Positions 1 to 64,000 of a DNA stretch of 64,000 bases are shown in pieces; the stretch's first letter is position 1; the number at the start of each line of letters is the position of its first letter. The position numbers and the translations under genes were made by a program. The notes beneath the pieces are model-generated. The model saw only the letters and a list, made by a program, of their open reading frames with translations, was not told the DNA's origin and did no database searches. This stretch comes from Rhodothermales bacterium (GTDB lineage Bacteria; Bacteroidota; Rhodothermia; Rhodothermales; VXPQ01). Location: contig OX638293.1 in assembly GCA_951812335.1 (NCBI GenBank), positions 1 through 64,000 of the forward strand, given 5' to 3'.

Positions 1-317
1 AGGAAACGGTACAACAGAAAGGCGATCCAGTTGTCCGCCATGGCGCTCCCCAGCGCGGAGACGAAATAAAAGACCGCCAGCACGATGAGCACGCGGTTCC
101 GCCCATAGCGGTCGGCGGGAATCCCGGCGCCGAACGCACCGACAATGGTGCCGATAAGCGCGGAAGCCACCGTAAAGCCCAGCCAGAATTCGTCCAGCCC
201 GAACACCGATTCGAGCGCCTCGGTCGTACCGGAAATAACGGCCGTATCGAAGCCGAAAAGAAAGCCGCCGAGTGCGGCAACAACGGTGCTGAAAAAGACG
301 GTGCGGCGGTTTTTCAT
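1..317 (-). CDS. Sugar porter family MFS transporter (N-terminal part only)
   Basis: The reverse strand, starting with ATG at 317, encodes about 105 residues that run off the left edge of the window. It begins MKNRRTVFFSTVVAALGGFL, continues FGFDTAVISG (a sugar-porter first-helix signature), and after the second helix has the loop motif GIPADRYGRNRV, which matches the G-x3-D-R-x-G-R-R signature of the major facilitator superfamily between helices 2 and 3. I expect an inner-membrane proton- or sodium-coupled sugar symporter of the XylE type. It lies downstream of a GH2 enzyme and two sulfatases on the same strand and may import the sugars they release. Substrate cannot be read from the sequence. 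Confidence 0.85.
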   Translation of the reverse strand, partial: MKNRRTVFFSTVVAALGGFLFGFDTAVISGTTEALESVFGLDEFWLGFTVASALIGTIVGAFGAGIPADRYGRNRVLIVLAVFYFVSALGSAMADNWIAFLLYRF

Positions 318-399
318 GGGCAAGGCTTCCTTTGTTTGTTACCTGAATTCTGTATGCGATTCATGGGCCGGGCAAGACCCGGCAGGGTATGGCAGGTGA

Positions 400-628
400 C
401 TACCAGACGGAGGCGAGCGTCCAGGTGCGCCCCCGGTCGGTGCTCCATGCGATGTACTGCGCCTGCAAGCGCCGCTCCCGGTAGCGCTCCGTGTCGATCG
501 CCTGAACGAAACCCTCGGTTGCCATGCGGCGATTGACTATACCGAGGGCGATCCTCATGAACGCTTCGCGGAAGCGGCGTCGGATCGCATCCTCATCAGT
601 CGGCGATCCGGGGGACGTTATCGACCGA
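400..628 (-). pseudogene. Possible 3' remnant of an unidentified gene
   Basis: On the minus strand one frame stays open from at least position 628 to a TAG at 400-402 and ends in TDRGRTWTLASVW, preceded by a charged helical stretch (MATEGFVQAIDTERYRERR). The ending resembles the strand end of a beta-rich enzyme domain, but no start codon context is convincing and the frame merges upstream into the GH2 gene in another frame. It may be the tail of a gene truncated when the GH2/sulfatase block arrived, or chance. I do not recognise a family. Confidence 0.25.
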
Positions 629-3600
629 CTACGGTCCCGCCAAAAGAACCTTTGACGACGGAATCACTAAACTGAGCGGATTCGCCAATTCGTAGAAACT
701 ACTGTCTCCTGTCTCCATGAGATTGATCTCTGCGACACGAGCGCGCACACGGTTTTTTTCATCCGCATCGAGTTCGCTGAAGTCCGGATCAAGCAGCTCC
801 ATCACATCCGACAGCGAGCGAGCGGACACGGTTGTGGTGTGATTAACATTGTTAGTAGAAACGATCCTTGCCTCTTCCTGAACGCCACTCGGTTGAATGT
901 GTACGTACTTGTGGGCCCGCGGCACGGATTCGACAAATGCAAAGTTCACGTCAAAATCCAGCAGTTGCGCTTTTCGCAAAATGGCTTCCCGAAAATGCTC
1001 CGTAAGTTGGCGTGCGTAGAATTTGTGAAAAGCCCGGCTGTCGATGTAGCGGACCAGATTCCGATAGTCATTGAATTTCGATGCCTCGAAGTTGAAGTCA
1101 TCCGCTATCAGCACGCCACCACCGACGTTCACCCTGTTGACCAGATTTTGAATGAAATCCGAAAACCCGGGCGCGTTAACATCCATGTTTCGATTTCGGT
1201 CAACTACCATCCTCGTCAAGCGTTCTTCAATCGAAGCCCCTTCGGTTTGCCGATCGAGCGCAATGTTCTCGCGGATCGAACCGACAGCCACCTTGCGGGA
1301 GAATGGCTGTACAAACCCCTCTATCCGTCGAACCCGCCTACGACCCGACTCCGACATCGCAGGTTGGCCGACCGACGGATGCTCCCTGTGCTGCGCCTTC
1401 AGGACCCGAATCGATACAGTCCCTGCGGCGAGCCCATCGGCGTGCGCGGTTACAACAATTTCGCCAGACTCCTCGTTTGCGCGAACGACATTCGATGTTG
1501 GCAACTCTATGTATCCAAATCCGTAGAGTTCTTCAATCTTGCCTGCATCCGATCGATAGGTAGACGGACCCACAAGCGTGCCAGGGCCGGATACGGACCA
1601 CTCGATATCCAGCAGTGCACCCGGCACCGGATTGTCGTGTGCATCGACTGCCTCGACTTCGACTATGGCTAGCTCGGATCTGGCCGAAGCCAGCACGTCG
1701 TGCGATGCGCGCAACCGTAGTCGACGAGCTGGGCCGGACATCGGAACGAAATGACTGGTAACGATGTCATGTTCGAGGGTGCTGCACGTTGCTACGAGCG
1801 GAGCATCGACCACATCCACCCCTTCGAAAAGGAGGGTGTTGTTGTCTTCCGGCCTGGGCGATTTGCGGCCAATCAACGCATCCCCGGCATGCAATTCCAC
1901 AGTTGGGCAATTCGAATCGACTACAATGTCTTTACTTGTCCCCAGAAACTCGCGGCGCCAGAAGTGGCTTTGCACAAAAACCGCAGGCTGGTCGGAAAAG
2001 TTGGCCCTCCAAAGGTGGTAGATGTACTTCGGTCTACGATACGGGTCGACCCATCCCTTGGGGTTGACATGCTTGAGTGTCGAGTTCAGGTATTCGCGAT
2101 CCGCTCCGTGATCGTTGTATAGCCAAACGACAACATCCTCGTTCATCGATCCGCGGATACTGCCGTTGGGCTGCAGCGCCATTGCGTGTTGCCATTCTTC
2201 ACTGCCGGCATGCTGACCGTGTTCCGGATTGTATTTTTCGCGCAAATCCGTTCGACCGAAATCGAATAGCCCTCCGGGAGTGACTCGGAGAAGGTTTTCG
2301 AGATCGATATCCTCATGCGTGTGATCGGCCGAAGAATCAGCATCTCCCAATGCGCCCTTGCGCAAGTGAACGATTCGCGAAGGGTCTTCGGCACGAGCCC
2401 AGGCCGGATTCGCCGGGTCCGATGTCTCGTTGCCCATGCTCCAGAAAAGAATGCTCGGGTGATTGCGGTCGCGCCGAATCATTTCGATAACATTTTGGCG
2501 CTGGACGTCTTCGTCAAAGTCTTGATTCTTGATATTCGGTACTTCCTGGACAGTAATCAGCCCCAGCAAGTCGGTTAGTTCGTAGACGTATGGGTCGTTC
2601 GGATAGTGCGCCGCACGAATAAAATTGTGCCCGAGCGACCTGCGAATGTCGTACAAGTCGAAGTAGGTAATCCAGTGAGGAATCGCATCGCCCAACCAGG
2701 GATACTCTTGATGCCGATTGGTGCCGTTGATGTCTATTCGCTTTCCGTTCAGATAGAGGCCCCGTCGATCCTTATCCCACTCGAACCAGCGTAGGCCAAA
2801 TCGGCTTTGGTGCCGATCGACGATTTCGCCATGCAGACTCGCCGAAACATCAGCGGTGTAAAGAGCTGGCGTTTCAGGCGACCATAACGAGGGGGAATCG
2901 ATCGACAAAAGGTCCGATTGCGTCCTGGCTTGAGCGCCAGGCGCCACCGTGACCGACTTTGAAGAGGCTGCGACTCGGTTCCCGTCGGGGTCGTATACCG
3001 ACACCTCCACAAGGGCGGTTTGGCTGATTTCGTCGGCGTTCGCCAGGTGCGTCTCGACGCGTACCGAGGCCTCTTCATGCGTCACCATGGGCGTCACAAT
3101 CGAGATGCCCCCATCATGCTCATGAGACCCTTGATAGGGAATATGAACCTTGGAGGAAATAACCAGGCGAACATCACGGTAAATTCCGCCGTAGACGTTC
3201 CAATTGCCGGCTGACATGGGGGCGATTCGATGAGCGTCGTTGCGCTTGTTTTGAACAAACAGGACAATCGAATTGGCTTCGCCGTATTTAAGATGAGGCG
3301 TCAGGTCGAAATAGAATGAGGTGTATCCGCCTTTGTGATCCCCGACATACTGGCCATTCACCCATAGCTGCGCGTACTTCTGAACGCCATCGAACTCGAT
3401 CCGTATGACTTTGTCCGATACGTCCTTCGCTATCGTGATCGTTTTTCGGTAGACGCCCCAGCCGTTCCACCAATAGGGATCGTCACGCTCCGAGGGGGCG
3501 GCGATAAATGGATGCAACTCGCCGGTCGTCTCATAGGTGCTCCAGGTATGCGGAATGGACACTACTGGCCAGGATGAGGAATCGAAGTTGGTTGCCGCCA

Positions 3601-3892
3601 GCGATCGATCCAGCTCTGCCGAGGGGAAGTAGTTGAATTCCCAGTTTGAGTTGACATCGATCACATCGCGCGGGGGCAGTCCTTGACCAAAGCGCTTCTC
3701 GGGCGGCTTTGTAGACGCCCTGCGCCAGTGCCCTGTGGGGACGTCCGCGCGAACCTCGGCGACGGAACCGGGCTGCCTGCCGGTTTGTGCGCCATACTTG
3801 CAGCCGGCTATTGTCAGAGCCATCAGGCAAACAATGTACAGACGGTTTAATACGGACAATTCCGGGACTCCTTCGATACTTAGATGCTGCAT
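629..3892 (-). CDS. Glycoside hydrolase family 2 lipoprotein (beta-galactosidase-like)
   Basis: 1087 residues. A hydrophobic N-terminus ends in a lipobox (LTIAGC, Cys31), so the enzyme is probably anchored to a membrane facing the periplasm or the cell surface. Residues about 80-245 form the GH2 jelly-roll sugar-binding domain (WPVVSIPHTW, YWWNGWGVYRK, GGIYRDVRL), followed by an Ig-like domain to about 375 and the TIM barrel (INGTNRHQEYPWLG at about 388-401, RAAHYPND). The acid/base pair is visible in FWSMGNETSDP (Asn488-Glu489). I could not find a standard SEYG/TEFG nucleophile motif; the equivalent region reads VVVWLYNDHGADREY. The C-terminal 400 residues hold extra beta-sandwich domains. 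The gene lies 56 bases downstream of a sulfatase on the same strand, which points to a sulfated algal or animal glycan as substrate. Exact substrate unknown. Confidence 0.85.
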   Translation of the reverse strand: MQHLSIEGVPELSVLNRLYIVCLMALTIAGCKYGAQTGRQPGSVAEVRADVPTGHWRRASTKPPEKRFGQGLPPRDVIDVNSNWEFNYFPSAELDRSLAATNFDSSSWPVVSIPHTWSTYETTGELHPFIAAPSERDDPYWWNGWGVYRKTITIAKDVSDKVIRIEFDGVQKYAQLWVNGQYVGDHKGGYTSFYFDLTPHLKYGEANSIVLFVQNKRNDAHRIAPMSAGNWNVYGGIYRDVRLVISSKVHIPYQGSHEHDGGISIVTPMVTHEEASVRVETHLANADEISQTALVEVSVYDPDGNRVAASSKSVTVAPGAQARTQSDLLSIDSPSLWSPETPALYTADVSASLHGEIVDRHQSRFGLRWFEWDKDRRGLYLNGKRIDINGTNRHQEYPWLGDAIPHWITYFDLYDIRRSLGHNFIRAAHYPNDPYVYELTDLLGLITVQEVPNIKNQDFDEDVQRQNVIEMIRRDRNHPSILFWSMGNETSDPANPAWARAEDPSRIVHLRKGALGDADSSADHTHEDIDLENLLRVTPGGLFDFGRTDLREKYNPEHGQHAGSEEWQHAMALQPNGSIRGSMNEDVVVWLYNDHGADREYLNSTLKHVNPKGWVDPYRRPKYIYHLWRANFSDQPAVFVQSHFWRREFLGTSKDIVVDSNCPTVELHAGDALIGRKSPRPEDNNTLLFEGVDVVDAPLVATCSTLEHDIVTSHFVPMSGPARRLRLRASHDVLASARSELAIVEVEAVDAHDNPVPGALLDIEWSVSGPGTLVGPSTYRSDAGKIEELYGFGYIELPTSNVVRANEESGEIVVTAHADGLAAGTVSIRVLKAQHREHPSVGQPAMSESGRRRVRRIEGFVQPFSRKVAVGSIRENIALDRQTEGASIEERLTRMVVDRNRNMDVNAPGFSDFIQNLVNRVNVGGGVLIADDFNFEASKFNDYRNLVRYIDSRAFHKFYARQLTEHFREAILRKAQLLDFDVNFAFVESVPRAHKYVHIQPSGVQEEARIVSTNNVNHTTTVSARSLSDVMELLDPDFSELDADEKNRVRARVAEINLMETGDSSFYELANPLSLVIPSSKVLLAGP

Positions 3893-3948
3893 ATTGGAAT
3901 TGGAACGTACACAACCCGCAACGAGCTGCCGGTCATTCCCTTTATTGA

Positions 3949-6018
3949 TTAAAAAACCAGGCGAAAGGGGGCATTATTGGGCACGACCCTCGGAAACTCA
4001 CGAACGAAGCCCTGGGTGCTTGCGAACGAACGTACTTGTCCTTCAGTGTCGTATTGGGTCACGCGAAGCTTGACTCTGTCGTAGGAGTCCTGATCGAGAG
4101 GACCTGACCCATTTCGTGAATCTTGCGTATCCCAAACAAATCTGACGGTGTTAGCGCCAATGCGATCGGTTTCTATGTTGGCGATTTGGCGGACATCGCC
4201 ATGGTGGACGGTCGGTGTGCCGTAGTCCGCAACGACCCTGGGGCCGATGGACGCACGGCGCCAATGACGGCCACCATCCGTGGAGTATTCGACCCGGAGC
4301 GAGCAATCGCCGCCATTTGGATCATCCACCGTTGTCACGACGTGCACGAGAGTGGGATCCTCGGGCTGTTGCCGAATAATAAAGAGCCGGGTATCGGGTT
4401 CCGGAACAGCGCCTTTGTCGCGCCATCCAAGCTGCGGATGTTGGATCTCCATCCATTCATCCAGACGTCGGCGCATATCCAGGAGCCTGTCGAGATAATC
4501 CGAATTTGTCGCCAGGTTCTGCGTTTCCCAGGGATCCGCAACAACGTCGTACAATTCCTCTGCGGGCTTTTCCGGCGCCCAAAACAGTGCTTGCGCGGCA
4601 TTCAGCCGGCCCTGGGCATGCAAATCCCGCATGATGCCGAACAATTCATAGTGCGTCTGGCCGTCCACATCGCGCTCAATGTAGTGGTTGTACTGGGTCC
4701 AGGGCAGTTCCGGATAGAAATTTCGTATGTACTTGTATTGAGCGGTTCGAACGGCGCGTACGCGATCAAATGTTTCGTCGTCGCGGTCACGGGTCGCGAT
4801 TATGTGCTCACGTGCAACAACATTATTCCCGAAAAGGGGTCGGCCGTCAAGGTAATCCGGCAGTTCTATGCCCGCCAGATGCAATGAGGTTGCCGAAACA
4901 TCCACCAAACTTACAAGGGCATCGCTATGGGGTTCGAGCTGATCCTGGTTGGGCCGTTTTACGATCAACGGAACGTGTATACCGCCGTCGTATAGCCATT
5001 GTTTTGCCCGAGGCTGCTCGCGACCATGATCGCTGAACAACATGACCACCGTGTTCTCGGCTAAGCCATCCCGCTTCAGGCGGTTCAGTATGTCACCCAC
5101 TTTCTGGTCGAATGTCGCCAATTCGTCCAGGTACTGACCCCAGTTTTCAATGATCTCGTCGGATATCGGATAAATGGGCGGTATATGTATTTTTGTGCGA
5201 TCGACTACTTTATCTGCGCCTGTCCAGGGTCGATGGGTTTCACGCAGGTGAATTTGCGCAAAAAAGGGTTGGCTTGATTTCAGCTCCGACCAACCGTCGA
5301 GCTTCTCGCTTATTCGTTCGTTAATGTTGTACCGGTTGGTCCAATTAAAGCTGTAGTCTGTCTTACCCCATATCGCTGTTGTATATCCTGCCTCTTGAAA
5401 TAACTCTGGGATCAGGCGCACCGGGTTCGGCAGTGTGTGGCCTGTTTGGTAGGGGGCCTTTGGTCCTACGTGAGATCTATGATTGTGGGCGCCGATCGTC
5501 GTACTGTGAACGCCGGTAATGAGGGAGGAGCGACTCGGCGAACAAATCGGCGTTGTCGAAAAGGCGTTTCTAAAGACCGTTCCTTCCAGCGCCAGCCGAT
5601 CTATGTTTGGTGTGACCGCCGCCGGATCACCATAGACGGGAAGGTCTCTTGCCGACAAATCCTCGGCAATAATCCACAGAATATTCGGTTGCTCCACCTC
5701 GGCGAAGGCCGGTAAAAAAAACGGCCGATAGCCCGCCAACCACTTTTTCAATTGCACGAGACGCCGCGCCGATGAATATTGGCCGCGATCGACAACGGCG
5801 GCGGAAACCCGGTTACGTTCAAACGTCGCAGGACCTGCGCCGCGTTTGGTATCGATGGATTTGGCGATGCTCTCCCGAATTCCCTTGACGGCGATTTCCT
5901 CGATTTCTTGCGTTGCCGTCGCCCTGAGCTGAGTAGAGGCAATTCCTGTGAACGTAAAACAACTTGCGCAAAGTACTGCAATGACTGCTATCCGCCACGC
6001 TTTAACCCTGGCTCTCAT
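3949..6018 (-). CDS. Sulfatase with a TonB-receptor-like N-terminal segment
   Basis: 689 residues from the ATG at 6018, which has GGAGGAG just upstream; a second in-frame ATG at 6054 lies against a repeat end and has no ribosome site. The sulfatase core starts near NILWIIAEDLSARD (metal-binding Asp) and contains CSPSRSSLITG, the C-x-P-S-R sulfatase signature whose Cys (159 from this start) is converted to formylglycine; FSDHGRE supplies further metal ligands. A beta-sandwich of about 150 residues with a Bnr-like stretch (YSTDGGRHWRRA) follows. Odd feature: between the signal peptide and the core lies EIEEIAVKGIRESIAKSIDT, which closely resembles the TonB box and plug start of proteobacterial TonB-dependent receptors (EEIVVTGIRxSLxxSxDIKR). 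Likely exported; removes sulfate esters from a polysaccharide together with the GH2 enzyme. Confidence 0.88.
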   Translation of the reverse strand: MRARVKAWRIAVIAVLCASCFTFTGIASTQLRATATQEIEEIAVKGIRESIAKSIDTKRGAGPATFERNRVSAAVVDRGQYSSARRLVQLKKWLAGYRPFFLPAFAEVEQPNILWIIAEDLSARDLPVYGDPAAVTPNIDRLALEGTVFRNAFSTTPICSPSRSSLITGVHSTTIGAHNHRSHVGPKAPYQTGHTLPNPVRLIPELFQEAGYTTAIWGKTDYSFNWTNRYNINERISEKLDGWSELKSSQPFFAQIHLRETHRPWTGADKVVDRTKIHIPPIYPISDEIIENWGQYLDELATFDQKVGDILNRLKRDGLAENTVVMLFSDHGREQPRAKQWLYDGGIHVPLIVKRPNQDQLEPHSDALVSLVDVSATSLHLAGIELPDYLDGRPLFGNNVVAREHIIATRDRDDETFDRVRAVRTAQYKYIRNFYPELPWTQYNHYIERDVDGQTHYELFGIMRDLHAQGRLNAAQALFWAPEKPAEELYDVVADPWETQNLATNSDYLDRLLDMRRRLDEWMEIQHPQLGWRDKGAVPEPDTRLFIIRQQPEDPTLVHVVTTVDDPNGGDCSLRVEYSTDGGRHWRRASIGPRVVADYGTPTVHHGDVRQIANIETDRIGANTVRFVWDTQDSRNGSGPLDQDSYDRVKLRVTQYDTEGQVRSFASTQGFVREFPRVVPNNAPFRLVF

Positions 6019-6054
6019 AACTCCTCCATATCTTGCGGTATCCCGTCTGGCCAT

Positions 6055-6760
6055 ACCATATGGATACTCTGATTATCTCTTTATCTCTTTGCATGACAAT
6101 ACCGGCGTCACGATACAATTTTTACTCGACAATGATCCCGGTGTCAAAGCGGAACAGGCGACACTCCCTAATCCCCTGATAACTTGGCTGGAGCATCAAA
6201 GCACCAGTCGGAACAACGCTTTCGATGAATGGCGCCCCGGTTGGACGTCGGGCGACGCACCTCGGCTCGTTCAGGAGTCCGTCTTTGACGGTGCGGAGAA
6301 GTGGCGGGATGGATTCGATGCAGCGCGGACGCGGGGCGGCCCGCCGATAGACGCCCGAGTCACGATCCGGGGCCGATTGGGGGCAGGCCTGTTCATCTAC
6401 CGGCAGGCAATCCCGGGAGACCAGGATCACCGTGTGGATCGGGACCGCCAGACCTGGTGCGCCTTTCCGGCGGCGGACCGCCACGCAGTTCTGCTCACCC
6501 CATCCGGCGGGCTTGTGGAGCACGACCGCCGCCGTGTCGGCGAAGTCCAATTCGACTTTCGGAGGAGGGAAAACTATCTTGTTCATCAGCGTATTGATGG
6601 GTCGATGGCTTGCTCGCCCGCTATTTTCGGGCAAAGCCCCACAGTGTGCGCCTCTGAGATATACCCGCTCTCTGCTTACCCGGAGATGAGGGTGTGCAAT
6701 GCTTATCACTCGACGCTGATCGAATAGACGCCAAGTCTGATATTTTTGAGGATAGTGGAC
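6055..6760. other. Intergenic stretch between divergent sulfatases with an unidentified ORF
   Basis: About 700 bases separate the two divergently oriented sulfatase genes. A minus-strand ORF at 6122-6709 (195 codons) is open but shows no domain I recognise, and a plus-strand ORF overlaps it. The stretch is visibly GC-richer than the sulfatase genes on either side, so it may be a remnant of older chromosome or of a decayed gene. It should also hold promoters for both sulfatases, which I could not place. Confidence 0.3.
6062..6075 (+). repeat. Solo end of the GGATACTCTGATTA repeat family
   Basis: GGATACTCTGATTA is identical to the terminal repeat of the ~250 bp elements found elsewhere in the window, but no partner end or element body is present within several hundred bases. 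It lies just upstream of the first sulfatase gene, like a scar at the edge of an inserted block. Confidence 0.6.
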
Positions 6761-8161
6761 ATGATCTTCCCCGGCCGGTATTCAAAATCCTCTGGTCTAC
6801 TTGCTTTCGCCTGCATTGCTCTTTTGGCCTGCGCTGACTTGGCATCGAGCCAGCAACTTACACAGCAATCTCCAAACGTGGTCTTCATTCTTGCGGACGA
6901 CCTTGGTTGGACGCAAACAAGCGCCTACGGTAGCAGATATTATAAAACCCCAAACCTGGAAAAACTTGCTAGCCAGGGCGTTCGCTATACCAACGCCTAC
7001 GCCGCTGCCGCTATATGCTCGCCGACCCGAGCGTCGATAATGACGGGAAAATACCCGGCGCGGCTCCACATCACGGATTACATTCCAGGTAGAGCATTTC
7101 GCAATATGCCATTGAAACAGCCGGATTGGCAGCGGAATTTGCCATTGAGCGAATACACGCTGGGGGAGCTTTTCCGCGAACAGGGATATCGAACCGCGCT
7201 ATTCGGAAAATGGCACTTGTCGAAAGAAAAAGCGCCACCAGGTAGTATTGCGCACAATCCATCTGCGCAAGGGTTTGATGAGAGCTTTATCACCTACAAA
7301 CCGCTATCGGGTCCTGCCCGCGAATGGCAAACGCCAGAAGATGACGGGCATAATGTTCGCATGCTGACCGACCTTTCTTTGAAATTTATAGAGCGAAATG
7401 CGAACCGACCCTTTTTTCTTATGATATCTCACAACACTATACACGATCCGCTCATTGAAAAGAGCAAGTTAATTGAAAGTTTTGCATCGAATCCGGAAAG
7501 TAATTATTCTGAAAATTCGCCTGTCATCGCCGCCATGTTAGATACCTTCGATCGAAGCGTAGGCGCCGTTCTAGACAAACTTGACGAGCTTGGACTTGCG
7601 GAAAACACGCTGGTCATATTTTTCTCGGACAATGGCGGTCTAGAGAGTGACGCGAGCCAATTACCTCTTCGCGAAGGCAAGGCATGGCTTTATGAAGGCG
7701 GAATCCGCGTACCGCTAATTATAAGATGGCCTGGCCGTTTTCCTGAAAACACTGTTGATTACAGCCTGGTCAGTTCGACCGATTTTTTTCCGACTTTTAT
7801 GGAAGTACTGGGCCAATCTTCTGACGTTGACGATATGGACGGATACAGTTTGTTACCAGGTTCATCCGAGCGCACAGAGGGAAGCGAAAGGGCGTTGTAC
7901 TGGCACTATCCACACTACCATAACGCCGGAATGTCCCCAGCCGGTGCAATTCGGATAGGTAATATGAAGTTGATCGAATGGTTCGGAAGTGCTCCGGAAG
8001 CATCGGGCACGGCTATTGAATTGTACGACCTGAGCAAGGATATTGGCGAAACCGATAACTTGGTACATCGACAGCCCGAAGTTGCTCAAAAACTGCTGAA
8101 CATGCTTGCCGTATGGCGCACGGAAGTCGGTGCGCAGATGCCGGAAGAACGCTCGGATTAG
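6761..8161 (+). CDS. Sulfatase (arylsulfatase A-like, secreted)
   Basis: 466 residues from the ATG at 6761, preceded by GAGGA with eight bases of spacing; an upstream in-frame TTG at 6746 is less likely. The signal peptide ends around ACADLASSQ and could be a lipoprotein signal (LLAC). The core reads NVVFILADDLGWTQTSAYG (two metal-binding Asp), then CSPTRASIMTG, the C-x-P-x-R formylglycine motif, and later FFSDNGG and GKWHLS, all standard for the family. The length is that of a plain single-domain sulfatase. It is transcribed divergently from the other sulfatase and would hydrolyse sulfate esters on the same type of glycan. A formylglycine-generating enzyme is needed for activity and is not in this window. 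The gene is noticeably less GC-rich than the housekeeping genes, suggesting transfer. Confidence 0.9.
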   Translation: MIFPGRYSKSSGLLAFACIALLACADLASSQQLTQQSPNVVFILADDLGWTQTSAYGSRYYKTPNLEKLASQGVRYTNAYAAAAICSPTRASIMTGKYPARLHITDYIPGRAFRNMPLKQPDWQRNLPLSEYTLGELFREQGYRTALFGKWHLSKEKAPPGSIAHNPSAQGFDESFITYKPLSGPAREWQTPEDDGHNVRMLTDLSLKFIERNANRPFFLMISHNTIHDPLIEKSKLIESFASNPESNYSENSPVIAAMLDTFDRSVGAVLDKLDELGLAENTLVIFFSDNGGLESDASQLPLREGKAWLYEGGIRVPLIIRWPGRFPENTVDYSLVSSTDFFPTFMEVLGQSSDVDDMDGYSLLPGSSERTEGSERALYWHYPHYHNAGMSPAGAIRIGNMKLIEWFGSAPEASGTAIELYDLSKDIGETDNLVHRQPEVAQKLLNMLAVWRTEVGAQMPEERSD

Positions 8162-8289
8162 AGCCGCGTTAGAAGGCGCCCGATTGACTGCCAATATAAT
8201 CTTCGGTTATCTGATGCGGGGTTTTTGAATGAGTTGCAAACAGGAAATTCCTAACTCCGAAGTTCGATAGCGAATACTGGCTGGTCAAA

Positions 8290-8557
8290 AATCCGATAGA
8301 TGTTGTAGCTCTTCGAGACGCCCTGTATCCCGCGCGTCGTCATGACCCGCTGTGGTTCGCTGCGCCGGTGATTGTGTCGGCAACCTGAGCAGTAGCGAAA
8401 GGGTGTGTAGGCTGATTTCCCAGACGAATCCCTGTCTGAAACGCCTGGACTCGTCGGACTGCCGCAACAAAGCCGCAATCCTCCGTGTGCGAAGGAATGA
8501 CATCCTGTAGAGAGCTGGATGCGGGAAATCAGCACGTCCGGTTCGCTGAGCGTGAAG
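8290..8557 (+). mobile_element. Truncated group II intron RNA (5' domains, no maturase)
   Basis: The plus strand contains a block typical of bacterial group II introns upstream of the maturase ORF: CTGTCTGAAACGCC, then AACAAAGCCGCAATCCTCCG, and finally a hairpin reading GAGCTGGATGCGGGAAATCA followed by GCACGTCCGGTTCG, which is the well-known segment just before ltrA. Nothing resembling a reverse transcriptase/maturase ORF or domain V/VI follows: the sequence breaks off about eight bases before a short inverted-repeat element at 8565. The boundaries are approximate and the identification rests on remembered sequence similarity. About 130 bases between the sulfatase stop (8161) and this block hold nothing I can identify. 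Confidence 0.6.
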
Positions 8558-8564
8558 TAGTTTA

Positions 8565-8817
8565 GGATACTCTGATTAATTCTACTTCGATCAGCGCTTC
8601 ATGTTTGTGCGCACAGGACATCATGACGATGTCGTTGAAATCAGCGAAAAACGCTGTGATTCGGTGCATGGCGTACATGAAGCGCCCTTCGGGAGACTGA
8701 GAGAAGCACGCTGGCCGCGTCATTCCTTATTATCTGGGGCCTGCCACATTGCTTCGTCATTCCTTGCCAGCGTACCCCTCTCAGCCTCTGAACTTCGCGG
8801 ACTTAATCAGAGTATCC
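8565..8817 (-). mobile_element. Short inverted-repeat element, copy 1 (253 bp, MITE-like)
   Basis: Starts GGATACTCTGATTAA and ends with its exact complement TTAATCAGAGTATCC. The interior matches the copies at 46728, 53657 and 62434: CTTCGGGAG near one side, ATTGCTTCGTCATTCCTTG, and CCTCTGAACTTCGCGGACTT next to the right end. It has no ORF of its own of convincing size. It is in the opposite orientation to copies 2 and 4. Its right end overlaps the 3' end of the ExbB-like gene (stop at 8781) and encodes that protein's last residues. Confidence 0.85.
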
Positions 8818-9527
8818 TGTACTTCCTCGCCGGCTGTCACGGGGACTTTTTCTCTTGCGAAACCGTAGGCGATGCCTACAGCCCATTTCGAGAGTTCCTT
8901 GTAGCGTTTGCGGACCCAGGATTGCAGGAAGATGTTGAGCGGCCACAGGATCAGACGCACCCACATCGCCAGCATCGTCGAGACAACGGCGATACCCAAC
9001 CCCACCAGATCCGACGCTGCATGGCGGTTACCGCTCGTAAAGAGCACAAAGATGCCCCAAAGCGTTCCGAGAAGACCCAGACTGAGTGCAATATAGACCA
9101 CCCCCGTGATGTACTTGTCGATCTCCTTGTAGTTATCGTGATCGAACCGGATGTAACGCAGCGCATAGTCCAGCATGCTTTTCGGCGTTCCGCCCCTTCC
9201 TTGCTCCTCGAGCAGTTTCTCGCCTGCAAGACGGTAAGGATTGTTTGGACGCACCGAAAAGAGCGCTGTCTTAAAGTCCTGCATGCTCATATTGGAAGGA
9301 TCGAGATTCAATAAAGCCCGGCTGCCTCTCCACTGGCGGAAATAGCGGGCGTAGGCCGAACAAAGGAAAAAAAGACCTATGAAAAAGGCAGCGCCGAGCG
9401 GGAATTCGAAACCTTGGGCGTAGCCGAGCAATTCCCAAATCGAGGTGGCAAGCAAACTGCCCCCTACCTCCTGAGTCGATAGGGTGAGCGTGGTGTCGGC
9501 AGCTTGGGGCAAAACGGATCGTATCAT
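8781..9527 (-). CDS. MotA/TolQ/ExbB-family proton channel protein
   Basis: 248 residues. Three membrane segments are visible: about 42-62, 139-162 and 172-195, with a cytoplasmic loop of about 75 residues after the first, as in TolQ/ExbB. The second helix carries the family signature SLGLLGTLWGIFVLF and the third GLGIAVVSTMLAMWV. Such proteins form a pentameric inner-membrane channel around an ExbD/TolR dimer and convert proton flow into movement of a periplasm-spanning partner. Two ExbD-like genes and a TonB-like gene lie upstream in the same run of minus-strand genes, so I infer a dedicated complex. The last about 11 residues (DTLIKSAKFRG) and the stop codon are encoded by the end of the inverted-repeat element, so the original C-terminus was probably replaced. 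It is the last gene of the run, 58 bases after the usher gene. Confidence 0.8.
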   Translation of the reverse strand: MIRSVLPQAADTTLTLSTQEVGGSLLATSIWELLGYAQGFEFPLGAAFFIGLFFLCSAYARYFRQWRGSRALLNLDPSNMSMQDFKTALFSVRPNNPYRLAGEKLLEEQGRGGTPKSMLDYALRYIRFDHDNYKEIDKYITGVVYIALSLGLLGTLWGIFVLFTSGNRHAASDLVGLGIAVVSTMLAMWVRLILWPLNIFLQSWVRKRYKELSKWAVGIAYGFAREKVPVTAGEEVQDTLIKSAKFRG

Positions 9528-9585
9528 TGTGTCAAACTACTACAAGGCGAGATTGAAAAACACTGTAACCGCCGGACGGTGGGCG

Positions 9586-12090
9586 TCAAGGCGTCACGAG
9601 TACTTTTTGGACAGGTCCATCGCGCACCTCCAGGTCCCGGGTAAAGGCCTGAAGGTCTTCCTGGCCGAGAAGGTCGTAAAGTTCGATCCGGTAAGCGCCG
9701 GGAGCCAAGAGAGCCGTGAAAGAAGCCTGCTGGGAAACTTCGGACCGCAGAACCTCTTCGCCTCCCGAGAAGAAAACGACGCTGGCTTGCGTGGGAGAGC
9801 TCAGCGGCAAATCTTCGATGACTCCCTGCACGATGGTGTTCCTTTGCACGGGGATGTCGACACGCTTGGTCGATCCGGGATCTGACATAAAACTGAACGT
9901 CGCGCCCGTAGACAATTGCAGGGCAGGATCGGGAACGGACGACGGATCGATAACGACCTGATACGCTGTACTGGGCTCCAGAAAGTCTGCGCGCACGACA
10001 CTTGCATCCACTTGCCGAACGCGCGCCTTGACGACCTTGATGTCGAGCCCTTCCACCAAAGATTCTTCCGGGTCTCTGCGACCGTCCCTGTCCGTGTCGT
10101 AGTACGCTTGCAGCAAAGCGCTGCTACGCATGTTCGCCTGCCGGCTGAATCGCATGGGGCGCCCCAGTTCCATCGAGCCGTGGAGGCTCTGTATGTGGTA
10201 TGGGGTTCCCGATTCTATAGACGAATGGTTGTTGACACTTATCCAGGGAGCGTCCAGACGCAAGGTGACCGAGGCTTTCATGTTGTCGAATGCAAAATCG
10301 TAGCCGGCGCGCAGGCCAAGAGACACCTTTCTGTAGTATGCGTAGAACGTTGCTCCCGCAAAATCCGTGCGTTCCCACAGTCCTCCGTCGGCTTGCAAAC
10401 CGAAACGTCCGCGTAGCCCCTTGACGGAGGCCGCTCGCGTCAGCGTCGTCTTCCAGTGCATGCGAAAAGATTCCGGAGAAAGAGTGCTGTGCCGGCGAGC
10501 AAGGCCGACCGTAACGAGAGCACTCGTTCTGCGCGGCAACGTCAGGGTCGTCGAGCCGCTTACGCTCGTATGGCCGCCGCCGCTAAAGGTTCCGGACTGA
10601 CTGGCGTTGAGAAAAAGGCTCATGCCTCCGGCGCTGAAGCCGAAGTAGGCCTGAAGGCGCCTCTTGTAGAACGAAAGCAGCGGCTCGTCAGAAAACTCGG
10701 CTTCCATCTGCAGGCGCAGCTTCTCGAAGGACATGTGCATGGAAGCCCGCGCCGCTTTCATCGGCAGCGCCATTTCGGCGCCTGCGGTCAAAAAGCCCCA
10801 CTGATTACGGGTCAATCCGACCATAGCGGTCATGAGCGTATCGAGGCGTATAAAGGCGGCTTTCGCCGAGAGGCTCTGGCTGACGCCGTAGCGGGCTTGT
10901 CCGAACGCAAAGAGGGTTTCGTCGAAGCTGTCGCGTCCCGCTTGGGCATCGTACCAAAAAGTTCCTGGGGGCAGGAGATCTTCCCCGATGAAGAGGTGGC
11001 GCGTTACGGTGGTGGGGGGACCGCCCGGGGGAGCAATTTCAAGAAGGACCTGCGAGGAGCCGTAATAGGCTGGAATGCGCAGCGTGTAGCGTCCCTGCGC
11101 GTCCGCCCGCACGCGGTCGGCAAGCACCCCGCCCACCGAAGCGGCAACTATGGCGTCCGGTTCGGCGATCCCTCGTATGGCCGCTTCCCGCTGGACGTAC
11201 CTGGTCGAAAGGGGCATGTTGCTCAGGCGAACGCCGTCGAAGGTCGTACGAAGTGGCCACTCGTACGTGCTCATTCGTCCTGCCTCCATACGCTTGAGCA
11301 GCCGAGAATTCGGAAAATCGAGAAGGTAGTTCAGCGAACGAAACCGCGTGGTCGTCCGCCCCTGTATCATTGAAAGAGTGCCTTTGGCGGCAAGGCGCCC
11401 GCCCAGCGCGTTCGAATGCGCCTGGAAACCCCCGTTATAACCGAGTGAACCTGCCGACCGGTCGCTGCGCGTCAGACGGTAGTTGATATGCGTGTTGCCC
11501 AAAAGGCGGCGGGAGCGGCCGTAGAGCAACGGGCCGTGCGGGTGATTGCCGGACCCGGGCGGTCTGGCGGAAAACGAACTTTCCAGAGGCGCGGCGGCCG
11601 TTGAAAGCCGGATGTGCAGCGTCGAAGCGTCGAATTGCATGGCGGCGGACGTGAACATCGTCTGCACGCCTTCCAGCGCGAGGTAGTAGCGCCCTTCACT
11701 CGCAAAAAAATCTTCGGGGGCAATCTCCACAGGTTCCGACTCACCTTGCAAAATCCGGCCTGTCGCAAAATCGATCATAAAAATACGCTCGGAATCTCTG
11801 GCTTCGACGACCAGATCCAGCACGGCGACATCGAAACCGAGCCGGTCGAAAAAGTCCGCGATATCCAGATAGTATCTGCCCGCCTCGGAGTCCCACCAGA
11901 CCAGGACAGGTGTCGAAGAAGACAGAGCGCCCGGTGTGCTTACCGTCCAGGGCGTCTCCTGTAAAAAGCGAAGAGGCCTGCCCTGATCCGGCGTCTGCTG
12001 CGCCAGGACCGATGCCGAGGAACCAAAAACGACGGCAAGCGCCGGCAGGCAGAGCACACGGAGAATCCATCTGTGTTTTACACGCAGCAT
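9586..12090 (-). CDS. Fimbrial usher-like outer-membrane protein
   Basis: 834 residues with a signal peptide (cleavage near SVLAQQ). The N-terminal 165 residues resemble the periplasmic domain of archaic-type ushers (GRYYLDIADFFDRLGF, EGRYYLALEGVQTMF). The barrel then carries usher hallmarks: RTTFDGVRLSNMP, IRGIAEPDAIVAASVGGVL (the plug-like region), LLPPGTFWYDAQAG, and many alternating beta strands rich in Arg and aromatics. Near the C-terminus YYDTDRDGRRDPEESLVEG is an SdrD-B-like calcium-type loop, seen in some archaic ushers, followed by a terminal beta domain. Ushers are the outer-membrane pores through which chaperone-bound subunits pass. The gene lies six bases after the giant adhesin gene, which itself carries chaperone- and pilin-like domains, so the two probably work together. 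Length matches the 750-870 residues of known ushers. Confidence 0.75.
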   Translation of the reverse strand: MLRVKHRWILRVLCLPALAVVFGSSASVLAQQTPDQGRPLRFLQETPWTVSTPGALSSSTPVLVWWDSEAGRYYLDIADFFDRLGFDVAVLDLVVEARDSERIFMIDFATGRILQGESEPVEIAPEDFFASEGRYYLALEGVQTMFTSAAMQFDASTLHIRLSTAAAPLESSFSARPPGSGNHPHGPLLYGRSRRLLGNTHINYRLTRSDRSAGSLGYNGGFQAHSNALGGRLAAKGTLSMIQGRTTTRFRSLNYLLDFPNSRLLKRMEAGRMSTYEWPLRTTFDGVRLSNMPLSTRYVQREAAIRGIAEPDAIVAASVGGVLADRVRADAQGRYTLRIPAYYGSSQVLLEIAPPGGPPTTVTRHLFIGEDLLPPGTFWYDAQAGRDSFDETLFAFGQARYGVSQSLSAKAAFIRLDTLMTAMVGLTRNQWGFLTAGAEMALPMKAARASMHMSFEKLRLQMEAEFSDEPLLSFYKRRLQAYFGFSAGGMSLFLNASQSGTFSGGGHTSVSGSTTLTLPRRTSALVTVGLARRHSTLSPESFRMHWKTTLTRAASVKGLRGRFGLQADGGLWERTDFAGATFYAYYRKVSLGLRAGYDFAFDNMKASVTLRLDAPWISVNNHSSIESGTPYHIQSLHGSMELGRPMRFSRQANMRSSALLQAYYDTDRDGRRDPEESLVEGLDIKVVKARVRQVDASVVRADFLEPSTAYQVVIDPSSVPDPALQLSTGATFSFMSDPGSTKRVDIPVQRNTIVQGVIEDLPLSSPTQASVVFFSGGEEVLRSEVSQQASFTALLAPGAYRIELYDLLGQEDLQAFTRDLEVRDGPVQKVLVTP

Positions 12091-12096
12091 GGGATA

Positions 12097-15000
12097 TCAT
12101 TGTTTGCTTTCAAGCGCTTGCACGGTCGTTGTACGGTCGTTCTCCTGCATATCTCTATCCTGCGCAGCGCCTATGTCCCTTCCCGGCGCATCCCATTCAA
12201 CGGACGCCGGCGCAGGCGCCCGGCCAGCGCCGCGAGGCGAAAAACGCAAAAACACCGTCCCTGCCTCCGGCATGCGAGCCAGCGGAATACATACGCGGCT
12301 ACGCGTGTACACCAGCGTCTCGCGGCGACCCAATTCGCGACCTTCCCCGTCGTACGCCACCACCTCGCCCGCAAATGGACGATCCGCCGTCTCCAGAAGA
12401 AACATCGCCGACAGCGCACCCGAACAAGACGTCGACAACAGCGTGGCGCGCAAGCGCGACGCCCCCGCACCGGGTATGTACACGCCCGGCACGCGCATCG
12501 TCACGCGGGCCGTCCTGCCGACCATCACCTCCTCCGGCATCCGATCCGAACGCACATACTGACGAGGAGTGGACACCACGTCGAAAAACGCCGCATAGCC
12601 CTGCTCAGCCATCGACGCAAGCGCCTCCGCTCCCACCCCGTACCGTACCAAACCCTTCTCGCCGGGCTGCAATACCAGTACCCCCGGATAAATATCCACC
12701 AGTGACGACAAATCGCCCAGAAGAGATTCCGACGCTTCCTCCACTACTGTCTCGCGACCGTCCTCCGTCGCCTCCGTATACCCGAAACGGGCCGAAACCG
12801 AAATCTCCAGTGGAACGAGCGACGGGTTCGATAGCTCCAGCGCGCCGTGCGGCTTCCGCTCCGTCAAGAACGCAACGTCCGGATATACGCTCAGGTTCTG
12901 CTCCGCCGTCAAGCCCGCAGGCAGCTCCCGCAACGTCCCGAAACGCACCCCTCCCGGGCCTATCGTGATCACCCGCTGTGCGGGAACAACCGTCGCTTCC
13001 ACCTCCACCGAATGCGTCTCTTCGCTCTCGCCCGAACGAAGAACGACGTCCAGGTTTCCCGCATAATGCCCCGGAAGCGCCTCCGCGAGGTCCAAATCGC
13101 CCCCGAAATGAAGAAGGCGGCAATCGCCCCCCGAAAGCGTCACTTCCGTATACAGGCTCCCCGCCGCCTGTGAGGATAACTGCTCGCACGACTCTGAAAA
13201 AGACCAGCGAGGCGAAAGGACGATCGAAGCCGCCTCCGCACCGCCCTTGCGCCGGAGAAGCGCCGGAGACGCCACCTCTATGGACAAAACCATAACCCCG
13301 TTCTCGTCAACCGCTGCGACGCCGTCGAGCGAAAGCGTCATGCGTCCCGCATGGTAAGGACCCGATACCCGTGTCGATATGCCATCGGTCAGCGGATCAA
13401 GAGACACCTCGGTATCCGCCGACTGCACCCCGAAACGCAACGACGACGCGCTTACCGTTACGCCAAGAGACGACGGCCTCTCAATCCCCGAAGAAGAAAA
13501 TTCCGCTACGGGTGGAGAAGGTTCCGGGGCAGGCCTCACCTCGATGGAAAATGCAAGCGATACGCTCGCGTCGCTCGCGTCGCTCGCCTGCCAGGCGTAC
13601 TCCGTGCGAGGGCTTACCCTGAGCGGCGTACCCGTTACCGCTCGTCGCGAATCGTCCAGCCGAAGTCCCTCCGGCAATGCGGGCGCCAGCGCATAGGCAT
13701 ACGGGGGAAAACCGCCCGCAGCCCGAGGAAGAAGAATGTCCTCGATACGCTCGCCCACAGTAAATACGTATACGCGGCCCGCAAGCGCGTCGTCCGCGAG
13801 AGCGAGCGGCGCGCGATTCAGCACCGTCACCGTAACCTCCGACGTTACGGGATCCGCATCCTCTGCCGAGACCGTCAAAAGGTACTCGTACGTCGTCGTC
13901 GAGGCCACCTCGTCCGGCACGTAAAACGTCGGGGAAGCGACGTCCGTCGCACTCAATAGAGATAGGTCCGAAGCGCCACCCAGGGCCGTCCATGCGTAGG
14001 CGTAGGCGGAACCCGGAGGAGCGCCTGAAGCTTCGCAATCCAAATCAAAGTCCGGCGATCCCTCATACACCACCGGGGGGGCTGCGCATGCTACGCTCAG
14101 CGCTTCACGATTCAGCACCGTCACCGTAACCTCCGACGTTACGGGATCCGCATCCTCTGCCGAGACCGTCAAAAGGTACTCGTACGTCGTCGTCGAGGCC
14201 ACCTCGTCCGGCACGTAAAACGTCGGGGAAGCGACGTCCGTCGCACTCAATAGAGATAGGTCCGAAGCGCCACCCAGGGCCGTCCATGCGTAGGCGTAGG
14301 CGGAACCCGGAGGAGCGCCTGAAGCTTCGCAATCCAAATCAAAGTCCGGCGATCCCTCATACACCACCGGGGGGGCTGCGCATGCTACGCTCAGCGCTTC
14401 ACGATTCAGCACCGTCACCGTAACCTCCGACGTTACGGGATCCGCATCCTCTGACGAGACCGTCAAAAGGTACTCGTACGTCGTCGTCGAGACCACCTCG
14501 TCCGGCACGTAAAACGTCGGGGAAGCGACATCCGTCGCACTCAATAGAGATAGGTCCGAAGCGCCACCCAGGGCCGTCCATGCGTAGGCGTAGGCGGAAC
14601 CCGGAGCAGCGCCTGAAGCTTCGCAATCCAAATCAAAGTCCGGCGATCCCTCATACACCACCGGGGGGGCTGCGCATGCTACGCTCAGCGCTTCACGATT
14701 CAGCACCGTCACCGTAACCTCCGACGTTACGGGATCCGCATCCTCTGCCGAGACCGTCAAAAGGTACTCGTACGTCGTCGTCGAGGCCACCTCGTCCGGC
14801 ACGTAAAACGTCGGGGAAGCGACATCCGTCGCACTCAATAGAGATAGGTCCGAAGCGCCACCCAGGGCCGTCCATGCGTAGGCGTAGGCGGAACCCGGAG
14901 GAGCGCCTGAAGCTTCGCAATCCAAATCAAAGTCCGGCGATCCCTCATACACCACCGGGGGGGCTGCGCATGCTACGCTCAGCGCTTCACGATTCAGCAC

Positions 15001-18000
15001 CGTCACCGTAACCTCCGACGTTACGGGATCCGCATCCTCTGCCGAGACCGTCAAAAGGTACTCGTACGTCGTCGTCGAGGCCACCTCGTCCGGCACGTAA
15101 AACGTCGGGGAAGCGACGTCCGTCGCACTCAATAGAGATAGGTCCGAAGCGCCACCCAGGGCCGTCCATGCGTAGGCGTAGGCGGAACCCGGAGCAGCGC
15201 CTGAAGCTTCGCAATCCAAATCAAAGTCCGGCGATCCCTCATACACCACCGGGGGGGCTGCACATGCTACGCTCAGCGCTTCACGATTCAGCACCGTCAC
15301 CGTAACCTCCGACGTTACGGGATCCGCATCCTCTGACGAGACCGTCAAAAGGTACTCGTACGTCGTCGTCGAGACCACCTCGTCCGGCACGTAAAACGTC
15401 GGGGAAGCGACGTCCGTCGCACTCAATAGAGATAGGTCCGAAGCGCCACCCAGGGCCGTCCATGCGTAGGCGTAGGCGGAACCCGGAGGAGCGCCTGAAG
15501 CTTCGCAATCCAAATCAAAGTCCGGCGATCCCTCATACACCACCGGGGGGGCTGCGCATGCTACGCTCAGCGCTTCACGATTCAGCACCGTCACCGCAAC
15601 CTCCGACGTTACGGGATCCGCATCCTCTGACGAGACCGTCAAAAGGTACTCGTACGTCGTCGTCGAGACCACCTCGTCCGGCACGTAAAACGTCGGGGAA
15701 GCGACATCCGTCGCACTCAATAGAGATAGGTCCGAAGCGCCACCCAGGGCCGTCCATGCGTAGGCGTAGGCGGAACCCGGAGGAGCGCCTGAAGCTTCGC
15801 AATCCAAATCAAAGTCCGGCGATCCCTCATACACCACCGGGGGGGCTGCGCATGCTACGCTCAGCGCTTCACGATTCAGCACCGTCACCGTAACCTCCGA
15901 CGTTACGGGATCCGCATCCTCTGCCGAGACCGTCAAAAGGTACTCGTACGTCGTCGTCGAGGCCACCTCGTCCGGCACGTAAAACGTCGGGGAAGCGACG
16001 TCCGTCGCACTCAATAGAGATAGGTCCGAAGCGCCACCCCGGGCCGTCCATGCGTAGGCGTAGGCGGAACCCGGAGGAGCGCCTGAAGCTTCGCAATCCA
16101 AATCAAAGTCCGGCGATCCCTCATACACCACCGGAGGGGCTGCGCATGCTACGCTCAGCGCTTCACGATTCAGCACCGTCACCGTAACCTCCGACGTTAC
16201 GGGATCCGCATCCTCTGCCGAGACCGTCAAAAGGTACTCGTACGTCGTCGTCGAGACCACCTCGTCCGGCACGTAAAACGTCGGGGAAGCGACATCCGTC
16301 GCACTCAATAGAGATAGGTCCGAAGCGCCACCCAGGGCCGTCCATGCGTAGGCGTAGGCGGAACCCGGAGGAGCGCCTGAAGCTTCGCAATCCAAATCAA
16401 AGTCCGGCGATCCCTCATACACCACCGGGGGGGCTGCGCATGCTACGCTCAGCGCTTCACGATTCAGCACCGTCACCGTAACCTCCGCCGTTCCGGGATG
16501 CACATTATATAGCCAGACCGTCAAAAGGTACTCGTACGTCGTCGTCGAGACCACCTCGTCCGGCACGTAAAACGTCGGGGAAGCGACGTCCGTCGCACTC
16601 AGCAGGTCCGTGTCCGGCGTACCGCCCCGGGCCGTCCATGCGTAGGAGTAGGAAAAACCCGGATTAGCCCCCGAAACCGCACAGGAAAGCGTAATGTCGG
16701 CCGCCCCTTCATAGACCGCGGAGTCTGTGCACGTCACAACAGGCAAGGGATTCACTTCTATATTAACAATAAAAATCATATCCTCCGCATTGTCCGCTGT
16801 GACAGTTAGCGCATAAGTAAGTCGAATGGGAACATCGGCCATAGGTGGGTTAAATATCGGGGAAGAGATGTCCGTCGCACTCAATAGAGACAGGTCCGAA
16901 GCGCCGCCCGGGTCCGTCCATGCGTAATTGTAGGTAGAACCCGCCGGCGCGCCCCCGGCAGAACATTGAATTTGGAGGGGCACTCCTTCATAGGCAACCA
17001 GGCCGATGGATACCCATCCGAAACCAAACCCGCAGTCAACGTCGATCTGAGGCTTGTTCAGCACTCTCACGGTTATGTCGTCGGAAACGTCGTTGATGCC
17101 CGCGGCGGACAATGTCACCGTGTACGCGTAGTCCGTGTCCGCATTCACGTTGTCCGGCACATAGAATGTCGGGGAAACGATATCCGTCGCGCTAAGCCGG
17201 TTATCGCTATCCGTACCGGTCCAACTGTACGCAGCGTCCGCAGGCGCGTCATTCGCCGAACAGTCCAGCACGATGTCCAGCGCGTCTTCGTACACAGGGG
17301 CGGGATCCGTGCAAGCGATGGAAGGAGGAGGCGTATGCCCCGAAACTTCTTCCGCATCCAGCACCCTGACCGTCACCTTACGCCGCGCCGTGCGGGAAAC
17401 GCCCGAAGAAGAAGACGTCATGCTCGCTATGTAATGGTACGCCTCGCCCCCGCTGCCCGCAGGAGCCCAAAACAACACCGACGATCTGTCCGTCGCATCC
17501 AGCAGCGAAACGCTCGTTCCCCAAAGACCCTCCCACGACCATTGGATCGACGCGCCGTCCTCGTCGTAGTCCATACGGCCCGACAGAGGGTCCACCCCAG
17601 TGCAATCCAGAGCTATCGCTGCGCCCTCCTCAACCGCTACCTCCAATGGACAATAAACGCTCGGACGACTGCTGGATACGTATACCTCCACCTCGCGCCA
17701 CGACGAAAGACCCGTCGCACGAGACATAGCCGTCAAACGATACAGGTAACGAAACGTCGTCTCCCCCGAAAGAAACGACTTCAGCGTCTCGTAACGAGGA
17801 AGTTCCGGAGCCACCACCGACGGACTCGGGGAATCCTCCGGTATCAAACGAGGATTGTCCAGATAGTCTCGCGTCGTACCACCTACCGGCTCCCAGTAAT
17901 ATTCCAGATACGACTCCCCCGATGCGTCCGACCCATAACAGGCGATCACGCCCGTCTCCAACTCCTCCAGAAACACCGCCGCAGGACAATCCAGCAACGG

Positions 18001-18759
18001 CGCGCGAGCAAGTCCCGTCGACCCGCCGGAAGAAAAACCGCCGCCGACCCCGGAAGGCCCATCTGGAGAACCGGGAAAGGACGGCCACGGAACGATCCCT
18101 TCCTCCCCGAGTTCGTCCCCGAAAAAATCCGACGCCGGAGCCTTCTCCGAGGCAAGACAACTGCCCCTCGCCTTGCTGAAAACCCCGAACGAATCACACG
18201 CCGGCGCCGGTAGCGACCCGGATGCTTCCTCAACCCCCTCGCCGGAACCGACCCCTTCCACCGAGACCCTCACAACGGCCGTCTCGTAAACGCCCGCAGC
18301 CGTCGCCGTCAATCGGTACGCATAGTCCGCGATCGATCCCGAAGAGGGCGCCGTAAACACCGCAGATAATCCGTGCGATTCCGCGGAAACGCTCAACAAA
18401 GCAAGCCCGGCGCTCGAAACCGATGCCCACGAGTAGCGAACTCCTTCCTCCGGTACCGATGTCGCTGTGCAAGAGAACGGAACGCTCTCGCCTGCAGCAA
18501 CATAAAGGCGAGACGGGCAAGACAGGGAAAACGGCTTCCCCGGAACGACCTCGCCCTTCACGGGAAACCTGCCTTCCTCCGCTACCTGACCCGTTGCCGA
18601 AGATGCGCACAGCAGCAACGCAAGGAAAAACATGCCGGCCATGCGCCGAAAACGCCGACGTTGCACGGCTTGATCCGGATCGCGACGAAAACCGAACAGG
18701 GAAATGCAGAACAACGTACCGCCACCAACACAACATACGCGTGATTTGCACATGTTCAT
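12097..18759 (-). CDS. Giant Ig-repeat surface protein with pilin-like and chaperone-like C-terminal domains
   Basis: 2220 residues from the ATG at 18759 (AGGTG just upstream); the ORF could extend to 18837, and an internal Met close to the hydrophobic stretch MFFLALLLCASSATGQ is a further candidate. Residues about 60-767 are diverged Ig/PKD-like domains. Residues about 768-1649 are nine almost identical 98-residue repeats, each with two Cys (VACAAPP and LDCEAS) that could form an Ig-type disulfide. About 1650-1755 is a putative-Ig (He_PIG-like) domain (PEGLRLDDSRRAVTGTP). About 1758-1920 ends CRLLHFGGDLDLAEALPGHY, like DUF4402/Csu-type pilins. About 1950-2190 resembles a PapD chaperone: LSVYPDVAFL, ALELSNPSLVPLEISV, DIYPGVLVLQPGEKGLVRYG. 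An adhesin carrying its own subunit and chaperone domains would be unusual. Domain calls after residue 1750 are by eye. Confidence 0.7.
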   Translation of the reverse strand: MNMCKSRVCCVGGGTLFCISLFGFRRDPDQAVQRRRFRRMAGMFFLALLLCASSATGQVAEEGRFPVKGEVVPGKPFSLSCPSRLYVAAGESVPFSCTATSVPEEGVRYSWASVSSAGLALLSVSAESHGLSAVFTAPSSGSIADYAYRLTATAAGVYETAVVRVSVEGVGSGEGVEEASGSLPAPACDSFGVFSKARGSCLASEKAPASDFFGDELGEEGIVPWPSFPGSPDGPSGVGGGFSSGGSTGLARAPLLDCPAAVFLEELETGVIACYGSDASGESYLEYYWEPVGGTTRDYLDNPRLIPEDSPSPSVVAPELPRYETLKSFLSGETTFRYLYRLTAMSRATGLSSWREVEVYVSSSRPSVYCPLEVAVEEGAAIALDCTGVDPLSGRMDYDEDGASIQWSWEGLWGTSVSLLDATDRSSVLFWAPAGSGGEAYHYIASMTSSSSGVSRTARRKVTVRVLDAEEVSGHTPPPSIACTDPAPVYEDALDIVLDCSANDAPADAAYSWTGTDSDNRLSATDIVSPTFYVPDNVNADTDYAYTVTLSAAGINDVSDDITVRVLNKPQIDVDCGFGFGWVSIGLVAYEGVPLQIQCSAGGAPAGSTYNYAWTDPGGASDLSLLSATDISSPIFNPPMADVPIRLTYALTVTADNAEDMIFIVNIEVNPLPVVTCTDSAVYEGAADITLSCAVSGANPGFSYSYAWTARGGTPDTDLLSATDVASPTFYVPDEVVSTTTYEYLLTVWLYNVHPGTAEVTVTVLNREALSVACAAPPVVYEGSPDFDLDCEASGAPPGSAYAYAWTALGGASDLSLLSATDVASPTFYVPDEVVSTTTYEYLLTVSAEDADPVTSEVTVTVLNREALSVACAAPPVVYEGSPDFDLDCEASGAPPGSAYAYAWTARGGASDLSLLSATDVASPTFYVPDEVASTTTYEYLLTVSAEDADPVTSEVTVTVLNREALSVACAAPPVVYEGSPDFDLDCEASGAPPGSAYAYAWTALGGASDLSLLSATDVASPTFYVPDEVVSTTTYEYLLTVSSEDADPVTSEVAVTVLNREALSVACAAPPVVYEGSPDFDLDCEASGAPPGSAYAYAWTALGGASDLSLLSATDVASPTFYVPDEVVSTTTYEYLLTVSSEDADPVTSEVTVTVLNREALSVACAAPPVVYEGSPDFDLDCEASGAAPGSAYAYAWTALGGASDLSLLSATDVASPTFYVPDEVASTTTYEYLLTVSAEDADPVTSEVTVTVLNREALSVACAAPPVVYEGSPDFDLDCEASGAPPGSAYAYAWTALGGASDLSLLSATDVASPTFYVPDEVASTTTYEYLLTVSAEDADPVTSEVTVTVLNREALSVACAAPPVVYEGSPDFDLDCEASGAAPGSAYAYAWTALGGASDLSLLSATDVASPTFYVPDEVVSTTTYEYLLTVSSEDADPVTSEVTVTVLNREALSVACAAPPVVYEGSPDFDLDCEASGAPPGSAYAYAWTALGGASDLSLLSATDVASPTFYVPDEVASTTTYEYLLTVSAEDADPVTSEVTVTVLNREALSVACAAPPVVYEGSPDFDLDCEASGAPPGSAYAYAWTALGGASDLSLLSATDVASPTFYVPDEVASTTTYEYLLTVSAEDADPVTSEVTVTVLNRAPLALADDALAGRVYVFTVGERIEDILLPRAAGGFPPYAYALAPALPEGLRLDDSRRAVTGTPLRVSPRTEYAWQASDASDASVSLAFSIEVRPAPEPSPPVAEFSSSGIERPSSLGVTVSASSLRFGVQSADTEVSLDPLTDGISTRVSGPYHAGRMTLSLDGVAAVDENGVMVLSIEVASPALLRRKGGAEAASIVLSPRWSFSESCEQLSSQAAGSLYTEVTLSGGDCRLLHFGGDLDLAEALPGHYAGNLDVVLRSGESEETHSVEVEATVVPAQRVITIGPGGVRFGTLRELPAGLTAEQNLSVYPDVAFLTERKPHGALELSNPSLVPLEISVSARFGYTEATEDGRETVVEEASESLLGDLSSLVDIYPGVLVLQPGEKGLVRYGVGAEALASMAEQGYAAFFDVVSTPRQYVRSDRMPEEVMVGRTARVTMRVPGVYIPGAGASRLRATLLSTSCSGALSAMFLLETADRPFAGEVVAYDGEGRELGRRETLVYTRSRVCIPLARMPEAGTVFLRFSPRGAGRAPAPASVEWDAPGRDIGAAQDRDMQENDRTTTVQALESKQ
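13813..16458 (-). repeat. Nine tandem 294 bp repeats inside the giant surface protein gene
   Basis: The unit of 294 bp (98 codons) recurs nine times with only scattered differences, such as GAGACC/GAGGCC, GGAGGAGCG/GGAGCAGCG and CATCCG/CGTCCG. The encoded unit runs from REALSVACAAPP to SEVTVTVLN. The few variants are shared in mosaic fashion between units (APPG versus AAPG, VVST versus VAST, SAED versus SSED), as expected from unequal crossing-over or gene conversion. Copy number is likely to vary between strains and the array may be mis-assembled from short reads. Confidence 0.95.
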
Positions 18760-18879
18760 CACCTGTATGGCATCGCCTGCACTACATGAATTGGGCGTGT
18801 CCGAAAAAAACGAAACTGTTGGGAAGCGAAAAAACAATTGGTACGATACAAATACCTGAATAATTACGTTCCGATTGCG

Positions 18880-20418
18880 CTACTGCTCGGATCCGGCGGC
18901 GCGCAACGTCTTGTAACGGTCCAGAAGGATCGTTACTTTTCCGGTTTCCCCCATCCGACGATACAGGTTGCCCATGAGCGTAAGGTAGGCAAGTTGATCT
19001 TCCCATTGCATCGCACCGAAAACCTTCTCAATGCGGGGCTCCAGTAATCGGGCCTGCTGCGGGTTGTAGCGGGCAAGCCGCAACGCTTCGACAAAAGCCC
19101 TGCCGGTATACTGGCTCCCGACTTCGGTTACCTGTAACAGATAGGTAAAGGCCAGGGCAGAAGCCCCCTCCCGCCGGTGTTCCAGAGCGCGTTCGAAGAG
19201 CATCGTGGCATACGTCTGTCGAAGATCGTCCACGAACTCGGGATAGGGCGTCTTTTGCGTTTCGGCGCTATCGGCAACGAGGTCCCAAAGCACATGCAGC
19301 GTGTCCAGAGCTCCCTCCTGATGATCGTGCTCATAGGCCAGCAACGCATGGTTGTAACTCGCCTCCATACGCGCGGAGGTTTGCGTCAGGCGAGGAATCA
19401 TCCAGGCCAATCCTTGTTGCGCTCCGGAAGGATCGGTGGAGAACAGTGTTTGCAGACTGTCATAGACCAGCCGGTTCTCGAAGTTGTGGTGGTCCCACAG
19501 GACCCATTCCATTTCGTTGCTGGCATAGCCTTCCTGCTCGGACGTGGTCGTATACTCCTGTGCCAGGGACAGGGCATGGCGCACTCCCTCTCCATCCCGG
19601 CTTTCAACAAACGCACGATACGAGCGGACGTAATAGGTAAAAAGCGTAAGGCTATCCGGAGGCGGACGCTCCGTGTCCGGCACAAAAGCGAGGCGGGAAT
19701 CGTCCAGAACAACTTCCGCGGCTTGTAACCAGGTAAGCGCGCTGGCAGGAAATTGATTCAGTTTTTCAAGAACGACAGCTACTTCCGCCCACAGGGCGTG
19801 ATCGTCAGCGCGGAGATTCAGTAATCCCCGTAGCAATGTGAGCACTTCCTCCCAAGCCTCATCTTGTCTCAGCCATTGGGCCCGAACACTGTAAACCTGA
19901 GCCAACTGGTGGCGTGCATCGTCATGCCGCGGATTTAGAGCCAGTGCGTTTTCAAACAACGTCTGAGACTGTGCAAGAAGTGTCTGAACGCGCAGGCTGT
20001 CCCGTTGCGCCTGAGCCTGGGCCGCTTGTATGAGCACTTGTTGGGCCTGCGTATGGGTTTCCGTAAACGCCAACGTGTCCACCGGGGCAACGTCCGTAGA
20101 GTCCTCCGATGCATCCAGTGCCTGAAGAGGCGGATCCCCGTTCAACTGGCTCAGGGCGCTGTCTATGCGCTCGAACAAGACGCGGCCTTCCAGAAAGTTT
20201 TTCTCCGCTTCGGTTTCCGCCAGGACGTGCACAAAGGCGCCATGGAACGAATTCAGCACATCCGCAATAACCAGACTATCCACCCCGGGAAGAGGAGGCG
20301 AAACCGGGTCCATGGGAACAGGATCACTCTCGGTGATAACCTCTTTCGAGGATCCACACCCCCATAGAAATGCGAGGCACAGTACGCCCGCCAACGGAAG
20401 TATTGCGAATCGATGCAT
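18880..20418 (-). CDS. TPR-type lipoprotein
   Basis: 512 residues. The start MHRFAILPLAGVLCLAFLWG leads into a Cys at position 21 followed by GSSKE, a lipoprotein signal. After an acidic Pro-rich linker the protein is almost entirely alpha-helical. Helix pairs such as LFENALALNPRHDDARHQLA and LLNLRADDHALWAEVAVVLE resemble tetratricopeptide repeats. It probably sits in the periplasm on the outer or inner membrane as an assembly or scaffold factor. It lies between the ExbD-like gene and the giant surface-protein gene on the same strand, 120 bases before the latter. A role in assembly of the usher/adhesin, like that of TPR lipoproteins in other secretion systems, is inference from position. Confidence 0.65.
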   Translation of the reverse strand: MHRFAILPLAGVLCLAFLWGCGSSKEVITESDPVPMDPVSPPLPGVDSLVIADVLNSFHGAFVHVLAETEAEKNFLEGRVLFERIDSALSQLNGDPPLQALDASEDSTDVAPVDTLAFTETHTQAQQVLIQAAQAQAQRDSLRVQTLLAQSQTLFENALALNPRHDDARHQLAQVYSVRAQWLRQDEAWEEVLTLLRGLLNLRADDHALWAEVAVVLEKLNQFPASALTWLQAAEVVLDDSRLAFVPDTERPPPDSLTLFTYYVRSYRAFVESRDGEGVRHALSLAQEYTTTSEQEGYASNEMEWVLWDHHNFENRLVYDSLQTLFSTDPSGAQQGLAWMIPRLTQTSARMEASYNHALLAYEHDHQEGALDTLHVLWDLVADSAETQKTPYPEFVDDLRQTYATMLFERALEHRREGASALAFTYLLQVTEVGSQYTGRAFVEALRLARYNPQQARLLEPRIEKVFGAMQWEDQLAYLTLMGNLYRRMGETGKVTILLDRYKTLRAAGSEQ

Positions 20419-20425
20419 AACGAAC

Positions 20426-20465
20426 CTGTCTCAGGAAGATATATCCTGCCTCAGGAAGATATATC
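20426..20465. repeat. Two tandem 20 bp units in an operon gap
   Basis: CTGTCTCAGGAAGATATATC is followed directly by CTGCCTCAGGAAGATATATC, one mismatch apart. They fill most of the 46-base gap between the ExbD-like gene (which ends at 20465) and the TPR lipoprotein gene (which starts at 20418). They could be a slipped-strand duplication or a binding site in the mRNA. Confidence 0.85.
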
Positions 20466-20827
20466 TAAGGTGTAACCAGAACGATAAAAACGGCTTGTCT
20501 TCCGGCTCTTTGCACGAGGCTATTCGCATTTAGCATCAGATATGCGGCGGCATCCTTATCGGCTGTGAACTCGACCGTGCGGTCCGGATGACTCGCGACC
20601 AGCAAAGCATAGAAATCGGCGGGGTTAAGTACCACATTAGAGCCTTCGTTTGCGGGAGTGAGAAACGTTCCATCATTCGATATCGCCACCTGAAGAGGCT
20701 GGAGCTGGGGCTTCCCGGTTTCCGCCTCCCGGCTCGTCGGCGGCTCTATCTCGAACGTGGGAACAGTGCTGATTGCCACGAGTGTGGCCAGCAGAATGAG
20801 TACGATGTCTACCAGAGATTCATCCAT
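20465..20827 (-). CDS. ExbD/TolR-like protein (second copy)
   Basis: 120 residues. A short N-terminus leads directly into one membrane helix (about 4-22) with an early Asp: MDESLVDIVLILLATLVAIS. The Asp at position 7 could be the proton-carrying residue of ExbD/TolR/MotB-type stators. The rest is a periplasmic domain ending in VFIVLVTP, with the layout of small ExbD proteins (QPLQVAISNDGTFL, then DRTVEFTADKDAAAYLMLNA). It ends 46 bases before the TPR lipoprotein gene and starts seven bases after the TonB-like gene. Two different ExbD-like proteins in one operon could form a heterodimer inside the channel of the ExbB-like protein. Family assignment rests on topology and a weak sequence match. 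Confidence 0.65.
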   Translation of the reverse strand: MDESLVDIVLILLATLVAISTVPTFEIEPPTSREAETGKPQLQPLQVAISNDGTFLTPANEGSNVVLNPADFYALLVASHPDRTVEFTADKDAAAYLMLNANSLVQRAGRQAVFIVLVTP

Positions 20828-20834
20828 CTTTCAA

Positions 20835-21959
20835 CTACATGTTTTGACTTTCCTGCTGCCACCAGGCAAGAAAAAATTTGAAAAAATCCCTTGCCTCGGG
20901 ACTTGTGGGGGAAAAATCCTCGCTCTCGACAAAGTCGACGCGTTCCAGTTCATCCCGGTCAACAATTCCCTTCTGGAAATACTGGGCGCGCTTCTGAAAT
21001 CCGGGGTCTACAAAATAGTAGATGTCGCCTTCCTTGATCAGGGCAATCCGAATTTCCCTGTTGGAGGGTGTATACATGATCTGAATCTCAGAGGGCTCGG
21101 CCTCGATCATGGTCTGCGCCCTGGCACTGATGGCAGGAGGAGCAAAATAAAAGAGCGACCTGATTCCGGGATCCAATTCGGCCTGATTATTCATGATCCA
21201 TTGCAAAAGGGAGTCTGACGGAACGGAAATATCCCCTTCTCCAAGAGCCAGATTGTCCATGCGAGCTCCCGAGTTGGACGAAGATTCCAACGACGGTGCT
21301 TCCGCTCCCCCGGTAGCTCGAATGGTTTCCCGGCCAGACCTATCGGAGAAAGAAAGCTCCTCCAAATTGCCTGTATAGCGGCGGGATCCGTTCGATTCGC
21401 GCGAGGACGAAAACGCCTCCCCGATAAAATCGGATGAAAGGGACCGCGACGAACGGGAAGGATTGCCGGCATCGTTCAGCAGGTCCTGTGTCAGATCCAA
21501 TCCCGAATCAAAGGCAGATTGTGGCTCGGCAAAAAGCACTAGATCCTGATCCGTCAGCGAGACAACCTCCCGGTTGTTCTGTTGTGTCTCCGGCCCTTCA
21601 ATAGACACGTCGGAAAAGGAAAAAGTCTCAAACGCCTCGGCCATCAGCACCTCAACGTCTTCCGCCAGAAGTTCGTCGGCCGGCGCTTCGGAATCGAAGG
21701 ATATTTCCAAAGCAGCATCTTCTTCTCCCGGTGCATCGGGAACTGCTTCGTCCGCAGAAGGCTCTATTGCTATTTCTTCGAAAGCCGATAAGTCCAAGCT
21801 CTCCAGCATGAGTATCTCTATCGTGGCCTCGGCGAATTCCCGTCCGGGCATGGGTATAACGGTAAACGCCAGGGTAAAAAGCACAGAAATGCCGACAAAC
21901 AAAAACCACGAGACGCGGCGTGTTTTTCTTTCCTCTCTTTCAGACCAGGACAATGCCAT
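20835..21959 (-). CDS. TonB-topology periplasm-spanning protein
   Basis: 374 residues. A basic cytoplasmic N-terminus (REERKTRRVSW) is followed by one membrane helix (about 16-36), then a long, acidic, Ser-rich linker of low complexity (about 50-255), then a compact C-terminal domain from SDSLLQWIMNNQAELDPGIR to the end, rich in beta strands and aromatics (EGDIYYFVDPGFQKRAQYF). This is the topology of TonB and TolA, although the linker lacks the usual Pro-Lys repeats and I see no clear TonB C-terminal motif. It lies between two ExbD-like genes (7 and 14 bases apart). I infer that it carries force from the ExbB/ExbD-like motor to the outer membrane, with the usher or the adhesin as possible targets. 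It could instead be a structural partner of unknown class. Confidence 0.55.
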   Translation of the reverse strand: MALSWSEREERKTRRVSWFLFVGISVLFTLAFTVIPMPGREFAEATIEILMLESLDLSAFEEIAIEPSADEAVPDAPGEEDAALEISFDSEAPADELLAEDVEVLMAEAFETFSFSDVSIEGPETQQNNREVVSLTDQDLVLFAEPQSAFDSGLDLTQDLLNDAGNPSRSSRSLSSDFIGEAFSSSRESNGSRRYTGNLEELSFSDRSGRETIRATGGAEAPSLESSSNSGARMDNLALGEGDISVPSDSLLQWIMNNQAELDPGIRSLFYFAPPAISARAQTMIEAEPSEIQIMYTPSNREIRIALIKEGDIYYFVDPGFQKRAQYFQKGIVDRDELERVDFVESEDFSPTSPEARDFFKFFLAWWQQESQNM

Positions 21960-21973
21960 GGAACCATAGAAAA

Positions 21974-22357
21974 CTAATTATTGACGGTGCATTGCCAGCC
22001 ACGCCGGGAGCAGAGATCGAGCATGGATACCAACTGCTGGACGGTAGCTTCGCCCTGCGGGGAAAGTACAAAAACCGTTTTTGCGTTCTGCCTGTATGCC
22101 TGCTCCAGGCATCCTGCGAGACTTGCGAGGGTTGCGGGCGCGCAGGCTTCTTCTCTTTGAGGCAGTCGCAGCACCATAAAATGCATGCGATCGTCAAACC
22201 GGACCTCATACAGGGGCACGGGGTCGCTTTCCGCCTGCAATCCGTTCGGAAGCGGCACATCCGCTTCAGGAGTTGTCTCGGTTAACATCAGAAACCCCGC
22301 GAGGAGAATAAACCCGAGATCAATGAAAAGGAGGATATCGGAACGGCCGTTTTCCAT
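21974..22357 (-). CDS. ExbD/TolR-like protein (first copy)
   Basis: 127 residues from the ATG at 22357; the frame is open to 22426, which would overlap the upstream gene and add 23 residues. The N-terminus MENGRSDILLFIDLGFILLA contains an Asp (13) at the start of the single membrane helix, as in ExbD (PLIDVMLVLLIF-type). The periplasmic part ends in VFVLSPQGEATVQQLVSMLD and LCSRRGWQC, which fits the conserved ExbD pattern of a strand followed by a helix and a glycine turn. It would form a dimer in the pore of the ExbB-like protein encoded at the far end of the operon. Separated from neighbours by 14 and 10 bases. No clear ribosome site decides between the two starts. Confidence 0.7.
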   Translation of the reverse strand: MENGRSDILLFIDLGFILLAGFLMLTETTPEADVPLPNGLQAESDPVPLYEVRFDDRMHFMVLRLPQREEACAPATLASLAGCLEQAYRQNAKTVFVLSPQGEATVQQLVSMLDLCSRRGWQCTVNN

Positions 22358-22367
22358 GACAAAGTCA

Positions 22368-23063
22368 TTATCGACAGGAACGGGAGGCGACGCTGCCAAC
22401 CCTTGTCGTACTCTCGATGACGACACATCCCTCGGTATCGATGTAAGAACGAAACTCCGGTTGTTTGTGGACCATGATCACCAGCGGATCCTCTTCCCGA
22501 AGATCCGACTGGATGCATTGCGTAGCTTTAGGCGAAAATGTCCAAATAGCTTCCTCGTAGTTCCAGAACGTGATATGTACATCTTCTCCCTGCTGAAGGA
22601 GGTGGATTTCCATAGGCCCTTCAGGGTAGTAATGCAGAAGAGACCCTAACATAGCCCCGGCGAGGGCTTTTTTCGGGTCTTCCTCCACTTCCGCTTCGTC
22701 AGCCAGCAGGGGACTTCTACTGCGGACGGTGCTGATCCGATAGTCCGTTTCCAGATTCAACGAGACCAGCGTATTGAGTATGGCCTCCGGAAAGTATGGG
22801 CTCAATGAAAAGTGTTCTTCGCTGGGATATAGCACAATAATATCGTTCGAGCCGAATCCGTCTTGCGTGACATCCAGAAAGACCGCATGGGTATAATCGG
22901 GATCGTTCGGAAAGATGATCTGATCTTCCAGAAAACGATCTATGAACTCCAGATCATATACTTCCGCGGCAGGAAGGACACGCTGGTTCACCTTTGCCTC
23001 TTGTCCACGTACGCTCCAGCAAGGCAGCAACAGCAGGCTTGCAAAGGTAAGGGTCCGTCCCAT
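22368..23063 (-). CDS. Secreted protein of unknown function, first gene of the usher/ExbBD operon
   Basis: 231 residues from the ATG at 23063, which has GGAGGAA five bases upstream. The frame is open further upstream but there it reads through a transposase remnant. A signal peptide (MGRTLTFASLLLLPCWSVRG, cut before QEAK) is followed by a soluble alpha/beta domain (HAVFLDVTQDGFGSNDIIVL, LHYYPEGPMEIHLLQQGEDV) with two Cys in the last third. I recognise no family. It lies ten bases before the first ExbD-like gene and is probably a periplasmic component of the same system. No earlier gene of the operon remains: immediately upstream is an IS3 fragment. Confidence 0.65.
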   Translation of the reverse strand: MGRTLTFASLLLLPCWSVRGQEAKVNQRVLPAAEVYDLEFIDRFLEDQIIFPNDPDYTHAVFLDVTQDGFGSNDIIVLYPSEEHFSLSPYFPEAILNTLVSLNLETDYRISTVRSRSPLLADEAEVEEDPKKALAGAMLGSLLHYYPEGPMEIHLLQQGEDVHITFWNYEEAIWTFSPKATQCIQSDLREEDPLVIMVHKQPEFRSYIDTEGCVVIESTTRVGSVASRSCR

Positions 23064-23109
23064 GATTCCTCCAGAAGTTATCCGTAAAAAACAGGACATT
23101 CCTTTAAGT

Positions 23110-23384
23110 GTCCTGCCACTTGCGGGCAGCGGTCTTCGCTGGAAAAATACGTCATCGGGCGTTCGGTTGTCAAGTCCATGACGGGGCGTTCCTCGTTGAA
23201 GTAGCGCAGGTAGTCGGCGATGCGCTTCTCGGACACCCGTCTCGTACGCGTGTCGATAGACTTCTTCCTGCTTGAGGCTGCGCCAGAGACGCTCCGTGTA
23301 CACGTTGCCAGGCCAGTATCCCTTGGCGTCCAGCGAAATGTGTATGCCGTGCAGATTGATTGGATCGGAACAAGGTCGCAACAA
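23110..23384 (-). pseudogene. IS3-family transposase (OrfB) C-terminal fragment with frameshifts
   Basis: The minus strand reads GIHISLDAKGYWPGNVYTER then LWRSLKQEEVYRHAYE, the characteristic C-terminal integrase-core stretch of IS3-family transposases (normally GKGxxxDNxxxERxWRSLKxEEVY). It then changes frame and continues ADYLRYFNEERPVMDLTTER, corresponding to the usual YNxxRPHxxLxxxTP ending. No N-terminal part, OrfA or terminal inverted repeats are visible, so it is a decayed fragment. It sits directly upstream of the first gene of the usher/ExbBD operon and between that operon and a restriction-modification module. Confidence 0.8.
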
Positions 23385-23575
23385 TGCACCTTAAATTCCG
23401 CCGAAATCTGTCCAATCAAACCGAACCACCTCTGTTGTATTCCTCGGCTTCGTCGTCTTCGTGCTCATCGTCGACGCATTGCTTTAGTGTTAACATGCCC
23501 TAATCAGTATACTGCATATGCTGTCGGGAGGAGAAACGCCACTGTTGGGAATATACGTTCGGGAGGGGTAAGGCG

Positions 23576-24610
23576 ATGGATAGCGGTATTCAAATCAAAT
23601 ATCCGGGACCGTTTTTTCGGAACATCGACGACCCGGCGGAAAAGACAGGTAGCAAGGCCGCAACACTGTCTGTCCCTCGGACCCAAAGCCCCCCGGACCG
23701 CTCTCGCCATGAAGCGGAAGCCGCAGTTTCGTCGCCGGCCGTACCGCCCATGATCATCCCGGAATCACCGATTCCAGCGGTCAACGTAGCCCAGGTCCCG
23801 CAACGCAGCCCCCTCAGATATCCCGGCGGAAAAACATGGCTCATTCCCCATATTCGGGCATGGCTTGGAGGTCTGCCTTCCGTCGATCTCCTTATTGAGC
23901 CATTTGCGGGGGGAGGTATTGTTTCCTTGACGGCCGTTATGGAAAGCCTGGTCAAGCGATGCATAATGATTGAACTGGATCGGGATGTGGCGGCTTTTTG
24001 GCATGCCGCGTTGCGTCAGGGAGATGAACTGATCCGGCGCGTGCAGGCATTCGATCCAACCCGATCCAATGTAGAGATACTGGGGAACGCAGCCCCTCGA
24101 AACACTGCCGAACATGGGTTTCGCACGCTGGTCCTGAATCGTACCCGACGGAGCGGTATCCTTGCCCCGGGCGCATCCCTTTCAAAAAAGGGCGAGAACG
24201 GACACGGCATTTCGTCAAGGTGGTATCCTGGTACTCTTGTCAAGCGTCTGGAAACGATCGGCCACTATGCGGATCGCATAGCCTTTTGCGAAACGGACGG
24301 CATGCAATTCCTCGAAGCGCTCGCTTGCGATCTCAATGAAAATGTTGCGGTTTTTGTCGATCCGCCATACACTGCGGGGGGGAAACGCGCGGGCTCGCGA
24401 CTCTATGCCCACAGTGAAATCGACCATGAACGGTTATTTTCCATATTGGCCGGAACCGGGGCGAATTTTCTGATGACGTACGATTGTGCGCCCGAAATCA
24501 TGTCGCTGATACGCCTGCACGGATTTTCTGCTGTGCGGGTGCTAATGAAGAACAGTCATCACACGCGCCTCCCGGAATTGATCGTCACCCCACGACCGGT
24601 TTTTCATTAG
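23576..24610 (+). CDS. D12-class N6-adenine DNA methyltransferase
   Basis: 344 residues; the ATG at 23576 follows GGGAGGGG. After about 75 residues of Pro/Ser-rich N-terminal extension come the alpha-class adenine methylase motifs in order: PLRYPGGKTWL (motif X, about 79-89), LIEPFAGGGIVSL (motif I, SAM binding) and VFVDPPYTAGGKR (motif IV, the DPPY catalytic loop). The order X-I-IV with DPPY is that of the Dam/DpnII/EcoRV group. It transfers a methyl group from SAM to adenine N6. The gene ends 12 bases before a NotI-family endonuclease gene, so the two form a type II restriction-modification pair. Recognition sequence unknown. The N-terminal extension is longer than in Dam and its role is unclear. 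Confidence 0.88.
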   Translation: MDSGIQIKYPGPFFRNIDDPAEKTGSKAATLSVPRTQSPPDRSRHEAEAAVSSPAVPPMIIPESPIPAVNVAQVPQRSPLRYPGGKTWLIPHIRAWLGGLPSVDLLIEPFAGGGIVSLTAVMESLVKRCIMIELDRDVAAFWHAALRQGDELIRRVQAFDPTRSNVEILGNAAPRNTAEHGFRTLVLNRTRRSGILAPGASLSKKGENGHGISSRWYPGTLVKRLETIGHYADRIAFCETDGMQFLEALACDLNENVAVFVDPPYTAGGKRAGSRLYAHSEIDHERLFSILAGTGANFLMTYDCAPEIMSLIRLHGFSAVRVLMKNSHHTRLPELIVTPRPVFH

Positions 24611-24623
24611 GATACTCTGATTA
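24610..24623 (+). repeat. Solo end of the GGATACTCTGATTA repeat family
   Basis: GGATACTCTGATTA lies exactly between the stop of the methylase gene and the start of the endonuclease gene; its final A is the first base of the endonuclease ATG. No element body or partner end is nearby. Confidence 0.6.
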
Positions 24624-25507
24624 TGACCGCACCGCGCTATGGTATCGCTGAGTGGTACGGATATTCCTTTCTGGATTTATCGCCCTCTGAGAGAAATCGC
24701 CTTGCCAGGATAGCACTAAACAACAGGGCGGATGAACGCCCCTGCTGTCCATTTCAAGAAGGGAAACCGCCATGCAGTAAAAAGGGCGGGGTATGCTCGC
24801 TGCACAGTTATATGCCAGGTGCGGACGGCATGATCGATACCCCTGAAGGGGATCCTGTGATTGTCTGCCCCAAGAGATTCAACGAGAAACATGTCGTTGT
24901 CCGATGGCTTGCAGATATCGTTGGTTTTCCATCGGACAAGGTCATGATCGCAAGAGAAGTTCCGTTCATGCAGGGAACGGAAACGGGAAGACCGGCAGGA
25001 AAAATCGACCTTGTGATCGCCAGTGGAAGTAAGGAACGATTGTCCTGGTATGGTTTGGAAATTCAGGCTGTGTATTTTTCCGGGCCCGGGATGCAATCCG
25101 AATTTGCGAAATTGGAAAGAAGTGTGCAGTCGACCCCTCCGTTCCCCGTTGAGACACGGCGCCCGGACTGGCGCTCGTCCAGCGCAAAGAGACTTATGCC
25201 GCAATTGCAAATCAAAGTGCCAACACTGCGTCGATGGGGGTCCAAAATGGCCGTAACTGTTGATCGCCCTTTTTTTGAAGCGATCGGAGGGCCGTCTTCG
25301 AATCCCAGCCACGATCTCAGCGATGGGGATATCGTATGGCTCGTTCCGGAAGTGGAACGAGGTAATGACGGAAAGTATCGATGGACGCGCGGGCATTGGG
25401 AAGTGCTTACGCTGGAAAAATCTCACGAAAAACTCCTCGCAGCGTATGCAGTACGTCGCGATGATTTTGAAACGGTTCTGCGAAATAAATTGGAATTGCT
25501 CAAATAA
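24623..25507 (+). CDS. NotI-family type II restriction endonuclease
   Basis: 294 residues. The N-terminus (GIAEWYGYSFLDLSPSER) and the Cys cluster CCPFQEGKPPCSKKGGVCSL (Cys41, 42, 51, 58) with VCPKRF (Cys82) match the NotI family, in which four cysteines hold a single iron atom. The nuclease site is of the PD-(D/E)xK type: REVPF (Glu112), AGKIDLVIAS (Asp129) and GLEIQAVYF (Glu146-x-Gln148, with Gln in place of Lys). It would cut unmethylated DNA and is protected by the methylase 12 bases upstream. NotI itself cuts GCGGCCGC; the site of this relative cannot be inferred, and pairing with an adenine methylase suggests a different, A-containing target. No ribosome site precedes the ATG, which abuts a repeat end. 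Confidence 0.8.
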   Translation: MTAPRYGIAEWYGYSFLDLSPSERNRLARIALNNRADERPCCPFQEGKPPCSKKGGVCSLHSYMPGADGMIDTPEGDPVIVCPKRFNEKHVVVRWLADIVGFPSDKVMIAREVPFMQGTETGRPAGKIDLVIASGSKERLSWYGLEIQAVYFSGPGMQSEFAKLERSVQSTPPFPVETRRPDWRSSSAKRLMPQLQIKVPTLRRWGSKMAVTVDRPFFEAIGGPSSNPSHDLSDGDIVWLVPEVERGNDGKYRWTRGHWEVLTLEKSHEKLLAAYAVRRDDFETVLRNKLELLK

Positions 25508-25673
25508 GCAATTGAATGGCTCAATCGAGCAGCAACCGGAAAACATCTTGTATCAGTCCCTATTTTCTTTGAAGAATTTATAAGAAAAGGGTCATCCGCG
25601 AACCGTAAGACCATCTAACCGGTTATCGGCGAGGCTCCTGCACCAGTAACCTGAAATACCCCATCCCCTCCTC

Positions 25674-26822
25674 ATGCGACGAAGCGCGATCTTCTCGATG
25701 CTTTCCCTTTTGCTCATGGCTTCCTGTACCGGCGCGTCGGACGATGCGGAAGCGCCGGAACCTGCTCCCGGCGTACAGGTCGCCCCGTTCGGCGAGGCGG
25801 ACGGCGTACCTGTAGAACTATTCACGCTGGCGAATGCCCACGGCATGGAAATCCGACTCACGAACTATGGAGGTATCGTGACCCATCTGTTCGTGCCGGA
25901 CGCCGAGGGCACACCCGGCGACATCGCGCTTGGTTACGACACGCTCGAAGGGTATCTGGAGCAGTCTCCCTACTTCGGTTCCCTCATCGGGCGGTACGGA
26001 AACCGGATCGGAGGAGCTGCCTTCACCCTCGACGGAGAAAACTGGACGCTCGCCGCCAACGACGGCCCCAATCACCTGCACGGAGGCGAACGAGGATTCG
26101 ACAAGGTGGTCTGGACAGCGGAACCCTTCGAAGAAACCGACCGGCGCGGCGTGCGGCTCGCCTACGCCAGCCCGGACGGAGAGGAAGGCTACCCGGGTAC
26201 GCTCGATATGGAAGTGACCTATACGCTCACCGACGAAAACGCCTTCGAAATCGACTACCACGCTACGACGGACAAAGCGACCCCCGTCAACTTGACGCAG
26301 CACACCTATTTCAATCTGGCTGGGGTAGGCAGCGGAGATATCCTTGGTCATGGGCTCACGCTCTATGCAGACCGGTTCACGCCCACTGACGCAATGCTGA
26401 TCCCCACCGGAGAATTGCAACCGGTAGAGGGAACGCCCTTCGACTTCACGGAACCGACTGCCATAGGCGCCCGCATCGACGCGGACGATACGCAGATCGA
26501 GTACGGAGGGGGCTACGATCACAACTTCGTGCTGAACGGAGAGCCCGGCGTGCTGAGACTCGCGGCCCGGGTTGCGGACCCTGTCAGCGGGCGCGTCATG
26601 GAAGTGCATACCACCGAACCGGGTATACAATTCTACACGGGTAATTTCCTGGACGGATCCATTACCGGCAAGGGCGTATCTTATGAGAGACGCAGCGGTT
26701 TTTGCCTCGAAACCCAGCACTTTCCCGATTCGCCGAACCAGGACGCCTTCCCCTCGACAATTCTGCGACCGGGCGAAACGTATACCTCCCGCACCATCTA
26801 CTCCTTCGACGTATTGCCATGA
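25674..26822 (+). CDS. galM: Aldose 1-epimerase (galactose mutarotase), lipoprotein form
   Basis: 382 residues. The start MRRSAIFSMLSLLLMASCTG gives a lipoprotein signal with Cys18, so the enzyme is exported and lipid-anchored, unlike the cytoplasmic GalM of enterobacteria. Family motifs: YFGSLIGRYGNRI, HLHGGERGFDK (substrate-binding His), NLTQHTYFNLAG (catalytic His) and, near the end, CLETQHFPDSPNQ (catalytic Glu). It interconverts alpha and beta anomers of aldoses such as galactose or xylose. It overlaps msrA by four bases (ATGA), so the two are co-transcribed. The periplasmic location may serve sugar uptake. The 166 bases upstream hold no gene. Confidence 0.92.
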   Translation: MRRSAIFSMLSLLLMASCTGASDDAEAPEPAPGVQVAPFGEADGVPVELFTLANAHGMEIRLTNYGGIVTHLFVPDAEGTPGDIALGYDTLEGYLEQSPYFGSLIGRYGNRIGGAAFTLDGENWTLAANDGPNHLHGGERGFDKVVWTAEPFEETDRRGVRLAYASPDGEEGYPGTLDMEVTYTLTDENAFEIDYHATTDKATPVNLTQHTYFNLAGVGSGDILGHGLTLYADRFTPTDAMLIPTGELQPVEGTPFDFTEPTAIGARIDADDTQIEYGGGYDHNFVLNGEPGVLRLAARVADPVSGRVMEVHTTEPGIQFYTGNFLDGSITGKGVSYERRSGFCLETQHFPDSPNQDAFPSTILRPGETYTSRTIYSFDVLP

Positions 26823-27349
26823 CCGAACAGGCCACTCTTGGAGGAGGCTGCTTCTGGTGCCTGGAAGCCGTGTTCGAACCGCTTCGGGGGATACGTAAAA
26901 TCGTCCCGGGCTATGCCGGCGGCCATGTCCCCGACCCAACGTACCGGCAGGTCTGCACGGGACGTACAGGCCACGCCGAAGTCGTGCAAATCGACTTCGA
27001 TCCTTCCGAAATATCCTACCAGGATATTCTTAACATTTTTTTTACAATGCACGATCCGACCACGCCGGATCGGCAGGGTGGAGATGTCGGACCACAGTAC
27101 CGCTCCATCATCCTGTACCATGACGAAACCCAGGCGGGCGTGGCGCAAAGTACGCTGGCCGAGTTCGACAGCAAGGATATCTGGCACAATCCCATCGTGA
27201 CAGAAATCGAGCCGCTGGATATCTTCTATCCTGCGGAAGAGGAACACCATGCGTACTACCGGGACAATGCCCGGCAACCTTATTGCCGCATCGTCATTGC
27301 TCCCAAAGTCGCCAAACTGCGCAAGGAATACGCGAACCGCCTGAAGTAA
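26819..27349 (+). CDS. msrA: Peptide methionine (S)-S-oxide reductase
   Basis: 176 residues from the ATG at 26819, which overlaps the galM stop as ATGA; the frame is open upstream but only antisense to galM codon usage. The protein starts MTEQATLGGGCFWCLEAVFE: GCFWC contains the catalytic Cys. GYAGGHVPDPTYRQVCTGRT and FFTMHDPTTPDRQGGDVGPQ are diagnostic of MsrA. It reduces methionine-S-sulfoxide in oxidised proteins using thioredoxin. No MsrB domain is fused. Confidence 0.95.
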   Translation: MTEQATLGGGCFWCLEAVFEPLRGIRKIVPGYAGGHVPDPTYRQVCTGRTGHAEVVQIDFDPSEISYQDILNIFFTMHDPTTPDRQGGDVGPQYRSIILYHDETQAGVAQSTLAEFDSKDIWHNPIVTEIEPLDIFYPAEEEHHAYYRDNARQPYCRIVIAPKVAKLRKEYANRLK

Positions 27350-27374
27350 CCCGTTTGAAACAAACGCCTGTACC

Positions 27375-28358
27375 ATGTCTCTCGAAACACGCTCCCTCGG
27401 ATATACCGGAGAACAACTTACCGGCGTCGGTCTCGGCACCTGGGCCATCGGCGGCGGCGACTGGCAATACGGCTGGGGCCCTCAGGAAGACAAGGAGTCC
27501 GTCGCCGCCATTCGCCGTGCGCTCGACGTGGGTATCAACTGGATAGACACAGCCCGTATCTATGGCCTTGGGCATTCCGAAAAAATCGTGGGGGAGGCCA
27601 TTGCAGGCCGCCGGGACGAGGTCTTTCTGGCCACGAAATGCGGACGCCACTGGAAAGAGGACGGCGCCGTCTACGGGAGCCTGACGGCCGCCGACGTACG
27701 CAGGGAATGCGAATCGAGCCTGAAGCGCCTCAAAACGGACGTGATCGACCTGTACCAGATTCACTGGCCCGATCCTCTCGGAGAAATCGAGGAAGGATGG
27801 ACCGAGATCGCAAAAATGGTCGAGGAAGGGAAAATTCGCTATGCCGGCGTATCCAACTTCGCGATGGAGCAACTGCGGACGGTGCAGGCCATTCACCCGG
27901 TAGCATCGCTCCAGCCGCCCTACAGCATGTTGCGGCGCGGCGTCGAGGATACCCTGTTGCCGTACTGCGCCGAAAACAACATCGGCGTGATCGTCTACAG
28001 CCCGATGGTATGCGGTCTTCTGACCGGCAAATTCTCCAAAACCCGCCTTGCCGGGTTGCCTGCAAACGACTGGCGGCGCGGGAATGTCGAATTCCGGGCG
28101 CCGGCCTTCGAGGCAAACCTCGCCCTGGTCGATGGTCTGAAGCCCATCGCCGAGTGCAACAACCTGACGCTTTCTCAACTGGCCATTGCATGGGTGCTCC
28201 GGCGACCCGAAGTGACCTCCGCTATCGTGGGCGCCCGAAGGCCGGACCAGATCGAGGAAACCGCCCAGGCGGGTAACGCGGTGCTTTCCAAAGACGACGT
28301 ACTCGCCGTAGAAAAACTGCTGACTCGCCGACTGGAAACGATCGCAGCGGCGCCCTGA
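27375..28358 (+). CDS. Aldo/keto reductase
   Basis: 327 residues, an (alpha/beta)8-barrel NADPH-dependent oxidoreductase. Catalytic-tetrad elements are visible: INWIDTARIYGLGHSEKIVG (Asp and Tyr), FLATKCG (Lys), and DLYQIHWPDP (His). The C-terminal cofactor-binding region reads TSAIVGARRPDQIEE. The start and spacing (25 bases after msrA, same strand) suggest a galM-msrA-akr transcription unit. Closest in pattern to the YajO/Tas-like general aldo/keto reductases; the natural substrate is unknown. It converges with the phosphohexomutase gene on the other strand. Confidence 0.9.
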   Translation: MSLETRSLGYTGEQLTGVGLGTWAIGGGDWQYGWGPQEDKESVAAIRRALDVGINWIDTARIYGLGHSEKIVGEAIAGRRDEVFLATKCGRHWKEDGAVYGSLTAADVRRECESSLKRLKTDVIDLYQIHWPDPLGEIEEGWTEIAKMVEEGKIRYAGVSNFAMEQLRTVQAIHPVASLQPPYSMLRRGVEDTLLPYCAENNIGVIVYSPMVCGLLTGKFSKTRLAGLPANDWRRGNVEFRAPAFEANLALVDGLKPIAECNNLTLSQLAIAWVLRRPEVTSAIVGARRPDQIEETAQAGNAVLSKDDVLAVEKLLTRRLETIAAAP

Positions 28359-28369
28359 CCCTGGGCCCG

Positions 28370-28466
28370 GATTGCGAACCACACGCGTTCGGATCTCCAA
28401 TGACTTCCCTTTTGTTCGGCGGGAAACACGATCGCCGAATGATTGCCAACCACACGTTCCCGGATC
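28370..28466. terminator. Convergent-gene gap with a hairpin flanked by 26 bp direct repeats
   Basis: In the 128-base gap between two convergent genes, TTCGGCG (28415-28421) pairs with CGCCGAA (28433-28439), a seven-base-pair GC-rich stem that could end transcription on both strands. It has no T-tract. The hairpin lies between two copies of a 26-base direct repeat starting GATTGCGAACCACACG (28370) and GATTGCCAACCACACG (28441), with three to four mismatches. Confidence 0.4.
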
Positions 28467-28486
28467 CCTGCGCGCCGAGCGGACCT

Positions 28487-29917
28487 CTAATCCCGCTGTG
28501 GAACCGGGATCCCCAGTTGATCGGCGGCGTCGAGAATAAGCGCCTGGGCGCGTTCCGGCGTTTCCGCCTCGGCGTAAACGCGCAGTAACGGTTCCGTCCC
28601 CGAAGGCCGGACCAGCAACCACCCCCCTTCGACATGATGCTTGAACCCGTCGAAAGGATCCACCCGCAGCACAGAAGAGCCTGCGATCGCTTCCGGCCCG
28701 TTACCCTGCCTGAGACGCTGCAGGATACGTTCCTTGTTCGTATCGGTAGTGTGGAAATCGACGCGGCGATAGGCTTGCGCACCGAACTCGCCATGTAGCT
28801 CCTCCACGAGTTCCGACAGTTTTTTGCCCCGCTGCGCCATCATCTGCATCACAAGAAGACCGATGTACAGGCCGTCCCGATCCGGGATATGCCCCTGTAC
28901 GGCAATGCCTCCGGATTCCTCGCCTCCCACGAGCACATTCCCCTTCACGATATGCCCGGCAATGTACTTGAAACCGATTCGGGTCGTCTCCACAGGGAGC
29001 CCGTATGCCTCTGCCATGCGATCGATGATCGATGTACTTGAAAAGGCCTTGACAACCCGGCCCGACATCCCGACTTCCTTGTGAAGATATCGGACGAGCA
29101 GCGCCAGAAGAGTATGCGAATCCACAAATCTTCCCCGCTCGTCGAAGAGAGCCACCCGATCCGCATCGCCGTCGTTGGCAATCCCCGCAGCGCACCCCTC
29201 GGCAACGACGGCCTCGGCAAGTATTCCCAAATTGCGCTCGATCGGTTCGGGTGAGCGCCCCCCGAATCCCGGATTGTGCGTACTCCGCAACGCCGCCACC
29301 TGCCCGGCGCCGAGCAATTCAATAAAGACGCCCTGACCGGCGCCGAACATGGCGTCGTGTGCGACACGCAGGCCGGAAGAGCGAATCGCATCGATATCCA
29401 GACGGCTCCTGAGGCAATCCAGATAGCCTGTCGTGAGGTCTTGCTCCACAATTCCTCCGCTTCCCCGCAACATATCCAACGACTTCGGAGAAGGCAGAAT
29501 ATCGTCCGCAGCGGGTATCCCCGCCTCCACCTCGGCGACACCGTCCGGCAGGAGCGGTCCGCCGAAATTCGCCTTCAGCTTGAATCCGTTGTACTCGGGC
29601 GGATTATGGCTGGCCGTAATGACGATGCCGGCCGCACATCCGAATTCCCGTGTAGCCCAGCTTATGGCGGGAGTAGGTACGAACGATTCCGGCAACAGGA
29701 CTTCAATGCCCGCCGAGGCCAGCACGCGGGCAGTGTATTCCGCGAAGGAACGTCCAAGAAACCGCGTATCGTACCCGACCACGATTTTCGGAGCTGTACG
29801 GGATTGTTCAAGAATCCATTCGGCGGTCGCATGGGCCACCCTGTGCAGATTGCGGAACGTGAAGTCTTCTGCGATAACGGCGCGCCAGCCGTCTGTTCCA
29901 AAACGAATATCCGCCAT
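28487..29917 (-). CDS. Phosphoglucomutase/phosphomannomutase family protein
   Basis: 476 residues starting MADIRFGTDGWRAVIAEDFT; the ATG overlaps the recN stop by one base (TAATG), so the frame extending further upstream is not used. Phosphohexomutase motifs in order: TASHNPPEYNGFK (phosphoserine loop), NDGDADRVAL (metal loop, DGDAD), GGEESGGIA (sugar-binding loop), RPSGTEPLLRVY (phosphate-binding loop). The enzyme shifts phosphate between C1 and C6 of hexose or hexosamine phosphates via a phosphoserine. The GTDGWR start and overall length fit the bacterial PGM/PMM type rather than GlmM, but substrate preference cannot be decided from motifs alone. Confidence 0.9.
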   Translation of the reverse strand: MADIRFGTDGWRAVIAEDFTFRNLHRVAHATAEWILEQSRTAPKIVVGYDTRFLGRSFAEYTARVLASAGIEVLLPESFVPTPAISWATREFGCAAGIVITASHNPPEYNGFKLKANFGGPLLPDGVAEVEAGIPAADDILPSPKSLDMLRGSGGIVEQDLTTGYLDCLRSRLDIDAIRSSGLRVAHDAMFGAGQGVFIELLGAGQVAALRSTHNPGFGGRSPEPIERNLGILAEAVVAEGCAAGIANDGDADRVALFDERGRFVDSHTLLALLVRYLHKEVGMSGRVVKAFSSTSIIDRMAEAYGLPVETTRIGFKYIAGHIVKGNVLVGGEESGGIAVQGHIPDRDGLYIGLLVMQMMAQRGKKLSELVEELHGEFGAQAYRRVDFHTTDTNKERILQRLRQGNGPEAIAGSSVLRVDPFDGFKHHVEGGWLLVRPSGTEPLLRVYAEAETPERAQALILDAADQLGIPVPQRD

Positions 29918-31626
29918 TATTCCCCTCCCTTGCGGCTGGCTTCCATTAAATGCTGGGCGCTTTGAAGCGCCGCATCCGTAATATCGGCGCCGGCCATCAG
30001 TCCGGCCAGATGTTCCGCCCGCTGATTTTCGACCAGTCGCCGTATGCGCGTCTTCGTACGATCCCTCTCTACATATTTTTCGACCACAAAATGCACATCC
30101 CCTTGCACCGCGATCTGAGGCAAATGGGTAATGGCGATAATCTGATGGTTTGCGGCCAGCGCGTGCAGGCTTTGCCCTACCTTGCTGGCCACCGCCCCCG
30201 AAATACCCGTGTCGATCTCGTCGAACACCAGCACCGGAAACGCCTCGCTTCGCGCCAGCACAGTCTTCAGAGCCAGCATGATACGGCTGATTTCCCCGCC
30301 GGAAGCAACGCGGGCAAGCGGTCGCAATGCTTCTCCCCTGTTCGTCGAGATGTAAAACTCGACGCGATCCATGCCCGATGCATGCGCCGCCATGCGCCGC
30401 TCCCCTGCAAGAATCCATCCGTCCGGGTCCTCGTCCACGGAGAACCGGACATCGAATCGGCAATCGACCATGCCGAGCTTGCTGCATTCCTCCTCCACCG
30501 CTTCCCGGGTGGCATGGGCTACTTCCTTGCGCCGGGCGTTCAGTCGAACAGCGGCCTCTGACAACCACTTCTGCGCTGTCGCCATGCGATCCGTCAGGGC
30601 ATCGAGCGCCGCGTCGAAATGCTCCCCCTCGGCGTGGGCTTCGCCGATCTTGCGCCGGTGCTCCAGCACCGCTTCCAGCGTACCGCCGTATTTTCGGGTC
30701 AGTCCCCGTAGATCGACGAGCCGAATCCTGACTTCTTCGAGCCGCTCCGGGTCGAACGCCGCTTGCTCGCCGTACTGCTTCAGAAAAGAAGATGTCTCCG
30801 CCGTGACAATGCAGGCGGAATCGATCTCGCCGAGTATTTCCTTGAAGCGGGAATCGATCTCCGCCAGCTCGCCCAGTTCGTTACGGACAGCAACCAGTTG
30901 ATCGTGAATGGAATGTCCGCCTTCGTACAAGACGGAACTCAACCGGGCGGACGCCTCGTGCAAACGCTCTGCATGCTCCAGCACGCGGCGTTCGTTTTCG
31001 AGGAGTTCTTCTTCTCCTTCCCGGGGCGATACGCGATCGATCTCCTCGATCCGGAACGCATGGAGCGCACGCTTTTCCTCCATATCGAGCTGCCGGGCTG
31101 CCAGCGCGTCCCGTTCGGCAAGCAGCGCCGAGAAATCCTGGAAATGACCTGCGTACGCTTCACGCACCTCTCCGAGCTGGCCAAAATCGTCCAGCAGGCC
31201 GGTATGCGTCGAAACGTTCAGCAGCGACTGGTGCTCATGCTGCCCATGCAAGTCGATGAGGCGGGAGGCGACGGCGCGCATCGCCTGTAGCGTAGCCGGG
31301 GAGTCGTTGATGAAGCCGCGACTATACGACGGCGTGATTTCACGGCGCAGGATCATCACCGGAGCCGGATCCACCGCATATTCCCGGAGCAAAGACACCA
31401 CGGACGGATCGTCCGCCTGGTCGAACATCCCCTCTATGACCGCCTTCGCCGCACCGGATCGTATAGCGGAAGGCGATGTCCGCTCTCCCAGAATCGCCTG
31501 CAGGGCGCCGATCAGAATAGACTTGCCGGCGCCCGTCTCACCCGTAATGACCGTAAGCCCCGCATCGAACTCGACACGGAGTTCCTCGATGAGAGCGTAA
31601 TCGCGGACGTAAAGAGACTTCAGCAA
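29917..31626 (-). CDS. recN: DNA repair protein RecN
   Basis: 569 residues, the usual length. Walker A is GETGAGKS near the N-terminus (after MLKSLYVRDYALIEELRVEF); the ABC signature region reads LARVASGGEISRIMLALK and Walker B VLVFDEIDTGISG. Between them lies a long coiled coil (about 150-360), as in SMC-like proteins. RecN gathers broken DNA ends during recombinational repair. It is followed without gap by the phosphohexomutase gene. The start at MLKSLY is the canonical one for the family. Confidence 0.95.
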   Translation of the reverse strand: MLKSLYVRDYALIEELRVEFDAGLTVITGETGAGKSILIGALQAILGERTSPSAIRSGAAKAVIEGMFDQADDPSVVSLLREYAVDPAPVMILRREITPSYSRGFINDSPATLQAMRAVASRLIDLHGQHEHQSLLNVSTHTGLLDDFGQLGEVREAYAGHFQDFSALLAERDALAARQLDMEEKRALHAFRIEEIDRVSPREGEEELLENERRVLEHAERLHEASARLSSVLYEGGHSIHDQLVAVRNELGELAEIDSRFKEILGEIDSACIVTAETSSFLKQYGEQAAFDPERLEEVRIRLVDLRGLTRKYGGTLEAVLEHRRKIGEAHAEGEHFDAALDALTDRMATAQKWLSEAAVRLNARRKEVAHATREAVEEECSKLGMVDCRFDVRFSVDEDPDGWILAGERRMAAHASGMDRVEFYISTNRGEALRPLARVASGGEISRIMLALKTVLARSEAFPVLVFDEIDTGISGAVASKVGQSLHALAANHQIIAITHLPQIAVQGDVHFVVEKYVERDRTKTRIRRLVENQRAEHLAGLMAGADITDAALQSAQHLMEASRKGGE

Positions 31627-31694
31627 GGGAGCGCGAAATGCTTAGGGATCTCCGCAGCAACAGACAAGAAAACACCTCGGAACATAACCCCGGT

Positions 31695-34600
31695 TCAGGA
31701 AACCAGCACCCATCCCTCTGCAATTTTTCGCTCCGCAAGTTTGTACTTGAGCGTTTGCGTTTGCCCGGTAGACGGATTCTGGATGGTCACTTTCTCGTTG
31801 CGCCCGATTTTCTGATCCACGACGACGGTTTCCTTTCGGGCGGTCGGATCCCGGTCGGCGGACCCCGCCGCCTGCCCTCCGCCCGATTTGACGCCGTAGG
31901 TCGGCTCCATGGAATCGTGGCGCGCCCGCGCCCGCTTCGGATCGAGACGGCGACGCGCGGGAGCGGAGCGGGCAGACCGGGCGGTTTGCTCGGCGACAAG
32001 CGGCCCCGCCTTGAACACGAACGAAACGACCTCTTCGTTGATCGTCTCCATCATCTCGGCGAAAAGCTTGAACGCCTCCATCTTGTATTCGACGAGCGGG
32101 TCCCGCTGTCCGTAGGCGCGGAGCCCGATCCCCTCCTTGACCTCATCGAGTTCCCGCAGGTGCCCCATCCACTTCTCGTCGATGATATTGAGCATGGCGG
32201 TCCGCTCGAGCGTATCGTTGATGATGCGCCCTTCCGTACCTACCGCCTCTTCCACCTTCACCACTGCCCGCAGCAGACGGCGCCCGTCCGTGAAATCCAC
32301 GAACACCCGGGCCGGGCGGCGCTCTTTGTCCTGCTCCATCACCTGCTGCATGCCCTTGTGGAACGGACGCGACAGGGCGTCCCGTTTGCGCCGGTAGAAC
32401 GAGATGGCCTCGTCGTAGATCAGCTGCCCCACGCCGTCTTCCCCAAGTTGCACGAACCTTTCCCGTTCGAGCTCGAACTCGAACGCCAGCTTACGCAGGA
32501 TTTCCTCATGGAGCTCGTCCAGCGTGCCTTCCCCGTAGTGCTTTTCCACCACCTTCGAGATAACATCCTGAAGCATTTCCAGAATCTCCCCGTGGAACCG
32601 CTCCCCCTTGAGCGCATGCAGGCGGCGGTCGTAGATCACCTGCCGCTGCGAATTGAGCACATCGTCGTATTCGAGCTGGCGCTTGCGAATGGCGAAGTTG
32701 TTTTGCTCGACTTTCTTCTGCGCCCGGGTAATACTCTTGTTCACCCACGGATGCGTGATGACGGCGCCCTCTTCCATCTTCAGCCGGTCCATCACCCTGG
32801 CGGCGCGGTCCGAACCGAAGAGACGCATCAGATCGTCTTCGAGGGATACGTAAAACTGGCTTTCGCCCGGATCCCCCTGCCGGCCCGACCGGCCCCGTAA
32901 CTGCAAGTCGATCCGTCGGCTCTCGTGCCGCTCGGTACCGAGAATGGCCAGTCCCTTGGCCTCGATCACGCCGGACCCCAGTTTGATGTCCGTACCGCGT
33001 CCGGCCATGTTCGTGGCGATCGTTACGGCGCCGCGCTGACCGGCTTCGGCAACAATGTCGGCCTCCGCCTTCGCCCGGTCGCGGCGCGCATTCAGCACGT
33101 TATGGCGAATGCCCGACCGCTTGAGCATGCGGGACAGGGTTTCCGACACGTCCACGGACGTAGTGCCCACCAGCACGGGCCTGCCCGCCTTGTGGTACTC
33201 GGAGATTTTATCGATGGCGGCGCGGTACTTCTCCCGCTTCGTTCTGAATACGAGATCGTCGAGATCGTCTCGCGTGATAGGCCGGTTCGTCGGGACGACC
33301 ACCACATCCATCTCGTAGATTTTCCAGAATTCCTCGGCTTCCGTTTCGGCGGTGCCCGTCATGCCGGAGAGCTTGTCGTACATCCGGAAATAATTCTGAA
33401 GCGTGATGGTGGCGTACGTCTGCGTCGCCGCCTGCACCTGCACCTTTTCTTTCGCTTCGATCGCCTGGTGCAACCCGTCGGAATACCGCCGCCCGGAGAG
33501 CACCCGGCCGGTATGTTCGTCCACGATCTGGACCCGCCCTTCCTGTACGATGTACTCCACATCCTTCTCGTACAGGGTATAGGCCTTGAGCAACTGCTCG
33601 ATGGCGTGCAGGCGCTCCGCCCTTTCCGAATACAGCGTATAGAGCGTGCGTTTTTCCTCCTCCTCTTCCTTGCCGAGAAGACGCACATCGTTCATGCGTT
33701 TGTTTTCCTTTTTCTCCTCGTCCAGGGATGCATCCGCTTCAATGTCCGCCTCGATCTGCCGCCGCCGTTCCGCGTAGCGGCCTTCTATGGAGGCAATCTT
33801 GTCGCCCATGTCGGGGAGTACGAACAGATCGGTGTCTTCCCCGGCCGCCCGCGCCGCAAACTCGCGCCCCTGCTCCGTCATTTCGATGGCATGCTGCTTC
33901 TCCTCGAGGGCAAATAACAACGGCTCGTCCACCAGCGGCATATGCTTGGCGTTATCCTGCAAGTAGAAGAACTCCGTCTTGCGCAGTAGTTGCGCCACGC
34001 CCGTTTCCTGGAGCAGCTTCTGGAGTTTCTTGTTGCGGGGGAATCCGCGACTGGCGCGCAGGAGCGCAAGACCAGCTTCGCCCTCCACATCCGAGGCTGT
34101 CTTGCGGTCGCCGGCTTCCTCGGCCCGGTCCCGTTCGCGCAGGCTCCGCTCCGCTTCGGACGCAAATCCCGCCACCGCCTTCTGCTGCGCATAGACCAGC
34201 TTTTCGATGACCGGCTGCAGCTCCATAAAACGGCTGTCGTTCGCTTGCGGCACGGGCCCGGAAATAATGAGCGGCGTGCGCGCCTCGTCGATCAACACGG
34301 AATCCACCTCGTCCACGATCGCAAAATGGTGGCCGCGCTGCACGAGTTGCTCCTGCTCGGACACAAACGAATTATCCCGCAGGTAGTCGAACCCGAATTC
34401 GTTGTTCGTGCCGTAGGTGATGTCGGCGCGGTATGCCTTGCGGCGGCCTTCCGTGTGCGATTCGTACTTGTCGATGACGTCCACGGTCAGACCGTGAAAC
34501 TCGAACACCGGTCCCATCCATTCCGCATCGCGCTGCGCCAGATACGGGTTGACCGTCACCACGTGCACGCCGCGGCCCGCCAGCGCGTTGAGATAGATCG

Positions 34601-35201
34601 GCATGACGGCCACGAGCGTTTTACCCTCGCCCGTCTTCATCTCGGCAATGCGCCCCTGATGGAGCACCACTCCGCCCAGCAACTGGGCGTCGTACGGCAC
34701 CATATCCCAGGAAATGCTGATGCCTCCGGCTTCCCATTCCTTGCCCAGCAGGCGGCGGCACGTCTCCTTGACGACGGCAAACGCTTCCGCAACCATGCTG
34801 TCGAGCACTTCCTCTACAATCTCCAGCCACTCTTCTTCCAGCCCGTCGAGTTCGTCGAAAAGCGCCCGGTGCTGCTCCGGCGAGAGTTCCTTGTCGTTAT
34901 CGGTCCCGACCCCGTTCCCCGAAAATGCAGGGAGCGGCGTTTCGTCTGCAGCAGACGTATCCTGCTCCGGCGCGGAAACGGCGCCACCCAACTTGCCGCG
35001 CAGCGCTTCCTGGCTTGCTTCGTTGTCCACAACGGCCTCCCGGATGCGTTGCCGGAAATCGTCCGTTCTGGCCCGCAGTTCCTCGTCCGAAAGGTCGGAC
35101 AGGTCCTCACAGGCGGCATTGATGCGCTCGACAACCGGCCAGAGCCGCTTCAGCTCCCGTTCGTTCTTGTCGCCGAACAGCAATTTGAAGAAATCTATCA
35201 T
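31695..35201 (-). CDS. secA: Preprotein translocase ATPase SecA
   Basis: 1168 residues from the ATG at 35201 (MIDFFKLLFGDKNERELKRL); the frame is open 24 codons further but the family starts at this Met. Walker A is MKTGEGKT at 188-195, some 85 residues later than in E. coli owing to an acidic insertion at about 75-125. The DEAD-box region reads DEVDSVLIDEARTPLIISGP; TNMAGRGTDIKLG and RGRSGRQGDPGESQFYVS are helicase motifs. A further coiled insertion (about 350-560) resembles that in Bacteroidota SecA. The C-terminus has no CxCx8CH zinc motif and ends TGQTQTLKYKLAERKIAEGW. It drives Sec-dependent export of the many signal-peptide proteins encoded here. Confidence 0.97.
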   Translation of the reverse strand: MIDFFKLLFGDKNERELKRLWPVVERINAACEDLSDLSDEELRARTDDFRQRIREAVVDNEASQEALRGKLGGAVSAPEQDTSAADETPLPAFSGNGVGTDNDKELSPEQHRALFDELDGLEEEWLEIVEEVLDSMVAEAFAVVKETCRRLLGKEWEAGGISISWDMVPYDAQLLGGVVLHQGRIAEMKTGEGKTLVAVMPIYLNALAGRGVHVVTVNPYLAQRDAEWMGPVFEFHGLTVDVIDKYESHTEGRRKAYRADITYGTNNEFGFDYLRDNSFVSEQEQLVQRGHHFAIVDEVDSVLIDEARTPLIISGPVPQANDSRFMELQPVIEKLVYAQQKAVAGFASEAERSLRERDRAEEAGDRKTASDVEGEAGLALLRASRGFPRNKKLQKLLQETGVAQLLRKTEFFYLQDNAKHMPLVDEPLLFALEEKQHAIEMTEQGREFAARAAGEDTDLFVLPDMGDKIASIEGRYAERRRQIEADIEADASLDEEKKENKRMNDVRLLGKEEEEEKRTLYTLYSERAERLHAIEQLLKAYTLYEKDVEYIVQEGRVQIVDEHTGRVLSGRRYSDGLHQAIEAKEKVQVQAATQTYATITLQNYFRMYDKLSGMTGTAETEAEEFWKIYEMDVVVVPTNRPITRDDLDDLVFRTKREKYRAAIDKISEYHKAGRPVLVGTTSVDVSETLSRMLKRSGIRHNVLNARRDRAKAEADIVAEAGQRGAVTIATNMAGRGTDIKLGSGVIEAKGLAILGTERHESRRIDLQLRGRSGRQGDPGESQFYVSLEDDLMRLFGSDRAARVMDRLKMEEGAVITHPWVNKSITRAQKKVEQNNFAIRKRQLEYDDVLNSQRQVIYDRRLHALKGERFHGEILEMLQDVISKVVEKHYGEGTLDELHEEILRKLAFEFELERERFVQLGEDGVGQLIYDEAISFYRRKRDALSRPFHKGMQQVMEQDKERRPARVFVDFTDGRRLLRAVVKVEEAVGTEGRIINDTLERTAMLNIIDEKWMGHLRELDEVKEGIGLRAYGQRDPLVEYKMEAFKLFAEMMETINEEVVSFVFKAGPLVAEQTARSARSAPARRRLDPKRARARHDSMEPTYGVKSGGGQAAGSADRDPTARKETVVVDQKIGRNEKVTIQNPSTGQTQTLKYKLAERKIAEGWVLVS

Positions 35202-35378
35202 GGTGCACGGGGCGCGGAAATAAGAGCGGATCGGTTTGCCGGAAGAAAGCCCCGACAGACTGACAGGTAGCAAAGTATCACGCCGAACGGCAAAAACCGT
35301 TCCTTGAATACGCGGGCGTCCGACCTGTGGAAACGTATATCCGGCAAGCGGCGATTTCCAAAGAAACGCCGTGTCCGT

Positions 35379-37721
35379 TTACTCGAAGCTCACCCGGATC
35401 CCCAGGGACGGTACGAACGGAAGCTGGTCCACCCGGCTCACCGTGAACAGATCGAGGTAAAAAAGATTGCGTCGGTCGTACAGGTTGATGACGCTGCCCT
35501 GAAGGGTAAGGGCGGCCCCGTCGAACCGGAAGGTTCGCTCGACGGAAATGTCGAGGCGATGGTAGGTGGGAAGCACCGCATTGAAAGGACGGTCGTAAAT
35601 CACTCGCCGGGACCGCATCAGTTCGAAGACGCTCGCAGCTCTGTCCAGCAGCACAAAGCTGTCGAAAGCCAGCGGGCGGGTGTAAGGACGGCCGGAACCG
35701 AAGGCCCAGCGCATGCTGGCGTCGAATCCCTTCCAGGAAACGCTGGCAAGCGCATTGACCTGGTGGCGGCGATCGTGCGGCGGCCGGAATACGAGAGACT
35801 CTGCGTCGAACCAGTACCGTATGGCCTCGTACTTCGTGTGATACAGCGTGGAGGAAAGTCCGTAATTCACAAAGGCGTAGAACGGCTCACGGCGCATCTC
35901 CACTCGCGCTTCCATGCCGATCGATCGTCCGCGCGCCGGATGCAGTCGGGTGGTAAGCGCAGGAAACGCGGTCCACTCGGCAACGAACAGGTTCTGCATA
36001 CGCCTGTAGAACCCCTCGACGGAAACCTCAAGCCAGGGCTTCGGCATGCCCCGGTAACCAAGCAACCCGTGGACGGATTTGCTGAGGCGTCCGACCAGCG
36101 GGTCCCTTTCGTTTTCGTCGTCCTCGGGGCGCGGTACGATGGACCATATCGTAAACACATTGGCTACGTCGCGCCGGTCGGTAAGACCCACCACTTCCTG
36201 ATTGTACATGCCGACGGCGGCGCTGAAATGGTGCGCGCCGCGATCCCATGTCGCCCGCAGCCTCGGCTCCAGCCACGGATCTATTCTGACCTGATACCAT
36301 TGCAAGCGGGCACCCGGCGCCAGGATCAGGCCCCGTCCGAGATCGAACGTGGATTGCGCATAGAATCCGAATTCCAGAAACGGCCTTGCGGATACCTCCG
36401 GCAGATGAAACACCCCGTCCAGACGATTCTCGGTTTCCCCCGATATCAATCCGTCCCAACCGCTTTCCCAGGAAAAACGATCCTTCTCGAACAGCGCGTC
36501 GATAGCGAAGCGCGTGTGGTAGATACTGGATGTCCGTAGAGGTTCGTCCTTGGGACCAAGTTCGGTCTGGTGACGGGAATGCGAGAGATGCACATTCATG
36601 ATAACCGGAAGGATGCGAGGCACGATCACCCAGCGCGCCCCGATCGCTTCGTTGCTCCAGCGAACCTCCTCGGGCGCCTCCTGTCCGACCTCCTCGGCGA
36701 TCATGCCCCGATCATGCGTTCTAAGGGCGCTGATCGAAAGCTTGCTGTTTCTGGTTGCCGGCCCGTATACCTTCGCAAAAAGATCCCCGAACCGAAAGGG
36801 CAGGTTCTTGTCGATCAGCGGTTCGGCAATGCGTTCGAGAAACGACTCCCGGCCTGCAACGAGAAACGAAACATGCCCCGGTACAATAGGACCTTCGATG
36901 CGCAGCGCGCTCGTGAAGGGGGAAACGCTTGCCATACCGGCGAAACGACGGGTGTTGCCGTAGCGGGAAGCGACATCGATAACAGAGGCAAGTCGGCCGG
37001 AGTACCGGGTGGGAAAGCCGCCCGCATAGAAATCGACGCGATTCAGTATGTCGGCCGGGAAAGCGGAATAGAACCCGAGCACATGAAAGGGCTGGTACAC
37101 AAGCATCCCGTCGAGATGCACGAGGTTCTGGGAAGGTTCGCCACCGCGCACGTAATACTGCCCGCCGCGATCTCCCGTCGTGACGACGCCGGGAAGCACC
37201 GTAAGGTAATTCGCCAGATCGGCGGAAATGTCGGGGGAAGGCACAATCTCGATCTCTTCGGGAAGAATGCGCTGGCGCCCCGCCGTGATGCGGGCCATCC
37301 CGTGCTCGCGCCCGGCTTGCACAAGCACTTCGCCGAGTTCCGCTTGCGAAGGAACGAGGGCGGCATGCCGGCGGGCGGCGTCCCCCGCAAAAAGCGTAAG
37401 GGTGTCCCGGAACGCTTCGTAGCCTATGAACGAGATGGTCAGTTCGTACGAACCCGGCCCGATACCCGGGATGAGATAGATACCGTCCGCATTGGCGGCA
37501 ACGCCGTACGATGGAACGTCCCCGGCGGCGTCCGCAAGATCCCGGAGTACGGCGGTAGCTCCGGCCAGCGGCTGTCCGTCCGAAGCGTCCGTAACAAAAC
37601 CGCTCAGGGCGGCGCGTCGGGGCGGGACCTGAGCCTGCGCCTCGTCGGAGCCATACGACACCGCAAACGCCGAAAAGGCGGCGACGGTAAGAAATGTCCC
37701 GATAATCCGGCGTATAGGCAT
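35379..37721 (-). CDS. TonB-dependent receptor with carboxypeptidase-regulatory-like N-terminal domain
   Basis: 780 residues with a signal peptide (cleaved near DEAQAQV). Residues about 37-125 form a carboxypeptidase-regulatory-like beta domain (LSGFVTDASDGQPLAGATAV, YELTISFIGYEAFRDTL), typical of Bacteroidota receptors. A plug domain follows (SADLANYLTVLPGVVTTGDR, GGQYYVRGGEPSQNLVHLDG), then a beta-barrel to the end, with the terminal strand LGIRVSFE. It is smaller than SusC (about 1000 residues) and is followed by a DUF4249-like lipoprotein six bases away, not SusD. This pair is common in Bacteroidota and its substrate is generally unknown. Confidence 0.88.
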   Translation of the reverse strand: MPIRRIIGTFLTVAAFSAFAVSYGSDEAQAQVPPRRAALSGFVTDASDGQPLAGATAVLRDLADAAGDVPSYGVAANADGIYLIPGIGPGSYELTISFIGYEAFRDTLTLFAGDAARRHAALVPSQAELGEVLVQAGREHGMARITAGRQRILPEEIEIVPSPDISADLANYLTVLPGVVTTGDRGGQYYVRGGEPSQNLVHLDGMLVYQPFHVLGFYSAFPADILNRVDFYAGGFPTRYSGRLASVIDVASRYGNTRRFAGMASVSPFTSALRIEGPIVPGHVSFLVAGRESFLERIAEPLIDKNLPFRFGDLFAKVYGPATRNSKLSISALRTHDRGMIAEEVGQEAPEEVRWSNEAIGARWVIVPRILPVIMNVHLSHSRHQTELGPKDEPLRTSSIYHTRFAIDALFEKDRFSWESGWDGLISGETENRLDGVFHLPEVSARPFLEFGFYAQSTFDLGRGLILAPGARLQWYQVRIDPWLEPRLRATWDRGAHHFSAAVGMYNQEVVGLTDRRDVANVFTIWSIVPRPEDDENERDPLVGRLSKSVHGLLGYRGMPKPWLEVSVEGFYRRMQNLFVAEWTAFPALTTRLHPARGRSIGMEARVEMRREPFYAFVNYGLSSTLYHTKYEAIRYWFDAESLVFRPPHDRRHQVNALASVSWKGFDASMRWAFGSGRPYTRPLAFDSFVLLDRAASVFELMRSRRVIYDRPFNAVLPTYHRLDISVERTFRFDGAALTLQGSVINLYDRRNLFYLDLFTVSRVDQLPFVPSLGIRVSFE

Positions 37722-37727
37722 GATTCG

Positions 37728-38708
37728 CTACCACTCCGAATTTTCTATGGTCCCCAGACAGTAATCGCCTCCTGCCCGCTGTATGAAATCGAAGAACGGG
37801 GTGTCGGCGACCGCCCTTTGGGAGGGATATATTTTTGCTTCTTCATTGTACCCCCCAACCACCAGACCATAGCCGTTTTCTACGTTCGAAAGCGTGCCGG
37901 GCTGAATCAGCACGCGCTCATCCGACGGATCGCCCCCGGGCGGATCCCAATCCGCACTACCAACAGTAATCGCAACCTGCATACCGAATAAGGCAACGCC
38001 GTCTTTATTCGGGTTCCTGAATAGAAATCCTGTATCGTCATGATAATACGAACGAACGGTTTCGTACAATATGTTCAAGTCAATATCGATCTGCCATCCG
38101 TTCTCAATGGCTATTCTGTTGTTTCTATATGAAAACGTGTAATGCTTTAACGGCGTGCTACATGGCGTGTCCGGTATAAACTCATTATAATACCGCACGC
38201 TATAGGTGACATCGAACCGAACCAGTGCAAAATCGGATGCTCCTGTAACCGTAACCGTAAGATCTCGCGTGCCCGTATCATCGTCCTCAATACGCACCTC
38301 CCTGGGCACCTCCACGTGTACGAAGCTCTTAGCCCCGTCGGACCGCGTCACTTCCATGCGATGCCGGCTCCCGTATCCGGGCGTAAAATCAGCCCAGTAG
38401 ATATGATCCAATTGCTCCGTGGCGTTGACCACCACCGAATCCCGCCACTCGTAGGTAGCGCCACTACCCAGATCGGTCGAGGTAACGACCGCATTGAGCG
38501 CATCCCCAGATTCCGGGAAAAGCAGGTCTTCCACGGGGCCGACAAGCACCGTCTGCATAGGCAGCCGGGGATTGAAGACGCCGTACAGCGAAAACGGCTC
38601 GTCCACTCCGGTTGGCCCCGCCACGTCTTCCTCGCAGCCGGTAATACATAAAAAGGCGACCAACGCCCCTGAAAGAAGCAGATTTCCTGGAGCCGGGTAC
38701 TTCATCAT
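37728..38708 (-). CDS. DUF4249-like lipoprotein
   Basis: 326 residues. MMKYPAPGNLLLSGALVAFL leads to CITGC with lipobox Cys25. The protein then reads SLYGVFNPRLPMQTVLVGPV, the pattern at the start of DUF4249 proteins (an Ig-like beta domain carrying a sequence like LFGxLNPxxxxQxVxV). The C-terminal end CLGTIENSEW contains a Cys possibly paired with that in DTPCSTPLKH. It is located immediately upstream of the TonB-dependent receptor in the same transcription unit and likely acts as its surface partner. Function of the family is not established. Confidence 0.7.
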   Translation of the reverse strand: MMKYPAPGNLLLSGALVAFLCITGCEEDVAGPTGVDEPFSLYGVFNPRLPMQTVLVGPVEDLLFPESGDALNAVVTSTDLGSGATYEWRDSVVVNATEQLDHIYWADFTPGYGSRHRMEVTRSDGAKSFVHVEVPREVRIEDDDTGTRDLTVTVTGASDFALVRFDVTYSVRYYNEFIPDTPCSTPLKHYTFSYRNNRIAIENGWQIDIDLNILYETVRSYYHDDTGFLFRNPNKDGVALFGMQVAITVGSADWDPPGGDPSDERVLIQPGTLSNVENGYGLVVGGYNEEAKIYPSQRAVADTPFFDFIQRAGGDYCLGTIENSEW

Positions 38709-38896
38709 GTTACCTTCTTTCGGAAGTTCTGACTACCGGTTCGATATGTTATGCTCCATCATGGTTCCGCCTGTACCGCCCGATGGTCCGCTCCGAAACA
38801 GGGGACCGGGAAAATGGCGATCAGGCTTGTCCTCCACTACATCTACGGGTCAATTTTCATGCCAAGGAGGCCCCAACGACCCATTTTTACCTTTTT

Positions 38897-38935
38897 TGAG
38901 TAATTTCTACTCCTTTTCGGAGTATTTTTTACTCA
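38897..38935. promoter_or_regulatory. Imperfect inverted repeat in a divergent promoter region
   Basis: Within the 307-base gap between the divergent DUF4249-like and porQ genes, the left arm TGAGTAATTTCTACTCC and the right arm GGAGTATTTTTTACTCA are mirror complements except for a few central mismatches, separated by TTTTC. The AT-rich composition stands out from the surroundings. It could be an operator or a hairpin in the porQ leader. Nothing else in the gap was recognisable. Confidence 0.4.
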
Positions 38936-39015
38936 AAAGCCCGAAAAAACCATCCGGTTTTTCGGACCATTTCTCCCCCAGAGCAACATCCGGCAACGAT
39001 CTCCGTTGATGCTGT

Positions 39016-40002
39016 ATGCGTATTCCTTATGTTCGACCCTTCTTCCTTACGGTAATCCTTGCCCTGGGCGGAGCGGGCGCCCTTCCGGCGGCGGCTCAAT
39101 CCGGACCGGCTACTGCCTTTTCCTTTCTGCGGCTTGCCCCTTCCGCACGGGCCGCCTCGCTGGCCGGCGCATTCTCCGCCGTATACGATGAAGACGTCAA
39201 CGCCCTCTTCTACAACCCGGCCCTGCTCAACCCGGACATGCACCGCACGCTCTCCGTCACGTACCTCAACCATCTGGGAGGGATTCATGCGGGATTCGTA
39301 TCGCATGCCCGGCATTGGGAAGGCATCGGTACATTGGGGGCGGGACTGCGCTACGTAACCTGGGGCAGCACAGAGGGATACGATGCAGCCGGCAACGCCA
39401 CAGAAAGCTTCGGCGCAAACGATGTGGCGCTCACCGCATCCTGGGCGCGCGCCCACGACGAACGCCTGCGGTACGGCGCAAATCTCCACGCGGCGTTCTC
39501 AAGCGTCGAAACGGCCAGCGCCTCAGCCTTCGCCGCGGACGTCGGCGTACTGTACCATTTTCCCGAACAGCAACTGGCCCTGAGCGCCTCCGTACATAAC
39601 ATAGGCATTGTGGCGGATGCACTCGGCTCGTCCAGGGATACGCTGCCGCTCGATCTGCGCGTAGGGATTTCGAAACGCTTGCGGCATCTGCCCTTGCTTC
39701 TCTCCCTGTCGGGCTACAACCTGAACCGGATCGGCGAAGAAAGCGAAGGGCGGAGCGCAGCGTCGGGCGCGCTCCGGCACATAGCCGTCGGATGGGAATT
39801 CTTTTTCAGCGATGCGTTCCGGCTCCGGCTGGGATACAACCACAGGCAGCATCAGGACCTGAAAATGAAAAACCGGCTGGATCTGGCCGGTGTGGGGGCG
39901 GGGTTCGGAATCAGGGTGGCAAGCTTCCGTTTCGACTATGCCTTCAATTCGTGGTCAACTCTGGGAGGCCTGCATCAGATCACCGTACGTACGGGAATCT
40001 GA
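39016..40002 (+). CDS. porQ: Type IX secretion system protein PorQ
   Basis: 328 residues. A signal peptide (cut after PAAAQS) is followed by FSFLRLAPSARAASLAGAFS, then DVNALFYNPALLNPDMHRTL and YLNHLGGIHAGFV, which fit PorQ of the PorV/PorQ/FadL-like outer-membrane barrel family (pattern F-x-FL-x-L-x3-AR-x-AALGG, DVN-x3-NPALL). It ends in a series of beta strands. PorQ is part of the type IX secretion system, which exports proteins with a conserved C-terminal signal to the surface of Bacteroidota. No other por genes are in the window. It converges with a recombinase gene 29 bases downstream. Confidence 0.8.
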   Translation: MRIPYVRPFFLTVILALGGAGALPAAAQSGPATAFSFLRLAPSARAASLAGAFSAVYDEDVNALFYNPALLNPDMHRTLSVTYLNHLGGIHAGFVSHARHWEGIGTLGAGLRYVTWGSTEGYDAAGNATESFGANDVALTASWARAHDERLRYGANLHAAFSSVETASASAFAADVGVLYHFPEQQLALSASVHNIGIVADALGSSRDTLPLDLRVGISKRLRHLPLLLSLSGYNLNRIGEESEGRSAASGALRHIAVGWEFFFSDAFRLRLGYNHRQHQDLKMKNRLDLAGVGAGFGIRVASFRFDYAFNSWSTLGGLHQITVRTGI

Positions 40003-40031
40003 CCCTGCCGCTACTATACGATCTCCTTTCC

Positions 40032-40952
40032 TTATTCAGGATCCTCCTGTAACAGGTTCTGCTTCCTGGAGTAAATCAGGGTTGTGTCGAGCGTACCGTG
40101 CCGCATACGCGCCTGCACCTCTTCAATATCCATACCCTTATTCAGCCAGATGACAGGCGCCGTGTGCGTTAGGCTGTGCGGGCTGATGCCGCTCCGTTTC
40201 AGGTTGGCCGCCGCCAGATACCGATCGATCCGGCTTCGGACGGAGCGCGTGTTCAGGCGTTTCCCGTTCGATCGATGGCCGTGAGACACGAATAACGGAT
40301 GTTCGGGCAGCACGGAATCGCGCGCTTCAAGGTAGCGCTCTATTTTTTCGATCACTGGAGCGTCGATGGGCGCCTGCCGGTCCTTTACGGTACGCCCCTT
40401 GCCCTGCACGCGCAGAAACCTTCCGAGCAAGGTGTGTTCGATATCCCGTACATCGGCCCGTATGATCTCGATCTCGCTGAGTCCTGCGTACAGCATCAGG
40501 TAAACCATGGCCTGATCCCGTTTTCCAAGCAGGGTCGTATCGTCAAGTACACGCAATAGCTGCCGGATGTCCGCTTCCGTGAGTACGGCGCGGGAGTGCG
40601 ACGACGGACGGCGGTTCCCCTTGACCGCAAGGGCCGGGTTCTTCTCCATCAACCCGATGACGACAAGATATTGGCAGAACTGCCGGAGAGCGGTCAGATA
40701 CGTGGATACGGACGCTTCGCTCAGCGAACGCGTTCCCATCAGATAGACTTTGTAGGCCCGGACCCCATCCTCCGAGAAACGAAATGCGCCGGCCTGACCG
40801 GCAAACCATCGCTCGAACTCGCGGAGCGCCCTTCCGTAGGTCCCCACCGTATCGGCGCTCTTTTCCCTGAGGTACTCCCGCCGAAAGTCCTGCAACCGCT
40901 TTGCAAGCTCACCGGTTGTCAGTTTGAGAGGTTCGATGTGTGACGAAACCAT
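40032..40952 (-). CDS. Tyrosine recombinase-like protein lacking both catalytic arginines
   Basis: 306 residues with the full two-domain layout: N-terminal SAM-like core-binding domain (about 10-110, TVGTYGRALREFERWFAG) and catalytic domain. The strand Lys is present (QGKGRTVKDR, Lys185), as are the late His (MRHGTLDTT, His285) and the nucleophile Tyr (LIYSRK, Tyr294). The first catalytic Arg, normally in GLRxSEL, is Ser: LYAGLSEIEI (Ser159). The second, normally in HxLRHT, is Thr: HSLTHTAPV (Thr262). Both substitutions are clear in the DNA. XerC/XerD-type length, but it is unlikely to cleave DNA in the usual way. It may be a regulator, an accessory subunit, or on its way to being a pseudogene, although the frame is intact. 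Confidence 0.85.
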   Translation of the reverse strand: MVSSHIEPLKLTTGELAKRLQDFRREYLREKSADTVGTYGRALREFERWFAGQAGAFRFSEDGVRAYKVYLMGTRSLSEASVSTYLTALRQFCQYLVVIGLMEKNPALAVKGNRRPSSHSRAVLTEADIRQLLRVLDDTTLLGKRDQAMVYLMLYAGLSEIEIIRADVRDIEHTLLGRFLRVQGKGRTVKDRQAPIDAPVIEKIERYLEARDSVLPEHPLFVSHGHRSNGKRLNTRSVRSRIDRYLAAANLKRSGISPHSLTHTAPVIWLNKGMDIEEVQARMRHGTLDTTLIYSRKQNLLQEDPE

Positions 40953-41035
40953 GATTGCCCATGATGAAGTATCCCGCGATACGTCACAGAATAGCCACCC
41001 GGCAAATTAAATGCAATAACGGAATTATACGGATC

Positions 41036-42334
41036 TCAGGAAGCGATACCCATCGATTCGACAATGCGGATAAAACTCGTCAGGAATGAAGAGCCCATGG
41101 CCCCGTCGATAATACGATGGTCGTAGGAAAGAGACAACCAGGCCATCTGCCGCACAGCGATGACGTCGCCAAGCTTCGGATCTTCGATGACCACCGGACG
41201 CTTCTGGATTCGCCCGACGGCAAGAATAGCCACCTGGGGTTGGTTGATGATGGGCGTCCCCTTGAGTCCCCCGACCGGACCGATGTTCGTGATGGTGAAC
41301 GTACCCCCTTGCAGGTCGTCCGGATGCAGTTGTTTGTTGCGCGCCCGGTGGGAAATATCAGCCACCGACCGCGCCAGATCGGCGAAAGATTGACGCCCTG
41401 CATTGCGAATGACCGGAGCGACCAGCCCGGTCTTGCCCACGGCCACCGCAATGTTGATGTGGAAATCTTCCCGCAGCACGATCTCGTCTCCGTTCACGGA
41501 CGCATTCAGAACCGGATGCTCACGGAGCGCTTCTATCGCCGCATGAACAAAAAACGGGGTATAGGTCAATTTGGCGCCTTCCCTTTTCAGAAACGCCTCT
41601 TTTTCCCGTTGGATAAAGGCAGCAAGGTTCGTCATGTCCGCTTCCGCAAAGGAGGTCACATGCGGAGAAGTCGCCTTCGAATGCACCATGTGCTCCGCAA
41701 TGATCTGCCGTGTGCGATCCATTTTAACGACCCGCACCTCGGGCCCTGCGGCAGGCTCGACAGGTTGCGGCTCCGGAAACCCGGCCCCCTCCGCAGAACG
41801 GCCCGCCACGTAATCGAGCACATCCTTCTTCGTGACCCGCCCGTCCCGGCCGGAGCCTGTAATAGATGTAAGTTCGGAAGCGCTTAATCCTTCCTGTTCG
41901 GCGATGGAGCGCACCAGCGGGGAGAAGAACGAGTCGCTTGCGCCCTGCTTCGGAACGGCAGCGTCCTTCGGTGCAAACGCGGAAGCTTCGGTAACATGGC
42001 CGGAAGGCGGCTCGGGCGCAACCGGAGCAGGTGGTTCAGGTACCGGTTCCGTCGCCTCCTTGACCGGTTCGGGAGCACGGGGCGCTTCCTCGTTCTCGTC
42101 CGAAATCACGGCAAGCAACGTTCCCACATCTACGGTCTCGCCCTCTTCCACCAGGATTTCAGCCACGACGCCCCCAACAGGCGACGGGACATCGGTGTCC
42201 ACTTTGTCGGTTCCTATCTCAAGCAGCGTTTCGTCCTGCTCAATACGCTCGCCGGACTTCTTATGCCATTCGACCACCGTGCCCTCGGTGATACTCTCGC
42301 CCATTTGGGGCATGGTAATTTCAACCCTGGCCAT
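41036..42334 (-). CDS. 2-oxo acid dehydrogenase complex E2 (dihydrolipoamide acyltransferase)
   Basis: 432 residues in three parts. The lipoyl domain (1-80) has GTDKVDTDVPSPVGG with lipoylated Lys44. A Pro/Glu/Ala-rich linker leads to an E3/E1-binding domain (about 130-170, SPLVRSIAEQEGLSASELTS). The catalytic domain ends with LSYDHRIIDGAMG (His406, Asp410). It transfers an acyl group from lipoamide to CoA. The single lipoyl domain and the MPQMGESITEGTVVEWHK start fit succinyl- or branched-chain-type E2 rather than pyruvate E2; which one is undecided. It is the last gene of a run prs-rplY-pth-hppA-E2, 42 bases after the pyrophosphatase gene. No E1 gene is adjacent. Confidence 0.93.
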   Translation of the reverse strand: MARVEITMPQMGESITEGTVVEWHKKSGERIEQDETLLEIGTDKVDTDVPSPVGGVVAEILVEEGETVDVGTLLAVISDENEEAPRAPEPVKEATEPVPEPPAPVAPEPPSGHVTEASAFAPKDAAVPKQGASDSFFSPLVRSIAEQEGLSASELTSITGSGRDGRVTKKDVLDYVAGRSAEGAGFPEPQPVEPAAGPEVRVVKMDRTRQIIAEHMVHSKATSPHVTSFAEADMTNLAAFIQREKEAFLKREGAKLTYTPFFVHAAIEALREHPVLNASVNGDEIVLREDFHINIAVAVGKTGLVAPVIRNAGRQSFADLARSVADISHRARNKQLHPDDLQGGTFTITNIGPVGGLKGTPIINQPQVAILAVGRIQKRPVVIEDPKLGDVIAVRQMAWLSLSYDHRIIDGAMGSSFLTSFIRIVESMGIAS

Positions 42335-42376
42335 ATCCGCTTTGCGATAATTGGTATCGGGACACGCGAACGTATT

Positions 42377-44455
42377 TTATGCGATAAGCGGCGCAATTAC
42401 CAGCGCCACTACCGCGATCAATTTAATCAGAATATTCAAACTGGGGCCACTCGTATCCTTGAGCGGATCGCCGACCGTATCGCCCACTACGGAAGCCTTG
42501 TGAGCGTCGCTGCCCTTTCCGTACATGGTCCCGCCAATGGAAATGTTCCCTTCGATCAACTTCTTGGCATTATCCCAGGCGCCCCCCGCATTAGCCTGAA
42601 AAATAGCGAAAAGTACGCCGGAGACCAGTACACCGGCCAGCAGTCCGCCCAACATGCTTTTGTCGATGAAGCCCACGATGACCGGCGCCGCGATGGCCAA
42701 CAGGCCCGGCGCCACCATTTCGCGAATGGCCGCCTTCGTGGAAATATCGACGCAACGCGTGTGTTCGGCCGGAGCCGTACCTTCGCGCAGCCCGGGAATC
42801 TCCCGGAATTGCCGCCCGACTTCAACAATCATGCGACCTGCCGCCCGGCCCACGGCTCCCATCGCCATGGCGCTGAACACATACGGCAACATGGCCCCGA
42901 GCAGTAACCCGGCCAGGATGCGCGGATTGGCCACATCGATGTTGGGCACATCCGCCTGCTGCATAAACGCAACGAAAAGAGCCAGCGCCGTCAGCGCGGC
43001 GGAACCAATGGCGAATCCCTTCCCGATCGCGGCCGTCGTGTTCCCGACCGCGTCGAGTTTGTCGGTGCGCGCCCGAACTTCTTCCGGCAAACCCGCCATC
43101 TCCGCTATGCCGCCCGCATTGTCGGAGATCGGCCCGTATGCGTCGACCGCAAGCTGAATGCCGATCACCGACAGCATGCCTACCGCCGCAATGGGAATGC
43201 CGTAGAGTCCGGAAAAATGGTAGGCCCCCATAATCGCCAGAGCCAGAATGACCGCCGGAAGGCCCGTGGAAAACATACCCACTCCGAGGCCGGCAATGAT
43301 GTTCGTGGCGGATCCGGTTACGCTTTGCCTGGCGATGCCGCGCGCGGGGCGACCCTGCGTAGAGGTGTAGTATTCCGTGACCAAGCCGATGGAAACCCCT
43401 GCAAGCAGGCCGATCAACACAGCCCAGAACACGCCCAGCGAGGTGTATTCCAGGCCCGCCGCCTCCCATTGCGCCGGCAACATGCCCCGGATGATGAAAT
43501 ACGCCAGTACGGCCATAAGGCCCGCCGCTCCGAATACGCCGGTGTTGAGCGCCTTCTGGGGATTGCCCCCTTCCTTCACTTTGACCACCAGCGAACCGAG
43601 GATCGAAACGACCACGCCGACGCCCGCAAGCGCCAACGGCAGCGTAACGCCGCTTAGTTCCGCAACGCCGGCCTCCGCAAAGGAGCCAACGAACACGGCG
43701 CCCAGCACCATCGCGCCGATGATGGCGCCGACGAACGATTCGAAAAGGTCTGCTCCCATGCCGGCGACATCCCCTACGTTATCTCCTACATTGTCCGCGA
43801 TCGTGGCGGGATTGCGCGGGTCGTCCTCGGGAATGCCCTCATATACCTTACCAGCCAGATCGGCGCCCACATCGGCCGCCTTCGTATAGATGCCGCCGCC
43901 CACGCGCGCGAACAGCGCGATCGAGGAAGCCCCCAGCGAAAAGCCGGAAATGACCTGGATGATTTTTGTAATCTCCCACCCGGCGCCACTGTACACGATA
44001 AAAAGCCCGCACAATCCCAACAAACCTAATCCCACCACGCTTAAACCCATCACCAGGCCGCCCGAAAACGCCACGTTGAGCGCAGGGGCCAGGCCGGTCC
44101 GCGCCGCATTGGTCGTGCGAACGTTGGCGCGCGTCGCGACGGTCATCCCGATAAAGCCGGCCAGCCCGGAAGCCAGTGCGCCGGTTACGAACGAAACGGC
44201 AATGAGCCAGGAGGTGTCTGGTCCAGCCATGTTCGCCACAGCCAGCAATACGGCCACCAACGCCACAAAAATCGCAAGCACGCGGTACTCCCGGCGCAGA
44301 AACGCCCGGGCGCCATCCGAAATGTACCCGGCGATCTCCATCATCTTTTCCGTACCCGTACTCTGGCGGCCGATCCAGCGCGTACGCAGAAAAGCATAGG
44401 CCAGCGCCAGAATGCCTGAGGCGGGAACAAGAAAAACTATCGTTTCGGTAGTCAT
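42377..44455 (-). CDS. hppA: Membrane-bound ion-pumping pyrophosphatase (K+-dependent type)
   Basis: 692 residues with about 16 hydrophobic helices. Pyrophosphate-binding motifs are present: [20 protein letters not shown] followed by [20 protein letters not shown], and later [16 protein letters not shown] and [20 protein letters not shown]. The position that separates the two classes reads [16 protein letters not shown], with Ala where K+-independent enzymes have Lys, so it should need potassium. It uses pyrophosphate hydrolysis to export Na+ or H+ across the inner membrane; the ion cannot be decided from these motifs with confidence. It overlaps pth by one base. Confidence 0.95.
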
Positions 44456-45036
44456 TACGTTACGTCCTTGTTATATCGATTCATAGCAACCGAAATGCCT
44501 TCGTACACGAACGCTTCTACAGCATCGCGGGCCCGGACCACGGCCTCGTCAATGGACAATCGTTCCCGGGAGGAAAAAGGGGACAGGACATGCTGCACTT
44601 GTCCGCCTCTAGAAAAGTCGTTGCCGACGCCGATGCGAAGCCGTGGAAAATCGTGATGGCCAAGGCGATCGATAATATCCTGCACGCCATTGTGTCCGCC
44701 CGCGCTCCCGGAAGCGCGCAGGCGCAACCGCCCCGGCGCAAGGTTGATATCGTCCACGATCACGAGCATTTGTCGAGGATCCATGCGCCAGATACCAAGC
44801 AATGCGCTAATGGCTTTACCGCTGCGATTCATGAAGGTCAGCGGCTTGGCGATCCCGACGGGATAGCTGCGAATACGTCCCCACCCCAGCAACACATTCC
44901 CGCGGCTATGCTCGAACACCGCTCCGGCACGTTCTGCAACCGCATCGGCCACCTCGAATCCGATGTTGTGCCGCGTCGCTTCATATTCCGGGCCCGGATT
45001 CCCCAGCCCGACGACGAGGCGCTTCGATGTTGACAT
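44455..45036 (-). CDS. pth: Peptidyl-tRNA hydrolase
   Basis: 193 residues, standard length. [20 protein letters not shown] carries the family signature with Asn and the catalytic His; [16 protein letters not shown] and [20 protein letters not shown] (catalytic Asp, then the GGHNG loop) follow. It recycles peptidyl-tRNA released by stalled ribosomes. The run rplY-pth is a common bacterial arrangement; 15 bases separate the two, and the stop overlaps the hppA start. Confidence 0.96.
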
Positions 45037-45051
45037 GATCGGCTACGACGA

Positions 45052-45693
45052 TTACCCATCTTCCTCTGCGTTCTCCTCTCCGGAATCGGCCGCTTCGCCT
45101 GCATCGGCATCGCCCGCTTCGTCTTCAAGATCGTCGATATCTTCTTCCACGACGCGGGGCTGCACCACGGTCACAATGGTCTGTTCGGGACGTCCCAGAA
45201 AAGTAATGCCTTCCCGTTCCAGATCACGGACATGGATGGCGTCTCCAATAGACAACTCCGAAATGTCCACCTCGATGTGCGAGGGAATATCTTTCGGAAG
45301 GCAGCGTACTTCCAATTCATGCAAAACGGCCTGCACGTTGCCGCCTTCGCGCTGTCCGACAGGCGTACCCTCGAAGTGGACAGGGACCACGAGCGTCAGT
45401 GTCTCGCCCGTTTTGAGCGTCATGAAATCGGCATGAAAAGGACGATCCGTAACCGGATGCAACGTCGCCTCCTTCAGAATGCATCGAAACGTTTTCCCGT
45501 CCAGTCGCACTTCCAGAATGTGCGTCTCAGCCGTATACACAAGCCTTTTCAAGTGTTCTTCGGCCAGTTGAAAAGCCACGGGGTCCATGTGATGTCCATA
45601 CAAGACACACGGCACATTGCCGGTGCGTCGAATGGCGCGGGCTGCCGATTTGCCGACTGCGCGCTTCTCAACGTCAAACGTAAGAATATCCAT
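45052..45693 (-). CDS. rplY: 50S ribosomal protein L25 (general stress protein Ctc type)
   Basis: 213 residues, the long two-domain Ctc form. The N-terminal 5S-rRNA-binding domain reads AVGKSAARAIRRTGNVPCVL then YGHHMDPVAF. The C-terminal beta domain contains VPVHFEGTPVGQREGGNVQA and DIPSHIEVDISELSIGDAIH. The tail is very acidic (EEDIDDLEDEAGDADAGEAA). It binds 5S rRNA in the large ribosomal subunit. Positioned between prs and pth, as in many bacteria. Confidence 0.95.
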   Translation of the reverse strand: MDILTFDVEKRAVGKSAARAIRRTGNVPCVLYGHHMDPVAFQLAEEHLKRLVYTAETHILEVRLDGKTFRCILKEATLHPVTDRPFHADFMTLKTGETLTLVVPVHFEGTPVGQREGGNVQAVLHELEVRCLPKDIPSHIEVDISELSIGDAIHVRDLEREGITFLGRPEQTIVTVVQPRVVEEDIDDLEDEAGDADAGEAADSGEENAEEDG

Positions 45694-45743
45694 GATCTAC
45701 GGAATAACGGTGAATCGTGCCATGAATACGAAAACCGCTCGCC

Positions 45744-46691
45744 CTAATCGGCGAACAGTGTCGAAATAGAATCTTCCGTGTAAATGCGGCGAATGGCGTC
45801 CGAAAACAACTCGGCGACACTGACCACATCGATGCGTTCCGAGGAACGCTTCAACGGTATCGTATCCGTCACAACCATCTTGGCTATTTCCGAGTTTTCT
45901 ATCCGTTCGTACGCCGGTTCCGATAGCAGCGCATGCGTACAGGCCGCAACGATTTCCTTGCTTCCCGCCTTGCGGAGCGCCTGGGCCGCATTGGTCAAGG
46001 TCCCCGCCGTATCGCACATGTCGTCAATAAGAATCACGTTGCGCCCCTTTACCTCGCCGATAATGTTCATCACTTCGGCTTCGTTCTGCCGAGGGCGGCG
46101 CTTGTCGATGACCGCAAGGTCGGCATTGAGGCGCTTGGCGTACGCCCGCGCCACCTTGATCGCACCCACATCAGGAGCTACAACCACGACATCGTCGAAC
46201 TGAAACTTCCTGAAATAGCTTGTTAGAACACCGGATCCATATAAATGATCCACAGGCACATCGAAGAAACCCTGAATCTGCGGGGCATGCAGATCCATCG
46301 TAAGAATACGATGTACGCCGGCCGTCGCCAGCATATCCGCCATCAGTTTCGCAGCAATGGAAACACGGGGTTGATCCTTCCGATCCTGCCGCGCATAGCC
46401 GAAATAGGGCATGACGGCCGTGATCCGCTCCGCGGACGCCCGCTTTGCGGCATCGATGAGCAGAAGCAGCTCGATCCAGTAGTCCGCGCTGGGCTGGGTG
46501 CTCTGGATAATGAAGAGGTCCGAACCACGTATGGATTCGCCGTAGCGTACGTAAATTTCCCCATCCGCAAAATTCCGAATGGCAAGCCGACCGAGTTGCT
46601 GCCCGTATGCAGCGGCGATTTTCTGCGCCAGCGGCAGATTCGAGCGCCCGGCAAAAATGGAAATGGGGGTGTCCCTGACGGATTTGTTCAT
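45744..46691 (-). CDS. prs: Ribose-phosphate pyrophosphokinase
   Basis: 315 residues from the ATG at 46691; an upstream TTG at 46715 in the same frame is less likely. ISIFAGRSNLPLAQKIAAAY starts the typical fold; FSR-type loop and YARQDRKDQPRVSIAAKLMA bind ATP; DLHAPQIQGFFDVPVDHLYG is the metal and ATP site; NVILIDDMCDTAGTL is the PRPP-binding loop. It makes PRPP from ribose 5-phosphate and ATP for nucleotide, His and Trp synthesis. First gene of the prs-rplY-pth-hppA-E2 run. An inverted-repeat element lies about 37 bases upstream of the start, where the promoter would be. Confidence 0.95.
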   Translation of the reverse strand: MNKSVRDTPISIFAGRSNLPLAQKIAAAYGQQLGRLAIRNFADGEIYVRYGESIRGSDLFIIQSTQPSADYWIELLLLIDAAKRASAERITAVMPYFGYARQDRKDQPRVSIAAKLMADMLATAGVHRILTMDLHAPQIQGFFDVPVDHLYGSGVLTSYFRKFQFDDVVVVAPDVGAIKVARAYAKRLNADLAVIDKRRPRQNEAEVMNIIGEVKGRNVILIDDMCDTAGTLTNAAQALRKAGSKEIVAACTHALLSEPAYERIENSEIAKMVVTDTIPLKRSSERIDVVSVAELFSDAIRRIYTEDSISTLFAD

Positions 46692-46727
46692 GCTTAACGA
46701 ATCAGCTTCAACCAAAAATGTTGTTCA

Positions 46728-46984
46728 GGATACTCTGTTAAGGATACCCTGATTAAGTCCGCAAAGCTCAGAGGTTGCGAGGGGTGTGGGCTGGCAAGGA
46801 ATAACGAAGCAGTGTGGCAGGCCCCACACAATGAGGAATGACGCAGCCAGCGTGCCCCTCGCAGCCTCCCGGAGGGCGCGTTCCATCCGCAACGCCCCGA
46901 ATCCGTAGTGTTTTCCGCTGATTCCGACGATCGGATCATGACGTCATGTACGCGCTGAGCGAAGCGGTTTTGATCAGAGTATCC
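46728..46984 (+). mobile_element. Short inverted-repeat element, copy 2 (with a doubled left end)
   Basis: The left side carries two end copies in tandem: GGATACTCTGTTAA (46728) and GGATACCCTGATTAAGTCCG (46742). The right end is GATCAGAGTATCC (to 46984). The body includes GCAAAGCTCAGAGG, GGAATAACGAAGCAG and the hairpin GTGTGGCAGGCCCCACAC, matching copies 1 and 3 in complement. It fills the gap between prs and the tRNA gene. The doubled end may come from one element inserting next to another or from slippage. Confidence 0.85.
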
Positions 46985-47009
46985 TTAGTATTGTCTACCG
47001 GATGCATCG

Positions 47010-47080
47010 TTGCCCGGGGAGGATTCGAACCTCCACATACGGCTCCAAAGGCCGCTGTCCTGCCATTAGACGACCGGGCA
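47010..47080 (-). tRNA. tRNA-Gln (anticodon TTG)
   Basis: The minus strand folds into a complete cloverleaf: acceptor TGCCCGG pairs with CCGGGCA plus discriminator A; D-arm GTC/GAC around TAATGGCAG; anticodon stem GCGGC/GCCGT with loop CTTTGGA, anticodon TTG (codon CAA, Gln); T-arm GGAGG/CCTCC with loop TTCGAAT. No CCA is encoded. It lies 26 bases from the inverted-repeat element and upstream of the prs operon on the same strand. Confidence 0.95.
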
Positions 47081-47245
47081 AGAAGTCGAAAACAAGGGAA
47101 TGAAAATTATCGCGCACGCGCGGCCTAATCAACGACCGCTGCTCACAGTGGTTTCTGCGATGGATGGACGCGATCGGATCATATGACGGAATATCGAGTT
47201 GGCAGTCGTGTTTTTGTACCTGTTTCTTCATTTCCTCGGCATCGC

Positions 47246-47911
47246 ATGCTCAGCCAGGCTGTTGAAGATTACATCAAGACTATTTACCGGATCCGGCAAA
47301 GTGGGCAGCCTGCGTCCACCAACGACATTGCCCGGGCCCTGAACGTTTCCGCCGCATCGGTTACGAACATGGCCAAACGGCTGGCGCAGCTCGGCCTTGC
47401 AGAATACGAATCGTACCAGGGCGTCCGACTGACGGAAACGGGAAACAAGGTGGCTCTTGAAATCATCCGCCATCACCGCTTGCTCGAACTGTATCTCCGG
47501 AACGTGATGGGCTACCCCTGGGACAAGGTACACGAAGAGGCGGAGCTCCTCGAACATCACATTTCCGAAGAATTCGAAAGCAAGATCGACGAAATGCTGG
47601 GGCATCCGACCCACGACCCGCATGGAGATCCCATTCCTACACGCGAAGGCGAAATCGCCGAACGCAACACTAACCCTCTCGCCGCCATGAAGCCCGGGAC
47701 ACATGTTGTGATCGAACGCGTGTCCGACGAAGACCCGAAATTGCTGGATCACCTCGAAAGTCTGGGTCTGTTGCCTGGCACTGTGCTCGAAGTCATCGGA
47801 AAAGAACCTTTCGAGGGACCATTGAAGATCCGCCTATACGACCGGGAGCACATTCTCGGATACCGGATCGCCAACCATATCTTTGTGGACGTTTCGACCG
47901 AAAAGGCCTGA
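47246..47911 (+). CDS. DtxR/MntR-family metal-dependent transcriptional regulator
   Basis: 221 residues from the ATG at 47246 (MLSQAVEDYIKTIYRIRQSG), the usual family start; the frame is open to 47183. A winged helix at about 1-70 contains TNDIARALNVSAASVTNMAK (recognition helix). The dimerisation and metal-binding domain follows (HHRLLELYLRNVMGYPWDKV, HEEAELLEHHISEEF, with several His/Glu ligands). A C-terminal SH3-like FeoA-type domain runs from about 145 (LGLLPGTVLEVIGKEPFEGP). Such proteins repress metal uptake genes when Fe2+ or Mn2+ is bound. The target genes are not next to it. It converges with the nucleotidase gene five bases away. Confidence 0.92.
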   Translation: MLSQAVEDYIKTIYRIRQSGQPASTNDIARALNVSAASVTNMAKRLAQLGLAEYESYQGVRLTETGNKVALEIIRHHRLLELYLRNVMGYPWDKVHEEAELLEHHISEEFESKIDEMLGHPTHDPHGDPIPTREGEIAERNTNPLAAMKPGTHVVIERVSDEDPKLLDHLESLGLLPGTVLEVIGKEPFEGPLKIRLYDREHILGYRIANHIFVDVSTEKA

Positions 47912-47916
47912 AACAT

Positions 47917-48903
47917 TCATCCCGTCGCGTCTGCAAGCGCCTCCAGCACCGCTTCGTGCAAAAGCCCGTTCGTGGCGACAATACCCGTATTTCGCTCGAG
48001 TTGCGCACCGCACCGGAAATCGAGCGGGCTGCCTGACATATCCGTAACCACGCCGCCTGCCTCCTCGACAATGAGAGTGCCCGCAGCATGGTCCCATATG
48101 TTCTCTATATATCCCGAACGGGATGTCAGGCGGAGGTAAATATCCGCATCGCCGCGCGCCAGCACGCCATATTTCGCCTGACTGTCTATACGGAGCGAGG
48201 CAGCCTCTACGCCCAAATGAGTCGCTACAGCGGCCACGTCCCGACGCGAGCCGTGATTCGATTCGAAAGGTTCGCAAAGCCGGGCTTGCGCACCGTTCGC
48301 TACAGTACGCACTCGAATGGGCTGCCAGACAGGCTCTCCGGCGCCGTGAAGCGGAGCCTGAACCGCTCCTTTTCCCCGGTGCGCCGCAAACACGGCGCCC
48401 TTTATATTGCCCCCTTCCGCATCGCAAGGCAAGTCGGGGCAAGCCATTGCCGCTACTTCGATCCGCCCCCCTGCAATCAGCGCCAGCGCCACAGCGTATT
48501 GATCGCACCGCAGGAATCCCTTCGTGCCGTCGATCGGATCCAGCGTCCAGAAACGTTCGGAGTATCCGGTCCCGTTGCCCCTGTCGATCCAGGCGCATAC
48601 CGACTCGCGCGTTGCGCCGGGCAACACATGCGCCACCTCTGTGGTCACCTTGTCGAGCACGCTTTCGTTTTCCGGCAGATGCAAAACAGCCGCATCTTCC
48701 TCGCCGATTACGGGATCATTCGGAAACGCTTCTTCCAGCACATGGCATACGACCGCCTGGCTTCCAAAATCCGCTACCGTCACCGGAGAACGATCCTCTT
48801 TCCTGAGCGCGGATTGCCCCAGCGTTTTCTGAACGGACATGCAGACACGCGCCGCCATGCGCACGGCATGGATAGCCACTTCGAACTCTGCCTGATATTT
48901 CAT
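47917..48903 (-). CDS. 3'(2'),5'-bisphosphate nucleotidase (CysQ/Hal2-like)
   Basis: 328 residues of the lithium-sensitive inositol-monophosphatase superfamily. Metal-binding motifs: GEEDAAVLH (Glu), WTLDPIDGTKGFLR (DPIDGT-type) and IWDHAAGTLIVEEAGG (WDxAAG). The insertion between them and KTLGQSALRKEDRSPVTVAD near the start fit the eukaryote-type Hal2/SAL1 3'-phosphoadenosine 5'-phosphate phosphatases more than CysQ. It would turn PAP, a by-product of sulfate assimilation and sulfotransfer, into AMP. It overlaps the upstream HsdR-N-like gene by four bases. Confidence 0.9.
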   Translation of the reverse strand: MKYQAEFEVAIHAVRMAARVCMSVQKTLGQSALRKEDRSPVTVADFGSQAVVCHVLEEAFPNDPVIGEEDAAVLHLPENESVLDKVTTEVAHVLPGATRESVCAWIDRGNGTGYSERFWTLDPIDGTKGFLRCDQYAVALALIAGGRIEVAAMACPDLPCDAEGGNIKGAVFAAHRGKGAVQAPLHGAGEPVWQPIRVRTVANGAQARLCEPFESNHGSRRDVAAVATHLGVEAASLRIDSQAKYGVLARGDADIYLRLTSRSGYIENIWDHAAGTLIVEEAGGVVTDMSGSPLDFRCGAQLERNTGIVATNGLLHEAVLEALADATG

Positions 48904-49403
48904 AGGTTCGTATTCGTATCGTTTACAGGATCACCTGCAGAGACTGCTTCGAAAGGCGGGATGCGATCCGTAAAATCGTCCGGGCGATCGGACCGCCAGC
49001 AGAAATGGCGCAATCCGTTCGTTACGGCAAGATAACGCGCCCCGACGACTCTGTTGTATTTCGCGATCTGCTCAAACGCCGCCGACCCTATGCGAACCTG
49101 CGGCGCCTTGCATTCCACCATCAGGGACGGAACGCCCCGCCGATCGTACGCGACAATGTCGGCCCGACGGGACATGCCCTGGTACTCGAAGTGCATCTCA
49201 ACGGCAATCAGAGCCGGCGGATAGCCGCAATCCCGCATGAGAAAATGCAAAAAATGCCCCCGCACCCATTCCTCGGGAACGAGACGCACATATTTTTTGC
49301 GTACAGGATCGAAGACGAATCGGGAATCCTTTTCCGACCCTGATCGGATGCGAAGAGGGCAGGCCGGAAGATTCAGCCGAGGAAAACCATCTACCCCGGT
49401 CAA
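48900..49403 (-). CDS. Type I restriction HsdR N-terminal-like nuclease-fold protein
   Basis: 167 residues that correspond to a stand-alone HsdR-N-type domain, common in Bacteroidota. The fold signature is RADIVAYDRRGVPSLMVECK: Asp and the E-C-K pair of a PD-(D/E)xK nuclease site, with EMHFEYQGMSRRAD before it. FEQIAKYNRVVGARYLAVTN follows as in HsdR. There is no helicase part, and no HsdM/HsdS nearby, so it is not a type I system; whether it cuts DNA is unknown. The start is a TTG at 49403 that overlaps the stop of the small upstream ORF (GGTTGACC), suggesting translational coupling. Confidence 0.8.
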   Translation of the reverse strand: MTGVDGFPRLNLPACPLRIRSGSEKDSRFVFDPVRKKYVRLVPEEWVRGHFLHFLMRDCGYPPALIAVEMHFEYQGMSRRADIVAYDRRGVPSLMVECKAPQVRIGSAAFEQIAKYNRVVGARYLAVTNGLRHFCWRSDRPDDFTDRIPPFEAVSAGDPVNDTNTNL

Positions 49404-49621
49404 CCTTTCCGAATAACCGTTATGTCCGGCATGGTCCTGGGTCGGCGATAGAGCGACCCCTTCGAACCATTGATCGAAACGTTTTGTTGAACCATATCCC
49501 AGTTTTTCTCAATCTCGGCTTCGTCCCCGCTGAACGGGGCCGAACCGGTTCCGGAACGGCCAAAATCGAAAACATAGAGGTTGTTGGGGATTCCAAGAAG
49601 GACCTGTGTCGGCATCGGCAT
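49400..49621 (-). CDS. Small hypothetical protein coupled to the HsdR-N-like gene
   Basis: 73 residues from the ATG at 49621 (MPMPTQVLLGIPNNLYVFDF). It has a Gly/Ser-rich middle and a helix EAEIEKNWDMVQQNVSIN, and ends PDITVIRKG. No family recognised. The stop overlaps the TTG start of the next gene, which is the main reason to believe it is translated. The frame is open 27 codons further upstream but with unlikely composition. Confidence 0.4.
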   Translation of the reverse strand: MPMPTQVLLGIPNNLYVFDFGRSGTGSAPFSGDEAEIEKNWDMVQQNVSINGSKGSLYRRPRTMPDITVIRKG

Positions 49622-49987
49622 AACGAAACAAAATAGGTAAAACTTGCTGAGGCAAAACCGGGGAGTGCATGGGGGTGCGTACAACAAATTCCCCGATAAC
49701 AAACAATGATAGATCGCCTTTCTTGTAAAGTTTCCTTGAAGATGCGTTTTGGGGGCTATATCCGCCTTGCAAGGGTCATTTTGTGTTCAGAAGTTGTCCG
49801 CTGCAATATCCGGCCCCCGCGAGGCAGTCGCTACAGGGGCCGCCCTCCATATCCGCCCTTTTTTCCCGTCAAATCCGCCGCCTGCCGCGTTTCGGCGAAT
49901 TAGCGCCTTGGCATGCGCCCCGGAACACTGTACAGAACGATTACGGCCCGAATAGCGTCCGTAACGAACGCTTGCGCGCTTGCGCGC
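49622..49987. other. Gap with no recognisable gene
   Basis: 366 bases between the small ORF and the P450 gene. It holds only short overlapping ORFs without family resemblance, and close to its right end a short direct repeat, GCTTGCGCGC twice in a row (about 49970-49989). I see no RNA gene or terminator that I could support. Confidence 0.5.
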
Positions 49988-52015
49988 TTAGACCGGATTC
50001 GTGATTCGAGCGACGCGGAACTTCATCTTTTTGTTGGGGGCGGATGTCGGAAACGGATTGATTCCGAGCTTGTACTTTGTGGGCACTACTTCCAGCTCCA
50101 TGTGGTACGCGATGAGCAAGAGATTGACGGCCATCTGAAGCTCAACCCACCGATTTCCAAGGCAAGTGTGCGTGCCTAGGCCATAGGGAGCGTAGGCGCC
50201 CGGTGTCGTATGCTCCGATCGATCCGGAAGATAACGGTCTATGTCGAATTCCAGCGGATCCTTGAACAGATCGTCGGCGTAGTGCGATGCGGTTTGGCAA
50301 ATCAATAGTAGCGTTTTAGCCGGTAATTGGAAGCCACTGACAATGCACTCGTTCGCGACCGTTCTCAACTGCCAGGGAATCACCGGGTGCAAACGCGCAG
50401 ACTCCATGCAGAGGCGGACGGTAACGTCGATGCTGTCGTGACTGAAGTCCTCCGCTTCCGGTTCCCGCCCGTTCCCGAAAAACGACTCGGCTTCCATACG
50501 GATCTTCGCGTACAGATCCGGGCGTCGAACCATGGAATGGACGGCGAAGGCAAGCCCGCTGCCGAGATAAATACTTGCGACCATTGACGCGACAAACGGA
50601 AAGGTGAGGTCCGTTTCCGGCAGAAACTGCGGGTCGCTCTTGTGGAGTTCGAGGATTGCATCGGCAAGATCCGGTGGCTTCCCCCTCCTCTGCGCCGGCG
50701 TGTGCGATCCGAGGATCGCCTCCTGGAGTTCACGGACACGCTTGCTGGAACGCTTCATCTTTGGCGTCGACAGCATGAATTTCGGCAAGACGCCCTGAAC
50801 TTGCGTTACCAGCGCACGATGTTCATACGCAAGCAGTTCGTCGACGTAGTGGCTGCAATCCACTCCGATCATCAGATGCGAGATTTGGCTGCTGACGTGG
50901 TTCTGGAGCGTCTCGGCTGCGTGGAAAACGTCGCCTGCATTCCATCGGCTCAGCGACCTTCTGCAGTGGTGGATCAACTCCGGTAGCCGTCGCGCAAGTG
51001 CGGCTCGGGAATAGGCGCCTTGCAGCGCCTTGCGCATTCTGTAGTGTTCGGCGCCATCCATTCCCGGCATGGTTCGGGAGGCGCCGAACACGCGTTCCAG
51101 ATCACTGATGTAGTCCTTCGAGCGAAGGTAGAACCGCCCGTGCCTGTTGATCCACTGATTGGTGTCCGAACCCATCAAGGCGACTACCCTTGACTTACGC
51201 ATTCTGAAGGGAAGCTCGACGACCGGCCCGTACTCCCGGAAGATGCCGTACATCGCCTTCGAGATGTTACCCGAGCGGAAGTCACGCTGTCGCAGGATGT
51301 CGACGATTCGAAGTTTCGGAATGGGTTTGAATGGAAGAACACGACGGGTCTTCGGTATGGCGATGCTGTCCCTCACCACACTGGCAACCGTCCGCCCTAT
51401 CAGATCCAGTTGGGCAATAAGCTCGATCCGCTCGAGCCTCTCCTTGTAGTCTTCCTGGTCAAGCAACAGTTTGAAACCGCCGCACGTATGCATCAAGGCA
51501 ACAAGGATGGCGTCGCGCGGGTCCGGGATGCTGTCGTCGTTCAGGATGACGCTCAGGATTCTTGTTTTGGCTTCCCGGCGGATCTTGAGGTCGGAGGTCG
51601 GATACGTTCCCGACCGTGAAACGGAGCGCGAAAGTCCCCAGAATCCGCCGCTCTCGTAGTCGAGGATTTTTCTCTCCACCAGACGATCGAGGGTGTCCGC
51701 GACGATTTCGTCGGAACGGCCCGTGTTGCGTTCAATCCAGTATTGCGTGTCCGAGGCCTCTTGAGATTCGGCGATTTCCTTGAGCGTCGGGTCGAGCAGG
51801 TTGTCTCCGGTGGGACGGGAATCAACCAGATACAGCGTGTCCAGGTCGGTGTCGATTCGATCCTCCAGGGCAAGATCGGCGAGTACGGCTCCCACCATAA
51901 CGCAGGAGAAATTCCAGCCTGGAACCATTTCCAGGTAGCCGCTCTGTTCGTCGAGCATCAGAAGAATAAGCTCTTCGGCAAGGCGTATCGGGAACTGTAC
52001 GGACGTGCTCTCCAT
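49988..52015 (-). CDS. GPP34-domain/cytochrome P450 fusion protein
   Basis: 675 residues from the ATG at 52015 (AAGG upstream); a TTG at 52030 is an alternative. Residues about 5-205 match the GPP34 (GOLPH3/Vps74-like) domain: RLAEELILLMLDEQSGYLE, VMVGAVLADLALEDRIDTDL, LDRLVERKILDYESGGFWGL. The rest is a P450: ExxR in the K helix (MESARLHP), PERF-like region (DIDRYLPDR) and heme loop YGLGTHTCLGNRW with ligand Cys618. The I helix reads ASIYLGSGLAFAV, without the usual acid-alcohol pair (Asp/Glu-Thr), so oxygen activation may differ. GPP34 domains bind phosphoinositides in eukaryotes; in bacteria their role is not clear and membrane targeting is a guess. It forms a same-strand group with an FAD oxidoreductase, a Rieske oxygenase and an RND exporter. 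Confidence 0.85.
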   Translation of the reverse strand: MESTSVQFPIRLAEELILLMLDEQSGYLEMVPGWNFSCVMVGAVLADLALEDRIDTDLDTLYLVDSRPTGDNLLDPTLKEIAESQEASDTQYWIERNTGRSDEIVADTLDRLVERKILDYESGGFWGLSRSVSRSGTYPTSDLKIRREAKTRILSVILNDDSIPDPRDAILVALMHTCGGFKLLLDQEDYKERLERIELIAQLDLIGRTVASVVRDSIAIPKTRRVLPFKPIPKLRIVDILRQRDFRSGNISKAMYGIFREYGPVVELPFRMRKSRVVALMGSDTNQWINRHGRFYLRSKDYISDLERVFGASRTMPGMDGAEHYRMRKALQGAYSRAALARRLPELIHHCRRSLSRWNAGDVFHAAETLQNHVSSQISHLMIGVDCSHYVDELLAYEHRALVTQVQGVLPKFMLSTPKMKRSSKRVRELQEAILGSHTPAQRRGKPPDLADAILELHKSDPQFLPETDLTFPFVASMVASIYLGSGLAFAVHSMVRRPDLYAKIRMEAESFFGNGREPEAEDFSHDSIDVTVRLCMESARLHPVIPWQLRTVANECIVSGFQLPAKTLLLICQTASHYADDLFKDPLEFDIDRYLPDRSEHTTPGAYAPYGLGTHTCLGNRWVELQMAVNLLLIAYHMELEVVPTKYKLGINPFPTSAPNKKMKFRVARITNPV

Positions 52016-52159
52016 GCTAAACCTTGTCAAATGCCGTGTCGATGGGGGCGGGACCAGAACTGCACGATGACCTGGCGCCAGATTCAGAATATAACCGATC
52101 CGTCATAGCATCGGTTTCACCTCCCTCTTCATCCGATTACTCTGAGAAACAGCCACCCT

Positions 52160-53563
52160 TTACGCCTTCCTGAGACGCCAACCGTACATCAGACGCCCGT
52201 AAAAGTTGAACCACTTCCTTGCCGCAGTATCCCGGAACGGATAATCTGCACCGATCTGTCTCGCCGTAACAAGACCGGACACGAAACAGGTCTCCTGGCT
52301 ATTGACCAGCGTGTGGGCGCCACAGTGCCACGTTCGTCTCCTGCCCTGAACAAAGCGAAACAAATGGACCAGAAAGGCCACGTGACGCACATCGTGTACG
52401 ATATGCTGAAACCACCATTTCTTGACGACTTTGCCTTCGTCGATACGACTGATCGGATTGTAGGTCACCAGGCACGGCTTGTCCGAGCGACCCGCCCAGG
52501 GCTGCTGATTGTGCATGATGTAGGTGATTTCGTAGTTGTCGGGCCGTACACCGTACTGCTCGATATGGTTGCTCCGAGTGGCGAGTGGCTTGACGTCGTT
52601 GTCCGGTAGAATCGAGGCATCCGAATGAACGACCGTATGGTTGTGCAATTCACTTTCATAACGTATCGAAGATAGCAGATAGCTCTCCAGAAAGGTCGGT
52701 TTATCCAACATCATCAGCGTTTGATTCGCATTGCACGCAAACACCACGTCATCAAACGTTTCCGTCTTTCCGTCCTGGTCCTCCACAAGCACATCGGATT
52801 GGCGACGGTACACCTTCCGCACCGGGCGGTTAAGGTATATCTTGTCCCGGAAGGCAGCCGACATCTTCTCATAGATGCGCCGCGTGCCGCGATCCCATGT
52901 TTGCATCGGCGTTGCGCTTTCGATATCGAAGAACTCCAGATACCGGCAAAACAGCGACGCGGGCATATCGAACACGTTCGTGGCCATCAGGAAGTTGACG
53001 AACATGGGCTTCAGGATCTTGTACCTGAAATCTCCGGAAAACCTGCCCAGGTTGAGAACCGCACCCATGCTGACGTAATTGAACGGGTTGAGCGCATTCA
53101 GTAGTCTGGACCTGGTGCGGTTTAGCCGCCCAAACCACTTTAGACGCCTCAGAAGCTTCTGGAATCTTTCGATTTCCGGCTGCAACTGCCTCCTGATATC
53201 GGAATCGAAATCGTGCGCATAGATGCCGCCGCGATACTTCACGCTGTAGCTGAATCGGGTGTCGATCAGCTCGATACCGTGTTGCTGCATGAAGAGAAGA
53301 ATATGATGATATACGGAGGGAATGCACGCGGTGACGGAAATGTCAAACGGAATCGATGTGCCATCGTCTTGTGGCATATCGGCCGTAATGGCATTGCCGC
53401 CGATCCGGGCCTGCGCTTCGAACACCCGAAAATCGAATCGATCGGGGTGCTTGTCCAACGCCCAGGCCGTTCCCAATCCCGACACTCCGGCACCGATAAT
53501 AGCAACTTTTCTCGGTGGCGCGCCTCGTTCCGCTGACCGGCCCCCTTCGGGTCGTCCACTCAT
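52160..53563 (-). CDS. FAD-dependent amine-oxidase-like oxidoreductase
   Basis: 467 residues from the ATG at 53563; a GTG at 53578 is possible. The FAD-binding Rossmann motif is VAIIGAGVSGLGTAWAL, followed by FRVFEAQARIGGNAITADM (the ADP-ribose-binding Glu and the GG-doublet). The overall pattern (DISVTACIPSVYHHILLFMQ, YGVRPDNYEITYIMHNQQPW, ETCFVSGLVTARQIGADYPF) fits predicted NAD/FAD-binding proteins of the COG2907 type, which often sit next to lipid-modifying enzymes. Substrate unknown. It lies 144 bases before the P450 gene on the same strand and is separated from the Rieske gene by inverted-repeat elements. Confidence 0.8.
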   Translation of the reverse strand: MSGRPEGGRSAERGAPPRKVAIIGAGVSGLGTAWALDKHPDRFDFRVFEAQARIGGNAITADMPQDDGTSIPFDISVTACIPSVYHHILLFMQQHGIELIDTRFSYSVKYRGGIYAHDFDSDIRRQLQPEIERFQKLLRRLKWFGRLNRTRSRLLNALNPFNYVSMGAVLNLGRFSGDFRYKILKPMFVNFLMATNVFDMPASLFCRYLEFFDIESATPMQTWDRGTRRIYEKMSAAFRDKIYLNRPVRKVYRRQSDVLVEDQDGKTETFDDVVFACNANQTLMMLDKPTFLESYLLSSIRYESELHNHTVVHSDASILPDNDVKPLATRSNHIEQYGVRPDNYEITYIMHNQQPWAGRSDKPCLVTYNPISRIDEGKVVKKWWFQHIVHDVRHVAFLVHLFRFVQGRRRTWHCGAHTLVNSQETCFVSGLVTARQIGADYPFRDTAARKWFNFYGRLMYGWRLRKA

Positions 53564-53594
53564 TTGATACCGCCCCACACGTTATTACTTATAA

Positions 53595-53640
53595 GAACAC
53601 TCTGATTAAGTCCGCAAAGCTCAGAGGCGAGAGGGATCCA
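53595..53640 (+). repeat. End fragment of the inverted-repeat element
   Basis: GAACACTCTGATTAAG continues TCCGCAAAGCTCAGAGGCGA, the left end of the family with two changes in the outer bases. The body is lost after about 45 bases and a full copy starts 17 bases later. Confidence 0.75.
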
Positions 53641-53656
53641 CGTGCCCAGTACTATG

Positions 53657-53910
53657 GGATACTCTGATCAAAACCACTTCGTTCAGCGCTTCACGTTCGC
53701 AACGCCCCGAATTCGCATATTTCCCGCTGATTCCAATGATAAAATCATGATATCCTGTACTTGCGAACGTGAAGCGCCCTTCGGGAGGCAGAGAGGGGCA
53801 CGCTGGCGGTGTCATTCCTCATTATGTGGGGCCTGCCACATTGCTTCGTCATTCCTTGCCAGCGCACCCCTTTCAGCCTCTGAATCTTTGCGGATTTAAT
53901 CAGAGTATCC
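53657..53910 (-). mobile_element. Short inverted-repeat element, copy 3 (254 bp)
   Basis: Starts GGATACTCTGATCAAAACC and ends GGATTTAATCAGAGTATCC. The flanks share TATG on both sides (53653-53656 and 53911-53914), which would suit a four-base target duplication. The interior is close to copy 1 in the same orientation (GAAGCGCCCTTCGGGAGGCA, GGGGCCTGCCACATTGCTTC). It lies between the FAD oxidoreductase and the Rieske gene. Confidence 0.85.
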
Positions 53911-53919
53911 TATGGTCAA

Positions 53920-54969
53920 TTACCTGTCTTTACCGGAACCCCGAGGATCCGGATAGAACTGCTTACAATAGCGTCGATACTTGCCGATGTCGCCGTCGGC
54001 CCGACACAGTCTCGGATAGGGTACGTACCGTTTTCGTCCCCAGATAATCACATCCTGCAAAACATCATGCTTTTGATAAGATAGAATGATGCTGTTCATG
54101 ACCCTGGTGCGAAGACCCGGTGGAAGAAATCCCAGACCGACGATCGGACGTTTCGGTTTACGAATCTCCCGTATCTGACTGGCCAACACCATTTCGATGC
54201 GCTTGCCGTCGACGGGCGTTGCGAGCACCCACAAACGCCCATACATTTCAATGGAGCGCTCGTGAATTTCCACGTATGAATATCCCAGGCCGAAGATGCG
54301 CGCGACAGCGGAGACGTCCAGTGCAATATCCTTTATCCCGATAATATTCTGGGTGCGTCTGAATTCGAACCTGCTCGTCAGACAAGCACCGTCGATACTT
54401 ACCGGTTCAACCATGCGCGTATTGCCATAGCCATGCACGTACTGCAGATGTAAGAAGTCCACAGAGTTCTCGGTGGTTTCCTGGGGGTGTCCCGGAAATC
54501 GGAGGGTCCGAAACCCCACTTCGCTCCAGTCGGCCCCGGCCACAGGCTCCTCGGGAAGGCTCCATTGCGGCGGGCGGCCGTCTATTCCCCACCACGCGAA
54601 GACCATGCCAAGGATTTCCCGCGTCTCGAATACCTTCAGCCGCGCGGCCCTGGGCGGCGGGGCAAAAGGAGTGGCGACGCACTGGCCGCTTACATCGAAC
54701 TGAAAGCCGTGAAACGGACAAACGAGACAACCGTCCCGCACCTGGCCACCGGCTTCGGGTCCCAGATCGGACCCGAGGTGCGGACACACCGCCAACGCCA
54801 CGCAGATGCGGCCTGCATCGTCGCACCAGACAACGATTTGTTCGCCCATCCAGGTCTTTGCAATCAGTTCCGCCTTCAGTACGGATTGACGGCTGGCAAC
54901 GAAGTACCAACCCTCGGGGAAAGGGGGAGGCGACGGGATATTTTCCAGTTCGGCGCGTCTTGCTGACAT
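53920..54969 (-). CDS. Rieske [2Fe-2S] non-heme iron oxygenase
   Basis: 349 residues. The Rieske cluster ligands are CPHLG (Cys62, His64) and CPFHGFQFD (Cys84, His87). The catalytic domain has ENSVDFLHLQYVHGY, the D-x2-H-x4-H iron site preceded by the bridging acid. Length and layout fit single-component-type oxygenase subunits such as KshA or the Neverland/DAF-36 sterol desaturase group. It would need a reductase and ferredoxin, absent here. Together with the P450 and the FAD enzyme it suggests oxidative tailoring of a hydrophobic molecule, possibly a terpenoid or sterol-like lipid. It ends only nine bases from the repeat element and starts one base after the RND gene stop. Confidence 0.87.
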   Translation of the reverse strand: MSARRAELENIPSPPPFPEGWYFVASRQSVLKAELIAKTWMGEQIVVWCDDAGRICVALAVCPHLGSDLGPEAGGQVRDGCLVCPFHGFQFDVSGQCVATPFAPPPRAARLKVFETREILGMVFAWWGIDGRPPQWSLPEEPVAGADWSEVGFRTLRFPGHPQETTENSVDFLHLQYVHGYGNTRMVEPVSIDGACLTSRFEFRRTQNIIGIKDIALDVSAVARIFGLGYSYVEIHERSIEMYGRLWVLATPVDGKRIEMVLASQIREIRKPKRPIVGLGFLPPGLRTRVMNSIILSYQKHDVLQDVIIWGRKRYVPYPRLCRADGDIGKYRRYCKQFYPDPRGSGKDR

Positions 54970-54970
54970 T

Positions 54971-57900
54971 TTAACGGGAATATTGCGAGTTGGCGCGCAG
55001 ATAGATAGCCATCAGTGCCGGTACGAGCACAATGAGTATCGAGGTGGTAATCATGACGCCGACCCCGAGCGAGGCCGCGAAAGGAACCAGGAACTGCGCC
55101 TGAATGGCCCGTTCGAGAATGAGCGGCGTGAAGCCGAGAAACGTGGTTACCGAGGTCAGCATGATGGGCCGGAAGCGTCCCTTTGCGCCATCGACGATCG
55201 CCGTTTTCGGAGAGGCGCCTTCCCTCAGCCGCTGGTCGATGAAGTCGATCATGACCAGCGAATCGTTGACGACGACCCCGGCGAGCCCGAAAAAACCCAT
55301 GAACGATGCGGCACTGATAGCGACACCCAGCACCAGGTGGCCAAGGACGACGCCGATGAGGCCGAACGGAATGATGGCCATCACGATGAACGGTTTGCCG
55401 TAGGACCCCAGTGGAATGGCTAACAGCGCGAAAATCGCGAGCATGGCGAGCACAAAGCCGCGATACAGAGCATCCAGCGACTCCAGTTGCTGCTGCTGTT
55501 CGCCACCAAAGAAGTAGGCCAGCTCTGGATTGGCGGCGGTCAGTTGCGCAAGGATCGTATTTTCGAGGATGCCATTCGCTTCCCCGCCTGAAATCACGCT
55601 CTCGTCCACATCCGCAGTCACCGTCACAACGCGCTGACCGTCCTGCCGCCGGATTGCCGGCGGCGACGTGCCCATACTCATCGATGCCGCCTGGCTGATC
55701 GGCACCTCCCCTCCCGAACGGGTGCGGATCAGGTAGCTCTCGACATCCGTGAGCGCATCGCGTTCGTCGTCGGGCAGTCGCGCGTAGACCCGGACCTCTT
55801 CACGGTCTCGTTGCAGCCTCAGCGCCTCCACGCCGAAGAATGCCGCCCGCACCTGCCGCGCCATATCCTCGAGCGTGAGGCCAAGCGTTCGCGCCTCCGG
55901 TCGTAACGCCAGTTGAATCTGCCCGACGCCCGGTGCATGATCGGACCGGACATCGAAAACGCCCGTCACGCTGCGAAGGTCGTCAACTACCGAGTCCGCG
56001 ATTTCCCCCAGACGCTCCGGATCCGGATGCGACAGCACAGCTTCCACCGGACTTCCGAGATTGATAACCTCGCCGCTGAAGGCGATCCCCCGAACGTATG
56101 AGAGAACCCCGACCTCGTCCCGCCAGGCCTGCACGATAGCGATGGTGGAAATATTCCGTTCCTGGGCGCTCAAGAGCTTGAATTCAACGGTAGCGATGTT
56201 GGCTTCCGGATTCATGGTAGGGGTTGGGTCAAGCCCTCCCCCCTCCACGCGGGGCCTCTGGCCGACGGTGACGATCACTCCCGATAGCAGCGAGGGAGCG
56301 CCGTCCGGTCTATCCCGATCCAGGCGTTCCAGAACGCGCCGTCCCGCCCGCTCCAGTTCCATCGCCACCTCGTATGTCCGCTCCGCAAGGGTCCCGTCCG
56401 GCATTTCAAGAGTAGCGGTGACGAAGTCGCCTTCCACGACATCGGCGAAGGTTGTGGGGACAATACCCGCCGGCACCAGGGACAGAGTGACCATGAGGAG
56501 GCCGACGGATCCCGCCAGGACGACGGCGGGGTGATTTGTCGCGAAGCGCAGCGCTCGATCCATGGGACCAGCCAGAAATTTGTTCAGCCCTCGATCCACG
56601 GAGTCCCGGATGCTCGAGAAGAATCGATCCACCATATTGGCCGGCGTCCAATCCGGTCCATGCAAGTGAGACAGGTGGTTTGGCAGTATCAGGAGCGATT
56701 CGGCCAGCGAGATCAGAAGCATGCCGATAATGATCACCGGCAATGCGGCCCACACTTCCCCGATGCCCCCGGGAATGAAGAGCAGGGGCGTGAACGCCGC
56801 CACCGAAGTGAGCACCGCGAAGATCAACGCCTTCTTGATCCGCCGCGTGCCCCGGATCGCCGCAACAAGTCCCGGCACGCCCCGCTTGCGTTCGTAGTGA
56901 ATGTATTCGGCCACGACAATGGCGTCGTCGACGATGATGCCGATCGCCAGAACGAACGCGAACAGTGAAATGGTATTGATCGCGAGGTCGAGCGAAAGCA
57001 TTATGGCCAAGGCCCCGATACCCGAGGTGATCAGGCCGACGACGACCCAAAGTGCGAGCCGTATCTCGAGAAAAAGGGCCAGCGCGATGAACACCAGAAG
57101 GATTCCCAGAATACCGTTTCGGACCAGGATATCGACCCGCTCGAAGTAGGTCCGGGAATCGTCGTTCCAGATAGTGATCCCGACGCCATCCGGCAGGGAA
57201 GGGACAATCGCGTTTGCCGTGTGCTCGTGTACGGCTTCCGCAACATCCATCACCTGCTCGCCCTCGGCCCGGTAGACCTCTACGAAGAGCGCCGGCCGAC
57301 CCTGGTGCCGGAGGATCAGGTCTGTATTTCGGAAGGCATCGCGCACATCGGCGATATCCCCGAGGCGCACAACCGTGCCGTCTTTCCGGGCGATGACGAC
57401 GATTTCCTCGAAGTCGAGCTGGTCGTAGCTCTGGCCTACGGTTTGGACGCGCACCGCCGCGTCCTGCGTATCGATGCTGCCGGCCGAAAGATCGAGAGAA
57501 CTGCGACGGACCGCATCCGCAACATCGTCGAGCGTAAGCCCGAGGGCACGCAGATGAACGAGCGGCACTTCGATCGAGATCTCATAGTTTCTCGCCCCCG
57601 TGGTCGCGACGTTGGACACGTTAGGCAGGGACCCCAACTCGTCTTCGATCTGGTAGGCCAACTCCTTCAGCGAACGCTCGGGAATGTCGCCAAAGACGAT
57701 CAGGCGGATCATGCTGGTGCGATTGTCCATCTCCCTGAACTGCGGACGCTCGGCTGCGCCCGGAAACGACTGGATACGCCCGACCGCGGATTTGACTTCG
57801 TCCATGACTTCGCCGATATCCGCACCGCTCTTCAATTCAACCCTTACGGACGCCAGTCCCGGGGCCGCCAGGGACTTGACCGCCTTGACATTCTCCAGCG

Positions 57901-58150
57901 CCTCGACCTGCTCCTCGATCTTGACAACGATCGACTCCTCCACCTCCTCGGGCTGGGCGCCGGGGTAGATCACGGATACTTCGATCGTATTAAAAGGAAC
58001 CGTAGGCCAGGCTTCCCGCTCCAGGGCGCCCAGCGCCACCAGGCCGGCTGCCAATATGCCGAACATCAAAAGATTGGCGGCAACGCGGTTGCTCGCCATG
58101 AAGGCAATGGGGCCGCCCCGCTCTCCCTGATAGGTATCGGTTCGATTCAT
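54971..58150 (-). CDS. RND-family efflux transporter permease
   Basis: 1059 residues from the ATG at 58150, with AGGTG upstream; a GTG at 58159 is an alternative. It has the 12-helix, two-large-loop layout of AcrB-like pumps. Helix 4 region reads LFAFVLAIGIIVDDAIVVAE with the proton-relay Asp pair; the second half has GLAGVVVNDSLVMIDFIDQR. The first loop starts EAWPTVPFNTIEVSVIYPGA then QPEEVEESIVVKIEEQVE. It exports hydrophobic compounds in exchange for protons, normally with a membrane-fusion protein and an outer-membrane channel, neither of which is adjacent. Its position directly before the Rieske oxygenase gene suggests export of the product made by the oxidative cluster. Confidence 0.92.
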   Translation of the reverse strand: MNRTDTYQGERGGPIAFMASNRVAANLLMFGILAAGLVALGALEREAWPTVPFNTIEVSVIYPGAQPEEVEESIVVKIEEQVEALENVKAVKSLAAPGLASVRVELKSGADIGEVMDEVKSAVGRIQSFPGAAERPQFREMDNRTSMIRLIVFGDIPERSLKELAYQIEDELGSLPNVSNVATTGARNYEISIEVPLVHLRALGLTLDDVADAVRRSSLDLSAGSIDTQDAAVRVQTVGQSYDQLDFEEIVVIARKDGTVVRLGDIADVRDAFRNTDLILRHQGRPALFVEVYRAEGEQVMDVAEAVHEHTANAIVPSLPDGVGITIWNDDSRTYFERVDILVRNGILGILLVFIALALFLEIRLALWVVVGLITSGIGALAIMLSLDLAINTISLFAFVLAIGIIVDDAIVVAEYIHYERKRGVPGLVAAIRGTRRIKKALIFAVLTSVAAFTPLLFIPGGIGEVWAALPVIIIGMLLISLAESLLILPNHLSHLHGPDWTPANMVDRFFSSIRDSVDRGLNKFLAGPMDRALRFATNHPAVVLAGSVGLLMVTLSLVPAGIVPTTFADVVEGDFVTATLEMPDGTLAERTYEVAMELERAGRRVLERLDRDRPDGAPSLLSGVIVTVGQRPRVEGGGLDPTPTMNPEANIATVEFKLLSAQERNISTIAIVQAWRDEVGVLSYVRGIAFSGEVINLGSPVEAVLSHPDPERLGEIADSVVDDLRSVTGVFDVRSDHAPGVGQIQLALRPEARTLGLTLEDMARQVRAAFFGVEALRLQRDREEVRVYARLPDDERDALTDVESYLIRTRSGGEVPISQAASMSMGTSPPAIRRQDGQRVVTVTADVDESVISGGEANGILENTILAQLTAANPELAYFFGGEQQQQLESLDALYRGFVLAMLAIFALLAIPLGSYGKPFIVMAIIPFGLIGVVLGHLVLGVAISAASFMGFFGLAGVVVNDSLVMIDFIDQRLREGASPKTAIVDGAKGRFRPIMLTSVTTFLGFTPLILERAIQAQFLVPFAASLGVGVMITTSILIVLVPALMAIYLRANSQYSR

Positions 58151-58196
58151 CGGCTGCACCTATCCTGAATGTCCATGAATAGCTGGTACGTGACGC

Positions 58197-59177
58197 TCAT
58201 CGATGCAGTGCGGGCTCCGCCCCCCGGCCCGCAAGGAGATATAGCACAGCCATACGTACGGCAACGCCGTTGGTAACCTGATCCAGAATGACGGCCCGTT
58301 CGTGATCCGCCACATCGCCCGCCAACTCAACACCCCGGTTCACAGGCCCCGGGTGCATGATGCGGAGATCGGGATAACGTTCCATATGTTCCAGGGTGAT
58401 ACCGAATCGCTCATGGTATTCCCGCACCCCGGGAAAAAGCATGGCTTCCTGCCGTTCAAGTTGTACGCGCAGCGCCATCGCCACGTCGCAACTCTCCAGC
58501 GCTTCATCCAGACGATCCGTCACCCTCACGCCCATTTCCTCGATACCAACCGGCGTCATCGTGCCGGGCGCGCACAGCGTTACGTGGGCGCCCAGCGCCC
58601 GCAATCCGTAGATATTCGAACGGGCCACGCGACTGTGCGCAATATCCCCGATAATAGAAACGTTTCGTCCCTCAATAGAGGGATGGATATCCGTCAGGGT
58701 AAGCATATCCAGCAGAGCCTGGGTAGGATGTTCATGGGCGCCGTCTCCGGCATTGATTATCACGGCGTCGATGCAGCGCGTCAGAAAAACAGCCGCCCCT
58801 GGCGAGCGGTGCCGGAGCACGACCATATCCACCTTCATCGCCTCGATATTGAGGGCGGTGTCCTTGAGCGTCTCCCCTTTGGATACCGAGGAGCCGGAAA
58901 CGGAGAAGTTGACCGTGTCCGCCGATAATCGTTTTTCGGCCAGTTCGAAGGAAATCCGCGTCCGCGTGGACGGCTCGAAAAAAACATTTGCGACGGTGAT
59001 GTCGCGCAGTGTGGGCACGCGCCGAATAGGCCGATCCAGCACCAAGCGAAACTCCCGCGCCGTATGAAGAATAAGTTGTATTTCTTCTGCGTCGTACGTC
59101 GAAAGGCCAAGCAGATGCCGGTGTCTCAACGACTCCGGGGCAGATCGATCCTCCCGTGCTTCTTCGCGTGCGTGCAT
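58197..59177 (-). CDS. pyrB: Aspartate carbamoyltransferase catalytic subunit
   Basis: 326 residues. The carbamoyl-phosphate loop is [36 protein letters not shown] contains HPTQ of the active site; [13 protein letters not shown] is the aspartate-binding loop. It condenses carbamoyl phosphate and aspartate in pyrimidine synthesis. No regulatory chain pyrI is present, consistent with the PyrR-regulated type. It follows pyrR by three bases, so the two form an operon. Confidence 0.96.
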
Positions 59178-59180
59178 CGG

Positions 59181-59750
59181 TTATTCATTCGAAGTTTCCA
59201 CCAGCCATACCCCTTCCCTGTCGTCTATCTCGTTCAACCGTACGCGCACCTCTTCCCCGGGCAAGGTAGGCACCTGACGGCCCACCATGTCCGCACATAC
59301 GGGAAGTTCACGAAGGCCGCGGTCAACGATCACCAGAAACTGTACGGCGGCCGGACGACCGATATCCATAAGCGCATCGAAAGCCGCCCGGGCCGTTCGC
59401 CCGGTATACAACACATCGTCCACCAATACGATGCGGCGCTCCGTGATGTCGAACGGGATGTCCGTGGCGCGCACGACGGGCTGCTTGAGACGAATTCGGA
59501 AATCGTCCCGATACATGGTAGCGTCGAGCACGCCGATCGGGACAGTCAGGGATTCGAAATCCAGAATCTTGTCGCGGAGCCGCCGGGCCAGATACACACC
59601 GCGTGTCTGCATGCCTATCAACCCGAAATGGCGCGAATCATCCTCTTCGGGATGCATCATCTCCACGATCTGGCGCGCCATCCGGTTCAGCGTCCGGTCC
59701 AGGTCGTGTGCATCCATCAATTGCGCCTTGATGCGATCTCTTACCCCCAT
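59181..59750 (-). CDS. pyrR: Bifunctional pyr operon regulator/uracil phosphoribosyltransferase
   Basis: 189 residues from the ATG at 59750 (MGVRDRIKAQLMDAHDLDRT); the frame is open further but overlaps the promoter of the opposite gene. PRPP-binding motif RRIVLVDDVLYTGRTARAAF; RGLRELPVCADMVGRQVPT matches the PyrR dimer and RNA-binding end. In Firmicutes PyrR binds pyr mRNA and attenuates transcription; here it is the first gene before pyrB. The roughly 100 bases upstream could hold its RNA target but I could not identify a binding loop. Confidence 0.93.
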   Translation of the reverse strand: MGVRDRIKAQLMDAHDLDRTLNRMARQIVEMMHPEEDDSRHFGLIGMQTRGVYLARRLRDKILDFESLTVPIGVLDATMYRDDFRIRLKQPVVRATDIPFDITERRIVLVDDVLYTGRTARAAFDALMDIGRPAAVQFLVIVDRGLRELPVCADMVGRQVPTLPGEEVRVRLNEIDDREGVWLVETSNE

Positions 59751-59853
59751 ACCGTATAAATTACGAGAAACGACGCCTGTTTCCAATCTGTCTGACGTAC
59801 CTTCGATACAATGGCCGGTAAATCCCCAGTTCATCTTGTTTTTTCACCTTGCC

Positions 59854-60789
59854 ATGCCTAAAGCACAGGACACTACCCTGAAGTACCTCGATCCCGTTGT
59901 CGTATCCCGTCTGAAGAACATGGAGCTCCGGGCGCGAATGATCGTCGAAGGATTTATTACGGGTATGCACAAGAGCCCGTACCATGGATTTTCTGTGGAG
60001 TTCGCCGAACACCGGCCCTACATCGCCGGCGACGAACCCCGATACGTGGACTGGAAGGTCTATGGAAAGACAGACCGGCACTATGTCAAACGGTTCGAGG
60101 AGGAAACCAACCTGCGGCACTACGTAGCCCTCGACACGTCCGCATCGATGCGCTATCGAGGGCAAGCGTCTCTCTCCAAGCTGGAATACGGTGCATACCT
60201 CGCGGCTGCATTGCACTATATCATGGTCAAGCAGCGCGATGCTACCGGACTGATTACGTTTGGCGAGGACATCCGCACAATCATGTCCCCCCGGAGCACT
60301 ACATCCTGGCTGCGGCGACTCCTTGTCAGACTGCAACAAACCGTCGACGATCCGGCGCCGGAAAAGCGCACGGGCGCCGCCGATGCGCTCAGCGAGATCG
60401 CCGAACGCATTGCCCGGCGTTCCCTCGTCGTGATCATCACCGATCTCTTCGAAAACATCGGGCGCCACGAAGACTTGCTCAAGGCGCTACGCCACCTGCG
60501 TTACCGCGGACACGAAGCCCTCGTTTTCCATGTGCTCGAATCCGCTACCGAGCGCACGTTCGACTTTCCCGACGTGCCCATGATCTTTCGCGACATGGAA
60601 ACCGGAGAAGAAATTTCCCTTCAACCGGCGCACATACGCGAAAACTATCGGGAGGCTGCACAGTTCTTCGGAGACCGGTTTCGCCGCCAATGCCTCGAAT
60701 ACGACATCGATTTCGTGGAACTGAATACAGAACGATCGTACGATACGGCTCTACTGGCCTACCTGAACAAGCGAAAGAAACTTGTCTGA
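59854..60789 (+). CDS. DUF58 domain protein
   Basis: 311 residues from the ATG at 59854. HKSPYHGFSVEFAEHRPYIA then GDEPRYVDWKVYGKTDRHYV is the DUF58 signature (the G-D-x3-IDW motif in variant form), followed by a von Willebrand A-like fold with LDTSASMR (MIDAS-like DxSxS) and VVIITDLFEN. Such proteins usually act with a MoxR ATPase, which is not visible here. It is soluble, without membrane segments, and precedes the M20 amidohydrolase gene by nine bases. Confidence 0.9.
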   Translation: MPKAQDTTLKYLDPVVVSRLKNMELRARMIVEGFITGMHKSPYHGFSVEFAEHRPYIAGDEPRYVDWKVYGKTDRHYVKRFEEETNLRHYVALDTSASMRYRGQASLSKLEYGAYLAAALHYIMVKQRDATGLITFGEDIRTIMSPRSTTSWLRRLLVRLQQTVDDPAPEKRTGAADALSEIAERIARRSLVVIITDLFENIGRHEDLLKALRHLRYRGHEALVFHVLESATERTFDFPDVPMIFRDMETGEEISLQPAHIRENYREAAQFFGDRFRRQCLEYDIDFVELNTERSYDTALLAYLNKRKKLV

Positions 60790-60798
60790 ACCGCCCCT

Positions 60799-62001
60799 AT
60801 GCGTGAACGTATACAAAATTTGAATGATGAGCTTTTCGAAGAGATTGTAGGCATCCGGCGTACGCTGCACCGGAACCCGGAATTGGCGTACGCGGAACGG
60901 AAAACGGCGAAACTGGTAGCGAACGTTCTTGAACCGCTCGGCTTCGAGGTACGAACCGGTGTGGCGCGCACCGGCATCGTCGCCACGCTGCACGGCGGGC
61001 GACCCGGCCCGGCCCTTGCGCTGCGGGCAGACATGGACGCCCTGCCCATCCGGGAAAAGAATACGTTCGAGTTTGCCTCTGCGAACGACGGGGTCATGCA
61101 CGCCTGCGGCCATGACGCGCACACGGCCTCGCTTCTCGGCACGGCGACTATCCTGTACAGACTGCGCGAGGAGCTTCCCGGCAGCATCCGTTTCCTGTTC
61201 CAGCCAAGCGAAGAGAAACTCCCGGGAGGCGCCCTTCCCATGATCGAGGAGGGCGTACTCGGCGAGGCGTTCGGACCGGCGCCCGGAGCTATATTCGGAC
61301 AACATGTGCACCCCGGTCTCGACACCGGAAAAATCGGAGTCCGATCCGGAAGGTACATGGCCTCGGCGGACGAAGTATACATCAGGGTGGAGGGAACAGG
61401 CGGCCATGCCGCAACGCCCCACCTGCTGGACACCGATCCTACGCTCGTCGCCGCGCACATCCTTGTGGCCCTGCAATCCGTCGTGAGCCGGCGTTGTCCC
61501 CCGGACATACCGAGCGTACTGACGATCGGGCGTTTCGTGGCCGACGGCGCGACGAATGTCATTCCTTCTCGAGCCGTTCTCGAAGGCTCCTTCCGCTCCC
61601 TGGACGAAAATTGGCGGTTCGAGGCGCACGAACATATTCGCCGCATTGCGGAAAAGACCGCGGAAGCGCACGGCGCGCAAGTCAGCGTGGACATCGCCAC
61701 AGGCTACCCTGTACTGCGCAACGACCCCGAATCGACACAACTTGTCCGGGATGCGGCGGTCAAGTATGTAGGCGAGGAAAACGTGGTCGATCTGGACGTG
61801 TGGTACGCCTCGGAGGATTTCGCCTGGTTTCTGCGGGAGGCGCCCGGGGCCTTCTACCGATTCGGAACGCGGAACGAAGGGAAGAACATTGTACATGGCC
61901 TACATACTCCCCGGTTTACGATCGACGAGGAGGCACTACGAATGGCCCCGGGTTTTATGGCGTATCTGGCCATGGAGTATTTGACAAAACAGGCAGAATA
62001 A
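60799..62001 (+). CDS. M20-family amidohydrolase
   Basis: 400 residues. The start RRTLHRNPELAYAERKTAKL is the amidohydrolase (AbgA/HipO-like) hallmark. Metal and catalytic motifs: LRADMDALP, HACGHDAHTASLLG, QPSEEKLPGGA (Glu-Glu), and a late His in MHGL-type position (NIVHGLHTPRF). A dimerisation domain lies at about 185-300 (GTGGHAATPHL). The family removes acyl or amino-acid groups from N-acyl amino acids or peptides. The precise substrate is not predictable. It converges with the NifU-like gene about 100 bases away. Confidence 0.93.
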   Translation: MRERIQNLNDELFEEIVGIRRTLHRNPELAYAERKTAKLVANVLEPLGFEVRTGVARTGIVATLHGGRPGPALALRADMDALPIREKNTFEFASANDGVMHACGHDAHTASLLGTATILYRLREELPGSIRFLFQPSEEKLPGGALPMIEEGVLGEAFGPAPGAIFGQHVHPGLDTGKIGVRSGRYMASADEVYIRVEGTGGHAATPHLLDTDPTLVAAHILVALQSVVSRRCPPDIPSVLTIGRFVADGATNVIPSRAVLEGSFRSLDENWRFEAHEHIRRIAEKTAEAHGAQVSVDIATGYPVLRNDPESTQLVRDAAVKYVGEENVVDLDVWYASEDFAWFLREAPGAFYRFGTRNEGKNIVHGLHTPRFTIDEEALRMAPGFMAYLAMEYLTKQAE

Positions 62002-62102
62002 GCGGGATTCGCCCTTGAACCCCGGACCGTGCGGAGAGGCGGCGGGACAACAACTCCAGACAACGGACAATGCCGTTTTAAACCGGGAGAATCCGGATCG
62101 AC

Positions 62103-62402
62103 TCAGTAGGCCGCGGGAGCGTTCACAGCCTCGACGCGAGAAATTTGCGGTACGGAACGCTTGAGGGCCTGTTCAATACCGGCGCGCAGCGTCATGGCGC
62201 TCATGGGACAGGTGCCGCAAGCGCCCAGCAATTCCAGCTCCACAACCATATCCGGCGTCACGTTCAGAAGACGAACAGATCCCCCGTCCGCCATCAAATA
62301 GGGCCGGATTATATCAAGCGCCTCTTCTATCCGGCCGCGGAGTTCGTTATCCGGGCCTGCAGTAGACTCCTGTCGCCCGATGTGCTCGTTTTTTCCGGAC
62401 AT
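62103..62402 (-). CDS. NifU C-terminal-domain iron-sulfur scaffold
   Basis: 99 residues. IIRPYLMADGGSVRLLNVTP and LGACGTCPMSAMTLRAGIEQ are diagnostic of the NifU-C/NfuA domain; the CxxC pair binds a transferable Fe-S cluster in a dimer. A helical N-terminal lead of about 20 residues precedes it. It lies upstream of no gene but downstream of mrp on the same strand, separated from it by an inverted-repeat element of 164 bp. Both take part in Fe-S cluster delivery, so they were likely one transcription unit before the insertion. Confidence 0.92.
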   Translation of the reverse strand: MSGKNEHIGRQESTAGPDNELRGRIEEALDIIRPYLMADGGSVRLLNVTPDMVVELELLGACGTCPMSAMTLRAGIEQALKRSVPQISRVEAVNAPAAY

Positions 62403-62433
62403 GTGCGTTTCCCCGTGATCGGCTATGCTGACA

Positions 62434-62597
62434 GGATACTCTGATTAAGTCCGCAAAGCTCAGAGGCTGCGAGGGTCGCGTCACGTCCGCGACGCTCCGA
62501 ATCCGCAGTGTTTCCCGCTGATTTCGACGATGGAATCATGACGTCCTTTACGCGCGAAAGTAAAGTGCCGGGCGAAGCGGTTTCGATCAGAGTATCC
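62434..62597 (+). mobile_element. Short inverted-repeat element, copy 4 (164 bp, internally deleted)
   Basis: Starts GGATACTCTGATTAAGTCCG and ends CGATCAGAGTATCC. It has both end regions, the CAGAGGCTGCGAGGG stretch and the ATCCGCAGTGTTTCCCGCTG segment shared with copy 2, but lacks the central about 90 bases with the GGCAGGCCCCACAC hairpin. It lies between mrp and the NifU-like gene. Confidence 0.85.
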
Positions 62598-62617
62598 CGA
62601 TAGTATTGCAAACTACG

Positions 62618-63739
62618 CTAAGCCGGTGCGGATCCCTTGTGCAGGATTTCCACCTTTTGCGTGGCGGCTTGCGTGGCGTTACGTACGGTGACCTGGCGCA
62701 CAACCCGGTCCGCGAGCTCTCCGAACAGTTTCGCCGACACACTGTCCGGCTCGGCGAATACGATGGGGGTCCCTTCATCGCCCGACTCCCGCAGCCGCTC
62801 CCGGATCGGCAGTTCGGCCAGCAAGGGAATGTCCAATTCCCTGCTGAGCGCGGCGGCGCCCCCGCGTCCGAAAAGATAATATTTTTTATCGGGCAATTCG
62901 GGCGGCGTGAACCAGGCCATATTCTCGACAAGGCCCAGCACCGGCGCCTGCACATTCTCGAACATGGCAACGCCTTTCCGGGCGTCGGCGAGGGCGACAG
63001 GCTGCGGCGTCGATACGATCACCGCGCCGGTGAGCGCAAGGCTCTGCACGATGGTAAGCTGAATGTCTCCGGTGCCCGGCGGCAGATCCAGAATCATATA
63101 ATCCAGGTCGCCCCATGCACATTCTCCGAGAAACTGCCGGATGGCGTTCGTAACCATGGGGCCTCGCCAGATAACGGCTTTTTCGGGGTCCACCATCATG
63201 CCCATTGAAAGCAGTTTCACGCCGTGGCGCTCCACGGGCATGATCTTGCGGTGCTCATTAACGCGAGGCTTTTCGTCTCCGGCGCCGAACATAAGCGGCA
63301 CGGAAGGCCCGTATATGTCGGCGTCCACGAGCCCTACGTCGTACCCTTTTTTACGGAGCGCGCCCGCCAGATTCACGGCGACCGTGCTCTTGCCCACGCC
63401 CCCTTTCCCCGACGCTACGGCGATAAAATTGACAACCCCCTTGGGCTGTACGGTTTTCGCGGACCCTCCGTCGTGCATATCGAGGGAAATCATCTCGAAA
63501 TCGACGGTAATATCCACGGCGATCTCTTCGCGCGTTTCCTTGCGGATGGCTTCACGGCACAGGGAAGCCACGTTTTCGGCAAACGAAGCCGGAGGGTCCT
63601 TCAACAGGATCGTAAAAACCACCCGGTCATCCTTGACCGCAAGGTCCTTCACCAGATTCAGGCGCAAGATGTCTTTGCCGCGGTCCGGTACGACGACAGT
63701 CGACAGGGCGCGCAATACCGCTTCAAGAGAGATGGGCAT
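62618..63739 (-). CDS. mrp: Mrp/NBP35-family Fe-S cluster carrier ATPase
   Basis: 373 residues from the ATG at 63739 (MPISLEAVLRALSTVVVPDR); the frame is open 19 codons further. The first 95 residues form a MIP18/DUF59-like domain. The deviant Walker A is ASGKGGVGKST (GKGGVGKS at 111-118). ENMAWFTPPELPDKKYYLFG stands where many Mrp proteins have ENMSxFxCPxC, so the bridging cysteines for the Fe-S cluster are missing; I recall this variant from Bacteroidota Mrp. It is expected to help load Fe-S clusters onto target proteins in the cytoplasm. Confidence 0.93.
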   Translation of the reverse strand: MPISLEAVLRALSTVVVPDRGKDILRLNLVKDLAVKDDRVVFTILLKDPPASFAENVASLCREAIRKETREEIAVDITVDFEMISLDMHDGGSAKTVQPKGVVNFIAVASGKGGVGKSTVAVNLAGALRKKGYDVGLVDADIYGPSVPLMFGAGDEKPRVNEHRKIMPVERHGVKLLSMGMMVDPEKAVIWRGPMVTNAIRQFLGECAWGDLDYMILDLPPGTGDIQLTIVQSLALTGAVIVSTPQPVALADARKGVAMFENVQAPVLGLVENMAWFTPPELPDKKYYLFGRGGAAALSRELDIPLLAELPIRERLRESGDEGTPIVFAEPDSVSAKLFGELADRVVRQVTVRNATQAATQKVEILHKGSAPA

Positions 63740-64000
63740 AAAGGCAATAAAAAAGGATGGCCGACGTTTCTGTAACGCAACGGCATGATAGCACAACCGT
63801 GCGCTAATATCCGTCCGATTCGGATGACGTGCAACGCCTCTTTGGGCTACTGTTGATCTCCATGCTGTTCAGCGGCGGCGATATCGACGACTGAAAGTAT
63901 CCGGGCCTGTGGGTATATTGGCATTGGCGCTGTTGCTCTGTGCCTGGCTTCGGCTGGGCTTTTTACTTCACACGCTAACCTGGTGAACCCTTTGAAACCT
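63740..64000. other. Right edge, no supported gene
   Basis: The last 261 bases contain only short ORFs. One plus-strand frame ends in a hydrophobic stretch (GILALALLLCAWLRLGFLLH) but has no good start codon or ribosome site. The mrp promoter should lie here. Confidence 0.4.

Follow-up and report, generated by a model that had tools for sequence, protein, structure and literature searches.

A giant Ig-repeat adhesin with its own pilin-like and predicted PapD-like chaperone domains, encoded beside an usher gene in a Rhodothermales bacterium

The window analysed here, meaning the whole stretch of 64,000 nucleotides at positions 1 to 64,000 of contig OX638293.1 (GenBank assembly GCA_951812335.1, a Rhodothermales bacterium), carries an operon that is transcribed from right to left in the order ExbD-like b, P4, ExbD-like a, TPR lipoprotein, giant adhesin, usher and ExbB-like protein. 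The usher gene starts 6 bp downstream of the giant adhesin ORF. The genes and the features within them are, in window coordinates:

8781..9527, minus strand: ExbB/TolQ/MotA-like proton-channel protein (Pfam MotA_ExbB, 4e-6)
9586..12090, minus strand: predicted outer-membrane usher, 834 aa (AlphaFold2 [AF2], Foldseek, VIA-align)
12097..18837, minus strand: giant adhesin ORF, 2,246 aa counted from TTG
12190..12471, minus strand: predicted PapD-like chaperone domain 2 (D2), residues 2123-2216 (AF2, VIA-align)
12472..12909, minus strand: predicted PapD-like chaperone domain 1 (D1), residues 1977-2122, with a putative G1 strand near 2108-2122 (AF2, fold matches)
12910..12984, minus strand: conserved flexible linker, residues 1952-1976, motif RVxxxGPxGVxF (pLDDT <50 at model residues 188-210)
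12985..13026, minus strand: extra seventh strand of the pilin-like domain, residues 1938-1951 (DSSP E172-185 after E157-169; alignments)
12985..13467, minus strand: pilin-like domain, residues 1791-1951 (blastp against free pilins, E 5e-13 to 9e-7; AF2 model residues 27-185)
13516..13812, minus strand: He_PIG domain (Pfam He_PIG, 9.7e-6)
13813..17328, minus strand: adhesin stalk of repeated Ig/PKD-like domains, about 98 residues each (Pfam K319L-like_PKD, 1.6e-64, 11 stretches; Ig_2, 1.6e-25)
18880..20418, minus strand: TPR lipoprotein with a Cys after the signal peptide (family search; conserved in both operon types described below)
20465..20827, minus strand: ExbD-like protein a (Pfam ExbD, 1.3e-7)
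20835..21959, minus strand: P4, a single-TM periplasmic protein, TonB-like by topology only (sequence; conserved in both operon types)
21974..22426, minus strand: ExbD-like protein b (Pfam ExbD, 5.4e-5, just below the cut-off)

The likelier start of the giant adhesin is an ATG at 18642, opening a signal peptide (MAGMFFLALLLCASSATGQ), or one at 18759. Several of the Ig repeats within 13813-17328 are near-identical, which indicates recent repeat expansion or length variation, and a Pro/Ser-rich linker follows the He_PIG domain. The Pfam and NCBIfam searches matched K319L-PKD, Ig and He_PIG domains in this protein, and residues 1785-2246 gave no family match of their own. Neither PapD_N nor DUF4402 had a direct match in the window protein or anywhere else in the genome, and the search of the C-terminal region against these two models, proposed in an earlier sequence-only reading of the locus, was thus negative. 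Since the Pfam and NCBIfam models leave the chaperone and pilin parts unnamed, these were assigned from relatives and from structure. Sequence profiles searched against the PDB did not identify the chaperone or the usher, the weak matches being attributable to chance, and P4 had no family match in the Pfam search.

The motifs quoted in the sequence-only reading map to residues 1911, 1982 and 2053 of the 2,246-aa ORF. The 480 C-terminal residues were modelled by AF2 from an input of 25 sequences (model number plus 1766 gives the protein residue), and the resulting model (pLDDT 80.6) comprised a pilin-like domain at 27-185, a low-confidence linker at 188-210 and a two-domain region at 211-450, such that a PapD-like fold of two domains is predicted for residues 1977-2216. 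In both Foldseek and VIA-align comparisons this region grouped with PapD, FimC, CsuC, Caf1M, SafB and CfaA. VIA-align ranks 1-45 were all chaperone-usher chaperones (Z 12.5-10.8), with the alignments spanning model residues 202-452 and hence both domains. The structure prediction that had been called for therefore gave, for residues 1977-2216, two predicted Ig-like domains in the PapD boomerang arrangement; the rmsd values of mostly 5-8 Å indicate that the angle between the domains differs from that of known chaperones. This chaperone domain forms the C-terminal part of the giant ORF and is not a free soluble protein acting in trans. The putative G1 donor strand of the fused chaperones retains alternating hydrophobic residues (ArVtMrV), which may mean that it still caps something, but the corresponding strand in free relatives is longer by two residues.

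Residues 1791-1951 were found to be homologous to stand-alone DUF4402-type pilins, with about 30-36% identity to the free proteins. Pfam DUF4402 matched two pilins of separate-gene operons above the cut-off (2.3e-6 and 1.6e-5) and a direct homologue at 0.008. The family profiles built here included fused sequences, and the independent evidence for pilin homology is that of the pairwise matches. The earlier suggestion of a DUF4402/Csu-type pilin thus holds with respect to homology with DUF4402-matching operon pilins, and has to be qualified by the lack of a direct Pfam match and by the gain of a strand G. The free pilins of the family begin with an N-terminal donor extension (TSGTMQVQLEVLP) and end at strand F (GRYAGHLAVRITPL), with no strand G. 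The fused pilin-like domains, on the other hand, lack the donor extension in all 26 cases aligned, a linker or an Ig domain preceding them instead, and the same 26 carry a further C-terminal strand (ETHSVEVEATVVPA). In the model this strand forms a predicted F-G hairpin (strands 157-169 and 172-185, two residues apart by DSSP; pLDDT about 94). The fused domain looks, from the prediction and the alignments, to be self-complemented and non-polymerising, supplying its own seventh strand in cis, and would lack an open acceptor groove as well as any donor strand with which to polymerise. With a strand G of its own, the domain would not need the chaperone to supply a missing strand, and donation of a strand by the chaperone to the adjacent pilin-like domain, which had been envisaged earlier, is not supported. 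Classical and archaic chaperones also clamp the free C-terminal carboxylate of their subunit (PMC4654587); the fused domain has no such free carboxylate.

The new strand and linker were also tested as a possible leftover N-terminus of a second pilin. The segment VEVSVTVVPAQRVIT resembles the donor extension of free pilins, and a 30-column profile had its best match at the new strand/linker in 6 of 21 proteins, exceeding the 95% level of shuffled sequences in three.

The neighbouring 834-aa protein gave no Pfam usher match, and its identification derives from predicted structure. In DSSP of the AF2 model, an N-terminal domain is followed by 6 strands, a plug domain, about 18 strands and two C-terminal domains, as in FimD; the prediction thus has the 24-stranded barrel (a count taken from DSSP of the model), the plug after strand 6 and the two C-terminal domains of FimD/PapC ushers. 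Foldseek ranks 1-19 were all FimD/PapC (best 1.2e-28), and the 15 best VIA-align rows were PapC and FimD (Z 25 to 17.8), the first porin following at 14.8. The fold matches barely covered the N-terminal domain. A scan of named organisms with the usher sequence alone as query returned no match, and the same scan with an alignment of ushers led to metagenome-assembled genomes of Rhodothermales and Bacteroidetes.

To place the fusion among its relatives, 60 related genomes, several relatives being drafts, were searched with the C-terminal 467 residues. In other members of the genus as well as in a second family, the entire C-terminal stretch again forms the tail of a large Ig-repeat protein, whose open frame measures about 700-2,450 residues wherever the contigs are long enough. 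The second family (f15) also possesses a paralogous operon in which a separate pilin (about 190 aa) and a separate chaperone (about 258 aa) are followed by the usher. The window region matches such separate pilin and chaperone genes beside separate ushers at 26-36% identity (blastp E 1e-6 to 7e-23). Since pilin, chaperone and usher are separate in this related operon of sister genomes, the fusion is considered to be real and derived. The presence of adhesin, pilin-like and PapD-like chaperone domains in one polypeptide, as first proposed from the sequence, is thereby upheld by the separate genes of relatives and by the AF2/VIA-align folds, next to a predicted usher. A free chaperone in relatives, the possible counter-evidence named at that stage, does occur in another family, but there it belongs to a paralogous operon that is distinct from the fused one and brings a pilin and an usher of its own; none was found in the fused operons. 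A class-wide profile search identified free chaperones in many other genomes, and all five of the more distant ones tested matched PapD_N weakly (8e-4 to 0.046) but in register. In a maximum-likelihood tree, one branch with support of 100/99 sets all 25 fused chaperones apart, and they form a single fusion clade. The module is under purifying selection, median dN/dS values among ten same-genus copies being 0.31 for pilin plus linker, 0.24 for D1 and 0.26 for D2.

The same ExbB, two ExbD, P4 and TPR genes accompany both the fused operons and the separate-gene operons of the second family; at L121, the single distant operon that was mapped, no ExbB/ExbD was detected within 10 kb. That ExbB, the two ExbD-like proteins and P4 are kept with the usher in both operon types makes a proton-driven usher system possible.

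In the window genome (2.69 Mb, a single contig), chaperone domain, pilin-like domain and usher each occur once, all within the operon at 8781-22426. The expectation that the operon holds no separate chaperone gene was borne out, and at profile sensitivity no free chaperone was detectable anywhere in the 2.69-Mb genome, nor was a further pilin or usher. In other genomes, these profiles pick up chaperones that are far more distant, mostly with E values of 1e-12 or better. Of two sister genomes, G003 carries five or more complete modules, which lie on different contigs, and G001 carries three, each genome with one detected usher; by profile search, neither these nor any other searched genome of the genus contained a free chaperone. 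With at least five modules and one detected usher in a single genome, the module behaves like a portable tag for export and anchoring. In G004, of the same genus, a short module remnant at locus L012 is all that was found, with no usher detected, which shows the system to be accessory and capable of being lost. In G196, the entire fused operon is present four times in near-identical form (L111, L112, L113 and L114), together with one separate-gene operon (L115). At L120:5925-12935, in another genome of the class, a 2,337-aa ORF gave two weak PapD-domain-1-like matches and is possibly a different Ig/PapD-like giant.

It appears fairly probable that the locus encodes a chaperone-usher system cut down to one exported polypeptide, with a self-complemented base and a tethered chaperone that remains at the usher as a permanent base. 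In this polypeptide, a long Ig-repeat adhesin would lead into a pilin-like base with its own seventh strand, a flexible linker and a PapD-like chaperone that was formerly the product of a separate gene. The tethered chaperone would dock the adhesin onto the neighbouring usher and the stalk would exit through the usher barrel with its N-terminus, the tip, first; no subunits would be polymerised by donor-strand exchange. Being covalently attached and too bulky for the pore, the chaperone would be retained in the periplasm. At the base of the type 1 pilus, FimC is likewise too large for the FimD pore and so anchors the pilus (PMC10673952). By this analogy, a permanent base is the better supported of the two outcomes proposed for a covalent chaperone, the other being cleavage. 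In sister genomes, the same C-terminal module may serve as an export and anchor tag for several adhesins that use one usher, and the occurrence of several adhesins per usher fits such a portable tag. ExbB/ExbD of the operon may energise export, an energy coupling that is hinted at by their conservation with the usher in both operon types. A difficulty for this mechanism is that folded Ig domains amounting to some 2,000 residues would have to thread the usher tip-first, and the hydrophobic alternation kept in G1 also counts against it. It is possible, if doubtful, that the locus represents a distinct secretion route altogether, in which a self-complemented pilin and a chaperone together form a portable C-terminal tag that exports and anchors giant adhesins as monomers, several of them to one usher, and passage through the usher is driven by the proton channel ExbB/ExbD together with a TonB-like protein.

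Other explanations have to be weighed against the permanent base. The chaperone domain might act in cis through G1 during export and then be cut off at the linker (residues 1952-1976), so that the adhesin is set free or anchored anew. The linker is predicted to be disordered, yet RVxxxGPxGVxF is kept in most fused loci, and together with the retained hydrophobic alternation of G1 this would suit such a role; in the copies of G196 and G038, however, the motif fades, a seventh strand is already present in the pilin-like domain, and no protease gene was seen among the conserved operon genes, so that cleavage is regarded as rather unlikely. That the PapD-like part is nothing but two more Ig-like domains at the stalk base, exported with the rest, and its pairing with an usher a relic, is improbable: PapD-like (ASH/MSP) folds with non-chaperone roles do occur among the fold matches and the donor strand is shortened, but the top 45 matches are without exception two-domain usher chaperones, the pairing with an usher holds in the genomes examined and both were lost together in G004, and genomes with several such adhesins yielded no other chaperone. 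Repeat-rich genes are prone to misassembly, and a merger of adjacent genes by assembly or sequencing error might be suspected; this is barely credible and was rejected given the spread of loci, as an intact, in-frame module recurs at more than 20 loci, spread over about a dozen genomes and two families, same-genus copies have a synonymous divergence of 0.65-0.96 with dN/dS near 0.25, and the window genome is one contig.

To our knowledge, every chaperone-usher system has its chaperone in trans and a fibre that is a polymer joined by donor strands. The CupB system of P. aeruginosa, with CupB5 and a P-usher, resembles the window operon in tying a large adhesin to an usher locus, but CupB5 is a TpsA-like protein with separate chaperones and, unlike the window protein, has no chaperone fusion. 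In the open-access literature, no report was found of a chaperone fused to its adhesin, of a chaperone-usher system in Rhodothermales or of an ExbB/ExbD-usher operon. A functional likeness exists with FimI-FimC-FimD of the E. coli type 1 pilus and with PapH-PapD, where the last pilin, capped by a chaperone too large for the pore, remains at the usher as the anchor of the fibre (PMC10673952, PMC12122975). There, however, the fibre is a polymer and the chaperone, a protein in its own right, is retained by donor-strand complementation, whereas here the link is covalent and the fibre one chain. With respect to the archaic Csu and CupE systems, one of the best structural matches is CsuC (Z 11.6) and the neighbouring free pilins are DUF4402/SCPU-like; CsuC anchors the free C-terminal carboxylate of its subunit (PMC4654587), which the window protein does not offer, and the window genome has no detectable polymer-forming pilin. 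Homologous pilin, chaperone and usher are found in the separate-gene DUF4402 operons of the sister family (L055-L059) and of other families of the class (L096-L104, L121), those at L055-L059 sharing the ExbB/ExbD/P4/TPR genes of the window operon as well. In these operons the three proteins are encoded separately, and the pilins possess a donor extension but no strand G, where the window has pilin-like and chaperone domains in one fused chain.

A covalent chaperone and a self-complemented base suggest that an usher can serve a single-chain adhesin, a case that makes testable both the demands an usher places on its substrate and the way in which a fibre is retained at the cell surface. Export through ushers is usually held to need no external energy, and the recurrent linkage with ExbB/ExbD raises the question of whether coupling to the proton gradient is possible.

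Downstream of the operon lie two sulfatase-like genes (3949-6054 and 6746-8161, recognized by eye). Just upstream of it, an ORF at 22368-23384 opens with a transposase-like stretch (IS3-type, by eye) that is read into a secreted-protein ORF, which suggests an insertion near the start of the operon.
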